Shown here one piece after another: positions 1 through 64,000 of a stretch of 64,000 bases of DNA. This DNA comes from Methanothrix soehngenii GP6. Lineage in GTDB: Archaea; Halobacteriota; Methanosarcinia; Methanotrichales; Methanotrichaceae. Location of the stretch: assembly GCF_000204415.1 (NCBI RefSeq), contig NC_015416.1, positions 558,001 through 622,000 of the forward strand, given 5' to 3'. Positions within the stretch are counted from its first letter, which is position 1. Each line of letters opens with the position of its first letter. The translations under genes were made by a program, and so were the position numbers. Below the pieces are notes generated by a model. It was not told where the DNA came from and ran no database searches. It saw only the letters and a program-made list of their open reading frames with translations.

Positions 1-301
1 TTTTTACCGCCAGCTATGGCATCTTTCTCCTGTCATATTCCTGAGACTATGTGTATATTTTTTGTTATATAAATCCTAGTAAAGCGGGATCTCTGATTCC
101 TGCGCCTGACGATCGCAGTCATATCCGGGACTCATCAGCTTGAGGACTTCCAGCCTCTGTATCAGAGCAACGAGATGCGCTTGCAGCTTTGACCGCTACT
201 CATCTTTGTCAAGATTTAAGATTTGGTCATTTTTGAATTCCAGTAAGCATGCTTACTGACCTACAAGAAAAGGGCAAATTTTAACCAAGTCCACAGAGCT
301 G
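1..301. other. Intergenic stretch with perfect 18-bp palindrome
   Basis: No convincing gene is seen. A TATA-like TTATATAAAT lies at about 64-73. A perfect 18-bp palindrome, CAGTAAGCATGCTTACTG, occupies 241-258, just before the open frame of the next ORF begins. It may be an operator or a scar, but nothing here decides which. Confidence 0.5.
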
Positions 302-604
302 GTGGAGTCGCTCAAGGACTACACCGGGCTTATGCTTCCGTTCTTCTTCACCACCATCGCCGACACAAAACTGGTGGGAGTCAGAAGATTTGCCAAGCAG
401 GATGCCCTGCACGAGCACTGGGAGCTGATGGAACTATGTCTGGAATATAACCTGCGGCACCTGAAAGAGCTGCACCGTCTCTACTGCGAGAGAATAACGG
501 CGGGCCCGGTTGTTCATGTCGCCCTGACGGGAATAAATCTGCTGGTGGACATCGCTTTGAACAAGTATCTGAAGAGAATGAAACGAGGGGAGCCGCCCAA
601 GTGA
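302..604 (+). CDS. Hypothetical protein, probably a C-terminal fragment
   Basis: A 100-residue protein read from a GTG. I do not recognise the family. It is helical and basic at the C-terminus (ends KRMKRGEPPK). The frame stays open upstream of the GTG back to a stop at 257-259, and no ribosome binding site precedes the GTG. This suggests the 3' end of a longer gene whose 5' part is missing. The next gene is convergent. The region is rich in transposon debris, so truncation is plausible. Function unknown. Confidence 0.4.
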   Translation: MESLKDYTGLMLPFFFTTIADTKLVGVRRFAKQDALHEHWELMELCLEYNLRHLKELHRLYCERITAGPVVHVALTGINLLVDIALNKYLKRMKRGEPPK

Positions 605-658
605 CTGCTCCCATGACTTGCTAATGCCCTGATCATGTTAAACTTTTTCAAGATTCAT

Positions 659-1345
659 CTACCTGCTTGCTGCAGCGATATATCTTTCAGGAACCTGCAT
701 TACATACGGCTTTTGGGAGATGCGCAGCCATAGCGCCTCGCACACCAGTCCGATCAGGATATTCATGATGCCCAGGACTAAAATTGTGTTGCTCCAGTTC
801 AGGGATATTATGGTCATGCCAATGCTTCCTATGAAAATACTGGAGAAGCTCATCAGAGCCGCAGCAGATCCTGTATCCTCTCTTTGCTGCTCCAGCATCA
901 AATTTGCGCCGGGAGTTCGCACACAGTTACCACAGATGGTTGCTGGTAAGAGCACAATGGTCAGTATCCAAGGCTGAAACCCGCCAACAAATGATATGAG
1001 CAGACCGCTGGCTGATATCGCCGCAAAGCAGACTATGATAATCGACCTGCGGTGGCATTTCCTGGACACTCGCATATAAAGCATCGGGCCAAAGATCATT
1101 GCAATGGCATTTATGGCATAATAATAGCTGTAAACCTGCGCACTTAGCCCAAAACCGTTTATATAAATGTAGGATGATGAGGCTATGAACGCCAATGCGG
1201 ACATGCTCGGCAAAGAAAACAAGATGAGCAGAGACGAAAAGCCCGGATTCCCTGCAACTCTGCAAAGTCTGCACAGTGCCTGCAGCATCGAGCTCGTGTT
1301 GCGTTTGGTTATTGTCTCCTGCAATGTGGACTGCACCCCTGATAA
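659..1345 (-). pseudogene. Truncated Bcr/CflA-type MFS drug exporter (C-terminal half)
   Basis: This encodes the second half of a 12-TM major facilitator of the Bcr/CflA drug-resistance type. The frame starts with a Q-E-T-like sequence that matches the central loop (usually L-P-E-T-L). About five hydrophobic segments follow, including SYIYINGFGLSAQVYSYYYA and the helix ending FGPMLYMRVSRK. Family members have about 400 residues, and only about 225 remain. The frame runs open into the left end of the IS3 element at 1346, so the N-terminal half was removed by that insertion or a linked deletion. It is not expected to be functional. Confidence 0.75.
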
Positions 1346-1533
1346 TGGACAAATAGTTAAGCAATGGTATTTAAGGCAACCTCCACTTCGAACTGAACCG
1401 GAGATCTGTAATTGAGAGCTGAATGCAGCCTCTTATGGTTGTACACATTTTCAATAAAGTTGCATATGTTCCTGAATGCATCTTCAAATGTCTCATATTC
1501 ATTGAGATATACCTCCTCGACCTTCAGTGTTTT

Positions 1534-3147
1534 GGCACAATCTCCTAAATAAGTGATGTAGGCAGGGCACATTCTATCACAAGTTATTAATATTATGATA
1601 ATCATGTACCCTGTGTGACCCTACAATGACTGAGATGCAATTAAGCTTGATAAATTTTCCGTATCGTGAAATGCTTTCAAATATCTTCCAGGATTACTCA
1701 AACGACTTTGAATTTACTGCGAGCGGTATTTTTCGGAAAATAGTGCCGCCATTATGTCCCGAATGTGGCCATCCAATGAGCCATAATGGTTTTAACACCT
1801 GCCAGAAGAGACATCTCGGAGGGGCAAACGTCGGGAAATATTTATGTGGCGCTTGCGGGAAGTCAACCGAAGAAGATCGAGACTTCTGGATCAAGCTAAA
1901 GACAGACTTCTTCGGGATTGTCACGGAAATCTGCACACGTCTGAGGCTTAATCACGTATCTTATGAAGTGATAGAATCGATAATGGGCTATCTGTATCCT
2001 CGGGATAAAGATACCATCCGGAACATGGTCCAGTGCGCGATTGAGGAGACAGATGTCCCTTCGGTCAAAAATATCCAGTTCGTGCATTATGACGAGCAAC
2101 ATCCCAAGGCAGGACGAAACCAAAAGTATCGTTTGACACTCCTTGATTCGGTAACAAGGCAAGTAATCGCGGATGAGCTTTTCGATTCAAAAGATGCCGA
2201 TACTATCGAAGGTTTCCTTCGAAGAAATCTCGACACTCAAAAGCAGATATTTATTGTCACAGACCTTTACAGAGGATACAGCAATGTTTTTAAAAGAGTA
2301 TTCGGCAACAAGGTAATCCATCAATTCTGTTTGCTCCACTTGAATAAGCTCATAGTCAATGATTTTCCTCGAAAAACAAGCATCGAACAGGAATTGCTTA
2401 AATACAAAATGCTTAACATATTTTTTAACCGTGAACTTGAGATTGAATTCCTTTCCACCTTGATCGAAGAAGAGAAAATGATGAGACAGAGAAGCAACAA
2501 GGAATACAAATCATGGATTGCAGAAGCCAAGCACCTATTTTATGATTTTGTTCGACGTCTGGAATTGAGACGTAGAAGAGAAAGCAAAAACCTTGAGCAA
2601 AGAACTTATCATGAAGCTTTAAATAATTTTAAATTTTTAAAGATGCAATCCGACTCGTTTATGATATCCGTTAGAAAGAGGCTGGATAAAATCGAAGAGC
2701 TTTGGCCAAACCTTACAGCATTTTACTTTACCGATAATGCCCCGGCTACAAACAATCCCATAGAAAATTACTATTCAACAAGTCTCAAGACTCATAGAAA
2801 AAAACAATTAGAGGAACCAGGAATCAAAGAGCAGATAAAGCTCTCTGCGCTAAAGAGAGCAGGAGTCTTTGGAAGGCCTCAAAAGTCTCTACTCAATGCA
2901 TTCTTTATGTTCATTCCTTTTCTAGATACGGGTTAAAAGATTCGGCATCGCCTAACCAGATTCTAAAACAATAGCGTTAGCTTAGTAATTTTTTTTAAAA
3001 TACAAAATTATTTTATAAATTATTCTGATAAATTTGCTTTAATCAAACCAAATGGGCCGATTTGTGTAACCACATTAGCAATAATATCATAAATGAGACA
3101 ATCTATCGCTGGTAAAAAACAAATTTCACTTGATTTCTAGATAGTGC
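1534..3147 (+). mobile_element. Nested insertion sequence (1614 bp) with TIRs and 9-bp duplication
   Basis: The left end GGCACAATCTCCTAAATAAG and the inverted right end GGCACTATCTAGAAATCAAG match at 17 of the outer 23 positions. The direct repeat CAGTGTTTT flanks the element at 1525-1533 and 3148-3156. It carries one transposase gene of 436 codons. I could not assign it to a family with certainty. The zinc-ribbon N-terminus and DDE-like body recall the ISH6/ISL3-like archaeal elements. Confidence 0.85.
1626..2936 (+). CDS. Transposase of the nested IS (436 aa)
   Basis: A 436-residue transposase. The N-terminal part has a zinc-ribbon pattern (CPECGHP near residue 40, then CGACGK near 75). This is followed by a body containing HYDEQHPKAGRNQKYR, FIVTDLYRGYSNVF and HQFCLLHLNKLI, which is the layout of an RNase-H-fold DDE transposase. 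Conserved NAPATNNPIENYYS lies near the C-terminus. The gene fills the nested element and has no obvious damage, so it may be active. It is AT-richer than the surrounding chromosome. Family assignment is uncertain. Confidence 0.8.
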   Translation: MTEMQLSLINFPYREMLSNIFQDYSNDFEFTASGIFRKIVPPLCPECGHPMSHNGFNTCQKRHLGGANVGKYLCGACGKSTEEDRDFWIKLKTDFFGIVTEICTRLRLNHVSYEVIESIMGYLYPRDKDTIRNMVQCAIEETDVPSVKNIQFVHYDEQHPKAGRNQKYRLTLLDSVTRQVIADELFDSKDADTIEGFLRRNLDTQKQIFIVTDLYRGYSNVFKRVFGNKVIHQFCLLHLNKLIVNDFPRKTSIEQELLKYKMLNIFFNRELEIEFLSTLIEEEKMMRQRSNKEYKSWIAEAKHLFYDFVRRLELRRRRESKNLEQRTYHEALNNFKFLKMQSDSFMISVRKRLDKIEELWPNLTAFYFTDNAPATNNPIENYYSTSLKTHRKKQLEEPGIKEQIKLSALKRAGVFGRPQKSLLNAFFMFIPFLDTG

Positions 3148-3854
3148 CAGTGTTTTTATAAAACTCTCAGCAAAAGCATTGTCATAAGGATTTCCTTTTC
3201 TCGACATGCTGATCTGGATGTCATGCGCCTTAAGACAGTCTACATAATCCTTGGACGCATACTGAACGCCTTGATCAGAATGATGAATAAGACCCTCAAG
3301 GGATTCCTTGGAACGGTTCTTCAATGCCTTTGCCAGAGCACTCATGGCCAGATCGCTTCTTATGCTCCTGCTCAGCTCCCACCCGATGCACTTTCTGCTG
3401 TAGAGATCCAGGATAACCGCGAGAAAGATATGCTCGTGCTGCAGCTGGACATAAGTGATATCAGAAGCCCATGCCTGGTTCAGTCCCGTGATTTCCCTGC
3501 CTTTTAGAAGGTTAGGATAGACCGGCAGACCATGAGTGGAATCGGTTGTTACCGGCTTGAACTTCTTCTTATAGCAAAGCAACTTCTCCTGGCGCATGAG
3601 CCTCAGCACGCGCTTATGGTTGACCGCATAGCCGCGATTTTGAAGTTCTGCTGTAATTCTCCTGTACCCGTAATAAGGAAACTCCAAAGCTATCTCTTGA
3701 ATCTGGTTAACCAGATCCGAAGATTCGCTATTCTCCGCAGTGAACTTTTCGGACCGCTTCAACCACTCGTAGTAACCGCTGCGACTCACATCCAGCGCCA
3801 AGCAGGAGGGAGATATTGGCAACAGAAGGCCATCTGATTGAGCTTCCTGAATGA

Positions 3855-4184
3855 TCATATGTCGTCCCTCAACATCGGCTTTCGTCTCTCCTCGCGGACC
3901 TTCTTCTGGGTCATGGCGAAGGCTTTTTTTAAAAGGTCAATTTCAGCATGAGCCTGGCCCAGAAGTCTCTCCAATTCTGCAATCTTCGCCTGATCTTTGT
4001 ACTTGTTTCCGTTACCCATGAATGCTTTTTCGGGATTTTCAGCCAGCTCTGCCTTCCATCGGCAAGGAAGACTCGGATGGATGCCATATTCGCGGGCGAT
4101 CTGAGCAAGTGGCTTGCCTGCCTCAAGTTCGGCTAATACTGATATCTTGAAGTCCCGGTCGTAACGCCGCCTGGTCTTCTTCAT
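3855..4184 (-). CDS. IS3-family transposase orfA
   Basis: The small helix-turn-helix subunit of the IS3-type transposase. It has the motif MKKTRRRYDRDFKISVLAEL followed by LAQIAREYGIHPSLPCRWK, then a leucine-zipper-like tail (IAELERLLGQAHAEIDLLKKAF). I start it at the ATG at 4184 rather than an upstream ATG at 4208, because the family starts near MKKxRRxY and the longer frame reaches into the terminal inverted repeat. It overlaps orfB by ATGA. The gene itself is intact, but its partner orfB is split. Confidence 0.85.
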   Translation of the reverse strand: MKKTRRRYDRDFKISVLAELEAGKPLAQIAREYGIHPSLPCRWKAELAENPEKAFMGNGNKYKDQAKIAELERLLGQAHAEIDLLKKAFAMTQKKVREERRKPMLRDDI

Positions 4185-4228
4185 GCACTTCCCTCCATGA
4201 GTCGGCATTGCTTAACTTTTTGTCCACT

Positions 4229-4366
4229 CGGAGGGGTTCACTCCATATCATCGTCATCGGTGCCATAGGTCGAACGGGACTGAACAAATTCCTTTTGGGA
4301 AGCGTGGCAGAGAAGGTGGTTCGCCACTCCAAGATTCCTGTCTTGGTCGTGCCCTTGATTGACTGA
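4229..4366 (+). pseudogene. Universal stress protein (UspA) C-terminal remnant
   Basis: About 45 codons ending in TGA at 4364-4366. They read IIVIGAIGRTGLNKFLLGSV, then AEKVVRH and PVLVVP. This is the signature ATP-binding end of UspA-family proteins (G-x2-G-x9-G-S/T). The upstream part is missing because the frame starts at the right end of the IS3 element. It is clearly a fragment. Too short for most gene finders, but the motif is distinctive. Confidence 0.85.
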
Positions 4367-4400
4367 AAAGTATATAACTACCCTTCTTCCAAAATAAGAA

Positions 4401-4613
4401 TTGATATGCGCCAATTTGTTGTTCAATTACATCAGCTCCAGAATCATTGCCGCAGATATGAAGATTAGTATCCGCACTGTAAATCGTGTTTGGGGATACT
4501 GGATGAAAAACAAAGAGCCATTGGCACCCAAGAAGATGGATAAAAATGGAGAATTTGAAAGTGCTTTCGGCCAATTCCTGGCGGAAAACGAGATTAAGCA
4601 TATCCTGGGGTAG
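4401..4613 (+). pseudogene. IS481-type transposase scrap with internal deletion
   Basis: A 70-codon frame. Its centre, KISIRTVNRVWGYWMKNKEP, is a transposase helix-turn-helix. Its end, AFGQFLAENEIKHILG, resembles the region before HPQTNGKLERFF in the IS481 transposase encoded at 11468-12385. The two parts seem to be joined by an internal deletion. The right side is cut by the left end of the IS256 element at about 4609. Not functional. Confidence 0.55.
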
Positions 4614-4661
4614 TGTCCCGAAATTGCTGTAATTTAGCCGCCCTGTATCCTACTATCATTA

Positions 4662-5798
4662 CTATACGTCCATCGTTAAATACTTTTTACCTGTGACCCA
4701 CTCTTCATTTATATTTATCATGATGCATCCTGCCAATCTCATCAGGGATTGATCACTCGGGAATGCTCCTACAGGTCTGCTTCTGCGCTTCAATTCCTTA
4801 TTGATGCGCTCAATGATGTTTGTGGTTCGTATCCTCTTCCAATGGGCCTTCGGATACGCCTTATAATTCCATAGATCGAATCTGAACCTGTCGATTGTCT
4901 CTGCAGCAGGATCGTACCCTCTATCTCTCAGCTCCTTCGCCAGTTCTTGCATCTTTATCTCGTCATCAGATGCTTCTTTTAGCTTATCGGCGATCTCTTG
5001 TTTGTCCTTGTTGGGAATGCTCTCCAGGACCGCTCTTGAATGGTGAAAACGGCAATGTTTCGACTTTGTCGAAACTCTCGCTGACTTCAGTCAGCGATAT
5101 CTGCCAGGAGGCTCCCACAAAAGACAATTCCACTGCTTTTTGAATGCCCTTGTGTGCATCTGATATCACCAACTCGACGCCCTCTAATCCCCTATCCTTG
5201 AGGCTTCTGAATAGTGTCACCAATAGCCACTGTCCTCTGATTCCGCTATGCTGGCGCCCAAGATCTCTCTGAGACCATCCTCGCGAACCCCCACTACAAC
5301 CAGCAAAGCCCTGTTCTTGTATTGGGCACCGCATCTCACCTTGAAGTAGGTAGCGTCAACCAGCAGATAGCGAATCTTGACTTCAATTGGGCGCTTGAGG
5401 AACTCCTCCACTTTTTCGTCGAGAATCTTGCATAAACGAGAGACCTCAGACGCAGATAACCTGTTCAAACCGAAGTTTTTGACCAATTCCTCCATTTTTC
5501 GGGTTGAAACGCCCTGGATATATGATTCTGCAATCGTCATTAGCAGAGCTTGTTCTACACGACAGTATCTTTCAAATACGCTTGATTCAAATGGGAATTC
5601 TCTGAACTGAGGCTTATTAAGGGTTAATTCGCCAACGCGGGTCTTGAGGGTTCTCGATCTGGTGCCGTTTCTGTGTGCCTTTCTCTGAGGGCTGCGCTCG
5701 TAGGGAAGCGCACCGCTCTGCAGATATGCCTCAAACAGCATTACCGCGTTCAGGAACTCGGTTATGACCTGCTTCAGTCCGCTATTCGGATCTTTCAC
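4662..5798 (-). pseudogene. IS256-family transposase, frameshifted
   Basis: The N-terminal part (5798 to about 5217) carries GTRSRTLKTRVGELTLNKPQ and LLVDATYFKVR, the first catalytic Asp region. The frame then shifts near 5217 to continue as FRSLKDRGLEGVELVISDAH, the second Asp region. After GASWQ an insert of about 40 bp made of two hairpins breaks the frame again. The last part contains RFHHSRAVLESIPNKDK and WKRIRTTNIIERINKELKRR, the third catalytic region with Glu. All family blocks are present but in three frames, so this is a dead gene. Confidence 0.88.
5057..5096. repeat. Two adjacent perfect hairpins inserted in the IS256 transposase
   Basis: GTTTCGAC-TTT-GTCGAAAC (5057-5075) and CGCTGACT-TC-AGTCAGCG (5079-5096) lie side by side. 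They fall exactly where the transposase should read from GASWQ into RFHHS. They add about 40 bp with no coding sense. Confidence 0.8.
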
Positions 5799-6110
5799 CT
5801 ACGGGGAAAGAGTCCCGATCTCAATCGGGACATCGACAAGATAATTTATTACTGGCTCTAATGGTTGCATGGCCTTGTGTCCTCCTTGATTTCGTGAGAC
5901 AACTCAAGTATGGATACAGGGCCTATTATAATTCTTGCAAATGATCAAAAATGCTGCTACTACCAAAGCAGCATCCAATACATCGCCAGGATTATTACTA
6001 CTATTTTACATCACAATCGGGACACTACCGTCATAATATTAGCCCAAGGCTTTTATCGTAGTATAATGGTAAGATACGGTGCATGTAAATTCAAAGGATC
6101 AGAGATAAAC

Positions 6111-6542
6111 ATGACCACATTTGAAGAGATTCACCACGCCTTCTTCTATGTGAGCTCTGACGATTACGGGATGAATAGAGCGTTTCTGTGCCTGGATAAT
6201 GGCGAGATAATCTATCGATCCGAATGGGACGATCCAAAAGAGGAAGATGAGGACGAGTTTGACTGCGATCATTTTATAGAGATCCCACATAAAAACGACC
6301 TTGACCTGGGACAGACGCTTGTGATTGAATTTGCAGAGGTGCATCTGCAAGACGATCTGGATCTCGTCCAGAGGATTTTTAGCCGTCGTGGAGCCTACCG
6401 GCGGTTCAAGGAGCTCCTGGATGAGAGAGGCCTTCTGCAGACCTGGTATGATTACGAAGACATTCGGGAGAAAGAGGCGCTCGGAGAGTGGGTCCAGGAT
6501 AACGAGATCGAGCTGGAATCCCAAACGGCCAAATCCTCATAA
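6111..6542 (+). CDS. UPF0158 family protein
   Basis: About 143 residues beginning MTTFEEIHHAFFYVSSDDYG. The body has the UPF0158 blocks FIEIPHKNDLDLG, IFSRRGAYRRFKELL and YEDIREKEALGEWVQDN. The biochemical role of this family is unknown; the protein is small, acidic and cytoplasmic. The frame is open upstream to 5910, but that part lies inside the IS256 end. I therefore start at the ATG at 6111, where homology begins. It is separated from the ribosomal operon by a TATA-like element. Confidence 0.75.
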   Translation: MTTFEEIHHAFFYVSSDDYGMNRAFLCLDNGEIIYRSEWDDPKEEDEDEFDCDHFIEIPHKNDLDLGQTLVIEFAEVHLQDDLDLVQRIFSRRGAYRRFKELLDERGLLQTWYDYEDIREKEALGEWVQDNEIELESQTAKSS

Positions 6543-6544
6543 GT

Positions 6545-6553
6545 CTTTTATAC
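6545..6553 (+). promoter_or_regulatory. Probable TATA box of the ribosomal protein operon
   Basis: CTTTTATAC at 6545-6553 fits an archaeal TATA box. It stands about 120 bp before the uS13 start, so the operon would have a leader of roughly 95 nt. The leader contains GC-rich segments (6600-6650) but no structure I can name. Confidence 0.4.
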
Positions 6554-6672
6554 GAGAAGCATAACTTCACTTTGGCTCATTGGATTAATTCGCCCCACAA
6601 CGTGTTGAGCGGGCGGCGTCGGGCTGTGACCCGGGGCTGATCCAGAGGAATAAAGTTCCCTGGAGGACTAAC

Positions 6673-7218
6673 TTGGCAAAACCAACTGCAGGAAAAGAGA
6701 AGCCTAAGAAGGCAGAAGAGAAGCCTAAGAAGGGCTCTGATGAAGAGCTCAGGCATATAGTTCGCATTTTGAATACCGATCTGGCCGGAAAGAGACAGGT
6801 CCACATGGCCCTGACAGGCATCAAGGGCGTGGGCCGCAGATGCGCCAAGATCTTCACCGAGAGAGCGGGAGTGGATCCCAATGCCACCCTCGGACTGCTT
6901 CCTGATGCAGAGATCGATAAGCTGAAGAAGGTCGTGGAAGAGGACGCCATCAATATACTGCCCGTTTGGATGGTCAACCGGCGAGGCGATATCGAGACCG
7001 GCAAAGATATTCACATCATGGGCATGGACCTGAATATGACCCTCCGCGAAGACCTCGATCTCATGAAGAAGATGAGGAGCTATAAAGGGCTCAGGCATGA
7101 ACGGGGTCTGAGGGTTAGGGGCCAGAAGACCAGGTCAACCGGACGCACGGGCGCAATCGTAGGCGTCAGCAGAAAGAGGGAAGGAGCACCAGCCGCGGGA
7201 TCGGCTGCCAAGGAATAG
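6673..7218 (+). CDS. rps13: 30S ribosomal protein uS13
   Basis: Small-subunit head protein that contacts the P-site tRNA and the large subunit. 181 residues: a lysine/proline-rich extension (about residues 1-22) precedes the archaeal S13 core starting HIVRILNTDLAGKRQVHMAL. GIKGVGRRCAKIF (helix-hairpin-helix) and the C-terminal RHERGLRVRGQKTRSTGR follow. The start is a TTG at 6673, supported by GGAGG at 6662-6666. It is first in the operon with uS4, uS11 and Rpo3, the standard archaeal order. The short C-terminal GAPAAGSAAKE tail is ordinary. Confidence 0.97.
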   Translation: MAKPTAGKEKPKKAEEKPKKGSDEELRHIVRILNTDLAGKRQVHMALTGIKGVGRRCAKIFTERAGVDPNATLGLLPDAEIDKLKKVVEEDAINILPVWMVNRRGDIETGKDIHIMGMDLNMTLREDLDLMKKMRSYKGLRHERGLRVRGQKTRSTGRTGAIVGVSRKREGAPAAGSAAKE

Positions 7219-7239
7219 GAAAGGAGAAGGTGGTAAGAG

Positions 7240-7776
7240 ATGGGATATCCAGGCAAGAGTCGAAAGATGTATGCCAGGCCACGTACTCCCTGGCAGGCGG
7301 AGAGGATCGCGGGAGAGGTGGAGGTAGTCAAGGCTTATGGACTGCGAAACAAGAGAGAGCTGTGGAAGGCTCAGGCCGTTTTAAAGAAGTACAGGCAGGC
7401 CAGCAGAAAGCTCTTGGCAGCGGTATCTTTGGGTGAGGAGCCTCCCCAGGCACAGGCCATCCTCAACCGCCTCAAGAAGCTGGGAATGCTCAAAGAGGAG
7501 GGTGATCTGGATTCCATCTTATCCATGAAGGTCAACGACGTTCTGGAGAGAAGGCTGCAGACCCAGGTCTACCGGCAAGGGCTGGCCAACTCCCTGAAGC
7601 AGGCCAGACAGTTCATCGTCCACGGCCATATACAGGTCTCCGGGAGGAGAGTGGATGTTCCTGGTTATCTCGTGCCCAGGGGCGAGGAGATGAGCATTGA
7701 CTATTACATGGGCTCTCCCATGGCCAGCGAGGGTCATCCGGAGAGAGCATCCAGAACACCCAGGGTGGAAGGATAA
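7240..7776 (+). CDS. rps4: 30S ribosomal protein uS4
   Basis: Primary 16S rRNA-binding protein of the small-subunit body. 178 residues, the typical length for archaea (shorter N-terminus than bacterial S4, no zinc cysteines). The start MGYPGKSRKMYARPRTPW is characteristic. The S4 RNA-binding domain spans about residues 103-165 (RRLQTQVYRQGLANSLKQAR, then FIVHGHIQVSGRRVDVPGY). GGAGAAGG precedes the ATG. Its stop codon is followed directly by the uS11 start. Confidence 0.97.
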   Translation: MGYPGKSRKMYARPRTPWQAERIAGEVEVVKAYGLRNKRELWKAQAVLKKYRQASRKLLAAVSLGEEPPQAQAILNRLKKLGMLKEEGDLDSILSMKVNDVLERRLQTQVYRQGLANSLKQARQFIVHGHIQVSGRRVDVPGYLVPRGEEMSIDYYMGSPMASEGHPERASRTPRVEG

Positions 7777-8166
7777 ATGGCAGAAGGAAAGTGGGGCATT
7801 GCCCATATATTCTCGTCCTTTAACAACACGATCATCACCATCACCGACCAGACCGGAGCAGAGACTCTGGCCAAGATCTCGGGCGGAATGGTGGTCAAGG
7901 CAGCCAGGGACGAGAGTTCTCCCTACACAGCCATGCAGATGGCCATGCAGGTCGCTGACGCTGTGAAGGACAAGGGAATCGTAGGAGTTCACGTCAAGGT
8001 ACGTGCTCCTGGCGGGAATCAGCAGAGGTCTCCAGGACCGGGCGCACAGGCGGCCATCAGGGCTCTGGCGCGGGCGGGCCTCCGGATCGGCAGGATAGAA
8101 GATGCGACCCCCATACCTCACGATGGGACCAAGCCCAGAGGAGGAAAGAGGGGTCGAAGGGTGTAA
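7777..8166 (+). CDS. rps11: 30S ribosomal protein uS11
   Basis: Platform protein of the small subunit. 129 residues with the family blocks [39 protein letters not shown] and [20 protein letters not shown]. The C-terminal IRIEDVTP-like and [13 protein letters not shown] ends are present. It begins on the base after the uS4 stop, so the two are translationally coupled; the ribosome binding site lies inside the end of uS4. Confidence 0.97.
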
Positions 8167-8169
8167 AGC

Positions 8170-8964
8170 TTGAATTTCGAGTTGCTTGAGCTGAGGGAGG
8201 ACCGCATCCGGTACCTCCTCAGCGGCGTTAGCGCCGCTTTCGCCAATGGCATTCGCCGGGCCTGCATGAGCGAGGTTCCGATACTGGCCATAGATGAGAT
8301 CAACCTCTATGACAATACCTCGGTTCTATTTGACGAGCAGATAGGATTGAGGATAGGGGAAGTCCCGCTGGTGGCAGACGAGCTGGACCTCTTCTCCCAG
8401 CCTGAGGATTGCCAGTGCGGCGGGACGGGATGTCCCGGATGCCGGGTGGATTTCATGCTCTCCAAGGAGGGGCCTGGGATGGTTTACTCTGAGGACATTC
8501 AGTTCACCGATCCCGGAGTCCGTCCGGCCTTCGATAAGATCCCACTGGTGATTTTGGGTGAGGGAGAGAAGCTGGTGATGGAGGGCTATGCCACCAAGAG
8601 AGTGGGCAAAGAGCACTCCAAGTGGCAGGCAGGAACTCTGTGCGGCTACAAGAATCTGCCCAGCATCACTGTGAGCGAGGCATGCGATGGGTGCGGAAAG
8701 TGCGTTGAGGCCTGTCCTCGTGATATCCTGGTGATAGAGGAGGGCAGAGCGAAAGCTACAAATATACTGGAATGCTCCTTGTGCAAGCTCTGCGTTGGTG
8801 CCTGTGAGGCCGCAGCCATTGATCTTAAGCCCATCCATGATTCCTTTGTGGTTTCCATCGAGGGCAGCGGATCTGTTGCCGCCAAGGATCTGGTGGCAAG
8901 AGCAGTGGATGAGATCAAGATGAGAGCTCTTGACCTCGATTCAAAGCTGGCAGAGCTATCTTAG
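8170..8964 (+). CDS. rpoD: DNA-directed RNA polymerase subunit D (Rpo3) with two [4Fe-4S] motifs
   Basis: Assembly subunit of the archaeal RNA polymerase, equivalent to the bacterial alpha N-terminal domain and eukaryotic Rpb3. 264 residues. The dimerisation domain is split around the insert, with FANGIRRACMSEVPILAIDE near the start. A ferredoxin-like insert at about residues 170-215 has two complete C-x2-C-x2-C-x3-C sets (CDGCGKCVEAC and CSLCKLCVGAC). Two-cluster versions are known in Methanosarcina relatives. The start is TTG at 8170, three bases after the uS11 stop. In most euryarchaea uL18e follows; here a hairpin and tRNA-Leu follow instead. Confidence 0.96.
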   Translation: MNFELLELREDRIRYLLSGVSAAFANGIRRACMSEVPILAIDEINLYDNTSVLFDEQIGLRIGEVPLVADELDLFSQPEDCQCGGTGCPGCRVDFMLSKEGPGMVYSEDIQFTDPGVRPAFDKIPLVILGEGEKLVMEGYATKRVGKEHSKWQAGTLCGYKNLPSITVSEACDGCGKCVEACPRDILVIEEGRAKATNILECSLCKLCVGACEAAAIDLKPIHDSFVVSIEGSGSVAAKDLVARAVDEIKMRALDLDSKLAELS

Positions 8965-8970
8965 AGCTGG

Positions 8971-8991
8971 GATCGGCTAAGCGAGCCGATC
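8971..8991 (+). terminator. Hairpin after rpoD
   Basis: GATCGGCT-AAGCG-AGCCGATC forms an 8-bp stem seven bases after the rpoD stop and before tRNA-Leu. No long T-run follows, so it could terminate transcription or mark the 3' end/processing between the operon and the tRNA. Confidence 0.5.
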
Positions 8992-9009
8992 TGTTACCCA
9001 TATTTGTGA

Positions 9010-9094
9010 GCGGGGGTTTCCAAGCCGGGTCAAAGGAGCAGGGTTGAGGGCCCTGTCGCGCAGGCGTTCGCGGGTTCGAATCCCGTCCCCCGCA
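9010..9094 (+). tRNA. tRNA-Leu(GAG)
   Basis: The 7-bp acceptor stem GCGGGGG/CCCCCGC closes the molecule, with discriminator A at 9094. The D arm is TCC...GGA. The anticodon arm CAGGG-TTGAGGG-CCCTG gives anticodon GAG. A 14-nt variable arm, typical of class II tRNAs, precedes the T arm GCGGG-TTCGAAT-CCCGT. No CCA is encoded and there is no intron. Confidence 0.93.
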
Positions 9095-9288
9095 CTAATT
9101 TCTCTTTCTTGATATCGCTTCTTGGATTTCTCCTAGATTTGTCTCCAAGCCTGTTGTAATCTTTTTCAGATAAACACTTTTCCAGGGTAAGGGGAGAACC
9201 ATGTCCTCTATTTATGGCTATAGCTCAATGTAGATCGTAGGGCCACCTCAACAGGTTTATTCTTCTACTAAAGCCCTTAATTGATAAC

Positions 9289-9873
9289 ATGACAGAATGG
9301 CCTCTGACTCCTGAAGAACTTGAAAAAATGATCGACGATGATTTTATAGAAAGAGCCAAAGGTATGGGTCCTATGGGTTGGGAAGGATATGCCAAATACT
9401 TAAAATATGCAGCAGATGTTATATTGGAGAGATATAAACCCGCAATCAAAGAATTAAGTTCTCAAGAGGGCGGAAGAATGGATGTGCCCGAAGAGGAATG
9501 GTTTGAACGTGACGTACATTTAATATATACTTATTATTTATTAATGGGTTTGTCTATCGAAAATCTAGTTAAAGGTATTATAATGATCAGACACCCAGAA
9601 TATTTAAGGAACAACACTGAATTAATTAAAGAGCGCATGGGTACACATAATACAATTTGGTTATTAAATAGTAACAATATTTATGGATTTACCGATTATG
9701 AGAATATTTTGGATGCACTCTCAAAGTGCGTCATATGGATGAGCAAATATCCTGTATCATTAAAGCGAAAGAATTTTGATTGGGGATGTGACTGGGTTGA
9801 TCCAGAAGCAGTAGATAAATTATATAAAAACCTTCATGAGAGATTGGACGAAGAGAAAGAGAGGCTTACTTAA
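9289..9873 (+). CDS. Hypothetical HEPN-like protein, AT-rich
   Basis: 194 residues of unknown function. The segment YYLLMGLSIENLVKGIIMI, followed later by GTHNTIWLL and ALSKCVIWMSKYPV, recalls HEPN-domain proteins (YxxLxGxxIEnLlKG ... HdL ... W-x-x-R/K-YP). HEPN proteins are often RNases or partners in toxin-antitoxin and defence modules, but the catalytic R-x4-6-H motif is not evident here. The gene is markedly AT-richer than the ribosomal operon and lies just downstream of a tRNA, which suggests acquisition by transfer. A rho-independent-like terminator follows. Confidence 0.6.
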   Translation: MTEWPLTPEELEKMIDDDFIERAKGMGPMGWEGYAKYLKYAADVILERYKPAIKELSSQEGGRMDVPEEEWFERDVHLIYTYYLLMGLSIENLVKGIIMIRHPEYLRNNTELIKERMGTHNTIWLLNSNNIYGFTDYENILDALSKCVIWMSKYPVSLKRKNFDWGCDWVDPEAVDKLYKNLHERLDEEKERLT

Positions 9874-9941
9874 AATGACTCCAATCTATATAAAATAACT
9901 CTAATCGAGATCTTCAGTTTTCATTTTTCGGGCCTTTGCAA

Positions 9942-9973
9942 GGGGGCCTCATTCTCGGATAGGCCCCTTTTTT
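9942..9973 (+). terminator. Strong hairpin with T-run
   Basis: GGGGCCT (9943-9949) pairs with AGGCCCC (9961-9967) and is followed by TTTTTT. It would terminate transcription of the 9289-9873 gene. Confidence 0.7.
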
Positions 9974-10045
9974 GGCCGTCAGCCGGGACTACTTGCCGCC
10001 CCTACTATACTACCAGGGCTTTGGCCTCAGAGCTAGTGGCTTCTT

Positions 10046-10195
10046 CTAGTCAATTTGGTCAAAAGGACTTTGGGCTTCAATTACTCTTTTGATTGATTCA
10101 GCTATGAGGAGCCTATTGGTTAAAGGATCTAGGTCAACACGGAGAAGTGTGCCGAATTTTCTGTAAAATCTCAGCGGCCCCGTATCCTGATTCTA
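10046..10195 (-). pseudogene. C-terminal remnant of a hypothetical protein cut by IS21
   Basis: An open minus-strand frame of about 48 codons ends at the TAG at 10046-10048. It reads GPLRFYRKFGTLLRVDLDPL then TNRLLIAESIKRVIEAQSPF. It has the composition of a real protein end. It is open only back to about 10190, next to the IS21 left end at 10213. Family unknown. I infer a gene truncated by the IS21 insertion. Confidence 0.4.
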
Positions 10196-10212
10196 CCTGG
10201 GCGGCATAAGAG

Positions 10213-11404
10213 TGTTTTCGCCGACTCAATTTTGACCCCTCTATTTAAGGAAACGCCAATTCGTTTTTGACCCCCCCAAGAAGGAAAGCCTTCCCTCTCC
10301 AAGTATTCTGAGAGGTGGGCGGTAAGGTGAAAACGATGGCAGATGTACGTAGAATCGTAGACCTGTACGAACTCCATAAGTCCTACAAAAAAGTAGCCAG
10401 CGAACTGAACATATCCCGGAACACTGTGAAAAAGTATCTTCATCAGGTCAAAGATGTGCAAGAAGGATTGGCGGAGGAGATCATTCCCAAAAACCGAAAG
10501 ATCGTTCAGCCCTCTCGCGTTCTCACAGATCTTGTCCGGCAGAAGATCCACCAGTATCTTGAGTCAAACTTAGGACGCCCAAAAAACAACGACTCACGGC
10601 CAAAAGAATCTGGGAGCTTCTCATCCAGGATGGTCACAAAATAGGTTATACCAGCGTCAAAGACGAAGTCGTTCGCTAGAAACGCACTAATGGACCCCGA
10701 GAGGTGTTTATCTTGCAGGAGCCGCGTGTTGGTCAGCGTGCTGAATTCGACTGGGGCGAAGTCACGCTCAACATCGCCGAAGTATGGCAGAAATTCTACC
10801 TTGCGGTTTTTGTTTTACCCTTTTCACTTTATCGATTTGCTCGCCTCTACCACAGATCAGCCCGTCTGGAAGTGATCCAGGCCCATATCGAATTCTTCCG
10901 CGAAATCGGCTCAGTTCCCGATGCAATATTCTATGACAGAATGGCTGCAGCATACGATTCTCGAAAGCAGCAGTTCAATGATAAATTTCTGGAATTTTCT
11001 ATGCATTTCGGTTTTCAGCCCTGTGTTTGCAATCCAGCTTCACCTAACGAGAAAGGGACAGACGAAGAAAGTGTAGGCTATGTTCGGCGTGCCACCTTTG
11101 GCGAAATGAGTTCGTTTGCATCCATAAATGAGGCTACGGAATGGCTAAAAATGCGCCTTGTCGAGATAAATGGCCATCCTGTCTATCGTCGATCCAATGT
11201 GCCGGTCCAGGGACTTGATCAAGAGCGAGCCTTGATGCATCCATTGCCAACACTTGAATTTGAAAACTACGAACTGAAACGTGCAACTATTTCGCGGTAT
11301 TCATTGGTAAAATTTGACGGGAACTTCTACTCAATTCCGGATACATACCGCCCTAGATATATTACACTGAAGATATTAATGGATAGAATCGAGTTTCTTG
11401 ATTG
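10213..11404 (+). mobile_element. IS21-family element, left part only
   Basis: It starts TGTTTTCGCCGACTCAATTT at 10213, the TGT-start typical of IS21, with the repeated internal pattern (C)AATT-TTTGACCCC at about 10226 and 10260. It contains istA remains but no istB. The right side is lost at the IS481 insertion near 11405. Confidence 0.75.
10336..11404 (+). pseudogene. IS21 IstA transposase, frameshifted and truncated
   Basis: The N-terminus has the IstA helix-turn-helix (IVDLYELHKSYKKVASELNI and SRNTVKKYL). The frame breaks between about 10570 and 10700, then continues as PRVGQRAEFDWGEVTLNI (first catalytic Asp) and VPDAIFYDRM (second). The third catalytic block reads PNEKGTDEESVGYVRR. The C-terminal domain ends abruptly at RYITLKILMDRIEFLD where IS481 begins. 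Full IstA proteins have about 400-500 residues with an intact frame. Confidence 0.82.
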
Positions 11405-11405
11405 T

Positions 11406-12441
11406 GTAGTCCTGAAATTATTTCGCGTCCGACCTAGTTTTATAGTGTTTAAATTATTCATATAATTTCACAACCCAAACAGTCTATGGCCAATTGCGAA
11501 ATAAGCTTCCAATGGCATTTTTCGCCTGAAAGCCCTTTCTGGAGTCTCCAAGCTTTGGAAATTCAAGCTTCCATGAGGTCTATCGTTATACCAAGTGATA
11601 AACTCTTCGAATGAATGAAACGCAGGCCTGTGCTTGACGTATTCTCCGAAAAACCGTTCCAGCTTTCCGTTTGTCTGAGGATGCTTCGCTCTGGCTAATA
11701 TAGGCTTGATGCCATATTTTTTGAGGTGATCTTTGAATTCGCTGTTCCAGCTTCCGTCGTCATGGATTCTGTGGGCTCCAAACTCGCTGCCATGATCGAG
11801 TATCAGCTCCCTCAAGGGACAGAGCCACCAGAATTTGTCCACTAATTGGTCGATTATCAGCATGCTGTTCTCTGTATTGATCTCGGTGAACTCCCCTCCG
11901 GCCAGCACCATCCTGGATGCATCATCCAGAATTACGCAAACCTTGACATCAGTCCCATCCCATTCATGCCAGTCAATATGCCCCGCTGACATGCTGTGCT
12001 TTCGTTCATAACGAACCCACTTCCGGCGCTTCTGTTTCTTTAGATCTTCCTGGGCCAGGCCTGCTGCCTTCAGGTACATGTGTATGCGATTATGTGATAT
12101 GCAGATCTTAAATTGTTTCCGGATCACAGTCTCCAGCATGCGCGCTCCAAAGCGGTAGCGAGCATGGGCTGCTCTGATGGCCTCTGTCTCTTTCTCAGTG
12201 AAGGGTTTGCGGGGGCGACCAACTTTTTCGCCTAATACAGGTTCTTGCCCGGTCTCCTTGTATTCTTTAATGATCTGTTGGACTCTCCTTTGTGAGACCT
12301 TGACGTCCCGCGCAATCTCTTTTGTGGCTACCCCCTTGCGGTTTTGACGAAGGATATAACGAACCTTCGTCTTGTTCAATTTCATATCTTGGACTATGCG
12401 TCCAAGCTTAGATGATAGGCGAAATAATTTCGGGACTCTAC
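11406..12441 (-). mobile_element. IS481-family element
   Basis: Inverted ends: TCCTGAAATTATTTCGC at 11411-11427 and, inverted, TCCCGAAATTATTTCGC just inside the right end at about 12419-12435. Both are preceded by GTGTAG. It encodes one apparently intact transposase. A decayed copy of its right end lies at about 47680-47781. Confidence 0.8.
11468..12385 (-). CDS. IS481-family transposase
   Basis: About 305 residues from MKLNKTKVRYILRQNRKGVA. It has an N-terminal helix-turn-helix with TKEIARDVKVSQRRVQQIIK and a linker GRPRKPFTEKE. The rve/DDE core has D in HIDWHEWDG, D in LILDHGSEFGA and E in HPQTNGKLERFFGEY. A longer reading to 12457 exists, but it extends into the terminal repeat, so I use the internal ATG. 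No frame damage is seen, and it may be active. Confidence 0.88.
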   Translation of the reverse strand: MKLNKTKVRYILRQNRKGVATKEIARDVKVSQRRVQQIIKEYKETGQEPVLGEKVGRPRKPFTEKETEAIRAAHARYRFGARMLETVIRKQFKICISHNRIHMYLKAAGLAQEDLKKQKRRKWVRYERKHSMSAGHIDWHEWDGTDVKVCVILDDASRMVLAGGEFTEINTENSMLIIDQLVDKFWWLCPLRELILDHGSEFGAHRIHDDGSWNSEFKDHLKKYGIKPILARAKHPQTNGKLERFFGEYVKHRPAFHSFEEFITWYNDRPHGSLNFQSLETPERAFRRKMPLEAYFAIGHRLFGL

Positions 12442-12467
12442 ACCCATAGTTTACCATAGTAAAACAT

Positions 12468-12950
12468 ATGAGCGCTTCGAATAAAGGGACGCTTCAACCT
12501 TTATCGGCATCTATAGGTGCTAAGATCGCCCCCGCTGAAGCAGCTCAGATCCGGGAGCTGATCGAGGCGGGGTTGTGCCTTGGCGAGTCCGATCTTGTCA
12601 GAGACGCCATCGGCCCAGACTGTTTGAAATCAAGGTCATCAAATGCAGGGACGTCGATTTTCAGATGGCTAAGAAAGAGATTTTGGGCTACTACAAGAGC
12701 AGAGGGGAAGCATGTCCAGATGAGGCGGCAAGTGATCTTGAGCTGGACTGTCATGAGATAGGCGATGCTCTTCATGCCTCGAAGATCTATGCCGAAGCCA
12801 GAAAGATAGATGGCCCGCAGGTGATTGTGAAGACAGGCAGGCACAAAGCTCAGAGCATTACTATGGTTGAGAATGCCAAAGCGATAATCATAATGAAGAT
12901 GGGGACTTCCCGCTCCGCCCTTCACAATCCCACAAGTAAAAAAAAGTTTT
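12468..12950 (+). pseudogene. Frameshifted ribbon-helix-helix + HTH DNA-binding protein
   Basis: The first frame gives SASIGAKIAPAEAAQIRELI, EAGLCLGESDLVRDAI, a ribbon-helix-helix-type start. The protein then continues in another frame from about 12615 as LFEIKVIKCRDVDFQMAKKE and ILGYYKSRGEACPDEAASDL, a pattern typical of archaeal regulators that join an RHH segment to a C-terminal helical domain. A one-base change separates the halves. The second frame runs on into the antisense of the next gene, so the original stop is unclear. The IS481 end lies just upstream. Confidence 0.6.
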
Positions 12951-12961
12951 GGAATTCTATC

Positions 12962-14017
12962 TCATTGATCATCTCCCCAACACACTTTGGCCACATATTG
13001 ACCCGCATTATTCCCGGGATCTTTGTCATTAACGCCGAGCCAGAGCTCTCCCCCCTCGGGAGCAGTGAAAGTGGCATTGCTGCCAATGAAAATCGGCAAG
13101 CCTTCGGCGCCGATTCTTGCAATTAGCGACTCATGTCCCCAATCTGAACGGTAGGAGTAATCAGTCAGCCAATAGTCGACTTCATATGTTCCATCCGGTC
13201 CACAGGATATGCTTCCACTATTCGGCTGTACTGTACCAGTGGCAACAATGGAAATATTTTGCCCAGAGAGTATGCTGATGCCTGTATTGAACCATGACTC
13301 ACCTGCCCATGCCGTGGGTGGCACTTTAAACTCGGTGCAGCCATTTGAATCTGATTCCTCAACTATTGCCGGGATCGGATCGGCTAAAAAACCATCCTCG
13401 AAGAAGGTAGTGTATCCCTCTTCTTTCATCTGATCGGTCCATTCATTCTTAGGCATTCCATTAAAGGGACTTGTTTCTCCCTCGCCATACAGATCATCTA
13501 AGGGAGATAAGGTGTCACGCATGGTGGCATGAGCCCATGCATCGAAGACATATTCCTTCCCATCATTATCGCGGATAAGGACTGCACCATGATCACTGTT
13601 AACGTTCAATGGATTATACGTATCCATTTCTCCTCCAATCTGACCGATACTCTGAGAATCGATACCCATCCCCGCAAAAATATCCTGCAAATTGAAGGTG
13701 TGAACCGAACATGTGAAGGCTGTTCTCTCATCAGCAAATAATTTATCGCTTATCCTTCCCCATACATCGTTACTGACCCCTGCATTGGATGCGCTGAGCT
13801 TTTTCAGATACTCGACAAATCCCGCTTTAGCTTTCTCTAAATTGCTCGCTGAAGCGAGAGAGGGATTATTCTTCACGATCTGCTCACCAAACTGACGGAG
13901 GACTTTTGCATCATCTGATTCCTGGTCTGATGCTGCTGGTTCGGCAATAACAATGAAAAAAAGCGCCAATACTATAGCCATCGGCAGCAGACGGTAGACT
14001 ATTTTTTTCTTCAGCAT
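12962..14017 (-). CDS. Secreted protein: Cys/His/Asp papain-like region + LecA-like C-terminal domain
   Basis: An exported protein of about 351 residues. A signal peptide occupies about 1-30 (KKKIVYRLLPMAIVLALFFI). The middle part has TCSVHT, then NSDHGAVLIRD, then YVFDAWAHA. The Cys...His...Asp order recalls transglutaminase/papain-like enzymes, but I only infer this. The last 120 residues (SGQNISIVATGTVQPNSG, FIGSNATFTAPEGGELWLGV, NDKDPGNNAGQYV) resemble the LecA/PA-I-type galactose-binding fold. The start at 14017 is chosen because CAGGAGATAGTGATC precedes it. Possibly acts on the cell envelope. Confidence 0.6.
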   Translation of the reverse strand: MLKKKIVYRLLPMAIVLALFFIVIAEPAASDQESDDAKVLRQFGEQIVKNNPSLASASNLEKAKAGFVEYLKKLSASNAGVSNDVWGRISDKLFADERTAFTCSVHTFNLQDIFAGMGIDSQSIGQIGGEMDTYNPLNVNSDHGAVLIRDNDGKEYVFDAWAHATMRDTLSPLDDLYGEGETSPFNGMPKNEWTDQMKEEGYTTFFEDGFLADPIPAIVEESDSNGCTEFKVPPTAWAGESWFNTGISILSGQNISIVATGTVQPNSGSISCGPDGTYEVDYWLTDYSYRSDWGHESLIARIGAEGLPIFIGSNATFTAPEGGELWLGVNDKDPGNNAGQYVAKVCWGDDQ

Positions 14018-14249
14018 GATCACTATCTCCTGGATTGGAAGCATTTAATCTTAGCCCTTTGCGTGTTTGTTCAATGATAATCCCACAGTGGACTGCTCCC
14101 TCCGTAAGGGAAAGAACGACCTGAACCTACCCGTCAACCGGGTCCGATGTTCCATAGCCGGAAGCAGCCTTACGAGCATGATTGGTTCTCCTGACTGGAA
14201 TAGATAAACAATGTTCTCAGGAATGCTCTACAGTGCTGGGGCGCAGGGG

Positions 14250-15485
14250 TAGAGAGGGCTCCGGTCTTTAGGCCGGAGATGAATCGTACCCCGCCCTACG
14301 CTATGAACCTTAATATACTATAACAGCGTAGAACTGTACATGCTTAAGGCTTGCAAGTTCAGGCTTTATCCCACAAGGTCTCAGATAACCAAGATGGAGC
14401 GAACGCTGGACTTGTGCCGATGGACATACAACCAGACTCTAGCATACAGAAAGAACGCCTGGGAGAATGAAGGCAAATCAGTTTCCAAATATGAAACGAA
14501 CGCTCTTCTTCCTGGTTGGAAAGAGGATAAACCCGAACTGAGAGACGTATATGCTCAGACCCTTCAGAATGTTCAGGAGCGGGTAGATCTAGCCTTTAAA
14601 GCCTTTTTCAGAAGGGTTAAGGCGGGAGAAGAACCCGGATATCCCAGATTCCGAGGGAAGGGTTGGTACGATTCATTTACTTATCCACAACCTGAGAAGG
14701 GCGGCAATCTTGTTAACGGCATGGTACGTCTTCCCAAGATAGGCGATATCAAGATCAAGCTCCATCGCCAGATAGAAGGCAAGATCAAACGGCTGACCGT
14801 CAGAAGGACAGCCACAGGCAAATGGTTTGCATGCTTCTCCGTCGAAACTGAAGATGTTCCTCTCCCCCCTGGAAAGATGGGGCTGTAGTAGGTATTGATG
14901 TCGGCCTTGAGAGCTTCGCCACCTTTTCCAATGGTGAGACGATAGCTAATCCTCGATTCTTCCGAGAAGAAGAACACGAGTTAGCTAGAGCCCAAAGGAA
15001 ACTCTCTAAGGCTCCTAAAGGAACTCCAGATCGCAAGAAAGCTCTTAAGGTTGTTGAGCGAGTCCATGAGCGGATAGCTAACAAGCGATATGAGTTTGCC
15101 CATCGGGTTAGTCATAACTTGGTAGATAGATTTGGTCTAATATCTTTTGAAGATCTTAACATCAAAGGCATGGTTCATAATCATTGCCTGGCTAAAAGCA
15201 TCTCAGACGTAGCTTGGAACATGCTAGTGACTTTAACCTCTTACAAGGCTGCAAGTGCCGGTTCGGTGGTGGTCCTGGTAGATCCAAGGAATACGTCTAA
15301 GATGTGTTCCAGGTGTGGTACTCTCATTGAAAAGTCGCTGTCCGATAGAGTCCATAACTGCACTCAGTGCGGGCTGTCGATGGACCGGGATTGGAACGCA
15401 GCGATAAATATTCTCAGATTGGGATTGCAATCTGTCGGCACAGGAAGCCCTGGAAGCCCTGCTCTTTAGGGCGGGGAGCAGTCAC
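14250..15485 (+). mobile_element. IS1341-type (IS200/IS605 group) element
   Basis: It contains only tnpB-like sequence, no tnpA. The left side has a hairpin CTCCGG-TCTTTAG-GCCGGAG at 14259-14278. The right side has CTGCTC...GAGCAG (about 15459-15481), the type of structure that ends these elements and contributes to the TnpB guide RNA. Exact ends are not determined; the left end could begin as early as 14085. Confidence 0.65.
14340..15469 (+). pseudogene. tnpB: TnpB RNA-guided nuclease, one frameshift
   Basis: Frame one (14340-14888) gives the N-terminal part (ACKFRLYPTRSQITKMERTL, WTYNQTLAYR). Near 14878, at a GGGG tract, the frame shifts to continue as GIDVGLESFATFSNGE. The RuvC residues remain: D of GIDVG, E of ISFEDLNIKGM and D of MDRDWNAAINI. 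So does the zinc finger CSRCG...CTQCG. TnpB of IS200/605 elements is an RNA-guided DNA endonuclease. A single indel separates this copy from an intact protein of about 375 residues. A recent mutation or a sequencing error would explain it. Confidence 0.85.
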
Positions 15486-15548
15486 CAAAAGGAGCTTTTG
15501 AATCGCCTGGAACCATGCGAAATTAATCATAAAAATATTAAAAAAAAA

Positions 15549-16568
15549 TCAGATTGATGAGCCCGTGGGATATGTGTAAACGCCATCAAGTTGGCTCAGA
15601 CCATAGAACTTCTCTGCAAGCTCCTGGTGGACTTCCTCTGGATCCACATCCTGAAACAGCTCTGGATAGAACAGCTTGGCCATGTAAATCTGGCAGATAA
15701 CAGAGCGCACGCCGTATCTGAGCTCTCCGGAGACCAGATAAACCCTACCATCCTTGACGGCCTTCACGTCAGCAAGCTCAGGGCGGGCGATGATCTCGTC
15801 TCTCAGCGTCTTCAGCTCATTTCCTGTGAATGCCTTGTCGCTGGACCTTTGCTGGATTATCACATCCGGATCAACCTCTACCACCCACTCCGGGCTGACG
15901 GTGGGATATGAATGAGTGCTGTTTCCCAGATCTTTTGCAATGTTGTCTCCGCCTGCCAGTCGGATCAATGTATCTGAGGGGTTGCCGTTAGAAACAGTGT
16001 AATACGGCTTTCCAGCCCATTCAAAGAAGACCTTGGGCCTGTCCTCAGGTTTTACGCTTGCGATGCGTTCTTGAATCATATCCTGATAGCCTGCGATAAA
16101 ATCGGTGATCTCCTGGGCGCGCTCTTCCTTCCCCATCAATGCTCCCAGCTTTTCCATAACCTCATTATCTTTGGCCGGATCTACAAGGGACTCGAGCATC
16201 ACAGGGATTCCTGCATTCTCAAGCTCTTTTGAATCATCATCCGACAGCATGGTATCTGCGATCACCAGGTCCGGATGGAGCGATATTATCCGCTCCAGAT
16301 CTGGCGAATAGGAGCTCTTCCCGGCAATAGGCACCTCTTCTAAGCCCGGCGGGAAATGAGAATAAGAATCCCTTCCTACCAGGCTCTTTTCTCCATCCAG
16401 AGCATAAAGGTACTCTGCAACACCTGTCCCCAGCGATACAACCTTTTGCACCGGCACATTCACGCTTACAGAGCGTCCGGTGGAGTCAACAACTGTTATG
16501 CTCTCAGCACTACCCGCCATGATGAATAGGCTGAGGCATATCATTATCAAGACGATTTTCTTGAGCAA
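15549..16568 (-). CDS. BtuF-like ABC substrate-binding protein 1
   Basis: Periplasmic-type (pseudoperiplasm) binding protein of the TroA/BtuF fold for corrinoids, haem or iron chelates. 339 residues. A signal peptide is at about 1-21 (LKKIVLIMICLSLFIMAGSA), the fold starts ITVVDSTGRSVSVNVPVQKV, and the family pattern VIADTMLSDDDSKELENAGI is present. The end LFYPELFQDVDPEEVHQELA is shared with the other paralogs here. The start is TTG at 16568, backed by AAGGAGGAT seven bases upstream. It is isolated from btuCD (39.5 kb), so it presumably shares that permease. Ligand not provable from sequence. Confidence 0.85.
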   Translation of the reverse strand: MLKKIVLIMICLSLFIMAGSAESITVVDSTGRSVSVNVPVQKVVSLGTGVAEYLYALDGEKSLVGRDSYSHFPPGLEEVPIAGKSSYSPDLERIISLHPDLVIADTMLSDDDSKELENAGIPVMLESLVDPAKDNEVMEKLGALMGKEERAQEITDFIAGYQDMIQERIASVKPEDRPKVFFEWAGKPYYTVSNGNPSDTLIRLAGGDNIAKDLGNSTHSYPTVSPEWVVEVDPDVIIQQRSSDKAFTGNELKTLRDEIIARPELADVKAVKDGRVYLVSGELRYGVRSVICQIYMAKLFYPELFQDVDPEEVHQELAEKFYGLSQLDGVYTYPTGSSI

Positions 16569-17151
16569 ATGCTTATCCTCCTTGTTAAGATTAATTTGCT
16601 CTAGATCAATTTAACTTGTATATAAACATATGCTGATTAATTTAGAGTACTTTTATAAAAATTAGATGTTGCTACCTTAAATATATGGGCTAAAGCCATC
16701 CTGTCGTTGCGAGGGCAATTTTGAGAGTGGATTCATCATCCTCCGCGCTTCTCACATGGGAAAATCGATCTGACTCTCTGATACAGCTTCAATTTTCATT
16801 AGGATAGGCAGCTTTCTATTAAATCGGATTTTCTATCGAATTTGCGCCTTCTCGATACCTAAATTTCATTGCTCCATGGCGTCTGTTCTGCTTGTCGCCC
16901 AGCGAAAGCTTATTAAATCAAGTTAATAAGACTTAAATCAAATTAAGTTTATAGGCTTCGACATTCAGACTTGATGTTTCTGAATTAGGAGCGGATACGC
17001 AATCTGGGAGAAATGGAATCGAGATCAAGAGATAGGGCAACGGATTCCTATTGTATGCATAGGCTGTGATCCATTGTATTGGCTGCCCTGAAAAATTTGT
17101 ATCTTGAGATCGAAGGATGGATGGAAGAGAAGATGTCGAAGGTGCTTGGTA
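16569..17151. other. Intergenic region between btuF1 and cbiC
   Basis: 583 bp without a convincing gene. It holds the btuF1 promoter (TATATA-rich at about 16620) and an ATCAATTTAACTTG element at about 16602-16616, which matches 13 of 14 bases of the cobN1 operator core. The shared promoter architecture lies at 16903-16941. The leader to cbiC is about 210 nt long and contains only a short frame (17013-17069, 18 codons) that I do not consider a gene. Confidence 0.5.
16903..16941 (+). promoter_or_regulatory. Island-type promoter/operator (cbiC)
   Basis: GCGAAAGC (BRE-like) is followed by TTATTAAA (TATA) and two TTAAATCAA repeats at 16913-16921 and 16933-16941, exactly 20 bp apart. The same arrangement occurs before btuF2, cobN1 and cobN2. 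The repeats overlap and follow the TATA box, so a bound protein would block TBP/TFB. Confidence 0.65.
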
Positions 17152-17778
17152 ATGGATGAGAAATATACCGATATTGGAGCCACTACTCCTGAGGCAATGG
17201 ATATAAGCAGAAGGAGCAGAAAGATCATCTCGGAGATAGTGGGAGACAGAACGCCAGAGGACAGAATCAGACAGAGATGCGCAATAGCCACTGGCGACCC
17301 CAGTGTGGCCGAGATCATGAGGTTCGTGAAGGATCCCATAAGTGCAGGGCTAAGGGCCCTTGATGAAAAGGCCAGGATATTTGTGGATATCAATATGGTA
17401 AAGGATGGAGTGGTCAAGAAAGGCCATCAATGCTCCATCACAGCCATGATTGGAAAGGGCGATGATCTGGCCGAAAAAGATGGAATTACCAGGACTTCGG
17501 CAGGCGTTCTGGCATTTCAAAGCGAGTTATCTGGAGGCATCGTGATGATAGGCAATGCGCCATCAGCACTTCTGACTCTCTGCGACCTCATAGCCTCTGG
17601 GATTGTCAAGCCGGCCCTGGTCATCGGCACGCCAGTCGGCTTTGTGAACGCAGCAGCAAGCAAAGAACGTCTCAGGAGTCTGGACGTGCCGTCCATATCG
17701 ATCGTGGGCACGCGCGGGGGAACGCCTATTGCAGTAGCAGCCATGAATGAGATGATCAATATGTATGATAGATCCTGA
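17152..17778 (+). CDS. cbiC: Cobalt-precorrin-8 methylmutase CbiC
   Basis: Moves the C-11 methyl group to C-12 to give cobyrinate in the anaerobic (early cobalt) corrin pathway. About 208 residues; CbiC/CobH proteins have about 200-210. Family blocks: IVGDRTPEDRIRQRCAIATG, INMVKDGV, GIVMIGNAPSALLTLCDLI and PALVIGTPVGFVNAAASKE. The catalytic His region is KKGHQCSI (conserved His expected near the second block). I start at the ATG at 17152, where homology begins, rather than the upstream GTG/ATG at 17104. It stands alone here, without other cbi genes, behind an island-type operator. Confidence 0.9.
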   Translation: MDEKYTDIGATTPEAMDISRRSRKIISEIVGDRTPEDRIRQRCAIATGDPSVAEIMRFVKDPISAGLRALDEKARIFVDINMVKDGVVKKGHQCSITAMIGKGDDLAEKDGITRTSAGVLAFQSELSGGIVMIGNAPSALLTLCDLIASGIVKPALVIGTPVGFVNAAASKERLRSLDVPSISIVGTRGGTPIAVAAMNEMINMYDRS

Positions 17779-17871
17779 GAATTGCGATCCTTTACCTCCT
17801 TTTTCCTTTCAAAAAATCGATCGGCGCCCCTTCACAAATAAACTCGGACGCCGTCGATATTTCCCGATCTT

Positions 17872-19419
17872 TTACAGCCCACCGCTCCTCGAAACGATTT
17901 TCTCTACTGGACCAGGCTGAGGTATCACTTCAGGTATTATTCGCTCAAATGGAACCTCATACAAAGGCTTCTTGAATTTCGATCCCGTCTGAGACGACAG
18001 GCACTGATGGAAGACATTGTTCCTGTTCAGCCCCGCCTCCAGCATCTGCGGCATGTTGTCCCCCCTTAGGCGCGTGACATCGTTATCCCAGGCATACTGG
18101 TATGCTTCGCCAAAGCTGATCCTTCCATCGCCGTCCTCATCCGCAGAGGGCTCGCTGAAGGCCATGATATAGCCGTAGATCGATTCGCTGCCGCTGTCGG
18201 ATGGATTGGGATCATCGGGTCCGTCTATGTCCGGATAGGATGAAGAATCTGTCGAGGCCGATGTGAATATCACGCGGTTGGTCTCTCCATCTGCTGTCAG
18301 GTCGCTTTCCGCGGGCACGAATGTTCCATCGCTGTATTTGCCGATCAGGCTGCCGCTATGGCATGCCTCCACGATAATCGCCATCTCTTTGCAGGTGATC
18401 CTGTCCAGCCAGTTGTCCAGATCGCCTGCATATATCGTTCCGCCAGAAGTGCCGGTGGAGCAAACCAGGCCGTCAACTCCGCCATGAGAGCTGTAGAAGA
18501 ACAGCACCTTATCGTTGACGCCAGACTTGGCGGCAACCTCGTTTATTGCCCATTGCACGTTCTCAATCGTATTTAGCGCATCCACGCCCGTATGGCCTGT
18601 ATGGGGGCTCAGGAAGTAGATGTGGCTGTCGTCGATCCCCAGGCTCTTGAGAATGCTGTATATGCCCTCGGTATCTTCGTCAAAGGTATCTGGAAGATCA
18701 TTGAATCCGCACACGATTACCGCCCAGGCGTCACACTGCGAGGCAACTGCCAAGAGACCTGAATCAATCATCCTTATGTCGGAGATTGCATCTGTTAGGC
18801 GCGACGGTTTCTTATAAAATGTGATGAGCGCTGGATCAGCCCTGATGGACTCCTTGTCGAAGACCTGGCGAGAATCAACCTTTGGCCACCATTCCGTCTC
18901 TATGACCTGCTGATCTCTTGTAACCGCATCCACCACCACCAGCTTAACGGGATGGGCAAAATGCGCTCCTGGCATCTCGTCGATCATAAAAAGCCAGCTT
19001 GGGTTCTGGCTGACGATTGCAGCCGAAGGCCGGCCAAAAGTCTCAAAAGCCGGCTCTATCAGAGTACCCTGAGGCAGAATCTCGCTGTACTGAAGTACCT
19101 TCAATCCATCTTCCTGGTCGGCGTTAGCCCATAGAGGATTGACAATGGAATTCTGTACTAGATTGGCGGCATCTGCCTTATTTAATAGCGCCTGCGAGCC
19201 CCCGAATGCTGGAACCTCAGTATCTGTTGCAGCGGGCTCGGCCAGAGAGAGAAGCTCTGAGCTTTTATTTGCCATTGAGATCATTTCGGGCTTTTGCATT
19301 ACAGGACTGATCCGTAAATTTTCGGCCGCCATTGCCCCGATTCCCGAAAACAACGGTACTAATAGCAGCGCTCCCACCAATAGAGCGGCAGCTAACCTTA
19401 TAACTGACGATTTTTCCAC
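17872..19419 (-). CDS. Secreted legumain-like (C13, clan CD) cysteine peptidase with prodomain and EF-hand
   Basis: 515 residues. A signal/anchor segment spans about 8-30. A prodomain follows (about 75-205) with SWLFMIDEMPGAHFAHP and TEWWPKVDSRQVFD. The caspase-like peptidase domain contains WAVIVCGFNDLPDTFDED, the catalytic His311 in FFYSSHGG and Cys352 in IIVEACHSGS. A canonical EF-hand loop occurs at 426-437 (D-E-D-G-D-G-R-I-S-F-G-E), so calcium may control it. GTG start at 19419, with AGGAGGAT upstream. Target unknown; legumain-type enzymes cut after Asn/Asp. The gene below encodes a free prodomain-like protein. Confidence 0.82.
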   Translation of the reverse strand: MEKSSVIRLAAALLVGALLLVPLFSGIGAMAAENLRISPVMQKPEMISMANKSSELLSLAEPAATDTEVPAFGGSQALLNKADAANLVQNSIVNPLWANADQEDGLKVLQYSEILPQGTLIEPAFETFGRPSAAIVSQNPSWLFMIDEMPGAHFAHPVKLVVVDAVTRDQQVIETEWWPKVDSRQVFDKESIRADPALITFYKKPSRLTDAISDIRMIDSGLLAVASQCDAWAVIVCGFNDLPDTFDEDTEGIYSILKSLGIDDSHIYFLSPHTGHTGVDALNTIENVQWAINEVAAKSGVNDKVLFFYSSHGGVDGLVCSTGTSGGTIYAGDLDNWLDRITCKEMAIIVEACHSGSLIGKYSDGTFVPAESDLTADGETNRVIFTSASTDSSSYPDIDGPDDPNPSDSGSESIYGYIMAFSEPSADEDGDGRISFGEAYQYAWDNDVTRLRGDNMPQMLEAGLNRNNVFHQCLSSQTGSKFKKPLYEVPFERIIPEVIPQPGPVEKIVSRSGGL

Positions 19420-19458
19420 CTAAGACATCCTCCTGCGGTAATATAACAATACAATAGG

Positions 19459-19956
19459 TTATCTTTCAAACACTATCATGCTAGGGTCTTGCCTTTTGGC
19501 AGTGCTGTCAAAGACCGGCACCTCAAAGACCGGCCACCATTCTGCATCCATGCTCTTGATCTCTCCACTGACAGCATCCAGCAGCGCAATTATCGCCGGA
19601 TGGGCAAAATGAGCACCAGGGGAAAGATCAATGAAGAACAGCCAGCTTTGGCGTTCACAGGCCAAATATTCAGGCGCCTTGCTCTCATCAGTGACCGCTT
19701 GTCTTACCTTCGATCCAGCATCAATCAAGGCTGGGTACTGATGCATGCGAAAACTACTATCGTTGATATCCACAGCAACTGTGGCAATCATCATCTGTGC
19801 GGCATCCTCCTTGGTCATTAGCGTCTGGTTCAAAGAGCCGTTAACTGAATCGGATGCCTGGACAGAATTCGCCAAAATGATAAAAAAAAATGCTGTCAAT
19901 GCAATGGCACAAAGCGCTAACAAATGCCGGTGATAACCGACTCTTTTGGCAAGCAT
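19459..19956 (-). CDS. Stand-alone secreted homolog of the C13 peptidase prodomain
   Basis: About 165 residues with a signal anchor (LLALCAIALTAFFFIILANS). The mature part aligns with the prodomain of the neighbouring peptidase from TKEDAAQ to the end. Shared blocks are SWLFFIDLSPGAHFAHP, then a DAV segment, then EWWP...VFD and DPSMIVFE. It stops exactly where the peptidase domain would start, so it is a prodomain without an enzyme. It lies 40 bp upstream of the peptidase on the same strand. It could act as an inhibitor or folding helper. The ATG at 19956 is preferred because GAGG lies seven bases upstream. Confidence 0.75.
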   Translation of the reverse strand: MLAKRVGYHRHLLALCAIALTAFFFIILANSVQASDSVNGSLNQTLMTKEDAAQMMIATVAVDINDSSFRMHQYPALIDAGSKVRQAVTDESKAPEYLACERQSWLFFIDLSPGAHFAHPAIIALLDAVSGEIKSMDAEWWPVFEVPVFDSTAKRQDPSMIVFER

Positions 19957-20137
19957 GCCCAATCCTCAGGCCAGAATGCTTGCTGCTAGGATAAATATCT
20001 TCCTGATAGTTCATTATAATACATTGTCATGAATCTCAAGCTAATATTTTATCTGGATTTGCCGTCGAACCCCATCACGGAATCCTTGTGCGGATTTTTT
20101 TCCTGTTGGTTTTGCTGATAATGGACTGACATTTACC

Positions 20138-20175
20138 AAAAGGTTTATTAATCAATTTTATTAGTTTTAACTCAA
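20138..20175 (+). promoter_or_regulatory. Island-type promoter/operator (btuF2)
   Basis: CCAAAAGG, then TTTATTAA, then TTAATCAA (20148-20155) and TTAACTCAA (20167-20175). The TCAA cores are 20 bp apart. It ends about 25 bp before the btuF2 start. Confidence 0.65.
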
Positions 20176-20200
20176 ATTTGATTGATTTAAGGTGATGGTC

Positions 20201-21250
20201 ATGAGACTCAGAAGACATCTATTGAGGGAAGCTCTAAGCATATCGATCACCTTGATTTTGCTTATGGCTGCAGCAACTGTTTTATGCGCAAGCTGTGCTG
20301 CACAGGCCGCGTCTGAGAATATTACTATTATCGATTCGGCAGGGAGAGAAGTAGAGATTCCGTATCCAGCTAACAAAGTCGTCTTGCTCACAGCCGACAA
20401 TTGCGAACTGGCGGTCGTATTGGATGCCCGGGATAAGGTTGTTGGAGTAGAAAAAAGCGCACCCGGTTACGCAGAAATTGGGGAGATGTTCGGGAAAGCA
20501 GCAAATGCCGGGGGCAGCCAGGAGCCAGACTTTGAGAAGATTGCAGATTTAAACCCTGATGTGGTCTTGGGGTATAAATCCTCACTTGAGAATGGAGTGG
20601 CAGATGAGCTGAAAGGCATGGGAATCCCCTTTGTCGTCTGCGAGTGCAACAGAATTCAAACTTTTGAGAAAGATGTTGAGCTTATGGGCAGGATTCTCGG
20701 CAAGGAAGATAATGCAAAAGAGTTTCTTGCCTTTCACAATTCCATAATGGATTTGATTGCAGAAAGGACCCGCAGCATAAGTTCCGATCAAAGGACTTCT
20801 CTGTATCTTACTGGGGGCGGGACAACATTTGGCAAAGATGGCGGCATAGAACCGTATTTGAGCGCAGTTGGAGCGAAAAGCATTGGCTCAGAGCTTCCTG
20901 GAGAATCATCAGTTACAGTGGATCCTGAATGGGTTTTGGATCAAGATCCTCAGGTGATCGTTCATTGGATTACGAGCTCAAAAATAAAACCAACTCCTGA
21001 ACCCCTCATTGAAGTGAAGGAGTCTTACTCAAACGACCCCGTTTTGAACATGACGACGGCCGTAAAGGATGGAAGAGTGCACGTCATTGGGTGGTGTTTG
21101 TTTAAGGGACTGCGGTTCTCCATAGGTCTTCTATACTGGGCCAAATGGTGTCATCCGGAGTTGTTCCAGGATATTGATCCTGAAGAGTATAACCGCGAAT
21201 ATGTGAAAAAATTCTTGGGTATTGATCTTGAAAATGTGTGGGCTCAGTGA
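20201..21250 (+). CDS. BtuF-like ABC substrate-binding protein 2
   Basis: Exported corrinoid/iron-chelate-type binding protein of about 349 residues. The basic N-terminus MRLRRHLLREALS precedes a hydrophobic segment with SCAAQAASE near the cleavage site. The mature protein starts NITIIDSAGREVEIPYPANK. It is the most divergent paralog: it has VVLLTADNCELAVVLDARDK where the others have VxSxxxRASE. It still ends WCHPELFQDIDPEEYNRE. The ATG at 20201 is chosen because the full anti-SD match AAGGTGAT ends four bases before it; GTG and ATG alternatives at 20192 and 20195 overlap that site. Confidence 0.83.
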   Translation: MRLRRHLLREALSISITLILLMAAATVLCASCAAQAASENITIIDSAGREVEIPYPANKVVLLTADNCELAVVLDARDKVVGVEKSAPGYAEIGEMFGKAANAGGSQEPDFEKIADLNPDVVLGYKSSLENGVADELKGMGIPFVVCECNRIQTFEKDVELMGRILGKEDNAKEFLAFHNSIMDLIAERTRSISSDQRTSLYLTGGGTTFGKDGGIEPYLSAVGAKSIGSELPGESSVTVDPEWVLDQDPQVIVHWITSSKIKPTPEPLIEVKESYSNDPVLNMTTAVKDGRVHVIGWCLFKGLRFSIGLLYWAKWCHPELFQDIDPEEYNREYVKKFLGIDLENVWAQ

Positions 21251-21323
21251 GCTATTACAAAATCATACGGTTCCTGGAGATCGCAATGGGGACCATATAA
21301 TCTCCGATGATGAGCTGGCCATT

Positions 21324-22781
21324 CATGCGTCTTCGGTTAAGACCACAATCCCTCCCTGAATCGTTCTCTATTGACATGCGGATCAAGTGCCTCACTTGAA
21401 CACACATTTAAGACTGTAGAGAAATCATGCTCTATTCCAAGGTAATCCAATATCGCAGACAATAGATGCGAGGAATTTTGGACAAAGATGTTACTCCATC
21501 TCAATTGAGTAAAGCGAACCATTTTGGCACCGGGATTTAGTTTTCGCACTATCGAATACAATTTTCTGCTGACAAGAAGCGTCAAAATTGAGACCCAGAT
21601 TAAGGCCTCAATCGCGTATGGGCTCTTTGTTGTTATCTGATCTAGCGCATATCTGCTCTTCAATTCTTTGAAGATGAGTTCGACTTCCCATCTCCCAGAA
21701 TAAACCGCTGCAACCTCTGAAGCATTTAATATATCTGATGAAATATTAGTTAGATAAAAGTGATGTTCTTCTGCTTCGGTATTATAAATGGCGACTAATC
21801 TAAATATCTTATTATCTTTTTTGCTCTCGCCGCGATAGGATCTTCGGTCAAATGATACTTCCACATTTACATCAAAAATATCATCGGATTTTTCTAGTTT
21901 AATATCTTTCAAATGTTTCCCGTTTAGATCAACGCCACGGGTATTGCGTACCTGATTTGTTCCTACTATTAAGGGATTTGCATTGCTCTTGAGGCGAGAG
22001 ACAAAGGATCCGCCGTTTTCAACTATCCTGCTGAACAGTTGATATTTGTAAAATCCTAGATCTATTAATAATATTATATCTTTTACCCAGGGACCTATTT
22101 TTAAGGTCTTTACATCGTTGGTATTCTCAGGCAGTATCGAAATGCTTTTTGGACTATTGGCTATGGCACTTGTTAAAAATGCCACTTTTACTCCTGCAGC
22201 CACTTTTCGGGAACGAGTGGCTGGCCACTTATCAGCAAGGCTTTTATGAAGCCGAATAATAGTGCTATCTTGAATCATTACATCCCGAAAGCTAGCTAGA
22301 CGGTCACCCAAAATCCTACTGGGTTCTTCAGAAATGTGCTCTATGCCGTGAATCACACATTCTCTGAGAAATTTTACCAGTTCTGGAGTGAAACGATCAT
22401 GCCAACTGCTGTCTGAAATTGATACTTTCCCTCTGACTTCGTAAACGCGTTTCAACTCCACTATAGTTCGATACAACTGTGAGCCATAGCCGATAGCGAG
22501 AGTCCAAAACATTATCACTGGATCAATCTTTCTTTCTCTTTCGATCAATCCGCTCTCTCTTGCTTTATCTCGAATCCACTTGGATTCAAACATCCTGGTT
22601 AGTTCTTGCTCGACTATATCTTTCTCAATTTGTGATACTCCTTTTCGCATGCTAATCCCTTGGATTGAATATAGTATCACATATTCCATATAAATCTTAT
22701 TAGATGAACTATTCCAGAAGATAAATTAATGTGCATTTATAACGATTGTGCTAGGAATGATCTGCTAACCGAAGACGCATG
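21324..22781 (-). mobile_element. IS4-family element (1458 bp), complete
   Basis: The terminal repeat CATGCGTCTTCGGTTA at 21324-21339 is matched in inverted form at 22766-22781. The element is flanked by a perfect 10-bp target duplication GCTGGCCATT (21314-21323 and 22782-22791). It contains one intact transposase gene. Perfect duplications suggest a recent insertion. A 10-bp duplication fits the ISH8-like group of IS4. Confidence 0.93.
21337..22689 (-). CDS. IS4-family transposase
   Basis: Up to 450 residues; an internal start at 22647 (MRKGVSQ) is also possible. The DDE residues are visible: D in VMIQDSTIIRLH, D in IILLIDLGFYKY and E in YSGRWEVELIFKELKSRY, the Y-x2-R-x3-E-x6-K signature of IS4. 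No interruption is seen. Its stop lies 14 bp inside the left terminal repeat. The gene is AT-richer than the flanking island. Confidence 0.92.
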   Translation of the reverse strand: MEYVILYSIQGISMRKGVSQIEKDIVEQELTRMFESKWIRDKARESGLIERERKIDPVIMFWTLAIGYGSQLYRTIVELKRVYEVRGKVSISDSSWHDRFTPELVKFLRECVIHGIEHISEEPSRILGDRLASFRDVMIQDSTIIRLHKSLADKWPATRSRKVAAGVKVAFLTSAIANSPKSISILPENTNDVKTLKIGPWVKDIILLIDLGFYKYQLFSRIVENGGSFVSRLKSNANPLIVGTNQVRNTRGVDLNGKHLKDIKLEKSDDIFDVNVEVSFDRRSYRGESKKDNKIFRLVAIYNTEAEEHHFYLTNISSDILNASEVAAVYSGRWEVELIFKELKSRYALDQITTKSPYAIEALIWVSILTLLVSRKLYSIVRKLNPGAKMVRFTQLRWSNIFVQNSSHLLSAILDYLGIEHDFSTVLNVCSSEALDPHVNRERFREGLWS

Positions 22782-22874
22782 GCTGGCCATTGCGAAAGAG
22801 GACCGGAAAAGCGGCACGATCAGCTCTGATGAGCTTATGTGATCGATCTTTGTTCCACTTTTTGCAGACGACTA

Positions 22875-22915
22875 ACCGAAAGATTATTAAATCAATTTGA
22901 CTTGCTTTAATTCAA
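22875..22915 (+). promoter_or_regulatory. Island-type promoter/operator (cobN1)
   Basis: CCGAAAGA, then TTATTAAA, then TTAAATCAA (22887-22895) and TTAATTCAA (22907-22915), with TCAA cores 20 bp apart. It is the clearest member of the set. IS4 inserted about 100 bp upstream and left it untouched. Confidence 0.7.
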
Positions 22916-23004
22916 AATAATGTGATGTGGGAAAGAGCACATCTCATGGATGTACCGGCTTCAAAATTTCAAACGATAACCGAGATAAAAATGGCGATGT
23001 CAAT

Positions 23005-26000
23005 ATGAAGAAGATCAAGATCGCATATATCAGCACAACAGGGCTTGACGTATTCCCATTAATAACAGCGCTCGAGGAGTTGGAGACAGAAAAAGGTGAT
23101 GTGGCAGAGGTCATTCTCCGATCCAAAGATGATCTGGCCGATCCAAAGACCATGGACGATTTCATGAGCTTCGCAGTCGGGTCGGATCTGGCAATACTGA
23201 GCCTTCACGGCGGCAAGGCGATCCTTGGCAGTTTCGATGAGATAGCCGGTAGACTAAGAGATGCAAATGTTCCGATGTACGCCCAGGATACGTCCAAGCT
23301 GGACCCTGAGCTCATGAGCATCTCAACGGTAGGTAGAGATGTGCATACCTCGATATTCCGCTATCTTGCCTATGGGGGAAAAGATAACTCCAAGAACCTG
23401 CTCCTTTACTGCCTGAATCAATTCCTCGGCACAAGCTACGAGGTCGGCGAGCCGAAGAGGCCTCCCTGGGAGGGGATATACCACCCGGACTTTGGCTACA
23501 TTGCCACGCTTGATGAATACTTCCGGAAGAACTACAAAGAAGGCAGGCCCACAATTGGTCTGTGGTTTTACAGCGGCTTCTGGCAGGCCGACAACCTGAG
23601 GTTTGTCGATAGCCTGATCAGAGAGATCGAGAGAAGAGATGCCAACGTCATCCCGGTCTTTCTCTACAGCCTGAAGGATGTGGAACTCGGGACCAAGGGC
23701 GCCGAATGGGTGATTGATAACTATTTCATGAAAGACGGGCAGCCGGTGATAGACGCCCTGATCTCCACCCTCATGTTCTCCCTTACCATGAAGCCCAGGG
23801 ATGAGGAGAAGCTTTTTGACAAACCATTCTTCGAGAGGCTGGGCGTTCCAGTGATTAAGGCAATACTGACCTACAACACCGAGGAGGAGTGGAGGGAGTC
23901 ATTTCAGGGTTTGAATCCGATGGATGTGAGCATGAGCATTGCCATGCCCGAATTCGACGGAATGCTGATAGCGGTGCCCGTAGCCGCCAAAAAGATGACA
24001 GAGACTGACACGCTTACCGGAGCCAAGCTAACCAGATTTGAGCCGATCGATGAGAGGGTGCGAAAGATCGTCAGTCTCACCTTGAACTGGGCAAAACTGA
24101 GGCATATCTCGAATCAGGAGAAAAGGGTAGCCATAATCTTCCACAACTACCCTCCCAGAAACGACCGGATTGGCACCGCCTTCGGCCTTGATTCGCCTGT
24201 ATCCGTATACAACATCCTGCGTGACCTTGAAGGGGAAGGATACGGGCTGGAGAGCCTTCCTGAGAGCGGCCAGGTTCTGATCGAGAGCATGATCTCCAGG
24301 GTCACCAACGACAGACGCTGGTCGAGCCCTGAGATGATGGCTGAGAAGGCGATCGACCTCGTCCCTGCAGAGCAGTACAGAAAATGGTTTGAAGAGCTTC
24401 CCGGGGCCATACAGGAGAAGATGGTCATGTCTTGGGGAGAGCCGCCAGGCGAACTCTTCGTCCACCAGGGAGAGCTCATAATCCCCGGAATCAGCAACGG
24501 CAATATCTTCATTGGACTTCAGCCGCCACGTGGTTTCCTGGAAAACCCTGAAGCCATTTATCACAGCCCGGACCTTCCCATACCGCACCACTATTATGCC
24601 TATTACCGCTGGATCCGGGACGTCTTCCGGGCTGACCTGGTCATGCACATCGGAAAACATGGCTCCCTGGAATGGCTTCCCGGAAAGTCGGTGGGGCTTT
24701 CAGAATCATGCTTCCCAGACATCGCCATATCCGATCTGCCTAACATCTATCCATACATCATAAACAACCCCGGGGAGGGAACCCAGGCCAAGAGGAGGAG
24801 CTACTGCTGCATCATCGACCACCTGATTCCGGTGATGCACAATGCCGACATTTATGATGAGATGGCGCAGATCGAGGTGATGCTTCACGATTATACTCAT
24901 GCGGCATCCGAAGATCCGGCAAAGTTGCCGACTCAGAGAAAGATGATCTGGGAGAAGGTTTGCGAGGCGAAGCTTGACCACGACCTGGAGACAGATGAAG
25001 AGACCGCCTTCAGCGACTTTGACAGTTTCCTGGAGAGACTGCACGGATATCTTCATGAGATAGCAGACACTCAGATCAGAGACGGCCTGCACATCTTTGG
25101 CGAACCTCCAGAGGGCTCCAGGCTGGAAGAATTTCTGGTGGCCTTGACCAGATTGAAGAACGGAAAGGTGCCGTCTTTGAGAGAAGCTCTGGTTCATCTT
25201 CAGGGATTTGACTACGACCATCTGCTGGAGTGCCGGGGAAAGCTTTTGGACGGGGAAAGAAGCGGAGGCCATATCATCGAGGAGGTTCACGAGCTCTCGC
25301 TTAAGATCATGAAGCGGTTTCACGAGGCGGGATTCTCCGTCGACGATATCCCGTCAGTCCTATTAGAGATTGTGGGCCGCACAGACCCTGATGTTGAGGC
25401 GGTGTTAAGGTATATCGGCATGACCCTTGTGCCCAATATCGCCTCCACGACAAACGAGCTGACCAATACGCTGGTCGCCTGCAGAGGCGGATTTGTGCCG
25501 CCGGGACCTTCGGGGGCTCCTACCAGAGGAATGGCCGACATCCTTCCCACGGGCAGGAACTTCTACTCGGTCGATCCGCTGGCGATACCATCACAGGCCG
25601 CCTGGAAGGTAGGCATTGCTCAGGCAGAGGCTTTGCTTGATAGATATCTGAAAGAGGAAGGCAAGTATCCCGAGAACGTTGGAATCATAGTTTGGGGCAC
25701 TCCCATCATGCGCACCAAGGGAGATGACGTGGCCGAGATCCTCTATCTCATGGGAGTTCGGCCCGTATGGGAGCCGCGCAGCGGAAGAGTAACCGGCCTG
25801 GAACTCATACCCCTGCAGGACCTGAACCGACCCCGCATAGATGTCACCCTCAGAATAAGCGGCTTCTTCCGGGACGCTTTTCCGAACATCGTGACCCTCC
25901 TCGACGAGGCAGTGGAGCTGGTGGCCAGCTTGAGGGAGCCGCCTGAATCCAACTATTTGGCCAGGCATGTGGCAGAAGAGATCGCTGAGAAGGTCGGCCA

Positions 26001-26760
26001 GGGAATCGACTTTGAGAAGGCAAAAGAGGAGGCATGCTACAGGATCTTTGGCTGCCGCCCCGGCGCTTACGGTGCAGGAGTGTGCGATGCCATCGACTCC
26101 AAGAACTGGAAGGACGAGCACGATCTGGCAGAGATTTACATCACCTGGGGGGGCTACGCCTACGGGAAGAAGAACTACGGCATAACTGTGCCCGAGCAGT
26201 TCAGGAGGAGGCTTGGCCAGCTGGATCTGACTGTGAAGAACGAGGACTCCAGAGAGTGGGACATGCTTGATGGCGACGATTTCTATTCCTTCCATGGGGG
26301 CATGATCGCTGCAGTCAAATCAATCAAGGGGGAGCTGCCCAAGTCGTACTGCGGTGACAGCTCAGACCCGGAGCGGGTGAAGATAAGGAATACCGTTGAA
26401 GAGACCAAGCACATCTTCCGGGCCAGGATTCTCAATCCCAAATGGATCGAGAGCATGAAACGCCACGGCTACAAGGGCGCTGGTGACATGTCAAGGATGG
26501 TGGACATTGCTTTTGGCTGGGATGCCACAGCTGAGGTTCTGGAGGACTGGATGTACGAGGAGCTTGCCAACAGGTACGCCCTGGACGAAAAGATGCAGGA
26601 GTGGCTCAAGGATGTGAATCCTCATGCTCTACTGAATATATCTGAGCGTCTCCTGGAGGCAATAGACCGGAATATGTGGAATGCAACAGACGAGATGAAA
26701 CAGAAACTGAGAGAGGTGTATCTGGAGATAGAGGGGATGATTGAGGATGACAGCGCATAG
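23005..26760 (+). CDS. cobN: CobN/BchH-type metal chelatase large subunit 1
   Basis: Large tetrapyrrole-binding subunit of the class I ATP-dependent chelatases (CobN inserts Co2+ into hydrogenobyrinate a,c-diamide; BchH inserts Mg2+ into protoporphyrin). About 1251 residues, the normal length. The CobN/Mg-chelatase domain covers most of the protein, with the conserved core MHIGKHGSLEWLPGKSVGLS at about 545-565 and INNPGEGTQAKRRSYCCII just after. I start at MKKIKIAYIST; a GTG at 22927 would add 26 residues without homology. Its true metal and tetrapyrrole in methanogens are unresolved. It would need the AAA+/vWA partner encoded at 41.3 kb. The next gene overlaps its end. Confidence 0.88.
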   Translation: MKKIKIAYISTTGLDVFPLITALEELETEKGDVAEVILRSKDDLADPKTMDDFMSFAVGSDLAILSLHGGKAILGSFDEIAGRLRDANVPMYAQDTSKLDPELMSISTVGRDVHTSIFRYLAYGGKDNSKNLLLYCLNQFLGTSYEVGEPKRPPWEGIYHPDFGYIATLDEYFRKNYKEGRPTIGLWFYSGFWQADNLRFVDSLIREIERRDANVIPVFLYSLKDVELGTKGAEWVIDNYFMKDGQPVIDALISTLMFSLTMKPRDEEKLFDKPFFERLGVPVIKAILTYNTEEEWRESFQGLNPMDVSMSIAMPEFDGMLIAVPVAAKKMTETDTLTGAKLTRFEPIDERVRKIVSLTLNWAKLRHISNQEKRVAIIFHNYPPRNDRIGTAFGLDSPVSVYNILRDLEGEGYGLESLPESGQVLIESMISRVTNDRRWSSPEMMAEKAIDLVPAEQYRKWFEELPGAIQEKMVMSWGEPPGELFVHQGELIIPGISNGNIFIGLQPPRGFLENPEAIYHSPDLPIPHHYYAYYRWIRDVFRADLVMHIGKHGSLEWLPGKSVGLSESCFPDIAISDLPNIYPYIINNPGEGTQAKRRSYCCIIDHLIPVMHNADIYDEMAQIEVMLHDYTHAASEDPAKLPTQRKMIWEKVCEAKLDHDLETDEETAFSDFDSFLERLHGYLHEIADTQIRDGLHIFGEPPEGSRLEEFLVALTRLKNGKVPSLREALVHLQGFDYDHLLECRGKLLDGERSGGHIIEEVHELSLKIMKRFHEAGFSVDDIPSVLLEIVGRTDPDVEAVLRYIGMTLVPNIASTTNELTNTLVACRGGFVPPGPSGAPTRGMADILPTGRNFYSVDPLAIPSQAAWKVGIAQAEALLDRYLKEEGKYPENVGIIVWGTPIMRTKGDDVAEILYLMGVRPVWEPRSGRVTGLELIPLQDLNRPRIDVTLRISGFFRDAFPNIVTLLDEAVELVASLREPPESNYLARHVAEEIAEKVGQGIDFEKAKEEACYRIFGCRPGAYGAGVCDAIDSKNWKDEHDLAEIYITWGGYAYGKKNYGITVPEQFRRRLGQLDLTVKNEDSREWDMLDGDDFYSFHGGMIAAVKSIKGELPKSYCGDSSDPERVKIRNTVEETKHIFRARILNPKWIESMKRHGYKGAGDMSRMVDIAFGWDATAEVLEDWMYEELANRYALDEKMQEWLKDVNPHALLNISERLLEAIDRNMWNATDEMKQKLREVYLEIEGMIEDDSA

Positions 26761-27715
26761 GATCGATGAGGGCATCTATCACCCAAAAGATTTGGAGGAT
26801 AGGGAAATTAGCAGAGCAGCACCATCTCCACCCGGCCGAATTGTCTCCCTGACGCCCATAGCATCAGAGCTTATCTGCATCTTCGGCTGCATCGACAGGA
26901 TCGTGGGACGGGATGATCATTCCACATTTCCTCCTGCGCTTGGTGAGAAACCGGCGGTTGGGAGCGGCGTTTACAGGACGATCAGCGCAAAGCGGGTGCT
27001 GGATCTGGACCCCGATATCGTGGTCACAGGCAGGCGCGTCCCGCAGGAGGAGTTTGAAAAGATAGGGTCTGCAGGCATCCCTGTAGTCGTCATTGGGACT
27101 GGCTGCGAGCTGGAGGCTCTCATAAGCAACGCTTGGAACCTGGGCAGGATGCTTGCTACTGAGAAGAAGACGGGAGAGCTCGTAGATTTTTTGGAGAGAT
27201 ATGCGAACCTTATCAGAGATAGGATCGGGAGCCTGAATATCGAGAGCAGACCCCTTGTCTACAACGAATGCGCCTTTAGAAAATATATGACCAAAGCCTG
27301 CACAGCCGCGGATGAGGGTATAGCTCTTGCCGGGGGCGCAAATATAGCCCACGGTGAGGATCTGGGCAGGCTGGCAGTGAGCGAAGAATGGCTGATTGGG
27401 AATAACCCGGATATAATCATCTCTCAGGTCTCCTCTACTTCTCCAGCAACTGTCGAGATGCTGCTCTCAAAGAGGGATGAGATTCTGTCACGGCCGGAGC
27501 TGAAAGGAACCAACGCCATCAGAAACGGACGGGTCTACATAAGCCATCTCTCTATCAGAAGAGGGCCTCGAATGGTTGGATATCTGCTTTATTTGGCAAA
27601 ATGGTTCCATCCCGAACTGTTCCAGGATATCGATCCGGCAGCGGTGGAAAAGGATATGCTGCAGAAGTTTTACGGGCTCAATCTGGAAGGGGCATGGGCC
27701 TATCCAGAGGTATGA
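26747..27715 (+). CDS. BtuF-like protein 3 without signal peptide, overlapping cobN1
   Basis: About 322 residues of the BtuF/TroA fold. It lacks a hydrophobic export signal: the start MTAHRIDEGIYHPKDLEDRE is polar and leads straight to RIVSLTPIASELICIFG. Its ATG lies inside the last codons of cobN1 (14-bp overlap), so the two are co-translated. The C-terminal WFHPELFQDIDPAAVEKDML matches the exported paralogs. A binding protein kept in the cytoplasm could carry a tetrapyrrole or metal complex to or from the chelatase; this is inference. A lost leader peptide is the alternative. Confidence 0.78.
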   Translation: MTAHRIDEGIYHPKDLEDREISRAAPSPPGRIVSLTPIASELICIFGCIDRIVGRDDHSTFPPALGEKPAVGSGVYRTISAKRVLDLDPDIVVTGRRVPQEEFEKIGSAGIPVVVIGTGCELEALISNAWNLGRMLATEKKTGELVDFLERYANLIRDRIGSLNIESRPLVYNECAFRKYMTKACTAADEGIALAGGANIAHGEDLGRLAVSEEWLIGNNPDIIISQVSSTSPATVEMLLSKRDEILSRPELKGTNAIRNGRVYISHLSIRRGPRMVGYLLYLAKWFHPELFQDIDPAAVEKDMLQKFYGLNLEGAWAYPEV

Positions 27716-27742
27716 AGATTCACATTTAAGGAGCTGGTAAAC

Positions 27743-28762
27743 ATGAATGGCAAACTTTTGGGAGGCGCTCTCCTGGCCCTCATCCTTTTTTGCCTCTTGG
27801 GGGCCTGTGTGGGCACGGGTGAGGGGACAGATGATATCATTACCATAGTGGACGGAACCGGAAAATCAGCAAACATATCGCTTCCCGTGGATAGAATAGT
27901 CTCAATCACATCACGTGCATCTGAGATCATCTCTGTGCTTGGCTCTGAAGATAGGATAGTTGGGCGCGACTCGTATTCCTTCTTTCCTTCATCTCTGAAA
28001 GATGTTCCTGTAGTTGCTGAGAGCTCCTACAGTCCAAATATAGAGCTTATCCATAAGATCGATCCCGACCTGGTGATTGCGGACAGTATGCTCTCTGAAG
28101 ACGATCGAAAGAAGATAGAGGCTGCGGGCATACCGGTAATCGTAGAGACTGCCTTGGACTCCACCACCATAGAGGCATTTGTGAGCCATCTTGGGATTTT
28201 GCTTGATAAAGAAGAACAGGCACAAGAGCTCATAAACTTCATCAAAAAATATCAGGATATCATAAAAGAGCGTACTGAAGATCTGAAGTCCGAGGATAAG
28301 CCTGCAGTATATATTGAGATCGGATATCCATATAGCACCATGGCTTCAGCAACGACATTCCACAATCTCACAATCGCTGCCGGTGGTATAAACATCGCTG
28401 CCGACCAGCCTATCAAATATCCAATTATGGACCCTGAATGGATCGTCGAGAGAGATCCTGATATAATTTTCAGCTATGCTACTAACACCGCTGAAGAGAA
28501 CTTGACTGACAAGATGAAGGAAATTCATGACGAAATTCTCTCCAGGCCCGAATTGAGCGATGTCAAGGCGGTCAAGGAGGGCCGGGTTTATGTCCTGGGA
28601 AATCCCGTAGCATGGGGCATTCGCTCAATAGTCGGAGAGCTTTGGCTCGCTAAATGGCTCCATCCGGATCTCTTCGAGGATATCGATCCAGAGACAGTGG
28701 ATAGAGAGCTTCTCGATGAATTTTTCGGTGAAGATCTAACGGAGAAGTGCGTCTATCCATGA
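27743..28762 (+). CDS. BtuF-like ABC substrate-binding protein 4
   Basis: 339 residues. The signal peptide ends with a lipobox-like FCLLGAC (Cys at about 22), so it may be a membrane-anchored lipoprotein. The mature part has IITIVDGTGKSANISLPVDR, RASEIISVLGSEDRIVGRDS and VIADSMLSEDDRKKIEAAGI, and ends WLHPDLFEDIDPETVDRELL. AAGGAG stands ten bases before the ATG. It is close in sequence to the next gene, which indicates a tandem duplication. Corrinoid or iron-chelate binding is likely. Confidence 0.86.
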   Translation: MNGKLLGGALLALILFCLLGACVGTGEGTDDIITIVDGTGKSANISLPVDRIVSITSRASEIISVLGSEDRIVGRDSYSFFPSSLKDVPVVAESSYSPNIELIHKIDPDLVIADSMLSEDDRKKIEAAGIPVIVETALDSTTIEAFVSHLGILLDKEEQAQELINFIKKYQDIIKERTEDLKSEDKPAVYIEIGYPYSTMASATTFHNLTIAAGGINIAADQPIKYPIMDPEWIVERDPDIIFSYATNTAEENLTDKMKEIHDEILSRPELSDVKAVKEGRVYVLGNPVAWGIRSIVGELWLAKWLHPDLFEDIDPETVDRELLDEFFGEDLTEKCVYP

Positions 28763-28794
28763 TATTCAAGATAACTTTAGTGGAGTTGAAATAG

Positions 28795-29805
28795 GTGACT
28801 GGCAAAGTTTTAACTGGCCTTTTCATAGCCCTTATGCTTTTGAGCTTCCTGGGGGCATGTGAGGACGCAAAGGCAGAGATGATAACCATCGTCGACGGCA
28901 GGGGGCAGTCTGTCGATGTACCGACTCCTGTGGAACGGATAGCCTCGATCAGCTCTCGTGCCTCAGAGATCATATGTGCCCTTGGCGCCTGCGATAAGAT
29001 CGTTGGGCGCGACTCATACTCGTTCTTTCCACCAGCTCTTGCGGATGTGCAGGTGGTGGCAGAAAGCTCCTATACGCCAAACATAGAGCTCATCCATAAA
29101 CTAGATCCTGATCTGGTAATAGCCGACAGCATGCTGTCCAACGACGATCGGAAGAAGATAGAGTCTGCGGGCATACCCGTGATTGTAGAGACCACCTGGG
29201 ATTCAAAAACGGTGGCCACTCCTGTGAGACATATTGGGGTTTTGCTGGATAAAGCTGATCGGGCAGAGGAGATCATCGGCTTTATAGAAAGGTATCAGGG
29301 CATCATCGAGGAACGCACTGCTGGTCTCGAGGAGGAGGATAAGCCTGCGGTCTTCTTCGAGTGGTCCAGGCCTTACTATAGCATGGGCAATGGAACGCTC
29401 TTCCACAACCTCACAGTTGCTGCAGGTGGGATAAACATAGTTGCCGATGAGCCAGTCAAGTATCCCACAATGGATCCAGAATGGCTCGTCGAGAAGGACC
29501 CTGATATAATCATTCGTTACGACTATTCCACTGAAAAAGGAAATTTGACCGATAACATGGAGAAGACGAGAGATGAGATCCTCTCCCGGCCCGAACTTGG
29601 CGATGTGAAGGCGATCGTAGATGGCCGGGTCTATATCCTCGGCAACCCTGTGGCAAGCGGCATACGCTCGGTAGTCGGAGATCTTTACCTTGCCAAATGG
29701 TTCCATCCCGACCTCTTCAAAGATATCGATCCCGAGGCAGTGCATAGAGAGCTTCTCCAAAAGTTCTTCGGCCTGGAGCCGGACGGCGTGTACGTCTATC
29801 CATGA
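28795..29805 (+). CDS. BtuF-like ABC substrate-binding protein 5
   Basis: 336 residues from a GTG, tandem duplicate of the preceding gene. The lipobox-like LLSFLGAC ends the signal peptide. The mature part has MITIVDGRGQSVDVPTPVER, ASEIICALGACDKIVGRDSY and VIADSMLSNDDRKKIESAGI, and ends WFHPDLFKDIDPEAVHRELL. Loops facing the ligand (for example YYSMGNGTLFHNLTVAAGG here against YSTMASATTFHNLTIAAGG) are also similar, so the two probably bind related ligands. Confidence 0.86.
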   Translation: MTGKVLTGLFIALMLLSFLGACEDAKAEMITIVDGRGQSVDVPTPVERIASISSRASEIICALGACDKIVGRDSYSFFPPALADVQVVAESSYTPNIELIHKLDPDLVIADSMLSNDDRKKIESAGIPVIVETTWDSKTVATPVRHIGVLLDKADRAEEIIGFIERYQGIIEERTAGLEEEDKPAVFFEWSRPYYSMGNGTLFHNLTVAAGGINIVADEPVKYPTMDPEWLVEKDPDIIIRYDYSTEKGNLTDNMEKTRDEILSRPELGDVKAIVDGRVYILGNPVASGIRSVVGDLYLAKWFHPDLFKDIDPEAVHRELLQKFFGLEPDGVYVYP

Positions 29806-29835
29806 AGGGCGTTTAGTTGAGAAAAACGCTGGTGC

Positions 29836-30069
29836 ATGGCTCTTTATTTCCTGGGCAATGAAGAAGAGGCTGTAGCGGCCAATGAGAGGGCATGGGAGAT
29901 CCTGAACCAGAGCTGCGAGAAGGACCCGGAGAATGCCAGCATAGACACCCGAAATGGGTCCAAGTCAAACTGCGGCGAACCTCGCAAATTATTGCGAGGG
30001 CTTCGCCAATGTTATGGATGTCAGCTTCTCCGGCCTGAAGACCGGATTTCCCTCGCGCCATATATATGG
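29836..30069 (+). other. TPR scrap and IS605-type end remnant
   Basis: 29836-29955 encodes a short tetratricopeptide-like scrap (ALYFLGNEEEAVAANERAWE) with no continuation. A hairpin GGCGAACCTCGCAA / TTGCGAGGGCTTCGCC follows at 29974-30007. Next comes TCCGG-CCTGAAGA-CCGGA at 30029-30046, the inverse of the IS1341 left-end hairpin at 14260-14277 with one difference in 18 bases. The piece looks like a non-coding remnant (MITE-like) of an IS200/605-type element. Confidence 0.6.
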
Positions 30070-30087
30070 ATGAAAAAAGGAAAAAGG

Positions 30088-30507
30088 ATGCTGTTGACCA
30101 CGAACATGAGAGTTACAAAGTACGTGATACTATCCCCTGAATGCACTGACGTCCTACCTTGTGACGTATCCACGATGATCTACGAATCAAAGCATGGCAT
30201 AGAGGTAAAAGAGACTTGCTTTGGAGCCATCATCGAAGGCGAGGAGGACGCTATCGAGTCGCTGATCAAGGAGATCAGGGCCCTTGACCCAGCAGGGATT
30301 TTTATTAAGGACCGAGGATTCCTTCTGGGAGATCCCAGGCGCTGCCGAGGGGATGCCTCCGGATCTCCGTGCAAATTGCTCTGGATAACATCTGGCAGAC
30401 GGAGCGGAAGCGTCAGGCCAGGCAGCTACATGATCGAGGCCGAGTCGAAGATGCTGCCCTTGATCTCCAGAGCTTTGGAGTCTATTGCCAAAGGCGAGAT
30501 TTTATAA
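30088..30507 (+). CDS. Probable methanogenesis marker protein 6
   Basis: About 139 residues. Blocks: RVTKYVILSPECTDVLPCDV, GIEVKETCFGAIIEGEEDAI, IRALDPAGIFIKDRGFLLGD, PRRCR and PGSYMIEAESKMLPLISRAL. These match my recollection of the methanogen-specific marker 6 family, which occurs in methanogens and has an unproven role linked to methyl-coenzyme M reductase. TATATATA at about 30060 places a transcription start near 30086, so the ATG at 30088 could be leaderless; an ATG at 30106 is the alternative. The longer frame from 29836 runs through transposon debris and is not used. Confidence 0.7.
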   Translation: MLLTTNMRVTKYVILSPECTDVLPCDVSTMIYESKHGIEVKETCFGAIIEGEEDAIESLIKEIRALDPAGIFIKDRGFLLGDPRRCRGDASGSPCKLLWITSGRRSGSVRPGSYMIEAESKMLPLISRALESIAKGEIL

Positions 30508-30527
30508 AATGAAAAAAAATGTTGCTA

Positions 30528-31748
30528 CTAGCGCATTGTTGCTGCCTCTTCATCCCGAAGCCCGGTCCCTTCGCATATCTCGCTCTTCGGATCGGTCCAT
30601 TTCTCGCTAAAACCAAGAGCAAATGCCTGGTATACGAACTCCAGGAACACATGCTTATCAAGTGACTTGTGCAAAGAGGAGAGCACCTGCATGTAATCGT
30701 GAATGCGGTGGCTTTTGCCTGAAACGGCCGCAGAAATCTGTGCGCCGTAAAGGGCCATGACCTCTGGCATACAGCTTTTGGGAAGAGTGCCCCATACGAA
30801 CTTGTCCCGCAGATGGACGAGAGCCGCCACGGCTGCTACCGTGAGAGGATCCTTGATTATATTCGAGAAGCTCTTCTCGAAGAGGTCGGCGTTGTCCCTG
30901 GACAGAAACTCTCCAATTCCCTGGCACATCTCCCTGCTGTCAATTCCCAGCCTCTCCAGATGGGCCAGTGAGGAGCACTGGCCCGCAGCCGTCAGGCCGT
31001 TTTGTAGGGCGAGCGTTTCTAAGACGGCGTCGTGCATGGTGCGACCGATGAGCTCGCCCACCTTCGAGTGCTTGCCGGCAAACGATATTGCTTTTCCCCC
31101 AAGTTTTGATGCCACTGCAATCTGGTCTGTTCCAGTGCCCGTAGCAAGACCCTCTGAATATTTGGATCCAACCACTAGCTCCTGAAGGGCAGCAGTCTTG
31201 GCCTCAGTGGCGGTGATGACTGCGGTGACCATGGCGCCCGGTGTCAGCTCCCGGTTGAGGAAGATCATGGCGTTTATTGTTCCCGGTCTTCTTTCGCATT
31301 CCAGATCTATTTGTCCTTTTGCGCTATCATCCTGCGGCTCGTAATAGGTGGCCGGATCCCCTGCCCTGCCTGCATTTCCCTCCACGCCACCGGTACATAC
31401 TGTCACGACCTCAAGATCGCAAAACCTCTCGATGCAGATGGCGGCGTTGTTCATATTGGCTGCAGTTCCAAGCGTGGCACACCTTTGGAAAGGCAGGTTG
31501 TGGCGGTCGGCCACTTCTCTCTTGTAATCCTCCGGACTGTCAACCGCCAGCCGGTACATCCTGGCGTTCATGTGCCCTCCTGCCGGCTCACAGGACTGGT
31601 GGTTGTAAAGATACATGAGGTCGTCATGCATCCCGCCAGCGGAACTGCGACAGGTGGACAGGACCCGGTGAGGAGTCATGAGCCTGGCATAGACTATCTT
31701 CTCCTCTCGATATAGCTCAATTCCATCATAGAACTGTGCAAGCTTCAT
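30528..31748 (-). CDS. cbiZ: Adenosylcobinamide amidohydrolase CbiZ
   Basis: Corrinoid-salvage enzyme that cleaves the amide bond of adenosyl(pseudo)cobinamide to give adenosylcobyric acid, letting the cell remodel foreign corrinoids. 406 residues. The CbiZ domain is clear: CATLGTAANMNNAAICIERF, VTVCTGGVEGNAGRAGDPA, GTINAMIFLN and ATEAKTAALQELVVGSKYSE GLATGTGTDQI. The C-terminal 170 residues are helical and continue the archaeal version. Its ATG overlaps the stop of the nitrilase gene by 4 bp (ATGA), so the two are coupled. It shares the cobN2 divergent promoter region. Confidence 0.88.
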   Translation of the reverse strand: MKLAQFYDGIELYREEKIVYARLMTPHRVLSTCRSSAGGMHDDLMYLYNHQSCEPAGGHMNARMYRLAVDSPEDYKREVADRHNLPFQRCATLGTAANMNNAAICIERFCDLEVVTVCTGGVEGNAGRAGDPATYYEPQDDSAKGQIDLECERRPGTINAMIFLNRELTPGAMVTAVITATEAKTAALQELVVGSKYSEGLATGTGTDQIAVASKLGGKAISFAGKHSKVGELIGRTMHDAVLETLALQNGLTAAGQCSSLAHLERLGIDSREMCQGIGEFLSRDNADLFEKSFSNIIKDPLTVAAVAALVHLRDKFVWGTLPKSCMPEVMALYGAQISAAVSGKSHRIHDYMQVLSSLHKSLDKHVFLEFVYQAFALGFSEKWTDPKSEICEGTGLRDEEAATMR

Positions 31749-33490
31749 TTTTTTGGCCTCCTTTGTGAACCATTACTGGATTTTCCAGCATTTGATAAAT
31801 CCAAAAGCACGTCGTAGTCTATGTTCTCCAGGAACCTCTTCTCTCTGGAGTCCTTCGTTCCGAGCCTTGCGATATTGATGGCATCTCCAGTCGGCGGAGA
31901 AGAGAGACGGATGACCTTTTCCTGAAATCGGGAGTAGCTGCATAAAAGGCTCTCTCCAATGGCCTGGAGCCCGGCGCAGTCTCCCCATTGATTGGCGACG
32001 GCCAGATGCATCTGCTCGCTCAGCCTCGCCTCCCATATGAATCTGGATTTAGCATCGTCCCAGAGGGCAGGCACACAGAGCACGTCGGCGCCAAGCTTTG
32101 CCAGCGAGTCTGCAGCCTCCGGAAACAGGAGGTCATGGCCTATGAGCATTCCTATCCTGGCAAAGGGGAGATCATATGCTGCAAAACCGCCGTCGCCGGG
32201 GGAGGCCCAGTTCCTATCGCGCCAAGAGAGGTGGACCGCCCTGTACTTGCCCACAATTCCATCGGGACCGATCAGGACGGAGCTGTTGTAGAATCCCAAT
32301 TCATCCCTCTCAGCCATGCCCAGAACGATGAAGAGATCTCTTTCACCTGCCTTTTGGGAAAATAGATCGGTGACTTTGCCTGGTATCTCCTCCGAGCAGA
32401 TCTCTGCCACCTCTGCACCGAAGATCGCCCCCGAGGTGGAGAGCTCAGGCAGGACGACCAGGTTGATCGTCGTTCCCTTCTCCCTGGCAGCCTTGGCCAG
32501 GGCATCATCTATGAGCCTAATCGCCCTTTTTGTATTTTCTACTACATTCCGGGGCTCAGAGCATAACTGCAGTGTCGCGGCTGTAAAATCGGCGGCTTGC
32601 GGCAAACCGAGAAGGAAATCGATGCTGATGTGAGAGTATGGATCCAGGGTTATGTTTCCATAGCATTGAGGCCTTCTCCCGCTCAAAGCATTTTGCGTCG
32701 TGACGCCATTTAGCGGCAAAGAGCCGTATATGATGGTATCATCAGGAGAGCTCATCTGAGCTACCGTCTCTCCCTGAGGATTTACTATGAAGGATTGTGC
32801 ACCATTACAGTCCATCGTCTTGTCCATTCCCGTTCGGTTGCATGCCAGGACGTAAATGCCGTTTTCCAGGGATCTGGCCCGCCAGAATCTTTCAGGATTA
32901 TGGTGCTCAGGAGGCCAGTTAGCCGGAACCAGCAGGATCCTGGCTCCCTGCAGGGCAGCAATCCTCGCCGGTCTATATGAGTATGAGTCGGCGCAGATCA
33001 CCATACCGAGCGCGCCAAATTCGGTCTGAACCACGGGAACTGGGAGGTTGCCCTTAGCGGCCCATAGATTCTCCCGAAAGGCGGGGGATAATTTGCGGTA
33101 TCTGGCCGCTACACCTTTGGTTGGCCCCAGCAAGGCCGCTGAATTGTAGAATATGCCCGTTCTCATGTCGTGCTCAGCCAGGCCAATGCAGATATAGCAG
33201 CCAAACTCATTCGCAATTAGGCCGAAGGCCTCAGTAGTGGGCCCGGGAATGCTCTCTGTGAGAGGAGCAATCTCCTTTCTGCTTAGAAAGGCATAGCCGG
33301 TAGTGGCAAGCTCGGTATTCACGATGAGACGGGCGCCATTTTGAGCCGCCTCTCTGTTCAAAGCCAATAGTCTGGCAATATTTTTATCTTTCTCCTTCCA
33401 GGAAATTGATGCATGAACGAGGGCAACTTTCAGCTCTTCACAGGGCATTTTATTAGCGGCTTCACTGCAATTTGGAGTCATTTGATTCAT
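31745..33490 (-). CDS. Two-domain nitrilase-superfamily amidohydrolase, second domain lacking catalytic residues
   Basis: 581 residues forming two carbon-nitrogen hydrolase domains in tandem. Domain 1 (about 20-265) keeps the Glu-Lys-Cys triad: E60 (VNTELATTGY), K133 (RYRKLSP) and C166 (GMVICADSY). Domain 2 (about 310-560) has E349 (VVLPELSTSG) but Ala418 where Lys is expected (KYRAVHL) and Gly451 where Cys is expected (GMLIGHDLLFPE). It is therefore probably a structural or regulatory half. It is translationally coupled to cbiZ and divergent from cobN2, which suggests an amide substrate on a corrinoid or another tetrapyrrole. Substrate not provable here. Confidence 0.82.
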   Translation of the reverse strand: MNQMTPNCSEAANKMPCEELKVALVHASISWKEKDKNIARLLALNREAAQNGARLIVNTELATTGYAFLSRKEIAPLTESIPGPTTEAFGLIANEFGCYICIGLAEHDMRTGIFYNSAALLGPTKGVAARYRKLSPAFRENLWAAKGNLPVPVVQTEFGALGMVICADSYSYRPARIAALQGARILLVPANWPPEHHNPERFWRARSLENGIYVLACNRTGMDKTMDCNGAQSFIVNPQGETVAQMSSPDDTIIYGSLPLNGVTTQNALSGRRPQCYGNITLDPYSHISIDFLLGLPQAADFTAATLQLCSEPRNVVENTKRAIRLIDDALAKAAREKGTTINLVVLPELSTSGAIFGAEVAEICSEEIPGKVTDLFSQKAGERDLFIVLGMAERDELGFYNSSVLIGPDGIVGKYRAVHLSWRDRNWASPGDGGFAAYDLPFARIGMLIGHDLLFPEAADSLAKLGADVLCVPALWDDAKSRFIWEARLSEQMHLAVANQWGDCAGLQAIGESLLCSYSRFQEKVIRLSSPPTGDAINIARLGTKDSREKRFLENIDYDVLLDLSNAGKSSNGSQRRPKK

Positions 33491-33514
33491 TCTCGCTGAA
33501 TTATTTGATGTCTC

Positions 33515-33555
33515 TCGAAAGCTTTATTTAATCAATTCAACTAGCTCTAACTAAA
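33515..33555. promoter_or_regulatory. Island-type promoter/operator between nitrilase-cbiZ and cobN2
   Basis: TCGAAAGC, TTTATTTAA, then TTAATCAA (33528-33535) and CTAACTAAA (33547-33555). The T(C/A)AA cores are 20 bp apart. Only 68 bp separate the two divergent genes, so one bound regulator could control both directions. The cobN2 transcript would start only a few bases before its ATG. Confidence 0.65.
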
Positions 33556-33558
33556 AAA

Positions 33559-36500
33559 ATGTTTCGTTATGCTAATGAGATTACGGGATGGATTATTACG
33601 AAGAAGGTCAAGATTGCCTATGTCACCACACAGGAAGCAAGCGACGTCTTCCCTCTCATATCTGCCTTAAAAGAGCTGATCCGCCAGCATGGAGAGGTAG
33701 CGGAGGTGGCCGTCAGATCCGGGGAAGACTTAAAAGACGTCGATCAATGGGAAGAGTTCGAGCATTTTGCCAGAAGCTGCCATATAGCCATCTTCAATCT
33801 GCACGGGGGGAAGAAGAGCCTTTCCTCCTTTGACGAATTGGTCCAGAGCTTGCAAGATAGCAGTGTCTCCATCTATGCGCAGTCTGCTTCAAATGAGCCT
33901 GAGATTGAGCTAATGAAGCTGTCAACAGTAGACGATGCCATCTACAGGAAAGTATCTCAGTATCTTGATTATGGTGGACGGAAGAACTTCTATAGCCTCA
34001 TCCTCTACCTGGCCAACTATTTCATAGGATCGAATTATGAATTCTCCGAGCCCGCAAGGCCCATCTGGGAAGGCATCTATCATCCGGATTTCGACCACGT
34101 ACCAACGCTGAAGGAGTATCTGCAGAGCAAGTGCGTTGCCGGCAGGCCGACTGTGGGCCTGTGGTTTTACCAGAGCCTCTGGCAGGCGGGAAACACACTC
34201 TTCATCGACAGGCTGATTGAGGAGATCGAGAGGCAAGGCGCAAATGTCATTCCCGTCTTCCTTCATGCCGCAAAGGACGTCGAGCGGGGGACGAAGGGAG
34301 CAGAGTGGGTGGTGGAAAACCTCTTCATGAAGGACGGCCGGCCTATAATAGACGTCTTGATCAGCACCCTCATGTTCTCGCTCTCCATCAAACCCTGGGA
34401 AGGATCGGACACCGGCGAGGGGCAGGAGGTCGCCAGATCTGAGGAGTGGTTCATAAAAAGGCTGAATGTGCCTGTGCTTAAGGCCATTGTGACCTACAAC
34501 ACTCTTGCTGACTGGAATGAGTCGCTTCAGGGCTGCAGCCCCATGGACATCTCCATGGGAATCGCCATGCCGGAGTTCGACGGAATGCTGATCACCGTCC
34601 CTGTAGCGGCCAGGGAGAGAACGGACATAGATCCACTGACCGGGGCGAGGGTCATCCGGTTCGAGCCGCTTCCCGAGCGCACGAACAAGATCGTACGCCT
34701 GAGCCTTAACTGGGCAAAGCTCCGGCATATTCCCAATTCCCAAAAGAAGGTGGCAATCATCTTCCACAACTACCCTCCCCGGGACGACCGCATAGGCACC
34801 GCATTCGGCCTGGACTCGCCCGTATCGGTCTTGAACATCATGAAGGCCATGGATGATGCGGGATATACGATCGAGAGAATGCCCGAGAATGGCCAGGCCC
34901 TGATCGAGGATGTGAAGAGCAGGCTTACCCTCGACCGGCGCTGGAGAAGCCCGGAAGAGCTGGCTAAGAGGGCAATAGACTCCGTTACTGAGGGTGATTA
35001 CAAAGACTGGTTCGAGCAGCTTCCCGTGGCCGTACAGGAGAAGATGACCTCCGCCTGGGGAGAGGCGCCGGGAAAGCTTTTTGTTCATAAGAAAAACCTG
35101 ATAATTCCAGGAGTCATCAACGGCAATATCTTCATCGGCCTTCAGCCCCCGCGCGGCTTTCTGGAGGACCCGGCCGCCATCTACCACAGCCCCGATCATC
35201 CCATTCCCCACCACTATTATGCCTACTATCGCTGGATTCGAGATGTCTTCCGGGCCGATCTCGTGATGCACATCGGAAAGCATGGGTCCTTGGAATGGCT
35301 TCCGGGAAAGTCGGTTGGGCTTTCGGATTCATGTTTCCCGGATATCGCAATATCAGATCTGCCCAACATCTATCCCTACATCATCAACAATCCCGGCGAG
35401 GGGACTCAAGCCAAGAGGAGGAGCTACTGCTGCATCATCGACCATCTGGTTCCTGTCATGCATAATGCCGATGCTTATGATGAAATGGCGGAGCTGGAGG
35501 TGATGCTCGCCGATTACTACCAGGCCGCCTCCGAGGATCCATCCAAGCTGCCCACACAGAAGAAGATGATCTGGGATAAGGTCTGCGAGGCAAAGCTGGA
35601 CCACGACCTGGAGATTGAAGAGGAAGAAGCGTTCTCGGATTTCGATAAATTCCTGGAGAAGCTGCACGAATATCTGCACGAGATGGCGGACACTCAGATC
35701 AGGGACGGCCTCCATATCCTTGGCGAGCCGCCCGAGGGCTCGCGCCTGGACGAGTTCCTGGTTGCGCTCACCAGGCTTGCCAACGGTCAGGTACCCTCTC
35801 TCCGGCAGTCTCTGGCAGAGGCCATGGGCTATGATTATGATTATCTTCTGGACAATAGGGGGAAGATCGTTTCCGGGTCGAAGACCTGCGGGCAGGTGAT
35901 TGATGATCTGAACTCTCTCGCCCTGCGGCTGGTGTCCGGTCTCCATGAGCAGGGGTTTGCCGTTGGGACGATTCCAGAACTGGTGGAAGAGATCCTGGGA
36001 AAGAGAAATCCCAAGATTGAAAAGGTGCTGGATTACATAGCCACGACGCTCGCGCCCAACATAGATGCGACAGTGGACGAGCTTTCAGCCATCCTTTGCG
36101 CCTCAGATGGAGGATTCGTCTCGCCCGGACCCTCCGGGGCTCCCACCCGGGGAATGGCGGACATATTGCCCACGGGACGAAATTTCTACTCCGTCGATCC
36201 CCAGGCCATACCATCTCAGGCGGCCTGGAAGGTGGGCGTCGCCCAGGCAGACGCCCTGCTTGAGCGCTATCTGGAGGACGAGGGCTGCTATCCGGAATCC
36301 CTGGGAATGGTCATCTGGGGCAGTCCCACCATGCGAACCAAGGGAGACGACATTGCCGAGGTCCTCTGCCTCATGGGGGTTCGGCCGGTCTGGGAGGAGA
36401 GGAGCGGCAGAGTAACAGGGATAGAGCTCATTCCCATGGAGGAGCTGCAGCGTCCTCGGATAGACGTTATGCTGCGCATCAGCGGTTTTTTCAGGGATGC

Positions 36501-37407
36501 ATTTCCAAATATCGTGCATCTTGTTGATAGAGCAGTAGAGCTGGTGGCAGAGCAGAAGGAGCCGCCGGAGCAGAACTTCCTGGCAAAGCATGTATCTGCA
36601 GACATTTCTGAGAAGACGGCCGCTGGAATCGATGGAGAACAGGCCAAGACACTGGCCTGCTACCGCATATTCGGCTGCCGCCCCGGAGCCTACGGCGCCG
36701 GAGTCTCAGATGCCATCGACTCCAAGAACTGGAAGGATGAGAAAGACCTGGCCGAGATCTACGTAAAGTGGGGCGGTTATGCTTACGGTCGCAAAAACTT
36801 CGGAGCGACCGTTCCCGACGAGTTCCGAAGGCGCCTCAGCCGTCTCGACCTGACGGTCAAGAACGAGGACACCCGGGAGTATGACATGCTGGACGGCGAT
36901 GATTTCTACTCCTATCACGGCGGGATGATCGCAGCCGTCAAGGCCCTGAAAGGCGAGCTTCCCCGTTCGTACTGCGGAGACAGCTCAGATCCTGACAGGG
37001 TGAAGACCAGGAGCACTGTCGAGGAGACCAAGCATATCTTCCGGGCCCGTATCCTCAACCCCAAATGGATCGAGAGCATGAAGCGTCATGGTTACAAGGG
37101 CGCTGGCGACATATCCAGGATGGTGGACATCGCCTTCGGCTGGGATGCCACTGCCGAGGTCCTGGAGGACTGGATGTACGAGGAGCTGGCGAACAAGTAC
37201 GCTCTGGATAAGGATATGCAGGAGTGGCTGAAAAAAGTGAACCCCCACGCACTGCAGAACATCGCCGAGAGGCTGCTCGAGGCAGTGGAGAGGGGGATGT
37301 GGCAGGCAACTGAGGAGATGAAGGAGGAGCTTCGGGACGTCTATCTGGATATCGAGGGGTGGATCGAGGACGATCAACCACAAACCGATGCAAGTTCGGG
37401 AAGCTAA
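33559..37407 (+). CDS. cobN: CobN/BchH-type metal chelatase large subunit 2
   Basis: 1282 residues, a paralog of the protein at 23005-26760. The C-terminal two thirds are nearly identical in motif (MHIGKHGSLEWLPGKSVGLS at about 570; WIESMKRHGYKGAGDISRMV near the end). The N-terminal 300 residues, which in CobN/BchH help bind the tetrapyrrole, differ much more. An acidic insert GSDTGEGQEVARSEE occurs near residue 280. Two subunits with divergent front ends and one AAA+ partner suggest different substrates or metals. The ATG at 33559 fits a near-leaderless transcript. Function as cobaltochelatase is inferred. Confidence 0.88.
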   Translation: MFRYANEITGWIITKKVKIAYVTTQEASDVFPLISALKELIRQHGEVAEVAVRSGEDLKDVDQWEEFEHFARSCHIAIFNLHGGKKSLSSFDELVQSLQDSSVSIYAQSASNEPEIELMKLSTVDDAIYRKVSQYLDYGGRKNFYSLILYLANYFIGSNYEFSEPARPIWEGIYHPDFDHVPTLKEYLQSKCVAGRPTVGLWFYQSLWQAGNTLFIDRLIEEIERQGANVIPVFLHAAKDVERGTKGAEWVVENLFMKDGRPIIDVLISTLMFSLSIKPWEGSDTGEGQEVARSEEWFIKRLNVPVLKAIVTYNTLADWNESLQGCSPMDISMGIAMPEFDGMLITVPVAARERTDIDPLTGARVIRFEPLPERTNKIVRLSLNWAKLRHIPNSQKKVAIIFHNYPPRDDRIGTAFGLDSPVSVLNIMKAMDDAGYTIERMPENGQALIEDVKSRLTLDRRWRSPEELAKRAIDSVTEGDYKDWFEQLPVAVQEKMTSAWGEAPGKLFVHKKNLIIPGVINGNIFIGLQPPRGFLEDPAAIYHSPDHPIPHHYYAYYRWIRDVFRADLVMHIGKHGSLEWLPGKSVGLSDSCFPDIAISDLPNIYPYIINNPGEGTQAKRRSYCCIIDHLVPVMHNADAYDEMAELEVMLADYYQAASEDPSKLPTQKKMIWDKVCEAKLDHDLEIEEEEAFSDFDKFLEKLHEYLHEMADTQIRDGLHILGEPPEGSRLDEFLVALTRLANGQVPSLRQSLAEAMGYDYDYLLDNRGKIVSGSKTCGQVIDDLNSLALRLVSGLHEQGFAVGTIPELVEEILGKRNPKIEKVLDYIATTLAPNIDATVDELSAILCASDGGFVSPGPSGAPTRGMADILPTGRNFYSVDPQAIPSQAAWKVGVAQADALLERYLEDEGCYPESLGMVIWGSPTMRTKGDDIAEVLCLMGVRPVWEERSGRVTGIELIPMEELQRPRIDVMLRISGFFRDAFPNIVHLVDRAVELVAEQKEPPEQNFLAKHVSADISEKTAAGIDGEQAKTLACYRIFGCRPGAYGAGVSDAIDSKNWKDEKDLAEIYVKWGGYAYGRKNFGATVPDEFRRRLSRLDLTVKNEDTREYDMLDGDDFYSYHGGMIAAVKALKGELPRSYCGDSSDPDRVKTRSTVEETKHIFRARILNPKWIESMKRHGYKGAGDISRMVDIAFGWDATAEVLEDWMYEELANKYALDKDMQEWLKKVNPHALQNIAERLLEAVERGMWQATEEMKEELRDVYLDIEGWIEDDQPQTDASSGS

Positions 37408-37424
37408 GGATTAAAACTGGTAAA

Positions 37425-38519
37425 ATGCCCGAGGAAAGCCCCGGCCTTCTGGCTTTATCCGTAACAAGTGACTGCAACCTCCGCTGCAGCTACTGCTATG
37501 CCCATGGTGGCGAGTCGAGAGCCTCGATGGGCTGGGTCACTGCCAGGCGGGCCATCGACGTGATGGCGGAATGCTTCGATGGCTTTAAGATCCAGTTCAC
37601 AGGCGGCGAGCCCCTTCTTAACCTTGGCCTGATCGAAAGGGCAGTGGACTACCTTGATGAGATGGGCCTGCAGGTTCCCTGCCAGGTTCAGACCAACGCC
37701 ACCCTCATCACTTCCGATGTTGCCGGAAGGCTGAATGATCTTAAAATCGGAATAGGCGTGAGCCTGGATGGCCCTCCATCAGTGAACGATCGTATCCGAC
37801 CCTTTTCCAGCGGACGTGGCGGCTCCGCCAAATCTGCACTGAATGGAATTATGGCCCTTAGAGAGGCAGGAATTCGGGTCGGCGCGACCTGTGTTCTCAC
37901 CAGGGCCAATGCTGGGGCGCTTGCGGGGCTCGTGGAGCTGTGCAGCTACCTTGGCAACATTGAGGGAATCGCAATCGACTTCCTAAGGCAAGCGGGCCGG
38001 GGCGATAACTCAATGCAGCCAGATGCAGTCGTCGCTTCCAGAGGCATTGAGGCAGCCATAGAGCGTGCAGAAGGCCTGGCCCAAATGGGCGGAAGCCTGG
38101 TGCGATTCAGGGAACTGGAGAGAATGCGCAATACTGTAGAAGAAGGAAGAGAGAGGCTTCATCATTGCTACTTTGATGCCTGTCGGTCTGTTGTTGTAAT
38201 GCCCGGCGGCGAGGCCTTTGCCTGTCCTTCCATGCTCCGTCCGGAGCTTCGGCTGGGTAATATTGAGGAGCCGGATTTCGCAAAGAGGCTGATAGGGCGA
38301 ATGGTTCGGGCACGAAGATCTGTGCAGGACCCTCAGGAATGCCGGACCTGCCGGGATCGCTGGCTTTGCGGCGGGCCTTGCCTGGCACATTGTGTTCCTG
38401 AATCGAACTTGAGGGTGGAATGCGCCGTCAAGAGGGCCTTCATGAGGCACCTCAGATCATCCTCGCTGATCCCTCCCTCCACCATCAGCCTGCTAAAGAC
38501 CCAGAGCAGTAGTGAGTAG
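37425..38519 (+). CDS. Radical SAM/SPASM protein linked to cobN2
   Basis: About 364 residues. The radical SAM motif C17-x3-C21-x2-C24 (SVTSDCNLRCSYCYAHGG) binds the SAM-coordinated cluster; FTGGEPLLN follows. C-terminal cysteines (CYFDACRS, FACPSM, CRTCRDRWLCGGPC, AHC) form a SPASM-type domain for extra Fe-S clusters, as in peptide- or sulfatase-modifying enzymes. It starts 17 bp after cobN2, at an ATG where homology begins. A longer start at 37359 lies inside cobN2. The last 25 residues (SSSLIPPSTISLL...) are antisense to a decayed gene and look acquired. Substrate unknown; the context suggests tetrapyrrole or chelatase modification. Confidence 0.82.
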   Translation: MPEESPGLLALSVTSDCNLRCSYCYAHGGESRASMGWVTARRAIDVMAECFDGFKIQFTGGEPLLNLGLIERAVDYLDEMGLQVPCQVQTNATLITSDVAGRLNDLKIGIGVSLDGPPSVNDRIRPFSSGRGGSAKSALNGIMALREAGIRVGATCVLTRANAGALAGLVELCSYLGNIEGIAIDFLRQAGRGDNSMQPDAVVASRGIEAAIERAEGLAQMGGSLVRFRELERMRNTVEEGRERLHHCYFDACRSVVVMPGGEAFACPSMLRPELRLGNIEEPDFAKRLIGRMVRARRSVQDPQECRTCRDRWLCGGPCLAHCVPESNLRVECAVKRAFMRHLRSSSLIPPSTISLLKTQSSSE

Positions 38520-38723
38520 CTGCAGTCATACTTCTCGTCAGTCTCATTTCGCTTCTCGGTCAGAAAGTTATGAATCCGCCACAGGCCTGCCGGCTCTCTG
38601 ATTCCAGAGGCCATCCTGGGCACTCTCTCCGCGATGACCGTGCACTCACGCTCGTAGGCGGCCCGGTAGGCCCGGGCGCACAATCTCCTTATCGAGGCAC
38701 CACTGGCGAAGGGCCCTCTTCAT
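38440..38723 (-). pseudogene. Decayed small gene antisense to the radical SAM 3' end
   Basis: A minus-strand start MKRALRQWCLDKEI at 38723 is followed by a one-base shift near 38680. The frame then continues CARAYRAAYERECTVIAERV, PRMASGIREPAGLWRIHNFL and TEKRNETDEKYD...ISEDDL, with the composition of a real conserved protein. Family not recognised. It starts 7 bp after the stop of the 38730-39065 gene, so the two formed an operon. The 3' end overlaps the radical SAM gene. Confidence 0.5.
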
Positions 38724-38729
38724 CTCTCC

Positions 38730-39065
38730 TTATTTTTCCAGCAATCTCTCAAGCGCGGTCTTTTCCAGCTTAAGCGAGGCCAACCTACACTCGACCTCAG
38801 CGATCTCCTTCTTGATCTTTCGGAGTTCGGTCCTGTTCTTGGCCTTGTTCAGGTACTCTTTCCCTAGCTCTTCGGCGATGTACTCCTCGAGCTGGCGTCT
38901 CAAGACCTTGATGTAAGGATTTCCATAGATGCTTCCCTCGCGGAACTCAAGCTTTCCTGCGTTGATTCCCTTGATTATGAACTCCCGGTCCACGCCATAC
39001 TCCTTCTTTGCCGTCACATCGCTGAGGCTCGCGCCCTTTCGGTTCCATTCACCGTATTCCGCCAT
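38730..39065 (-). CDS. Hypothetical protein with C-terminal coiled coil
   Basis: 111 residues, MAEYGEWNRKGASLSDVTAK onward. The first half looks like a small DNA-binding or structural fold (TAKKEYGVDREFIIKGINAG); KELGKEYLNKAKNRTELRKI onward is a charged coiled coil ending LERLLEK. I cannot assign a function. It is followed by the decayed gene at 38440-38723 on the same strand. Confidence 0.6.
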   Translation of the reverse strand: MAEYGEWNRKGASLSDVTAKKEYGVDREFIIKGINAGKLEFREGSIYGNPYIKVLRRQLEEYIAEELGKEYLNKAKNRTELRKIKKEIAEVECRLASLKLEKTALERLLEK

Positions 39066-39146
39066 TTTACCCTCTGCTCTTTATTGCGATCTGTGCCTCA
39101 GCCTCGTTCGCCTCGGCGATTCCGGCGATCAGGACATCGAAGGAGT

Positions 39147-39251
39147 TTATGCATGCACAGATATTTGGATCTGCCGCCAGTGGCCGTTCTTCAGCAGCCG
39201 CATCCCGTTCAGCGTAACCAGCAGCGATGCGCCCAAATCATTAATAATTCG
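39147..39251 (-). pseudogene. Heavy-metal P-type ATPase C-terminal remnant
   Basis: A short minus-strand frame reads INDLGASLLVTLNGMRLL and ends at TAA 39147-39149. D-x-G-A-S-L-x-V-x-x-N-x-x-R-L-L is the hallmark end of Cd/Zn/Cu-type P1B ATPases. The rest of the gene is absent. Confidence 0.65.
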
Positions 39252-39461
39252 GCGTAAACCCTGCTGTCAACGATTACTATCAACCTGATTATCATGTACA
39301 GAAGCAGTTGTGGTTTCGAGTCGGTTAGGTTTTCGAAATTTCCCGAAACGCTTAAATACAATCTAATTTGTATTAAATCCAATTTTGTTTACTATGGAAG
39401 AATGGCATGATAGATAACAAATTCTGGGTTTTGATCTGCTTGGGCATCGTTCTGGAGGCCT
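39252..39461 (+). promoter_or_regulatory. btuCD upstream region
   Basis: CGAAACGCTTAAATACAA at about 39343-39360 combines a BRE-like and a TATA-like box. It is followed by ATTAAATCCAA at 39372-39382. The pair ACAA/CCAA is 21 rather than 20 bp apart, so this is a weak relative of the island-type promoter. The leader is about 75 nt. Confidence 0.45.
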
Positions 39462-39481
39462 ATGTCTCTATCAAAGACTGA
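39407..39481 (+). CDS. Possible 24-residue membrane leader peptide overlapping btuC
   Basis: A short frame, MIDNKFWVLICLGIVLEAYV plus four residues, starts at ATG 39407 with GGAAG shortly upstream. It ends at TGA 39479-39481, 20 bp inside btuC in another frame. It has a hydrophobic helix. It could be a small membrane protein or a translational coupling leader; chance is not excluded. Confidence 0.35.
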   Translation: MIDNKFWVLICLGIVLEAYVSIKD

Positions 39482-40523
39482 GGTGATGGGCGAATACCAG
39501 AGCTATATGGGCAAGAGGGCGCTCTTCTTCCTGATACTGCTGCTGGGGACCGCATTGCTGGCGAGCATGGCCGTCACCCTCGGTTCTGCAAGTCTCAGCA
39601 TTAAGGAGGTCTATGTTGCCATCATGGCCAGGTTTCTTCCCGACTACTTTGAATCAACGTCATATGCAAACACCATCGTCTGGGGCCTCCGCCTCGATCG
39701 GATCCTCATGGGCATACTGTCAGGCATGGGATTGGCGATCGCAGGCGCAGCCATGCAGGGCATCTTGAAGAATCCACTGGCCAGCGAATTCACCCTGGGC
39801 GTATCTTCAGCAGCCGGCTTCGGTGCAGCCCTGGCCATAGTGCTCGGTGCCGGATTTGTGGGAGGAGAGTACCTGGTAATCGGCAATGCGTTCATCTTCA
39901 CATTGATCGCATCCTTCACCGTCTACGGCCTTGCCAAGTACAAAGGCATAACTCCAGAAACTCTGATCCTGGCAGGAATCGCCATCATGTACCTGTTCAG
40001 TGCCATGACATCGTTTCTGCAGTATGTTGGACATGCAGAACAGGTGCAGGAGGTCGTTTTTTGGATGATGGGCTCCCTGGGCAAATCCTCCTGGGAAAAG
40101 GCCGGAATAATTTCAGCAATTCTGGCAGTCTGTCTACCTTATCTGATCATCAAGTCATGGGACATCAATGCCATGGGGGCAGGTGACGAGACTGCCAAGA
40201 GCCTGGGAGTGAACGTCGAGAGGACACGCGTTATCAGCATGGTGCTGGTCTCGCTCATAACTGCCAGCATAATCTGCTTTACTGGAACCATCGGCTTTGT
40301 GGGATTGGTGGCTCCTCATATCACCAGGATGGTAATTGGAGGAGATCACCGGTTTCTTCTGCCGGGCTCGGCCCTGGTGGGCGCTCTGCTTCTCCTCGGT
40401 GCTGACACCCTTGCCAGGACGATCCTCGCGCCGGTAATACTTCCTGTGGGCATAATGACATCGTTTTTGGGTGTCCCGTTCTTCGTTTATCTCTTCATGA
40501 AAAGGAGGAAGGTGTTTTGGTAA
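39462..40523 (+). CDS. btuC: BtuC-type (FecCD family) ABC permease
   Basis: Membrane subunit of a corrinoid/iron-chelate importer; 353 residues, about ten TM helices. Typical blocks are LRLDRILMGILSGMGLAIAG, GAAMQGILKNPLASEFTLGV and TGTIGFVGLVAPHITRMVIG, with the cytoplasmic ATPase-contact loop. The ATG at 39462 is chosen for GGAGG five bases upstream; an ATG at 39486 is possible. It overlaps btuD by 7 bp. No binding-protein gene is adjacent on this strand, so the six dispersed BtuF-like proteins may share this permease. Confidence 0.92.
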   Translation: MSLSKTEVMGEYQSYMGKRALFFLILLLGTALLASMAVTLGSASLSIKEVYVAIMARFLPDYFESTSYANTIVWGLRLDRILMGILSGMGLAIAGAAMQGILKNPLASEFTLGVSSAAGFGAALAIVLGAGFVGGEYLVIGNAFIFTLIASFTVYGLAKYKGITPETLILAGIAIMYLFSAMTSFLQYVGHAEQVQEVVFWMMGSLGKSSWEKAGIISAILAVCLPYLIIKSWDINAMGAGDETAKSLGVNVERTRVISMVLVSLITASIICFTGTIGFVGLVAPHITRMVIGGDHRFLLPGSALVGALLLLGADTLARTILAPVILPVGIMTSFLGVPFFVYLFMKRRKVFW

Positions 40524-41299
40524 ATATCACTATAAAGAGCCTGACATTCGGCTACAATGGCTCCATGATCCTGGACAACCTCAATCTGGTGGTCGAGGAT
40601 TCGGAAGTGCTGGGGCTGGTCGGCCCAAACGGCTCGGGCAAGACCACTCTGATCAAATGCATGGATAAAATACTCAAGCCCAAAGGAAGCATATTAATCG
40701 ATGGCAGAGATATCGATACTGTAAGCAGAACTGAGCTTGCCAAACGCCTGGGGTATGTTCCTCAGTCCAGCTCGACTCCTCTGGCCACTACCGTTTTTGA
40801 TACAGTTCTCATGGGCAGGAGGCCGCATATAAGCTGGCGCGTATCAGACTCCGATCTCGATAAGGTAGCAGATATCCTGGGGCTTTTGCATTTGGAATAT
40901 TTGGCCATGAGGGACTTCTCCCAGCTATCCGGGGGTCAGAAGCAGAAGGTTCTGATTGCCAGGGCTCTGGCCCAGGAGCCGGAGGTGCTGCTACTGGATG
41001 AGCCCACCTCAAGTCTGGACATGAAACACCAGCTCGAGGTCATGGAGACGATATCGTCCCTGGTCAAAGAGAAGAAGATCTCTGCGGTCATGGCACTTCA
41101 TGATCTGAATCTGGCCTCCATGTTCGTGGACAAGCTGGCGATCCTGAAAGGCGGAAAGATCTACGCAGCAGGAGAACCTATTGATCTTTTAAATGCCAAG
41201 AATATCCGGGATGTGTACGGAGTCGAGGCCGTGGTGATGAATAACCTCGACAGGCCGTACATCGTTCCTTTGCGATCACTTAACGAAGGCGTAGCATAA
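40517..41299 (+). CDS. btuD: BtuD-type ABC ATPase
   Basis: ATP-hydrolysing subunit of the same importer. 260 residues from a TTG preceded by AAAGGAGG. Walker A is GPNGSGKTT (about 37-45), the Q-loop is VPQSSSTP, the signature is LSGGQKQKV and Walker B is VLLLDEPTSSLD, followed by the H-loop MALHDLNLA. Its start lies inside the last codons of btuC, and chlID starts 9 bp after its stop. Transport and chelation genes are thus in one operon. Confidence 0.94.
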   Translation: MVNITIKSLTFGYNGSMILDNLNLVVEDSEVLGLVGPNGSGKTTLIKCMDKILKPKGSILIDGRDIDTVSRTELAKRLGYVPQSSSTPLATTVFDTVLMGRRPHISWRVSDSDLDKVADILGLLHLEYLAMRDFSQLSGGQKQKVLIARALAQEPEVLLLDEPTSSLDMKHQLEVMETISSLVKEKKISAVMALHDLNLASMFVDKLAILKGGKIYAAGEPIDLLNAKNIRDVYGVEAVVMNNLDRPYIVPLRSLNEGVA

Positions 41300-41308
41300 G
41301 GTGAAGAA

Positions 41309-43369
41309 ATGCATCATATCAAAAGAAGGACCATTCCTTTTACATCCATTGTGGGCCAGGAGGACATGAAGTTTGCATTAATCCTGAATGCGATCAATCC
41401 GCGCATAGGCGGCGTGCTGATAAGAGGTGATAAAGGAACCGCTAAATCAACCGCTGTGCGAGCCCTAGCTGACCTCCTTGAGGATATTGTTGTGGTAGAG
41501 GACTGCCCTTTCAACTGCAATCCCAGAAATGTGGAGGAGATGTGCGACCTTTGCTTTGACAGGAGTCAGAGAGGCCAGATTAAAGAAGCTTCACGCAAGA
41601 CCCCGGTGATCGACCTTCCCCTGGGTGCAACAGAGGATCGGGTTGTGGGATCGTTGAATGTAGAAAGGGCAATCAAAGAGGGAATCCGGGCCCTGGAGCC
41701 GGGAATTCTGGCTGCTGCCAACAGGGGTATACTGTACATCGACGAGGTGAATCTCCTGGATGATCACGTGGCAGACGTGCTGCTGGACTCCGCTGCCATG
41801 GGGGTGAACATCGTGGAACGCGAGGGCGTGTCCGTTGCCCATCCGTCTAAGTTTATCCTTGTGGGCACCATGAATCCCGAGGAGGGAGAGCTGAGACCGC
41901 AGCTGCTGGACAGATTCGGGCTGCAGGTAAATGTTGTCGGCATCGAGGATGTAGATCAGAGAATGCTGATTGCCAAGACGGCGGAACGGTTTGATGCCGA
42001 CCCTGAGGGCTTCTCAAAAGAGCAGCAGGCTCTTCAGGATGGTCTTAAGGGGAAGATCTCTGCTGCCAGGGAGATCCTTGGCAGGGTGACTATGAGCGAT
42101 GATCTTCTGAGAATCATAGCCTCTACCTGCATCGACCTGGGGGTCAAGACCCACAGGGCAGAGATAGTGATCTCCAGAACGGCCAAGACCATAGCTGCTT
42201 TTGAAGGAAGGACGGAGGCGAACCAGGAGGATGTGAAGAAGGCCATGGAGCTGGCGCTGGCTCACAGGATGAGGAGCAGGCCCTTTGAGCCGCCGACCCT
42301 TAACAAAGATAAGCTGGAAAAGTCCATGGAAAAGCAGCAGCAAGACCAGCAGCAACAAAAGCAACAGCAACAAGAGCAACAGCCGCAAGAGCAGCAACCA
42401 AAGCAGCCTCCCCAGCAGAAAAAACAGGAGCAACAGCCCGAGAGTTCCGATCAACAGGAGGACTCTGATCAGGCTCAGGCTGCATCACCGCAAGAGCAGA
42501 TCTTCGAGATCGGAGCGCCAATAGATGTGCGGCAGATCAATATGCCTCGAAAGAGGGACAAGATTTTTCGCAGAAAAACCAGTGGCAGGAGGATAAACAC
42601 CCTTGCACTGCAAAACTCCGGAAGGTACCTGAGACAGAGGATGCCTAAAGAGGGAAAAGATATCGCCATCGATGCCACCATTCGTGCTGCAGCTCCATAT
42701 CAAAAGGCCAGATCAGGACCCAATGCCATTAAAGTGAAGAGCGAGGACATTCGAGAGAAGGAGCGGGCGCGAAAGACGTCGGCCATGCTGCTCTTTGTGG
42801 TAGATGGCAGTGGCTCAATGGGTGCCATGCAGAGGATGGAGAGCGCCAAGGGAGCAGTCCTCTCCTTGCTCATGGAATCCTACCAGAAAAGGGACAAGAT
42901 TGGGATGGTGGCCTTTAGGGGAACGGAGGCAGAGCTGATACTTCCTCCCTCTTCCAGCGTGGATCTGGCCTTAAGCAGGCTAAAGGAGCTACCCACGGGC
43001 GGCAAGACGCCGCTTTCTGCAGGTCTGTCCCGCGGATTGCAGCTGTTGCAGGGCGAGATGAGGAAAGATGCAGAGACAAAGCTCATGATGGTCCTCGTAT
43101 CCGATGGCAGGGCCAATGTGGGAATGGGCGGAAAGATCAAAGACGAGCTGATGGAAATCTCGGAAAGGACAAAGCAGCTCGGAGTCCACACCATTGTCAT
43201 AGATACCGAGGTGGTGGATTCGTCATTCATGGAGATGAGGCTCGGCTACTGCCGGGAGATCGCAGAGATGACCGGCGGAAAATATTATCCGATATCGGGC
43301 TTGAGCTCCGAGGCGCTCTACAGCATTGTGGATGAAGAGCAGAAGCTGCTCCTCGAGGCCAACACTTGA
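41309..43369 (+). CDS. Fused ChlI-ChlD chelatase motor subunit
   Basis: One protein carrying the AAA+ I subunit and vWA D subunit that drive CobN/BchH-type chelatases (usually two genes). 686 residues. AAA+ part about 1-330: Walker [10 protein letters not shown] at 40-48, Walker [14 protein letters not shown] at about 140-152, sensor region [17 protein letters not shown] linker very rich in Gln and Pro occupies about 345-395. The vWA domain starts near 480 with the MIDAS motif DGSGSMG (about 498-504) and [15 protein letters not shown] precedes the ATG. It is the obvious partner for both CobN-like proteins although neither is adjacent. Confidence 0.92.
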
Positions 43370-43391
43370 TCTTTTGGGCGTTGTGATTGGG

Positions 43392-44243
43392 ATGATAGAA
43401 ATATCGAATCTAATTAAAGAGTACTCCGGAAAAAGGGTAGTTGATATCCAAAGCCTTCAGGTTGATCCCGGAGAGCTCTTCGGATTTCTGGGGCCGAATG
43501 GTGCCGGAAAGACTACTACAATCCGAATTCTCACCACGCTTACAAAGCCCACCTCCGGGAGAGCGCTCATCAACGGCTCTGATGTGGTCAGGGACCTATC
43601 CAAGGTAAAGCTGGAGTTCGGCATAGTTCAGCAGCACCTGAGCCTGAACAAAGACCTGACAATCGCTGAGAACTTGGAGCTTCATGCAAGGCTTCATCAT
43701 CTGCCCAAAGCACAGAGAACGAAAAGGATATCTGAACTGCTCGATTATGTGGAGCTGTCCGAGCACGCAGACTATCTCATAGATGATGTCTCAGGCGGCA
43801 TGAAGAGGAGAGCCATGATCGCCAGGGCTCTTATCCACAGGCCGAAGCTGCTAGTTCTGGATGAGCCGACGGTGGGATTGGATGCTCAAACCCGTCGAAA
43901 GGTCTGGGATCTCATTCGGAAAATGAACTCAGATGGTACAACGGTCTTCTTAACCACCCACTATATCGAGGAGGCTGAGGCCTTATGCGAAAGAGTGGGC
44001 ATCCTTCATAAAGGAAAGATGATTGCCATTGGGTCTCCTTTGGGTCTCCGCCAGAAGCTGGGAATGGTAGCAGTCGAGATGCAGACTAATGGAAACGGCA
44101 CGCAGTATAGATATTTTCCCGATAGGTCGCTCGCTGCCCAGTTCGTTCAGGGACTGCCAGGAACCAATAAGCTGGCCATGCGAGAGTCGAACCTGGAGGA
44201 TGTCTTTGTTGAACTGACCGGTCAGAAGGTCATGGAGAGTTAA
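43392..44243 (+). CDS. ABC transporter ATPase (DrrA/CcmA type)
   Basis: About 283 residues starting MIEISNLIKEYSGKRVVDIQ. Walker A GPNGAGKTT, Q-loop VQQHLS, signature VSGGMKRRA, Walker B LLVLDEPTVGLD and H-loop TTHYIEEAE are all present. The C-terminal extension ends NLEDVFVELTGQKV, the mark of exporters of the DrrA drug/polysaccharide class. An upstream frame to 43326 overlaps chlID and is not used. It pairs with the permease one base downstream. Co-location with chlID suggests export of a tetrapyrrole or metal complex, or merely shared transcription. Confidence 0.88.
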   Translation: MIEISNLIKEYSGKRVVDIQSLQVDPGELFGFLGPNGAGKTTTIRILTTLTKPTSGRALINGSDVVRDLSKVKLEFGIVQQHLSLNKDLTIAENLELHARLHHLPKAQRTKRISELLDYVELSEHADYLIDDVSGGMKRRAMIARALIHRPKLLVLDEPTVGLDAQTRRKVWDLIRKMNSDGTTVFLTTHYIEEAEALCERVGILHKGKMIAIGSPLGLRQKLGMVAVEMQTNGNGTQYRYFPDRSLAAQFVQGLPGTNKLAMRESNLEDVFVELTGQKVMES

Positions 44244-44244
44244 T

Positions 44245-44979
44245 ATGGATGCTTATAACATACTTTGGGCGGACCTTGTGACCCTGAAGCGCCACTGGTC
44301 CAGATACCTCATCACCACTTTGATGAGCCCACTGCTTTATCTGGTGGCATTTGGCTGGGGACTGGGGCGAAGCATAAATCTCAATGGAACAAGCTATCTC
44401 GAGTTCGTGATACCGGGAATCATCGCTCTCACCGCCATGACCACCAGCTTCAACGGCGCAAGCACGAGGCTCAACGTCGATCGTCTCTACTACAAGAGCT
44501 TTGATGAATGTCTCATGGCCCCAATCGGACTGCCCTCCATGCTCATGGGAAAGGCGATGATCGGGGTGGTGAGGGGCTTAATGAGTTCCTTCGTATTTAT
44601 CGCTGTAGCCTTTCTCATCGCACCTACCATTCATATCGGTTCGCCTTTTCTGGTTGGTCTTCTTCTGACCTGCCTTACATTTGCCTTTCTGGGAGTTCTG
44701 GCGGCTCTGCTGGCGAGGTCTCATGAGGACATGGCTACCTTCGCAAGCTTGATCTTGATGCCCATGACCTTTCTGGGCGGAACCTTCTTCTCTCTATCCC
44801 AGGTCCCATCCGGGCTGAAGTATGCTCTCTATGCTCTGCCGCTAACCCATTCCAGCCTGTTTCTGCGAGCCGCAGCCCTAGACCAGCCCCTGCCCTGGAC
44901 CTCTTTGTTAATACTTCTGGTCTTCTTTGCAGCGTTTCTGGCGGGAGGGATGGTGGTCTTGAGGAGGATCAGCATTTAA
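44245..44979 (+). CDS. ABC-2 type exporter permease
   Basis: 244 residues with about six TM segments, starting MDAYNILWADLVTLKRHWSR. Blocks VAFGWGLGRS, FVIPGIIALTAMTTSFNGAS and MTFLGGTFFSLSQVPSGLKY are typical of the ABC2_membrane family. It follows the ATPase gene by one base. The substrate is unknown. Confidence 0.87.
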   Translation: MDAYNILWADLVTLKRHWSRYLITTLMSPLLYLVAFGWGLGRSINLNGTSYLEFVIPGIIALTAMTTSFNGASTRLNVDRLYYKSFDECLMAPIGLPSMLMGKAMIGVVRGLMSSFVFIAVAFLIAPTIHIGSPFLVGLLLTCLTFAFLGVLAALLARSHEDMATFASLILMPMTFLGGTFFSLSQVPSGLKYALYALPLTHSSLFLRAAALDQPLPWTSLLILLVFFAAFLAGGMVVLRRISI

Positions 44980-44988
44980 AATCCATGC

Positions 44989-45191
44989 TATGCCGGTGAG
45001 GATATCAGGAATGATGCTGGCCGCTCTTATCGCCGCCAGCGTGATCAGCTTTGCCGGCGCCAGGGCTTTTCGGAGCCCTGCTGCTATTGGGAGAGGACCG
45101 GGTGGCCAGGACCATCATGGCTCCAGCCAATTTTCCGGTGGATACGATGACCGCCTTCATGGGAGCGCCATTATTTCTGTATCTGTTTTAA
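44989..45191 (+). pseudogene. Second btuC copy, internally deleted remnant
   Basis: Early codons read VRISGMMLAALIAASVISFAGA, aligning with TRVISMVLVSLITASIICFTG of the intact btuC. After a jump in frame and sequence come GALLLLGEDRVARTIMAPANF and MTAFMGAPLFLYLF, aligning with its C-terminus. The DNA after the stop (GGGGGGTGTTTTGG) resembles the btuC-btuD junction. A former btuCD beside btuF6 has been almost erased. Confidence 0.75.
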
Positions 45192-45228
45192 AAATTAGAG
45201 GGGGGTGTTTTGGAATAGATCACCCTTC

Positions 45229-46257
45229 CTATTTTACTGGCGCATCGGGATAGACCTGGTATATGTCCTCGATATCCATATTTAAGTACTTCTGCAGCAG
45301 CTCTCCATGAACAGCTCTCGGATCGATATCCTGGAATAGATCGGGATGCAGCCACTTGGCATAATAGAGCATAGCAGCCATCTCGGACAGGCCGCTGGCC
45401 ATCTTAATGTCGGTGATATAGACCCGTCCCGTCTTGACTGCATCGATGCTCTCAAACCCAGGCAGGGAGATGATCTCCATTCGCTTGGCCTCCATCTCTT
45501 CGATGGTAGGAGTTGTGCCATCGTACTGCTCAGAGGTCATGGAGTAGACTATCACCTCTGGATCTTCCTCGATAACCCATTCCATATCGACATGAGGCAC
45601 TTTAGTTTGCAGGTCAGCTGCTATATTTTTGCCCCCTGCCTCTGCTATCCTGACATGTCCCGTCGAATCCCGGTTGCCCGTCCAATCAAAGTGGCCCATG
45701 GACATGAAATAGACCGAAGGCCGATCTTCATCGGGCATCGTCCCCGTTCGATCCAGGACGGAATCATAGTATCCGGAGATGTCATTGGCCATATCTCGGG
45801 CATCTTCCTCTTCTCCTAGGATCCTGCCCAGGTCCTCGATCATCGGAATCAAGGCGTTGATGTGCAAAAGGCGGTATCTGAGCACAGGAATTCCATAGTC
45901 TGTCAGCTTTTGCTCGTCCTCCTCAGGGAAGAGGCCTCCTGTCTTGGCAATCACCAGATCGGGGTTCAGCTCGATTATCCTCTCCAGGTCTGCATTTCGA
46001 CTGGACTTCCCGATGCTCTCTTTTTCCAGCAGTGCAGGGGGCATATCGCAGTCGTCGGTAACGGCAATTATCCGATCTGATTCTCCCAGAGCATAGATCA
46101 CCTCTGCCGCTCCTGGGGATAGGCATATGATGCTGCTTGGATTGAAGGGCACAGTCACATTTCTGCCCTCTTCGTCGGTGATGGCGATCATCTCATCCGC
46201 TGCCAATGCAGGTACAAGCATAACAGCGATTATGATCAATAAAGCGATTGCTCTCAT
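45229..46257 (-). CDS. BtuF-like ABC substrate-binding protein 6
   Basis: 342 residues. The signal peptide MRAIALLIIIAVMLVPALA is followed by MIAITDEEGRNVTVPFNPSS and CLSPGAAEVIYALGESDRII. The end WLHPDLFQDIDPRAVHGELL is the shared C-terminal block. Loops such as TDDCDMPPALLEKES and MGHFDWTGNRDSTGHVRIAE differ from the other five, so its ligand may differ too. It is divergent from the small protein gene at 46516 and convergent with the btuC remnant. Confidence 0.85.
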   Translation of the reverse strand: MRAIALLIIIAVMLVPALAADEMIAITDEEGRNVTVPFNPSSIICLSPGAAEVIYALGESDRIIAVTDDCDMPPALLEKESIGKSSRNADLERIIELNPDLVIAKTGGLFPEEDEQKLTDYGIPVLRYRLLHINALIPMIEDLGRILGEEEDARDMANDISGYYDSVLDRTGTMPDEDRPSVYFMSMGHFDWTGNRDSTGHVRIAEAGGKNIAADLQTKVPHVDMEWVIEEDPEVIVYSMTSEQYDGTTPTIEEMEAKRMEIISLPGFESIDAVKTGRVYITDIKMASGLSEMAAMLYYAKWLHPDLFQDIDPRAVHGELLQKYLNMDIEDIYQVYPDAPVK

Positions 46258-46391
46258 TCGGTAACCCCATTCATATATTTCTGATTGATCTCATCTGATT
46301 AAATTATTTTTTCTTTTTTCAAGCATAATTGAATTCGATATCGGCTTAAATAGTATTTGGTCGAGTTCACTGTAAAGAATAATTGATTGCA

Positions 46392-46430
46392 GTCAAATTT
46401 GCTTAATCAAGTAAATTATAGTTTCATTAA
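46392..46430 (+). promoter_or_regulatory. Possible weaker island-type operator
   Basis: CAAATTTGCTTAATCAA (TTAATCAA 46403-46410) with CATTAAA 20 bp downstream (TTAA at 46427-46430, one mismatch to TCAA). It lies about 85 bp before the 61-residue protein and 145 bp before the divergent btuF6. Confidence 0.4.
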
Positions 46431-46515
46431 ATTTTCTTTAATTAGTGATTTTTCGCAAAAAAGACCACAAACTATTTCAATGAAGCTGAGCTATTTAGAG
46501 CGTGAGGAGTTTTGT

Positions 46516-46701
46516 ATGCTGGACAAGTTTATGTCTGAACATCTATTTGGCAAGAGCATTGAAGTCTACTTCGGGGGAGATGAGAAGGAGAGGATGCGTG
46601 GCAAACTGGTGGGCAGCGCTGATGGAGTCATTGTCTTGGAGAATAATGATAGAAGGGATTACGTAAATGTGGAAAAGGTGGTTGCAGCCTGGGAAGTATG
46701 A
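46516..46701 (+). CDS. Small hypothetical protein (61 aa), possibly Sm/SH3-like
   Basis: Starts MLDKFMSEHLFGKSIEVYFG with GTGAGGAG well placed upstream; a longer reading to 46387 has no support. The pattern K-x-V-Y-F-GG...R-G-x-L-V...G-V-I-V-L-E-N-x-x-x-x-x-Y-V-N-V-E-K-V-V-A-A-W-E looks like a small beta-barrel. Similar small proteins occur in methanogens, but I cannot name a function. Confidence 0.6.
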   Translation: MLDKFMSEHLFGKSIEVYFGGDEKERMRGKLVGSADGVIVLENNDRRDYVNVEKVVAAWEV

Positions 46702-47021
46702 TCCGCAAAACCTTTCACTGGATTTCTGGTTGCACACCGACATTCAGATCAGAGCCTGATGAAAAAAGCGCAAAGAACTGCCTTCTGCAATAGAAGCTAG
46801 AAGGGCCGTATTTTATTCTTCACTTTCGGTGGTCTTCTTAACACTCATGCTTTTTCGCCTTTGAGAAGGACTTCGACATCTGCCCACTCTGAGTCAAACT
46901 GCTGGACCTTGGATCTTCAAGAGATATAAATACGGCGAAGAGCGCCAATATATTAAAACTCTCCCACCTCTATCAATCTCATGTAATACATTGATATACT
47001 TGTAATACGAATATTATCCTG
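46702..47021. other. Intergenic region before relBE
   Basis: 320 bp. The minus strand at about 46858-46915 reads QQFDSEWADVEVLLKGEKA then stop, with an overlapping ATGA and a short second frame. This may be the end of a lost gene, at low confidence. A TATA-like GATATAAATAC lies at 46921-46932. Confidence 0.3.
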
Positions 47022-47255
47022 GTGATTCAAATCTCCACATCCGCCTCAGTTCGGCTTCCCGATGACATCGCCCGCGGCCTTGAAGACCTTGCCAGTGCGC
47101 TCGATCGTCCCAAGACTTACATCATCCGAAAGGCGATCGAGGCTTATCTGGAAGAGTATGCAGATTACTTCATCGCTCTGGAACGAATGAATGACAAGGA
47201 CGACAGGATCGTCTCTGCTGGAGAGATGAGGGAGCTTCTTGGCCTGCAAGATTGA
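47022..47255 (+). CDS. Ribbon-helix-helix antitoxin (RelB/CopG type)
   Basis: 77 residues from GTG. SASVRLPDDIARGLEDLASA and RPKTYIIRKAIEAYLEEY form the ribbon-helix-helix DNA-binding domain; the tail DRIVSAGEMRELLGLQ is the toxin-wrapping part. It would bind and neutralise the downstream toxin and repress its own promoter. It overlaps the toxin start by 17 bp. Confidence 0.85.
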   Translation: MIQISTSASVRLPDDIARGLEDLASALDRPKTYIIRKAIEAYLEEYADYFIALERMNDKDDRIVSAGEMRELLGLQD

Positions 47256-47493
47256 ATATAAATCTTCGGTCTCGCGAGACCTGAGGCATCTGGATAAAAA
47301 TATAGCTAAGCGAATTCTCAAGGATACGGAAGGGACGCTAGCGTCTGACCCTGCTGCGGGAATCCCCCTTACAGGACAGTTCAAGGGCCTCTTAAAGCTG
47401 TGCATTGATGATTATCGTGTCATTTACTCAAAAACCGGAGATGGTGTACTTATTTTAAGAATTGGGCCTCGAAACAAGGTCTACGATAGATGA
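47239..47493 (+). CDS. RelE/ParE-type toxin
   Basis: 84 residues from TTG. IEYKSSVSRDLRHLDKNIAK, GIPLTGQFKGLLKLCIDDYR and VIYSKTGDGVLILRIGPRNK VYDR are the RelE/ParE fold. RelE-type toxins cleave mRNA on the ribosome; ParE types hit gyrase, and sequence alone does not decide. Both genes are intact. Confidence 0.85.
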   Translation: MACKIEYKSSVSRDLRHLDKNIAKRILKDTEGTLASDPAAGIPLTGQFKGLLKLCIDDYRVIYSKTGDGVLILRIGPRNKVYDR

Positions 47494-47679
47494 TACCCTC
47501 GCATCTTCAGTATCGGCCATAAGAGAAGCTAAGTGGCGGGCACGGGGCAATGTGAATGGGCTCTTATCTCGACATGCAGAGATGCCGAAAGCTGGCATCT
47601 CCGTAGCAGTATTGTCCCATCCTATCTCCTCGACCACTGGAATCCATTGAAGTGCCTTACCCTTCCAGACAATACTCCT

Positions 47680-47781
47680 GAGTTGACGAAGAATGTAACG
47701 GACCTTCTTCTTTTTCAACTTCATATTCTGGACTATGTGCCCTGGCTTAGATGAGCTGCAAATTAATTTCGGGACTCCACA
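47680..47781 (-). pseudogene. IS481 right-end remnant
   Basis: The minus strand reads MKLKKKKVRYILRQL, matching the start of the IS481 transposase at 12385. The adjacent AATTAATTTCGGGACTCCAC at about 47760-47779 matches that element's right terminal repeat. Only about 100 bp remain. It ends 3 bp before the first DtxR-like box of feoAB. The stretch 47494-47680 shows nothing identifiable. Confidence 0.75.
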
Positions 47782-47783
47782 TA

Positions 47784-47839
47784 TTTTAGGTAAGCCGAAA
47801 TGTTTATCTGCCATGCACTTATTTTAGGCTTGCCTAAAG
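47784..47839 (+). promoter_or_regulatory. Two DtxR-family operator boxes before feoA
   Basis: Box 1 TTTTAGGTAAGCCGAAAT (47784-47801) and box 2 TTTTAGGCTTGCCTAAAG (47822-47839) are both variants of the palindrome TTAGGC-N2-GCCTAA recognised by DtxR/IdeR-type iron repressors. Box 2 overlaps a TATA-like CTTATTTTA. The regulator gene dtxR is in the same operon. Confidence 0.8.
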
Positions 47840-47861
47840 TCAGGGAGAACAGGGATACACA

Positions 47862-48098
47862 ATGCAAATGCCAATTACTAGCCTGAGAGCGGGGGCAGTG
47901 GCCCAGGTTACGGCACTGCTGGGCCAGGGCGGCTCTTTTCAGAGAAAGCTTCGGACCATGGGGATCAGGGAGGGCAAAAGGCTGAGGGTGGTGGCGATCC
48001 ATCCCTTTGCCGGACCTCTGGTTCTGGATATAGATGGCAGACAGATAACGTTGGGCAGGAGCATCGCCCAGAGAGTGATGGTGAGGGTGGAGGATTGA
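47862..48098 (+). CDS. feoA: FeoA, ferrous iron transport accessory protein
   Basis: 78-residue SH3-like protein that assists FeoB. MPITSLRAGAVAQVTALLGQ, KLRTMGIREGKRLRVVAIHP and GRQITLGRSIAQRVMV are the family blocks. Its stop overlaps the feoB start. Confidence 0.93.
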   Translation: MQMPITSLRAGAVAQVTALLGQGGSFQRKLRTMGIREGKRLRVVAIHPFAGPLVLDIDGRQITLGRSIAQRVMVRVED

Positions 48099-49819
48099 AG
48101 CGAATAGTTCTGATGGGCAATCCGAACATCGGAAAGAGCGTGGTCTTCTCCCGTCTGACCGGGGCAGAGGTGATCACATCCAACTATCCGGGCACCACAG
48201 TGGACTTCTCCCGTGGCAAGGCTCGCATTCAAGGGGAGCCGGTGGAGCTGATAGATGCCCCTGGAACCTATTCTCTGCAGCCCACCAGTCCGGTGGAGGA
48301 AGTGGCTGTAGAGGTATTGCGCTGGGCGGATCTGATCGTCAATGTGGTTGATTCCACCAACCTGGAGAGGAACCTCTTCCTCACCCTGGAGCTGCTGGAG
48401 AGCAAGAAGCCGATGATCGTCGTCCTGAACATGTGGGATGAGGCGAAGAGATCGGGAGTACAGATCGATCTGGATGGGCTGGAGGCCCGCTTGCAGGTGC
48501 CGGTTGTTGCCACCACTGCCCTCACTGGAGAGGGGATCGCGGAGCTGGTACGACGGCTGGACCAGGCCAGGTACCCTGCGGATGATGAAGCACTGAGCGA
48601 GGAGGAGATGTGGACCCAGATTGGCCGCATAACCAGAGAGGTGCAGAAGGTCACCCACCGCCATCCTGGAATCGGAAGCAAGATCAGCGAGGCCACCATC
48701 AAGCCGGCGACGGGAATGCCCATCGCTCTGTTGATATTGATCGCCACCTTCGGCACGGTGAGGTTCATCGGCGAGGGCTTGATCTCCCACCTCTTCGAGC
48801 CGCTCTTTGAGCTCTACCGCCCCCTAGCCATGTCCATCAGCTCTGGGCTTGGCCCGGGGATGCTGCATGATTTTATCATCGGCAAGCTGTTGGATGGCGA
48901 GATCGATTATGTCCAGTCCATGGGGATTCTGACCACGGGCATCTATGTTCCTTTGGCCATGGTCCTCCCCTATATCGTGGGGTTCTATCTGGTCTTATCC
49001 ATCCTGGAGGATTCGGGGTATTTGCCCAGGCTGGCGACCTTATCCGATAACCTCTTCCATCGATTGGGCATGCACGGCCATGCCATCATACCCCTCTTCC
49101 TTGGGCTGGGCTGCAATGTGCCGGGAGCACTGGCCATCAGGACCCTGGAGACCAGAAAGCAGCGTTTCATCTCTGCCACCCTCCTGGGCCTGGCTGTGCC
49201 CTGCACTGCCAAATCGGCCATGATCTTCGGAGTGTTGGGCTCCTATGGCCAGAGATACGTATTCCTGGTCTTTGCAACCCTGGCACTTGTTTATATCGCA
49301 GCAGGGCTGATATTGAACCGGATGGTGAAAGGAGAGAGCCCGGAGATCTTTCTGGAGATACCGCCCTACCGAAGGCCTGAACTGGGTATGATCCTGAAGA
49401 AGACCTGGATGCGCATTCGCTGGTTTCTCTCTGAGGCCATACCATTCCTCTTTCTGGGGGTGCTGCTGGTCAATGTGCTCTACACAGTGGGCTTCATAGA
49501 GTGGATCGGGGCCATATTCGCTCCTTTCATGGAGGGGTGGCTGAATATTCCCGGCGAGGCTGTAGCTGCTCTTCTGGTTGGTTTTTTCAGGAAGGACCTG
49601 GCGGTGGGAATGCTCTTGCCCCTGGGATTGAGCGCCCAGCAGATGGTGGTGGCAACGTTAGTGCTCTCCCTTTATTTCCCCTGCGTGGCCACCTTTGCTG
49701 TGCTGATCCGGGAGCTGGGGATGAGGGATACGGCAAAATCCACTGCCATTATGCTGGCCACCGCTCTATTGGCCGGGGGAGCGATGCGCTGGACTCTCTC
49801 GGGGTTGGGGGTGCAATGA
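48095..49819 (+). CDS. feoB: FeoB, ferrous iron transporter
   Basis: Membrane Fe2+ transporter with a cytoplasmic G domain; 574 residues, the shorter archaeal type. G1 GNPNIGKS (about 8-15), G2 NYPGTTVDFSRG, G3 DAPGTYSL and G4 NMWDEA are seen, then an eight-to-nine-TM core with GLGCNVPGALAIRTLETRKQ and GLAVPCTAKSAMIFGVLG, each holding a conserved Cys. TTG start overlapping feoA; stop overlaps the dtxR start (ATGA). Likely induced when iron is low. Confidence 0.95.
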   Translation: MKRIVLMGNPNIGKSVVFSRLTGAEVITSNYPGTTVDFSRGKARIQGEPVELIDAPGTYSLQPTSPVEEVAVEVLRWADLIVNVVDSTNLERNLFLTLELLESKKPMIVVLNMWDEAKRSGVQIDLDGLEARLQVPVVATTALTGEGIAELVRRLDQARYPADDEALSEEEMWTQIGRITREVQKVTHRHPGIGSKISEATIKPATGMPIALLILIATFGTVRFIGEGLISHLFEPLFELYRPLAMSISSGLGPGMLHDFIIGKLLDGEIDYVQSMGILTTGIYVPLAMVLPYIVGFYLVLSILEDSGYLPRLATLSDNLFHRLGMHGHAIIPLFLGLGCNVPGALAIRTLETRKQRFISATLLGLAVPCTAKSAMIFGVLGSYGQRYVFLVFATLALVYIAAGLILNRMVKGESPEIFLEIPPYRRPELGMILKKTWMRIRWFLSEAIPFLFLGVLLVNVLYTVGFIEWIGAIFAPFMEGWLNIPGEAVAALLVGFFRKDLAVGMLLPLGLSAQQMVVATLVLSLYFPCVATFAVLIRELGMRDTAKSTAIMLATALLAGGAMRWTLSGLGVQ

Positions 49820-50322
49820 GAAAGAAGACTGTAGAGGAGTACATCGAGGTCATCTTTGCCCTGGAAAGGGAGGAAGGGAGGGCGACGACCGGCAGGATCG
49901 CATCGGAGATGAATGTGAAGCCCTCCTCGGCCACGGAGATGCTCCAGAAGCTGCAAAAGGAAGGATTCCTGCAGTATGAGAGCTATGCTGGAGCTACACT
50001 GACCGAATCGGGCCGGAGGCTGGCTTTGGAGCTGAATGGTAAGCATGAGGCCATTGCCGATTTCCTGGCGATCATCGGCGTTGACCGAGCGGTAGCAGAG
50101 CGGGATGCCTGCCAGATCGAGCACCATGTGGGCCGGGAGACCATGGAGCGGCTGGAGAGGTTTGTGGAGTTTGCGGGCCACTTCCCCGATCGGCCAGGGT
50201 GGATGGAGTGCTTCCAGAAGTACTGCGAGACCGGGAGGGTGGAGGACTGCGATCAATGCCCCTGTGGCAAATCAGGGAATGAGAGCCCGCCTGCATCTGG
50301 ATCACCAGAAAGGCGGATATGA
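49816..50322 (+). CDS. DtxR-family metal-dependent repressor
   Basis: 168 residues. The winged helix EEYIEVIFALEREEGRATTG, RIASEMNVKPSSATEMLQKL is followed by the metal-binding/dimer domain with EAIADFLAIIGV, ERDACQIEHHVGRETMERLE (C-x2-E-x2-H metal ligands). The C-terminus ends with CFQKYCETGRVEDCDQCPCG, a cysteine-rich tail. No SH3 domain. ATG overlaps feoB stop. It probably represses feoAB through the two boxes upstream of feoA when Fe2+ is bound. Confidence 0.88.
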   Translation: MRKKTVEEYIEVIFALEREEGRATTGRIASEMNVKPSSATEMLQKLQKEGFLQYESYAGATLTESGRRLALELNGKHEAIADFLAIIGVDRAVAERDACQIEHHVGRETMERLERFVEFAGHFPDRPGWMECFQKYCETGRVEDCDQCPCGKSGNESPPASGSPERRI

Positions 50323-52159
50323 TATGAATGGCTCTAATCAGTGCCGGTATGGGGAATGGCCCTCTCGGCCTGCCGAGGTGCTGGCTGTCTGAATCTCCGT
50401 CGCTGTATTTGTTCGATCCCATCTCCTCGACCATCTGACCGGCCAGAAGATCCCAATCAACAGCTTCATCCAGACCGGGCGGATCTCTTGCCAGTGTGCT
50501 ATAATACTGGATAAAGCACTCTTCAAGGATGCTTTTCAATGTATTCTCCTCCAGCTGGCCGCTGTTTTTGAGGTAGCTGGCCAGTAGCAGGCTCAAGGAG
50601 AAGAGGTGCCTTCCTATGTGCGATTGCAGCCTCTGGGGCTGGATATCCTGATGAACCTCTAGATGCTCATAATCGGCTAGTCCGGATAGACGGAGGTTAG
50701 GATAACGGCATGATTCAAGCCACTTCTCCAGCCTGCCGGCGACCTTTCTCTGCCAGCAATAACCGTCGTCCTCCTCTGAGCCATCTCCTCTCCTATGATA
50801 GAGCGGCATCAATGAGGCATGAATCAAGCCCATGCCGGTCAATCGAGCCAGATCCCGCGCACAGACCAAGAGGCTCCGGCGCATCACCTGAATGGAGTGC
50901 TGCGGCTCATTGACATAGGCAAAGTACTCCCGGCCTGCAATATAGCCGATGGCATGGGGCTCGGCTGCGCATATCCCTTCTCTCAGGTGGCGGGGGATCT
51001 CTCTAATTCTATAGATTCCCTTCAGGGGACAGGGGAGTGTGCTCTCCACAGACAATCCCTGCAGACCGGGCAGCTTCTTCAGATACTCTTGCATGCAGAT
51101 CTCATGTAGGAGTCGGCTCTCGTCTCCTGGATTGACGCACATCTTCAGGGCTAAAAATCCTCTATTTATTGGGGCGATGAGGGTTCTTCCCATTCTATGC
51201 GGCTGGCCGGCTTTATATTGGCGGATAATATCATTCAGGTTGATATCGATTATACCCGCTTTATCGAAAAATTCTGTAAGATTATAACCATGATATTCTA
51301 TTTCCCTATCTATTTCTGCACTCCTTCTCCGGGCAAAATGAATCTCACTGCCCTGGCATAGGGCACTGGAGATGCCATCGAATCCCGTGTTCACCACCTG
51401 ATAGGCGAGAGCTCCCTCGCGGATGATGTCGAAGCGGTAGAGGTCGGATATCGACTGCGGGGCTATATCGTGGCTGGCCAGCCAGGGAAATGGATCCCAT
51501 CCAGGTGGAAGATGATCGATTGCTCTTCTGATGCGTAATGCCAAAACGAGGGCTGCATGCTGGCGCACGATAGTGGAGCCAAGATCGAGCCTGGATAGTA
51601 AAAAGGGGATGGCTTCATCTCCTATCTGCAGGATCGCCTTCTCCACCCGTTCGTCTCCCGAGCTGAGCAGCTTGAATAGCAGCTCCAGGTTCTCCAGGCG
51701 GCTATCAGGAACGCCAGCTATCTCTATCAGTGCCCGAGCGGCCATGCTTTTGAGACAATTGCTCTTGCTGCCTAGCATCTCTTCCAGCTTGGACGCAGCT
51801 GAGTCCGTCCCCATCCCGGCCAGAGCGGAGACTGCCATATGCCTTACGATGGGATAATCATCATCGAGAGCCCTGATCAGCACTTCCTCTGATAGAGGAT
51901 CCTTCAACTGGCCCAAAGCTCTCACTGCTCTGTAACGAATGCGGTGGTCCAGGCTCCTGTCCAGGGCCATTCTCTCCAGGGCCGATCTTTCCAGAATAAA
52001 CCCTTCCAGTACCGGTCTTTTCGGGACCAGTCTTTTCAGCGCCGGTCTCACCAGATCCTGTCTCTCCCGGTCTGGGCACTCCATTGTCGATCTCCTCAAG
52101 GGCGCCCCTTCCTGGTCGGTCTTCACAATATCGATCTCGTTAGACCTCTGAAGGAGCAT
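50072..52159 (-). CDS. HEAT-repeat protein with uncharacterised C-terminal domain
   Basis: Up to 695 residues. Residues about 50-215 form HEAT repeats (IRYRAVRALGQLKDPLSEEV, IVRHMAVSALAGMGTDSAAS). The next 370 residues (IIREGALAYQVVNTGFDGIS, KMCVNPGDESRLLHEICMQE, MGLIHASLMPLYHRRGDGSE) are an unrecognised domain with faint similarity to kinase- or siderophore-synthetase-like folds. The last 90-110 codons are low-complexity (RSPPPSRSRSTSGSTPSTL) and lie antisense to dtxR. The ancestral stop was therefore probably near 50390 and has been lost. The gene starts divergently from the sulfite-reductase-like gene. Confidence 0.6.
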   Translation of the reverse strand: MLLQRSNEIDIVKTDQEGAPLRRSTMECPDRERQDLVRPALKRLVPKRPVLEGFILERSALERMALDRSLDHRIRYRAVRALGQLKDPLSEEVLIRALDDDYPIVRHMAVSALAGMGTDSAASKLEEMLGSKSNCLKSMAARALIEIAGVPDSRLENLELLFKLLSSGDERVEKAILQIGDEAIPFLLSRLDLGSTIVRQHAALVLALRIRRAIDHLPPGWDPFPWLASHDIAPQSISDLYRFDIIREGALAYQVVNTGFDGISSALCQGSEIHFARRRSAEIDREIEYHGYNLTEFFDKAGIIDINLNDIIRQYKAGQPHRMGRTLIAPINRGFLALKMCVNPGDESRLLHEICMQEYLKKLPGLQGLSVESTLPCPLKGIYRIREIPRHLREGICAAEPHAIGYIAGREYFAYVNEPQHSIQVMRRSLLVCARDLARLTGMGLIHASLMPLYHRRGDGSEEDDGYCWQRKVAGRLEKWLESCRYPNLRLSGLADYEHLEVHQDIQPQRLQSHIGRHLFSLSLLLASYLKNSGQLEENTLKSILEECFIQYYSTLARDPPGLDEAVDWDLLAGQMVEEMGSNKYSDGDSDSQHLGRPRGPFPIPALIRAIHIISAFLVIQMQAGSHSLICHRGIDRSPPPSRSRSTSGSTPSTLADRGSGPQTPQTSPAAPWSPGPHGARSGRHPALLPLGQRR

Positions 52160-52283
52160 CTATCAGATCATCCTGTTTATGAGCTTACCAGCGACCCATA
52201 TAGCATGTTTGTAGCTGATGCGAATATATACTTAATTCTATTCCTGGGTCCAAGCTCAGAAGGTTCTGGTTTTGGCCAGCAGC

Positions 52284-52319
52284 TATATTTATTAACGCAA
52301 TTATTAACCTATAAAAGCG
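52284..52319 (+). promoter_or_regulatory. Promoter of the sulfite-reductase-like gene
   Basis: Two TATA-like sequences are present, TATATTTATTAA at about 52283-52294 and ACCTATAAAAGC at 52308-52319. The second places a start near 52340 with a 28-nt leader containing GGAGGAGAT. The 208-bp gap also holds the divergent promoter of the HEAT protein. Confidence 0.45.
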
Positions 52320-52367
52320 TCCACCGCTGTGAGAGGTGAGCGCATTTTTACAAAGGAGGAGATCAAG

Positions 52368-53228
52368 ATGGTCCAAGGGCGAGGAATTCCAAAGCCGGTA
52401 ATATACAAAAACATGCCGGCGGTCTTTCAGAGAAGGGACGGAAAGTTCGAGATAAAGCTGCAGGTAACGGGTGGATTGCTCACTGCTCAGCAGGTGCAGA
52501 GGATTGGCGAGGTTGCTTCCAAGTACGGCTCGCGCGTCCATTTCACTGTGCGCCAGGAGGTTCTGATCCTGGGAATCCAGGAGGAGAATCTGGAACCCGC
52601 CCTGGCTGAGCTTAAAGAGGTGGGCTTGAATCCCGGTTCGGCTGGAATGGTCTTTCGCAATGTGGTCTCCTGCCTTGGCACCGACTACTGCTACAAGGCG
52701 GTGGCGGAGACCATCACCCTGGCAAGGGAGATCGGCGACCGCTTCACCGGCGAGAAGACCCCGGGGCCTCTGAAGGTAGCCATCGGAGGCTGTGCATTCC
52801 CCTGCACCAGGCCGCAGTTCAATGAGATCGGCCTGATGGGCAGAGTCCTGCCCCAGATCGACCTGGAGAAATGCACCGGCTGCGGCAAATGCGTTGAGGT
52901 CTGCAAGGTGGGAGCAACGAAGATAGTCGAGGAAAAGGCAATCATCGATTACGACAAGTGCGTCCGGTGTGGTCGGTGTGTGGCCGTTTGCCCCGAGGCG
53001 GCCAAGTACTCGGCAGAGAAGGGGTACATCATGCTCGTGGGCGGGAGAGGAAGCTGGCCACCTCATGAGGGCTGGGTCCTTTGCGATATGGTGCCTAGAG
53101 AAAGGATCATTCCTCTCATAGAGCGAATACTGCAGGTCTACAAGGAGGGGGCGAAGCCGGGCATGAGGATGAGGGAGTTCATAAACTCCATCGGCTTTGA
53201 GGAGTTCAAGAGAAGAGTCCTGAGCTAA
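52368..53228 (+). CDS. Small sulfite/nitrite reductase-like protein with two [4Fe-4S] motifs
   Basis: 286 residues. The nitrite/sulfite-reductase ferredoxin-like half domain (KFEIKLQVTGGLLTAQQVQR, SKYGSRVHFTVRQEVLILGI) is followed by the sirohaem-[4Fe-4S] motif CLGTDYC...CAFPC. A bacterial ferredoxin insert has CTGCGKCVEVCKVG and CVRCGRCVAVCPEA. Such small Fsr-like proteins are common in methanogens, with suggested roles in sulfite detoxification or assimilation. The ATG at 52368 follows GGAGGAGAT. It is transcribed ahead of the ABC-2 genes but 32 bp separate them. Confidence 0.88.
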   Translation: MVQGRGIPKPVIYKNMPAVFQRRDGKFEIKLQVTGGLLTAQQVQRIGEVASKYGSRVHFTVRQEVLILGIQEENLEPALAELKEVGLNPGSAGMVFRNVVSCLGTDYCYKAVAETITLAREIGDRFTGEKTPGPLKVAIGGCAFPCTRPQFNEIGLMGRVLPQIDLEKCTGCGKCVEVCKVGATKIVEEKAIIDYDKCVRCGRCVAVCPEAAKYSAEKGYIMLVGGRGSWPPHEGWVLCDMVPRERIIPLIERILQVYKEGAKPGMRMREFINSIGFEEFKRRVLS

Positions 53229-53260
53229 AAGCTTGGCAAGAGCAAAAGGGTTGATCCTGA

Positions 53261-54247
53261 ATGTCGAGAGAAGAGCCGGCCATACTGGTGGATGGACTTG
53301 TTAAGCGCTATGGAGAGCTGCTGGCAGTAGATCATATCAGCTTCCAGGTAACTGAGGGAGAGATCTACGGCTTTCTGGGCCCCAACGGCTCGGGAAAGAC
53401 CACCACCATTCGCATGCTGGTCGGCCTCGCCCAGCCCGATGAGGGCAGTGCCAGCCTTCTGGGCTACCATCTTCCAGCTGGAATCAACCAGGCCAAGAGA
53501 TACATGGGCGTGGTGCCGGATGTATCAAACCTCTACGATGAGCTGTCAGCTCTTGATAATCTCCTCTTCATGGCCCAGCTCTACGGTGTGCCGCATGAGG
53601 AGCAAAAGCCGAGGGCAGAGCAGCTACTTCGAGACTTCGGCCTTTATGAGAGAAGAAACGATCGGTTTTCTGCCTTCTCTCGGGGAATGAAGAGGGCTCT
53701 TACCATTGCTGCCGCCCTGATACACCAGCCCCGTCTACTCTTCTTGGATGAGCCTACCACCGGCCTGGATGCGGCCGCAGCCAGGTCCTTGCGTGCTCTC
53801 ATCTCCGGATTGAGTGATAAGGGCCTGACCATCTTTCTCACCACGCACTATCTGGAGGAGGCAGACCTCCTATGCGATCGCATAGCCATACTGGTTCGGG
53901 GCAGGATCGTGAGGATCGATACCCCTGCCGGGCTCAAGCGCCTGGTGCAGACGGAGTCGCTGGTCGAGTTCACCTTCCGGGGAGATATCTTGCCCCTGGC
54001 GAAAGAGTTGGAAAGCAGACTGGGGAAGGCAAAGGCCGCCTTTTTGGACCCCCGCAGGATCCGGATTTACGGGGGCGATCCGGCCCAGATATTCGATACC
54101 ATATTCCAGTTCTCAAGAGACATCGGCATCGGCATTGAGGCTGCATCTACCATCCGGCCCAGCCTGGAGGATGCCTTCATCAAAGTCGCTGGCCTTTCTC
54201 CTCAGGTTATGGCGGCAGAGAAGAGCCCTGGCAAGGGGAGGGGGTGA
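53261..54247 (+). CDS. ABC transporter ATPase
   Basis: 328 residues. Walker A GPNGSGKTT, signature FSRGMKRAL, Walker B LLFLDEPTTGLD, H-loop TTHYLEEAD. The C-terminal 100 residues (VEFTFRGDILPLAKELESRL) form the extension typical of ABC-2 exporters, ending SLEDAFIKVAG. It overlaps the permease gene by 4 bp (GTGA). Substrate unknown. Confidence 0.9.
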   Translation: MSREEPAILVDGLVKRYGELLAVDHISFQVTEGEIYGFLGPNGSGKTTTIRMLVGLAQPDEGSASLLGYHLPAGINQAKRYMGVVPDVSNLYDELSALDNLLFMAQLYGVPHEEQKPRAEQLLRDFGLYERRNDRFSAFSRGMKRALTIAAALIHQPRLLFLDEPTTGLDAAAARSLRALISGLSDKGLTIFLTTHYLEEADLLCDRIAILVRGRIVRIDTPAGLKRLVQTESLVEFTFRGDILPLAKELESRLGKAKAAFLDPRRIRIYGGDPAQIFDTIFQFSRDIGIGIEAASTIRPSLEDAFIKVAGLSPQVMAAEKSPGKGRG

Positions 54248-54984
54248 GGGCGGTGGCCTGGCAGGATGAGTTGCGAGGAATCTATCATATCGCCATCAAG
54301 GATATGAGAACCTATTACCTCAAGCCGCCAGCGCTGAGCTGGGGAATGGTCTTTCCACTAGCTTGGACGCTGGCCTTCTATCTGCGCAGCCCAGGGGACT
54401 TTGCCGAGCTGGTGCCAGGCCTCCTGGCCATGACCATCGTATTCAGCACTACGGCCGCTGAGGCCGTGGTCATCAACTTCGAGCTGCGTCTGGGCACCCT
54501 GGAGAGGCTGCTTTTAGCACCGATAGGCATAACCTCAGTCCTATTAGGAAAGGTGTTGGGCGGCTTTCTCTTCGGCCTCTTTACCACGGCGATCGTAGCA
54601 GCGGCATCTATTCTCTATATGGATCTTCATCCTGACATCCTGGGACTGGCCATAATAGCAGTCCCATCTCTGATGGTCTTCTCCTCCATGGGGGCTCTCT
54701 TCAGCGTCTCTGTCAAGGAGGTATTTGAGGCTCAGACGTTGCTCAATCTTCCCAGATTCCTCATGGTCTTCCTCTGCGGGGTGGTGTATCCGATCTCCGC
54801 TCTGCCCGATGGGCTGCAGCTCTTGGCAAGGCTCCTGCCTCTGACATACACTGTGCAGGGACTGAGGATTTCTTTCTTTGAGCATGGGGATTCTCTTTTG
54901 TGGCAGGACTTTGCAGCCCTTCTCGTTTTTATGATTCTGTTTCTGCTTCCAGCAATCAGCCTGCTGCACAGGAGGTTTCGGTAG
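54244..54984 (+). CDS. ABC-2 type exporter permease
   Basis: 246 residues from GTG, about six TM segments. WGMVFPLAWTLAFYLRSPGD, STTAAEAVVINFELRLGTLE, RLLLAPIG and GVVYPISALPDGLQLLARLL are typical ABC-2 blocks. It is coupled to the preceding ATPase. Forms one transporter with it; substrate unknown. Confidence 0.88.
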   Translation: MRAVAWQDELRGIYHIAIKDMRTYYLKPPALSWGMVFPLAWTLAFYLRSPGDFAELVPGLLAMTIVFSTTAAEAVVINFELRLGTLERLLLAPIGITSVLLGKVLGGFLFGLFTTAIVAAASILYMDLHPDILGLAIIAVPSLMVFSSMGALFSVSVKEVFEAQTLLNLPRFLMVFLCGVVYPISALPDGLQLLARLLPLTYTVQGLRISFFEHGDSLLWQDFAALLVFMILFLLPAISLLHRRFR

Positions 54985-55026
54985 CAAAATGCAGAGCCTA
55001 TTAATTGCGCGAATGAGGTGAATGAA

Positions 55027-55359
55027 ATGATTAAGGTGGGCGTCATAAGATGTCAGCAGACTGAGGATATGTGTCCGGGGACGATGGACTTTGTGGTAGC
55101 ATCAGAGGGGAAGATGGCTTTTGCGGATACGGGGCCGGTTGAGATCGTCGGCTTTCTTTCCTGCGGCGGATGTCCGGGAAAGAGAGCAGTTCCCAGGGCG
55201 AAGATGATGGTTGATCGGGGAGCAGAGGCGATAGTCATTGCCTCCTGCATCAGCAAGGGCAATCCGATCGGCTTTCCCTGCCCTCACTTCGAGGAGATCA
55301 AGGAGTGCATCGCTAAAAAGATCGGTCCTGAGGTGAAGATAATCGAGTGGACGCATTAG
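55027..55359 (+). CDS. CGGC-domain protein
   Basis: About 110 residues with MIKVGVIRCQQTEDMCPGTM, FLSCGGCPGKRAVPRAKMMV and VIASCISKGNPIGFPCPHFE. The CGGC motif plus further Cys residues suggests metal or cluster binding (CGGC family, PF08821 as I recall). GAGGTGA lies upstream of the chosen ATG. The longer start at 55018 overlaps that site. Confidence 0.82.
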   Translation: MIKVGVIRCQQTEDMCPGTMDFVVASEGKMAFADTGPVEIVGFLSCGGCPGKRAVPRAKMMVDRGAEAIVIASCISKGNPIGFPCPHFEEIKECIAKKIGPEVKIIEWTH

Positions 55360-55403
55360 CAATGGGCACAATAGCAATGGAAGAATTAGGCCATCTCATT
55401 CTG

Positions 55404-56054
55404 TCACTTCTGAGGCCTGTCCCTCTTCCGGGCGGAGAGGGCCAGGAAGGCCCCTCTGCCATGCCCCTCTGTAAACGGCTCTGCGTCAACTGCACCCGTC
55501 TTTGAATTTTTAAATATGGTCTGACGGGTTAGAATATCATAGAAATCGAGATCCTTCAGCCAGCTCATGACCTCATCGGCAGAACGAAATCGGGCGAATT
55601 TGTAGAATTTGCTGGTGGTTTTCTTTCTATCATAATCCCTTCCCGCCGGGCTATCCCGGTCGATCATCCCTATTATGAGACTGCCGCCGGGCACAAGAGT
55701 CCTCTTCGCCTCCTGACAGGCAAGGAGGGGATCATCAAGAAAGCATACGGTGGTCACCATCAAGACGAAATCGAAGGACTCATCCCGAAAAGGAAGCGCT
55801 TCTGCCAGCGCATAGATGACCTCGATCCCCCTTGCTCTTGCCCTCTTCGCCATCGCCTGCGCGGGCTCCACACCGATCTTGATGCCCAGAGGAGCGGCGA
55901 ATCTGCCTGTTCCCGCCCCAACCTCCAAGCCGGTTCCAGAAGATGGGATGAGCGATCTCAAGGCCTGGATCTCGGAAATGTAGGCGGCTGGGTTCTCATC
56001 ATACCATTCATCATACTCTGCCGCATTTTCTTCAAAGACCTCTATGCTATCCAT
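55404..56054 (-). CDS. Class I SAM-dependent methyltransferase
   Basis: 216 residues. Motif I is GLEVGAGTGRFAAPLG, then GVEPAQAM and ALPFRDESFDFVLMVTTVCF, then LVPGGSLIIGMID. These are the Methyltransf_11 blocks. Substrate unknown. It lies back to back with another methyltransferase gene (53 bp between starts), so they share a promoter region. Confidence 0.85.
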   Translation of the reverse strand: MDSIEVFEENAAEYDEWYDENPAAYISEIQALRSLIPSSGTGLEVGAGTGRFAAPLGIKIGVEPAQAMAKRARARGIEVIYALAEALPFRDESFDFVLMVTTVCFLDDPLLACQEAKRTLVPGGSLIIGMIDRDSPAGRDYDRKKTTSKFYKFARFRSADEVMSWLKDLDFYDILTRQTIFKNSKTGAVDAEPFTEGHGRGAFLALSARKRDRPQK

Positions 56055-56107
56055 AATAGTATGAAGTATGGAATAGCTTTAACATTTGAGGCGGCAACAG
56101 TCCTTTG

Positions 56108-56959
56108 ATGACGGATCTGGACTATCTGAGCCTAGCCTCGGCCATGCACCGCCTGACCGAGCCGGCGGTAAGTTCTGCCATATCTCTTCTCCCGCTGGTC
56201 CCTGGCAGCCGGGGGCTTGATGTCGCTTGTGGAAATGGAGATCACAGCCTGTGGCTCGCCAGGGCGGCAAAGCCAGATGGATGTGTATTTGGCATTGACA
56301 TCTGCAAGGAGGGCTTGGTCAGGGCAATTGAATCCGCGAAGAGTGCAGGGCTGAAGGGCGAGCTGGCTTTCCTGCAGGGAGATGTGTGCTCCATACCCTT
56401 CCCCGATCATATCTTCGACTGGGTCTGGTGCGCCGACTGCCTGTGGCCCGGCCCCAGGTCGCAGGGATTCCTGGGAATGAATCCTTTACCCGCCCTGGAG
56501 GAGTTGGTGCGGGTGACAAGGCCCGGGGGAACAGTTGCCCTCCTCTTCTGGTCATCTCAAAAGCTCCTTCCTGGCCACCCTTTGCTGGAGGCCAGGCTTA
56601 ATGCCACCCTTGTGGCATGCTATCCCTTCCAGGAGGGCTGGGACCCGAGAGCTCATATCCTCTCTGCCCCCCTCTGGATGAATGAGGCGGGATTAATGGA
56701 TATCAGAGGCCGGACGTTCGTGGCCGATATTCAGGGGCCCCTAAGCGATCAGGCCCAGGATGATCTACAGCTGTGCTTTCAGATGCTATGGGGAAGGGCG
56801 GCGGAGGAGCTGCCTGAAAAGGAAAGAGAGAACTTTCGGGTTTTATGCTCGAATTGCTCAGCTGATTTCATCGCCGCTAACCAATACTACTATGGTTTTA
56901 TCACCTACACCATATTCACAGGGCGGGTGGCGGCGGGCAGTTTGATTATTGCAAATTGA
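56108..56959 (+). CDS. Class I SAM-dependent methyltransferase
   Basis: 283 residues starting MTDLDYLSLASAMHRLTEPA. SAM motifs: GSRGLDVACGNGDHSLWLAR, VFGIDICKEG, SIPFPDHIFDWVWCADCLWP, VTRPGGTVALLFWSS. The C-terminal 100 residues form a family-specific cap. Substrate unknown. A TTG three bases upstream is the alternative start. Confidence 0.82.
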   Translation: MTDLDYLSLASAMHRLTEPAVSSAISLLPLVPGSRGLDVACGNGDHSLWLARAAKPDGCVFGIDICKEGLVRAIESAKSAGLKGELAFLQGDVCSIPFPDHIFDWVWCADCLWPGPRSQGFLGMNPLPALEELVRVTRPGGTVALLFWSSQKLLPGHPLLEARLNATLVACYPFQEGWDPRAHILSAPLWMNEAGLMDIRGRTFVADIQGPLSDQAQDDLQLCFQMLWGRAAEELPEKERENFRVLCSNCSADFIAANQYYYGFITYTIFTGRVAAGSLIIAN

Positions 56960-56963
56960 GATT

Positions 56964-57149
56964 TTAGTCGAAAACAGCGATTGTCTCCTTTGAGGATTCT
57001 ATGGTGTGGCCAGCAATAGGTGGAATCGGATACCCCCACGGTATCCGGGCGACAATCCATTCCTCAAGATCAATGAAAAAGGCGATGCTAGTCACCCTTT
57101 TCTGTCTCCCCCTTCTCTGCAACACCACCAACATGTTTGGTCCGGTCAT
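56964..57149 (-). CDS. Possible small hypothetical protein
   Basis: A 61-codon minus-strand frame whose end reads SIAFFIDLEEWIVARIPWGY, PIPPIAGHTIESSKETIAVF. It has the composition of a real protein, but I know no family. It overlaps nothing firm. The plus-strand frame 57001-57267 in the same place is less protein-like. Low confidence. Confidence 0.35.
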   Translation of the reverse strand: MTGPNMLVVLQRRGRQKRVTSIAFFIDLEEWIVARIPWGYPIPPIAGHTIESSKETIAVFD

Positions 57150-57292
57150 CGCTCCAGATGGGGCAGCAGCAGATGATATCGCCTCTTTCCAAACCCCCTT
57201 TACAGCAGCCTTGGACCAGCTCAATCCTTTTGGAGGAAACCTCCATTCGGTCCAGGCAGCAAATTGAAATATATTCTCGCCATAGATCTACT

Positions 57293-58051
57293 GTGGAAGG
57301 TAATATCCTCATCGCCCTGGCTCTGAGCCTCTTTGCCGGCCTGGCCACGGGAATAGGAAGTCTGATCTCTTATTTCATTCCCCGGCCAGACATGCGCTAT
57401 CTCTCGCTGAGCCTGGGCTTTGCTGCCGGAGTGATGGTCTACGTGGGATTTGTGGACCTCTTCTGCAGCTCCAGGATCGTCCTGGGCTTCGGCTATGCCA
57501 ATCTCTTCTTTCTGATGGGTTTGGTGCTGATCTATCTGCTCGACCACCTCATTCCCCATATTCACATGGATGGCCAGGTGGACTCCCAATGCGACAGGCT
57601 CTACCGGAGCGGGATCATGACCACCATCGGCATCGCCATCCATAACCTGCCTGAGGGAATGACTGTGGCCCTGGTCTCCCTGGCCGACCTGCGGCTGGGC
57701 GTGCCTGTGGCCATTGCCATAGCCATCCATAACATCCCTGAGGGCCTGGCCTGCAGCATTCCCCTTTACTGCGCCACATCCGACCGGAGGAAATCCTGTC
57801 TGATCTCCTTTGCTGCGGGAATGACTGAGCCCCTGGGAGCGGTTCTGGCCATCCTGATCCTCTATCCATTCCTAAACGACTGGCTACTGGCTGCCGCCAC
57901 CTCAATGGTCGCGGGAATCATGGTATTCCTCAGCTTTGACGAGCTCATTCCCATAGCCAACCGATATGGTGGCGAGCATACCACAAACATAGGCCTTATC
58001 GCCGGGTTTTTGGTGATGATGGCGGGATTGGTCTTGATGGAATCACTATAA
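57293..58051 (+). CDS. ZIP-family metal transporter
   Basis: About 252 residues, eight TM segments, of the ZupT/ZIP type that imports Zn2+ and other divalent metals. The metal-site helices carry IAIHNLPEGMTVAL and IAIHNIPEGLACSI. A histidine-poor loop with DHLIPHIHMDGQ precedes them. I start at GTG 57293 because TM1 begins there (EGNILIALALSLFAGLATGI); the longer frame from 57137 has no transporter-like sequence. Confidence 0.9.
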   Translation: MEGNILIALALSLFAGLATGIGSLISYFIPRPDMRYLSLSLGFAAGVMVYVGFVDLFCSSRIVLGFGYANLFFLMGLVLIYLLDHLIPHIHMDGQVDSQCDRLYRSGIMTTIGIAIHNLPEGMTVALVSLADLRLGVPVAIAIAIHNIPEGLACSIPLYCATSDRRKSCLISFAAGMTEPLGAVLAILILYPFLNDWLLAAATSMVAGIMVFLSFDELIPIANRYGGEHTTNIGLIAGFLVMMAGLVLMESL

Positions 58052-58095
58052 ATCCTATTGGAATTATAATGAATACGAAAGGATGGAGAATGGAA

Positions 58096-58752
58096 ATGAA
58101 ACGGATATTCCTGTGCAGCCTATTTCTGCTGCTCCTGGCAGCCTCGAATTGGGCAAATGCGTCCGATCAGAATCTTTTGATTCCTGATGATGAGATATCG
58201 AACGGTGAGATAAATGAGAGTGCTTTGGTGCTGGCCCTGGCTGGAGAGCCATCCGGAGAGCTTACCCAGGCAGAGGTCGATGGCCTTCTATTTATGATTG
58301 AGGAGGAGAAGCTGGCGGGCGACGTCTATTCGGCACTGGATGAAATGTGGGATATGCGCGTCTTCGAGAACATCGGAAGGGCAGAGCTAACTCATCAGGC
58401 GGCGGTAAAAAGGCTTCTTGATAGGTATTCCCTGCCTGATCCCAGGATGGGAGAGGGCGAGTTTGCCAATGAAACCCTGCAGGATCTCTACAATGATCTA
58501 TTGGCCAAGGGAAGCACTTCGGTCAGTGACGCCCTCATGGCGGGAGCGGCCATAGAGGAGATAGATATCCTCGATTTGGAGGAATATATGGCGCAAACGG
58601 ATAAAGAGGACATACTTCTCGTGTATGCCAATTTATTGCGCGGATCGGAGAACCATCTCCGGGCATTTGTCAATAACCTGGAAAGGCAGAGGGTCGAGTA
58701 CACTCCTCAGTACCTATCGGAGGAGGAGTACCGCAGCATAATGGAAGCCTGA
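58096..58752 (+). CDS. Secreted DUF2202 ferritin-like protein
   Basis: About 218 residues with a signal peptide (MKRIFLCSLFLLLLAASNWA). The mature part has GLLFMIEEEKLAGDVYSALD, ELTHQAAVKRLLDRYSLPDP and YANLLRGSENHLRAFVNNLE, the E-E...E-x2-H...E-x2-H pattern of the diiron-like four-helix DUF2202 family. Function unproven; perhaps metal handling outside the membrane, which fits the ZIP and CDF neighbours. Alternative starts lie at 58069 and 58090. Confidence 0.82.
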   Translation: MKRIFLCSLFLLLLAASNWANASDQNLLIPDDEISNGEINESALVLALAGEPSGELTQAEVDGLLFMIEEEKLAGDVYSALDEMWDMRVFENIGRAELTHQAAVKRLLDRYSLPDPRMGEGEFANETLQDLYNDLLAKGSTSVSDALMAGAAIEEIDILDLEEYMAQTDKEDILLVYANLLRGSENHLRAFVNNLERQRVEYTPQYLSEEEYRSIMEA

Positions 58753-58770
58753 AGCTACTGCAAAGGATCT

Positions 58771-60009
58771 ATGGCATCTGGGCAAGCTAGCCGCGAAATA
58801 GATCCCGTCCAGGCCCCTTCCGTGCTGAGAGTAGCCCTCTACTCTCTGCTCTTCAACCTGGCCCTGGTGGCGGCCAAGCTCACTCTCTCCGCCCTATCCG
58901 GGAGCCTGGCCTTGCGAGCGGATGCCATTCACTCCACGGTGGATGTTATGGCCTCGCTGGCCCTGATCCTGGGGGTGAAGATCTCCGAGAGGAAGAGCGA
59001 AAGTTTTCCTCTGGGGCTTTATAAGGTGGAGAACCTGGCATCCATCGCCATATCCTTCTTGCTGTTTCTTACCGCTTATGAGATCGTCCTGGAGGCGGTG
59101 CGAGGGGAAGCTCTGCCCATCAATTATCAGGGATGGGTGCTCTATGCCGTGGCAGCGATAATTCCTCTTCCCTATCTATTCGGCAGCTTCCAGATCAAAG
59201 TTGGAGAGAGGACCGGATCGCCCAGCCTGATTGCCGATGGGGTGCAGCATAAGGCCGATGTCCTCACCTCCTCCCTGGTCTTCCTCGCTCTGATCGCTCA
59301 GAGCATCTCTCTTCCTTTGGACAGGATTGCGGCGGTGATAATCGCATTGGTGATCGTCAAGGAGGGTTGGGGAATTCTGGTCGACGGCATGCGGGTCCTG
59401 CTGGATGCCTCAGTGGACGCACAGACTCTGAAGAGGATCCGGGCCCTGATTCTGGAGGCTCCTGAGGTTGTATCCATCAAAGAGCTGGTGGCCAGGAACT
59501 CCGGACGTTATCTCTTTGTCCAGGCCGATCTAATCCTAAGGCTGGTCGATCTGAAGAGGGCCCACCTGGCCAGCGAGAGGATCGAGTCAAGGATTAAAAG
59601 AGAGCTACCGCAGGTGGATCGGGTGCAGATTCATTATGAGCCCATTGTAGAGAGCCGGCGCAGATACGCGGCTCCTCTGGCAGATATGGGTGGAAGGCTG
59701 AGCAGGCATTTTGGTGAATCCAGTTATTTCGCCCTAGTAGAGATGGATTTTGAGGAGATGAAACTTGTCCGGCAGGAGATCATAGCCAATCCCCATAAGG
59801 ATCTGAGCAAGGGCAAGGGCCTGAAGGTGGCCCAGTTCCTTCTAGGCTTCAAGCCAGATGTCGTCTTCTCTATAGAGGGCCTGGAGGGCAAAGGACCTGG
59901 CTATGCCTTTGCGGAAGCGGGTGTAGAGACGGTGCAGACGGATGCCGAAACCCTGGAGGAGCTGATGGCAGATCTATTGGAGGCGGAAAGGAATCGTACA
60001 AATCTTTAA
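58771..60009 (+). CDS. Cation diffusion facilitator fused to a NifX-like domain
   Basis: 412 residues. Residues about 15-300 form a CDF metal exporter: six TM helices with ALRADAIHSTVDVMASLA (HxxxD site in helix 2) and LIADGVQHKADVLTSSL (HxxxD in helix 5), followed by the metallochaperone-like tail. Residues about 305-405 (AAPLADMGGRLSRHFGESSY, PDVVFSIEGLEGKGPGYAFA) are a NifX/NafY-like cofactor-binding domain. The fusion links metal efflux with cluster or cofactor trafficking. AAGGAT precedes the ATG. NifX-like and MinD-like genes follow. Confidence 0.85.
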   Translation: MASGQASREIDPVQAPSVLRVALYSLLFNLALVAAKLTLSALSGSLALRADAIHSTVDVMASLALILGVKISERKSESFPLGLYKVENLASIAISFLLFLTAYEIVLEAVRGEALPINYQGWVLYAVAAIIPLPYLFGSFQIKVGERTGSPSLIADGVQHKADVLTSSLVFLALIAQSISLPLDRIAAVIIALVIVKEGWGILVDGMRVLLDASVDAQTLKRIRALILEAPEVVSIKELVARNSGRYLFVQADLILRLVDLKRAHLASERIESRIKRELPQVDRVQIHYEPIVESRRRYAAPLADMGGRLSRHFGESSYFALVEMDFEEMKLVRQEIIANPHKDLSKGKGLKVAQFLLGFKPDVVFSIEGLEGKGPGYAFAEAGVETVQTDAETLEELMADLLEAERNRTNL

Positions 60010-60127
60010 ATACAATATCGCATATAAGCGTAATTGCTCTTTCCATCTCATCGACATTTGTCGGCAGGAGCAGAACGGCCAGAACAAGAGCATGATGTGT
60101 TCGAAAAATCAGAATCAGTGAGGTTTA

Positions 60128-60607
60128 ATGAAGGTAAGTGTTACTGCAGGAGCATCGGGCCTTGATGCTCCCATGGATCCCAGGTTTGGGCGTTGTCCCT
60201 TTTTTGTGATAGTAGATACAGAAAGCATGAGCGAGATATCCATTGCTAACTCTAATGTCAATGCAACCAGCGGCGCTGGCATACAGGCTGCCCAGGAGAT
60301 AGCCAGGCAGGGAGCAGCAGCTCTTATCACCGGAAACGTCGGCCCCAATGCCATGCAGACCCTCTCCGCAGCCAATATCGATGTTTATCAGTATCAGGGA
60401 GCAGGTAGCGTCAGAGACGTGGTGGAGAAGTTCAAGCGTGGCGAGCTTCAAAAGATCGCTGGTGCATCCGTACCCGCTCATGCCGGCATGGGCCCGGGTG
60501 GTCAGGGCGGTCAGGGCATGGGGCGAGGTGGCGGCGCTGGAAGGGGCGGCGGCCAGGGCATGGGACGAGGCGGTGGCCGGGGAGCTGGCAGAGGAGGGCA
60601 GTTTTAA
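60128..60607 (+). CDS. NifX/NafY-family protein with Gly-rich tail
   Basis: 159 residues. The NifX-like fold (VSVTAGASGLDAPMDPRFGR, CPFFVIVDTE, ALITGNVGPNAMQTLSAANI) occupies about 1-118. The last 40 residues are Gly/Arg/Gln repeats around GMGRGGGAGRGGGQGMGRGG. Related proteins bind FeMo-cofactor-like or Fe-S units; no nitrogenase genes are here, so a general Fe-S role is likelier. Its stop overlaps the next ATG (TAATG). Confidence 0.88.
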   Translation: MKVSVTAGASGLDAPMDPRFGRCPFFVIVDTESMSEISIANSNVNATSGAGIQAAQEIARQGAAALITGNVGPNAMQTLSAANIDVYQYQGAGSVRDVVEKFKRGELQKIAGASVPAHAGMGPGGQGGQGMGRGGGAGRGGGQGMGRGGGRGAGRGGQF

Positions 60608-60966
60608 TGAAGATCTGCGTCCCCACCATGGGCAATTCCGGCCTGGATGAGGCCATCTGCCAGCACTTCGGACGGGCTCCCACCTTCACCGTGGTGGACC
60701 TGAATGACAATGAGATCTGCGTACTGCCCAATGTATCGGAGCACATGGGTGGGACGGGCCTGCCCACAGAGACCATATTTGCCGAGGGCGTGCAGGTGCT
60801 GATTGTAGGCGGCCTGGGTCCTAAGGCGGTCATGGCCTTCAGCGAGGCGGGCATAGACGTGTTCGTAGGTGCTACAGGCACAGTCAAGGATGCCATCGAT
60901 GACTGGAGAGAGGATGTGCTGAGCCGAGCCAGCCCTGATAACGCCTGTCAGGATCATAAGCATTAG
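60607..60966 (+). CDS. NifX/NafY-family protein
   Basis: 119 residues: MKICVPTMGNSGLDEAICQH, FGRAPTFTVVDLNDNEIC, VLIVGGLGPKAVMAFSEAGI DVFVGATGTV. A compact NifX-like domain without the Gly-rich tail. Translationally coupled to the preceding homolog. Ends with a CQDHKH metal-binding-like tail. Confidence 0.88.
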   Translation: MKICVPTMGNSGLDEAICQHFGRAPTFTVVDLNDNEICVLPNVSEHMGGTGLPTETIFAEGVQVLIVGGLGPKAVMAFSEAGIDVFVGATGTVKDAIDDWREDVLSRASPDNACQDHKH

Positions 60967-60988
60967 TCTTTGAATTAGAGGGGATGAG

Positions 60989-61852
60989 TTGAAGCTATCC
61001 ATAGCTAGCGGCAAGGGCGGCACTGGCAAGACTCTGGTCTCCACCTCGCTTGCTGCCTCTCTTTATTCCCTGGGTGATGGGCGGATTGCAATCGCAGATT
61101 GTGATGTTGAAGAGCCCAATTCTCACCTTTTCTTTCCGGACAGAACCCTTCTGGAGAAAGAGAGCTGCCAGGTTGCTGTGCCGGTGATAGATGAGGAGTT
61201 GTGCACCCATTGCGGCAAATGCAGTGAAGTCTGCGCTTATCATGCTCTGGCCGTGCTCCCTGGGACGGTGCTGATCTTTCCCGAGCTCTGCCACGGTTGT
61301 GGGGCCTGTAGCATCATCTGCCCGGAGAAGGCCATAAGCGAAGGCTCTCGATCGATAGGGGAGATATTTCACGCCCGTTCCGGTGGCATGGATATCGTCT
61401 GGGGAGAGCTGGCCCTTGGCGAGGCCAGGACCACTCCTCTCATCAAAGCAGTAAAACAGAGGGCCCAGGGCGATACGGTGATCGTCGATTGCCCGCCCGG
61501 CACCTCTTGTTCTATGGTGGAGTCGGTGCGAGGGAGCGACTTCTGCCTGCTGGTCACCGAGCCCACTCCCTTTGGCCTGTACGACCTGGACATCGCCTTG
61601 AAGGTGCTGGACAAGATGAAAATCCCCCAGGCGGTTCTGGTCAACAAGAGCGGCGTGGGTGACCGGAAGCTCTATCACTACCTGGAGGAGAAGAAGATAC
61701 CCCTTTTAATGGAGATTCCCCTGGACCGAAAGATAGCTGAGATCTACTCCCAGGGAGAGATATTCGTCCTGCGTATGCCAGAGTGGAAGGAGAGGTTTGT
61801 TGAATTGGCAAATAGGATTGAGGAGATGATAGCATGTTGCAGGTCGCTATAG
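60989..61852 (+). CDS. MinD/Mrp-like ATPase with inserted ferredoxin domain (1)
   Basis: 287 residues from TTG. A P-loop SGKGGTGKTLVST starts the deviant Walker ATPase, Walker B-like IADCDVEEPN follows, and two [4Fe-4S] motifs are inserted (CTHCGKCSEVC, then CHGCGACSIICPE). VIVDCPPGTSCSMVESVRGS is the switch II region. Such proteins occur as pairs beside NifX-like genes in methanogens; they may move Fe-S clusters. Its end overlaps the next gene by 19 bp. Confidence 0.9.
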   Translation: MKLSIASGKGGTGKTLVSTSLAASLYSLGDGRIAIADCDVEEPNSHLFFPDRTLLEKESCQVAVPVIDEELCTHCGKCSEVCAYHALAVLPGTVLIFPELCHGCGACSIICPEKAISEGSRSIGEIFHARSGGMDIVWGELALGEARTTPLIKAVKQRAQGDTVIVDCPPGTSCSMVESVRGSDFCLLVTEPTPFGLYDLDIALKVLDKMKIPQAVLVNKSGVGDRKLYHYLEEKKIPLLMEIPLDRKIAEIYSQGEIFVLRMPEWKERFVELANRIEEMIACCRSL

Positions 61853-62688
61853 TGAGCGGAAAAGGGGGAACCGGCAAGACCTCGATCATCGCCTCACTGG
61901 CAGCTCTCGCCCGAGGAAAAGCAGTCTTTGCCGATTGCGATGTGGACGCACCCGACCTGCACCTCATCCTCCAGCCCGAGATCCTGGAAAGGCGGGAGTT
62001 CTATGGCATCAAGAGGGCATTCATAGATAAAGAAAAGTGCATTCAATGCGGGATCTGCCAGGATTCCTGCAGGTTTGGTGCTATCGCTGATTTTGAGGTT
62101 GAAACTCCCCTCTGCGAGGGCTGTGGGGTATGCCAGCTGGTCTGTCCTGAGGATGCGGTCGATATGAGAGACGTCCAGGCCGGGGAGGCTTACATTTCCC
62201 AGACCAGATTCGGTCCCATGGTCCATGCCGAGCTGTATCCAGGTGAGGAGGCATCGGGAAAGCTGGTGGCCATGGTCAGGGAGATGGCTCGCGACCTGGC
62301 GGCAGAGAAGAATCTTGATCTAATCCTCATAGATGGCTCTCCGGGCATAGGCTGTCCGGTGATCGCATCATTGACCGGAGTCGACCTGGCGCTGGTGGTG
62401 ACGGAGCCCACAGTCACTGGAGAGCACGATCTGGTGAGGCTCTTGGATGTGGCCGACCACTTCGGCATAAAGACGACCGTCTGCATCAACAAGTATGACC
62501 TCAACCCTGAGGCGGCAAGAAAGATCGAGGAGCTGTGCGGTAAGAGAGGGGTGAAGATCGCGGGAAGGCTGCCCTATCATACCTCGGTCATCGAGGCAAT
62601 GGTCAAGGCGCAGGCGGTGGTGGAGATCGGAGGACCGGTGGCTGAGGCTATAGAAGATATGTACAAGGGCCTGGAGGGGCAGCTTTAG
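61834..62688 (+). CDS. MinD/Mrp-like ATPase with inserted ferredoxin domain (2)
   Basis: 284 residues, paralog of the preceding protein. P-loop SGKGGTGKTSIIA, FADCDVDAPDLHLIL, cluster motifs CIQCGICQDSCRFG and CEGCGVCQLVCPED, then LILIDGSPGIGCPVIASLTG. The two probably form a heterodimer, as in similar gene pairs. Role in Fe-S or metal cofactor handling is inferred. Confidence 0.9.
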   Translation: MLQVAIVSGKGGTGKTSIIASLAALARGKAVFADCDVDAPDLHLILQPEILERREFYGIKRAFIDKEKCIQCGICQDSCRFGAIADFEVETPLCEGCGVCQLVCPEDAVDMRDVQAGEAYISQTRFGPMVHAELYPGEEASGKLVAMVREMARDLAAEKNLDLILIDGSPGIGCPVIASLTGVDLALVVTEPTVTGEHDLVRLLDVADHFGIKTTVCINKYDLNPEAARKIEELCGKRGVKIAGRLPYHTSVIEAMVKAQAVVEIGGPVAEAIEDMYKGLEGQL

Positions 62689-62743
62689 AAGGCGAATTTT
62701 TTATTAATAAGACGACGAAGATGAATTGGGGGTTTTGATCAAG

Positions 62744-63343
62744 ATGAAAGCAAAATATCCTCTGGCCCGTGGGGCCTTGATGATCTGTCTGATGGCCAGC
62801 CTCTTCATGCTGGCCCAGGCTTATGATCCACTGGGAAGCGATATCTTCCTCATGCCAGGCGAGTCGAGAGCAATCTCTGGCCAGGACAATATTAAGACCT
62901 ATATCGATCCAAATGCCGATCCACTGAGCATTGACCCGTTGATGCGTCCGATCGATCCACAGCATTCGGCGGAGTACCTGGATAAGATCAGCGGCCGGGA
63001 GTATTTGAGTCCCTTCGTTCAGATCACTCAGGATCTGCGGGGCAACTGGAGGCTGAATCTATATGGCAGCTTGCCGGGCACGGTTGATCTTACGCTCGTG
63101 CAGAACAAGGATGCAGTCTTTGGCCGGGGCATGCTCACCTCGTTCGGAACGACAAAAGACCTGTCTGCCAGCGGATGGACGGCGAAGGATGTGCTCTATC
63201 TGGATATGGTCGATATGCAGAACATGATGCTCTACCGGTGCACTCTCACCATGAGCGAAGATAATCTCTCCGGCAGCTTCAATGCTTATGATGCTCAGGG
63301 AGGGGCCTGGTCGGGAACCATACAGGGAAGCCGCCAGGCATAG
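62744..63343 (+). CDS. Secreted hypothetical protein
   Basis: About 199 residues. The signal peptide has YPLARGALMICLMASLFMLA, then a mature part with PLGSDIFLMPGESRAISG and a C-terminal beta-rich half (LRGNWRLNLYGSLPGTVDLT, GSFNAYDAQGGAWSGTIQGS). I do not recognise the family. It follows the MinD-like pair after 55 bp. ATG 62744 is preferred over the TTG at 62726. Confidence 0.65.
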   Translation: MKAKYPLARGALMICLMASLFMLAQAYDPLGSDIFLMPGESRAISGQDNIKTYIDPNADPLSIDPLMRPIDPQHSAEYLDKISGREYLSPFVQITQDLRGNWRLNLYGSLPGTVDLTLVQNKDAVFGRGMLTSFGTTKDLSASGWTAKDVLYLDMVDMQNMMLYRCTLTMSEDNLSGSFNAYDAQGGAWSGTIQGSRQA

Positions 63344-63512
63344 ATCGAATAGGCCAAAAATTATGGGCAAGAAATTTGCCCAGATGGGATAAGACTGAAC
63401 AGAATTCCGCTCCCAAGATCACCGGTCAGGATCGCTTATCGAGATTCCTTGATCGGGATCTCACAGCGGATTTTGGGGCAGGATGGGCTTCGCAAAATAT
63501 CCCGCAACACTC

Positions 63513-64000
63513 TTATTCGGCTCCTATCTTATCCTGTCTCTCAGGGCGCCTTAAGTAGAAGCTATTGCCCTGGTATTCAATTCGGAGGAGCTCTTTTTTT
63601 TCCAGCAGCTCTTCTATTATATCCCAGCTATTTCCAGATTTTTCTAAAAATCTTCTCAAGGCAGCTTCTCTCATGGGGTGAACGGAGGCGATCGCCAGGA
63701 TATCCTCTTTAGCTTCGCCGGTGAAGTCGAAGCTGTCTCCCTCATATCCGACCAGGAGCTCGACCCTCTTCAGCCTCTGGCTGAATATCTGATAAGCCAG
63801 GCACAGGTTCTCCGGGGAGGGCATCTGTACCCATGATTCTGTTGGAGGACGGATGGGAACGGAGATATAGGATACTTCAGGATCGATCCCCTCCAGGAAC
63901 TCAGCTAGGGCCAGGAGGCTGGCATTACAATCGTTTATGCCGGCTAAGAGCATGCTCTCCGTGGCCAGGATGCCACTATATTCCCGGGCGAAATCTTTGA
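63513..64000 (-). CDS. Radical SAM protein, C-terminal part (runs off the window)
   Basis: The frame continues beyond 64000. The visible 160 residues read FAREYSGILATESMLLAGIN, EVSYISVPIRPPTESWVQMP and SVHPMREAALRRFLEKSGNS. The T-E-S/T-M-L-x-G-I-N-D and P-x-R-P-P-x-E blocks are typical of an archaeal radical SAM family related to wyosine-type enzymes. The Cys motif lies outside the window. Confidence 0.75.
   Translation of the reverse strand, partial: KDFAREYSGILATESMLLAGINDCNASLLALAEFLEGIDPEVSYISVPIRPPTESWVQMPSPENLCLAYQIFSQRLKRVELLVGYEGDSFDFTGEAKEDILAIASVHPMREAALRRFLEKSGNSWDIIEELLEKKELLRIEYQGNSFYLRRPERQDKIGAE

Follow-up and report, generated by a model that had tools for sequence, protein, structure and literature searches.

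The DNA analyzed here carries a short gene that encodes a free-standing paralogue of the N-terminal domain of the C13-like cysteine peptidase encoded next to it. We consider it slightly favored, at a probability of roughly 0.55, that the short protein is a trans-acting prodomain paralogue and most likely the cognate inhibitor of the neighboring peptidase. From the sequences, action in trans on the adjacent enzyme is the best inference for this protein. The short gene is an old paralogue of the N-terminal domain found in the peptidase itself; it has been retained as an independent gene whose product is, by predicted signals, co-exported with the enzyme.

The two genes lie on the minus strand of the window, which means the whole stretch of 64,000 nucleotides that was analyzed, in a host genome of two contigs and 3,026,645 bases. 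Their features are as follows.

19459..19956, minus strand: free-standing prodomain-like protein, 165 aa (open reading frame with ATG start; orthologues in six other Methanotrichaceae genomes)
19855..19956, minus strand: predicted signal peptide of the short protein, KR...HRH, hydrophobic core, VQA-S (sequence; Kyte-Doolittle peak 2.89)
19462..19830, minus strand: prodomain-like domain of the short protein, residues 45-167 in the 167-aa numbering (profile match; AlphaFold2)
19429..19434, minus strand: ribosome-binding site AGGAGG of the peptidase gene, within the 39-bp gap (sequence)
17872..19419, minus strand: C13/C14-like cysteine peptidase, 515 aa, consisting of signal peptide, N-domain and catalytic domain (Pfam; PDB legumain matches)
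18805..19197, minus strand: N-terminal prodomain-like domain of the peptidase, residues 75-205 (BLASTP against the short protein; profile match 1.4e-32)
18484..18486, minus strand: predicted catalytic His312, SSHGG (invariant in alignment A2)
18361..18363, minus strand: predicted catalytic Cys353, EACHSGS (invariant in alignment A2)
18106..18141, minus strand: EF-hand-like calcium loop DEDGDGRISFGE, residues 427-438 (pattern kept in 28 of 31 fused relatives)

The short gene starts at an ATG at 19956, with GAGG 7 nt upstream, and stops at 19459; an alternative in-frame TTG start at 19962 would give 167 aa. The peptidase gene lies downstream on the same strand after an intergenic gap of 39 bp, starts with a GTG at 19419, with AGGAGG 9 nt upstream, and stops at 17872. 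BLASTP aligned the short protein to the peptidase at 31% identity over 129 aa (E 3e-21), and this match was limited to short-protein residues 45-167 and peptidase residues 75-203, with nothing else notable. Moreover, the end of the short gene coincided with the end of the domain, in which the core motif FIDLSPGAHFAHP and an EWWP block were present. These results bore out the original prediction that the upstream gene consists of the peptidase prodomain only and ends at the boundary of the catalytic domain. Signal-peptide-like N-termini were found on both proteins, with hydrophobic peaks of 2.89 for the short protein and 2.67 for the peptidase, so that the export claimed for both also holds as a prediction.

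The window peptidase passed the Pfam cut-offs of both PF01650 Peptidase_C13 (38.7 bits versus a cut-off of 22.8, E 1.1e-9) and PF00656 Peptidase_C14 (25.7 bits versus a cut-off of 21.4, E 1.1e-5), and it matched plant and animal legumains in PDB. By these matches, therefore, the enzyme is of clan CD type and falls between the C13 and C14 families. The designation "legumain-type" was right as to the C13 match, but since the C14 cut-off was passed too, "C13/C14-like, clan CD type" describes the enzyme better. A C-terminal activation peptide plus LSAM, which characterizes legumain proper, was not found, only about 75 residues being left after the EF-hand-like loop, and the extra domain of the window peptidase sits N-terminally. 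His312 of SSHGG and Cys353 of EACHSG were invariant in the six orthologues of alignment A2, and the dyad motifs His-Gly and [EQ]-[AQ]-Cys were also found in most of the distant relatives. The loop DEDGDGRISFGE agrees with the 12-residue EF-hand pattern DxDxDGxIxxxE, from which a calcium site is predicted. As it is kept at a roughly constant distance of about 62-75 residues past the catalytic Cys in 28 of 31 relatives, the loop belongs to the peptidase core; the EF-hand noted earlier near the C terminus is thus real, but it is not a C-terminal add-on.

Free and fused copies of the N-terminal domain retained the loop D..P.A(H/N)(F/W).HP, of which the D, the P and the first H were invariant in 46 rows. 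AlphaFold2 modeling with 46 homologues gave a mean pLDDT of 92.2 and a pTM of 0.87, and predicted, in order, one helix, five strands, a short helix and a final strand. No model of Pfam, NCBIfam or PADLOC covered the domain. Foldseek searches of the domain model against solved structures and against viral models returned nothing at E 0.001, with TM-scores of about 0.3 or below among the matches listed, while a PDB sequence profile search of the domain gave chance matches only, the best being ribosomal protein S9 at E 0.061. As far as the libraries of solved and viral structures go, the predicted fold appears to be undescribed, and lacking a Pfam or NCBIfam model, these genes are currently nameless by family. 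A PepSY/FTP-type domain, suggested by the helix-plus-strands layout, was supported by neither Pfam nor Foldseek; weak PepSY hits occurred in 2 of the 46 members (best E 0.0028) and, where they could be located, were confined to the first helix. A full-length peptidase model from six sequences reached a pLDDT of 34.7, too poor to place the N-domain on the active site.

The distribution of the pair was examined in 238 genomes of the same class as the window's. Eight of them possessed the domain, all eight in the free-standing form. The peptidase gene was the same-strand neighbor of the short gene in seven, and the contig of the remaining genome (G223) breaks off about 50 codons into a recognizable peptidase gene. 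Among the Methanotrichaceae, the pair was present in all seven genomes having the domain, one of them cut by a contig edge with the peptidase start visible, and only 3 of the 23 genomes of the window's genus carried it. The outer neighbors varied among genomes (named by eye, they included a Tex-type RNA-binding protein, carB, a flavoprotein, CbiX and BtuF, among others), indicating that the pair itself is the conserved unit. Further scans of GTDB contigs and whole genomes detected additional pairs on the Methanomethylovorans hollandica plasmid pMETHO01 and in three Desulfuromonadia (including Geobacter sp. L1geo), three Anaerolineae and three Bacteroidota. The total is thus 16 complete pairs, besides one that a contig end truncates. 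The search for prodomain-only genes beside C13 peptidases elsewhere, which had been proposed as a check, was therefore positive in four phyla, the archaeal one plus three bacterial, with at least three independent origins (see below).

Linkage within the pairs was tight, with intergenic distances of at most 68 bp, a 4-bp stop/start overlap in two Bacteroidota pairs, and a 23 bp overlap in two Methanotrichaceae pairs if the earliest start is used. The short gene preceded the peptidase gene except in the Anaerolineae and two Bacteroidota pairs, where the order was reversed. Gene order bears on the possibility that the short protein serves mainly as an intermolecular chaperone, templating the folding of the peptidase, rather than as an inhibitor. 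Propeptides often do both jobs, and in most pairs the short gene comes first and hence is made first; the reversed pairs do not fit this argument, and as the partner peptidases retain their own N-domain, folding help in cis should suffice. One arrangement in G388 (L020:1380-1800, minus strand) consists of a 112-aa domain, an in-frame TGA, a new ATG and then, in the same frame, a peptidase lacking the domain. Here the separate domain could work only in trans, which counts in favor of a folding helper, but the arrangement may have come about by a nonsense mutation instead of a natural split of the gene. Taken together, a predominantly folding role is possible but distinctly less probable than inhibition, which we also favor by analogy with the co-transcribed SpeB-Spi and staphopain-staphostatin pairs.

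The domain extends beyond methanogens: fused peptidases with the same N-domain were found in Acidobacteriota, Eisenbacteria, Flavobacteriaceae, Desulfovibrio, other Halobacteriota-type archaea and others. In fourteen genomes the fused enzyme had no adjacent short gene, indicating that the partner is not universally required. One fused peptidase, from an Acidobacteriota MAG (L029:3845-5284), has a domain nested in the Methanotrichaceae clade and no short partner, reflecting either horizontal transfer or MAG contamination. Another archaeal genome (G1019) encodes a 274-aa protein (L076:1384-2208) in which the N-domain is joined to an unknown region plus a weak PGF-CTERM-like anchor, with no catalytic domain; a fused peptidase is located on another contig of this genome.

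A maximum likelihood tree of 49 domain sequences grouped the Methanotrichaceae short proteins into one clade (support 98/93) and their fused partners plus one Acidobacteriota sequence into another (98/91), the two clades being joined at 100/100. The 18 sequences of the signal-less system formed a separate clade (99/98). A single clade of all free-standing forms was rejected (p-AU 1.7e-9), as was joining the free forms of Methanotrichaceae with the signal-less ones (p-AU 2.2e-4), those of Methanotrichaceae with G740 (p-AU 1.5e-5), or the signal-less ones with G740 (p-AU 0.0185). The three free-standing groups are thus mutually separate, and by this topology the free-standing partner arose at least three times and stayed with its enzyme in each lineage; the domain is short and several terminal branches are long, making the deep branching order unreliable. 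Furthermore, the short protein was 43-60% identical among Methanotrichaceae genera. Synonymous changes outnumbered replacement changes in all comparisons of short proteins, with dN/dS of 0.09-0.29. The short proteins are under purifying selection, slightly weaker in nearly all comparisons than that on the partner peptidases.

These data also bear on whether the short gene is merely a recent, functionless truncated duplicate; a recently truncated peptidase copy followed by catalytic remnants had been named as fatal to the original prediction. The short gene is indeed a paralogue of part of its neighbor. However, the deep congruent orthology across genera, the supported clade of its own, the purifying selection and the recurrence in four phyla rule out recent truncation or a pseudogene, as do its own start site and signal peptide and the content of the 39-bp gap behind it, where we looked for a catalytic remnant and found none, only the ribosome-binding site of the peptidase. 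A functionless duplicate is therefore scarcely credible.

Predicted signals agreed within all 16 complete pairs, both partners having one in 7 and neither in 9, so the two proteins share a compartment by this measure; the match may stem partly from the duplication events themselves. Signal-less peptidases were nearly all paired, and the unpaired fused ones were predicted to be exported, as would be expected of an inhibitor that protects the cytoplasm, in an association that rests largely on one clade. The exception, an unpaired and signal-less ORF of G1012 (L077), begins inside the domain with an apparently incomplete start and was set aside.

Under the inhibitor reading, the peptidase would be made as a zymogen whose N-domain covers or stabilizes the catalytic domain and is then removed or displaced from it. 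We infer that the free copy would bind the same surface of the catalytic domain and, once bound, keep the enzyme off in the compartment of its synthesis. The short protein is a small homologue of its partner's own prodomain and is encoded adjacent to it, as in propeptide-type trans pairs. Against inhibition, the fused enzyme already has its own domain copy, and the additional one might therefore serve as a chaperone, as part of a structural complex or as a decoy. For instance, a stable non-catalytic subunit or adaptor could dimerize with the fused N-domain, building a regulated complex or binding substrates; free and fused copies have one fold and the core motif in common and always occur together in paired lineages. 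A protein this small, with no additional domain, is less likely to be an adaptor, and we regard this role as rather unlikely overall.

A more remote idea is self-protection of a toxin-antitoxin-like kind, in which the peptidase would be a harmful effector, either a secreted weapon or a cytosolic death protease, and the short protein its immunity partner. The patchy occurrence within the window's genus, the stop/start overlap in two pairs and the plasmid location of the M. hollandica pair could be read in this way; in tblastn searches of plasmids and phages, pMETHO01 was the only replicon with both the short gene and the peptidase. The PADLOC "caspase" model matched the window peptidase at 5e-8, but this is a generic caspase-fold match. 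Most pairs are chromosomal, and around them we found ordinary, mixed neighbors with no consistent defense pattern, one pair lying near AbiEii and Fic genes. Such a function is accordingly improbable. In the window, transposase-like genes (10315-12457, 14340-15469 and 21337-22689; by eye) lie around the pair, which fits its patchy occurrence. Five paralogous BtuF-like ABC substrate-binding proteins (15549-16568, 20192-21250 and 26741-29805), also named by eye, surround a cobalamin-related region with CobN-like (22927-26760) and CbiC-like (17104-17778) genes, and a 360-aa protein with a hydrophobic N terminus and no Pfam match is encoded at 12962-14044 on the minus strand.

A lone copy of the core motif, which might likewise be taken to favor self-protection, is encoded by a probable phage. 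Two IMG/VR contigs of 112,670 and 177,773 bases (3300014656_000016 and 3300014613_000001), apparently from the same or closely related viruses, each encode a 230-aa protein with the domain core (L099:2419-3111 and L100:2419-3111). The protein ends in FYFVDLEPHANWAHPCLYVFVEED plus a short tail, and its C-terminal part matches the domain core (profile score 43.8 bits; E 1.2e-12 in a set of 1,000 sequences). No peptidase gene was found adjacent to it. A neighboring gene matches phrog_10141 at 1.9e-41, which suggests that the contig is probably phage, and the protein may possibly be a viral inhibitor of host C13-like peptidases.

Pairs of an enzyme and a prodomain paralogue are known for papain-like peptidases. 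Our literature search on prokaryotic legumain, archaeal C13 peptidases and stand-alone propeptides of such enzymes returned nothing on this pair, nor any enzyme/prodomain-paralogue pair described for the legumain/caspase clan or in archaea. A broader and doubtful proposal is that the free-standing domain founds a new family of clan CD (C13-like) inhibitors or regulators with an undescribed fold, acting on such peptidases in archaea and bacteria. It would have evolved repeatedly through prodomain duplication, and at least one phage would have copied it as a means of switching off the caspase-like peptidases of its host. With repeated independent origin and pairs in four phyla, what looked like one odd gene becomes a general design, testable with small soluble proteins from harmless organisms. 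If the free domain inhibits, prokaryotic C13-like peptidases have a natural off-switch that is genetically encoded. It would offer a route to the substrates of these peptidases and to what triggers their activation, and would hint at how cells keep such enzymes safe.

Among known systems, bacterial orthocaspases (C14) share the caspase-type His/Cys dyad with the window peptidase, in line with its C14 match. To our knowledge, no bacterial orthocaspase is paired with a free-standing N-domain copy. Orthocaspases cleave after basic residues (PMC6426788). Eukaryotic legumain (C13) has a related catalytic domain and a C-terminal AP/LSAM prodomain that covers the active site, and its LSAM can stay bound after cleavage (PMC9788469). 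Whereas the LSAM is produced in cis at the C terminus, the domain described here is N-terminal, has no sequence match to it and is also encoded by a separate gene. PepSY (peptidase propeptide and YPEB domain) shares the idea of a small propeptide-type domain, but beyond the weak hits given above, no PepSY structure was among the Foldseek matches listed. Spi resembles the SpeB prosegment, and like the short protein here it is a small protein encoded beside a cysteine peptidase (streptopain, family C10); SpeB, however, has a papain fold (clan CA) unrelated in sequence to this pair. Spi is described as cytoplasmic and its peptidase as exported, whereas in every complete pair studied here the predicted signals place both partners in one compartment. 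In SpeB-Spi and staphopain-staphostatin, a cysteine peptidase is co-transcribed with its inhibitor, whose role is considered to be the prevention of premature activity; the Btp/Bfp-Bti/Bfi genes of Bacteroides likewise encode peptidase and inhibitor adjacently and are co-transcribed, the Bti inhibitors being exported (PMC3462683). The adjacency of staphostatin and Bti/Bfi genes to their peptidase genes thus parallels the present pair, but neither kind of inhibitor is a copy of the prodomain of its target enzyme, and the peptidase families are different ones.
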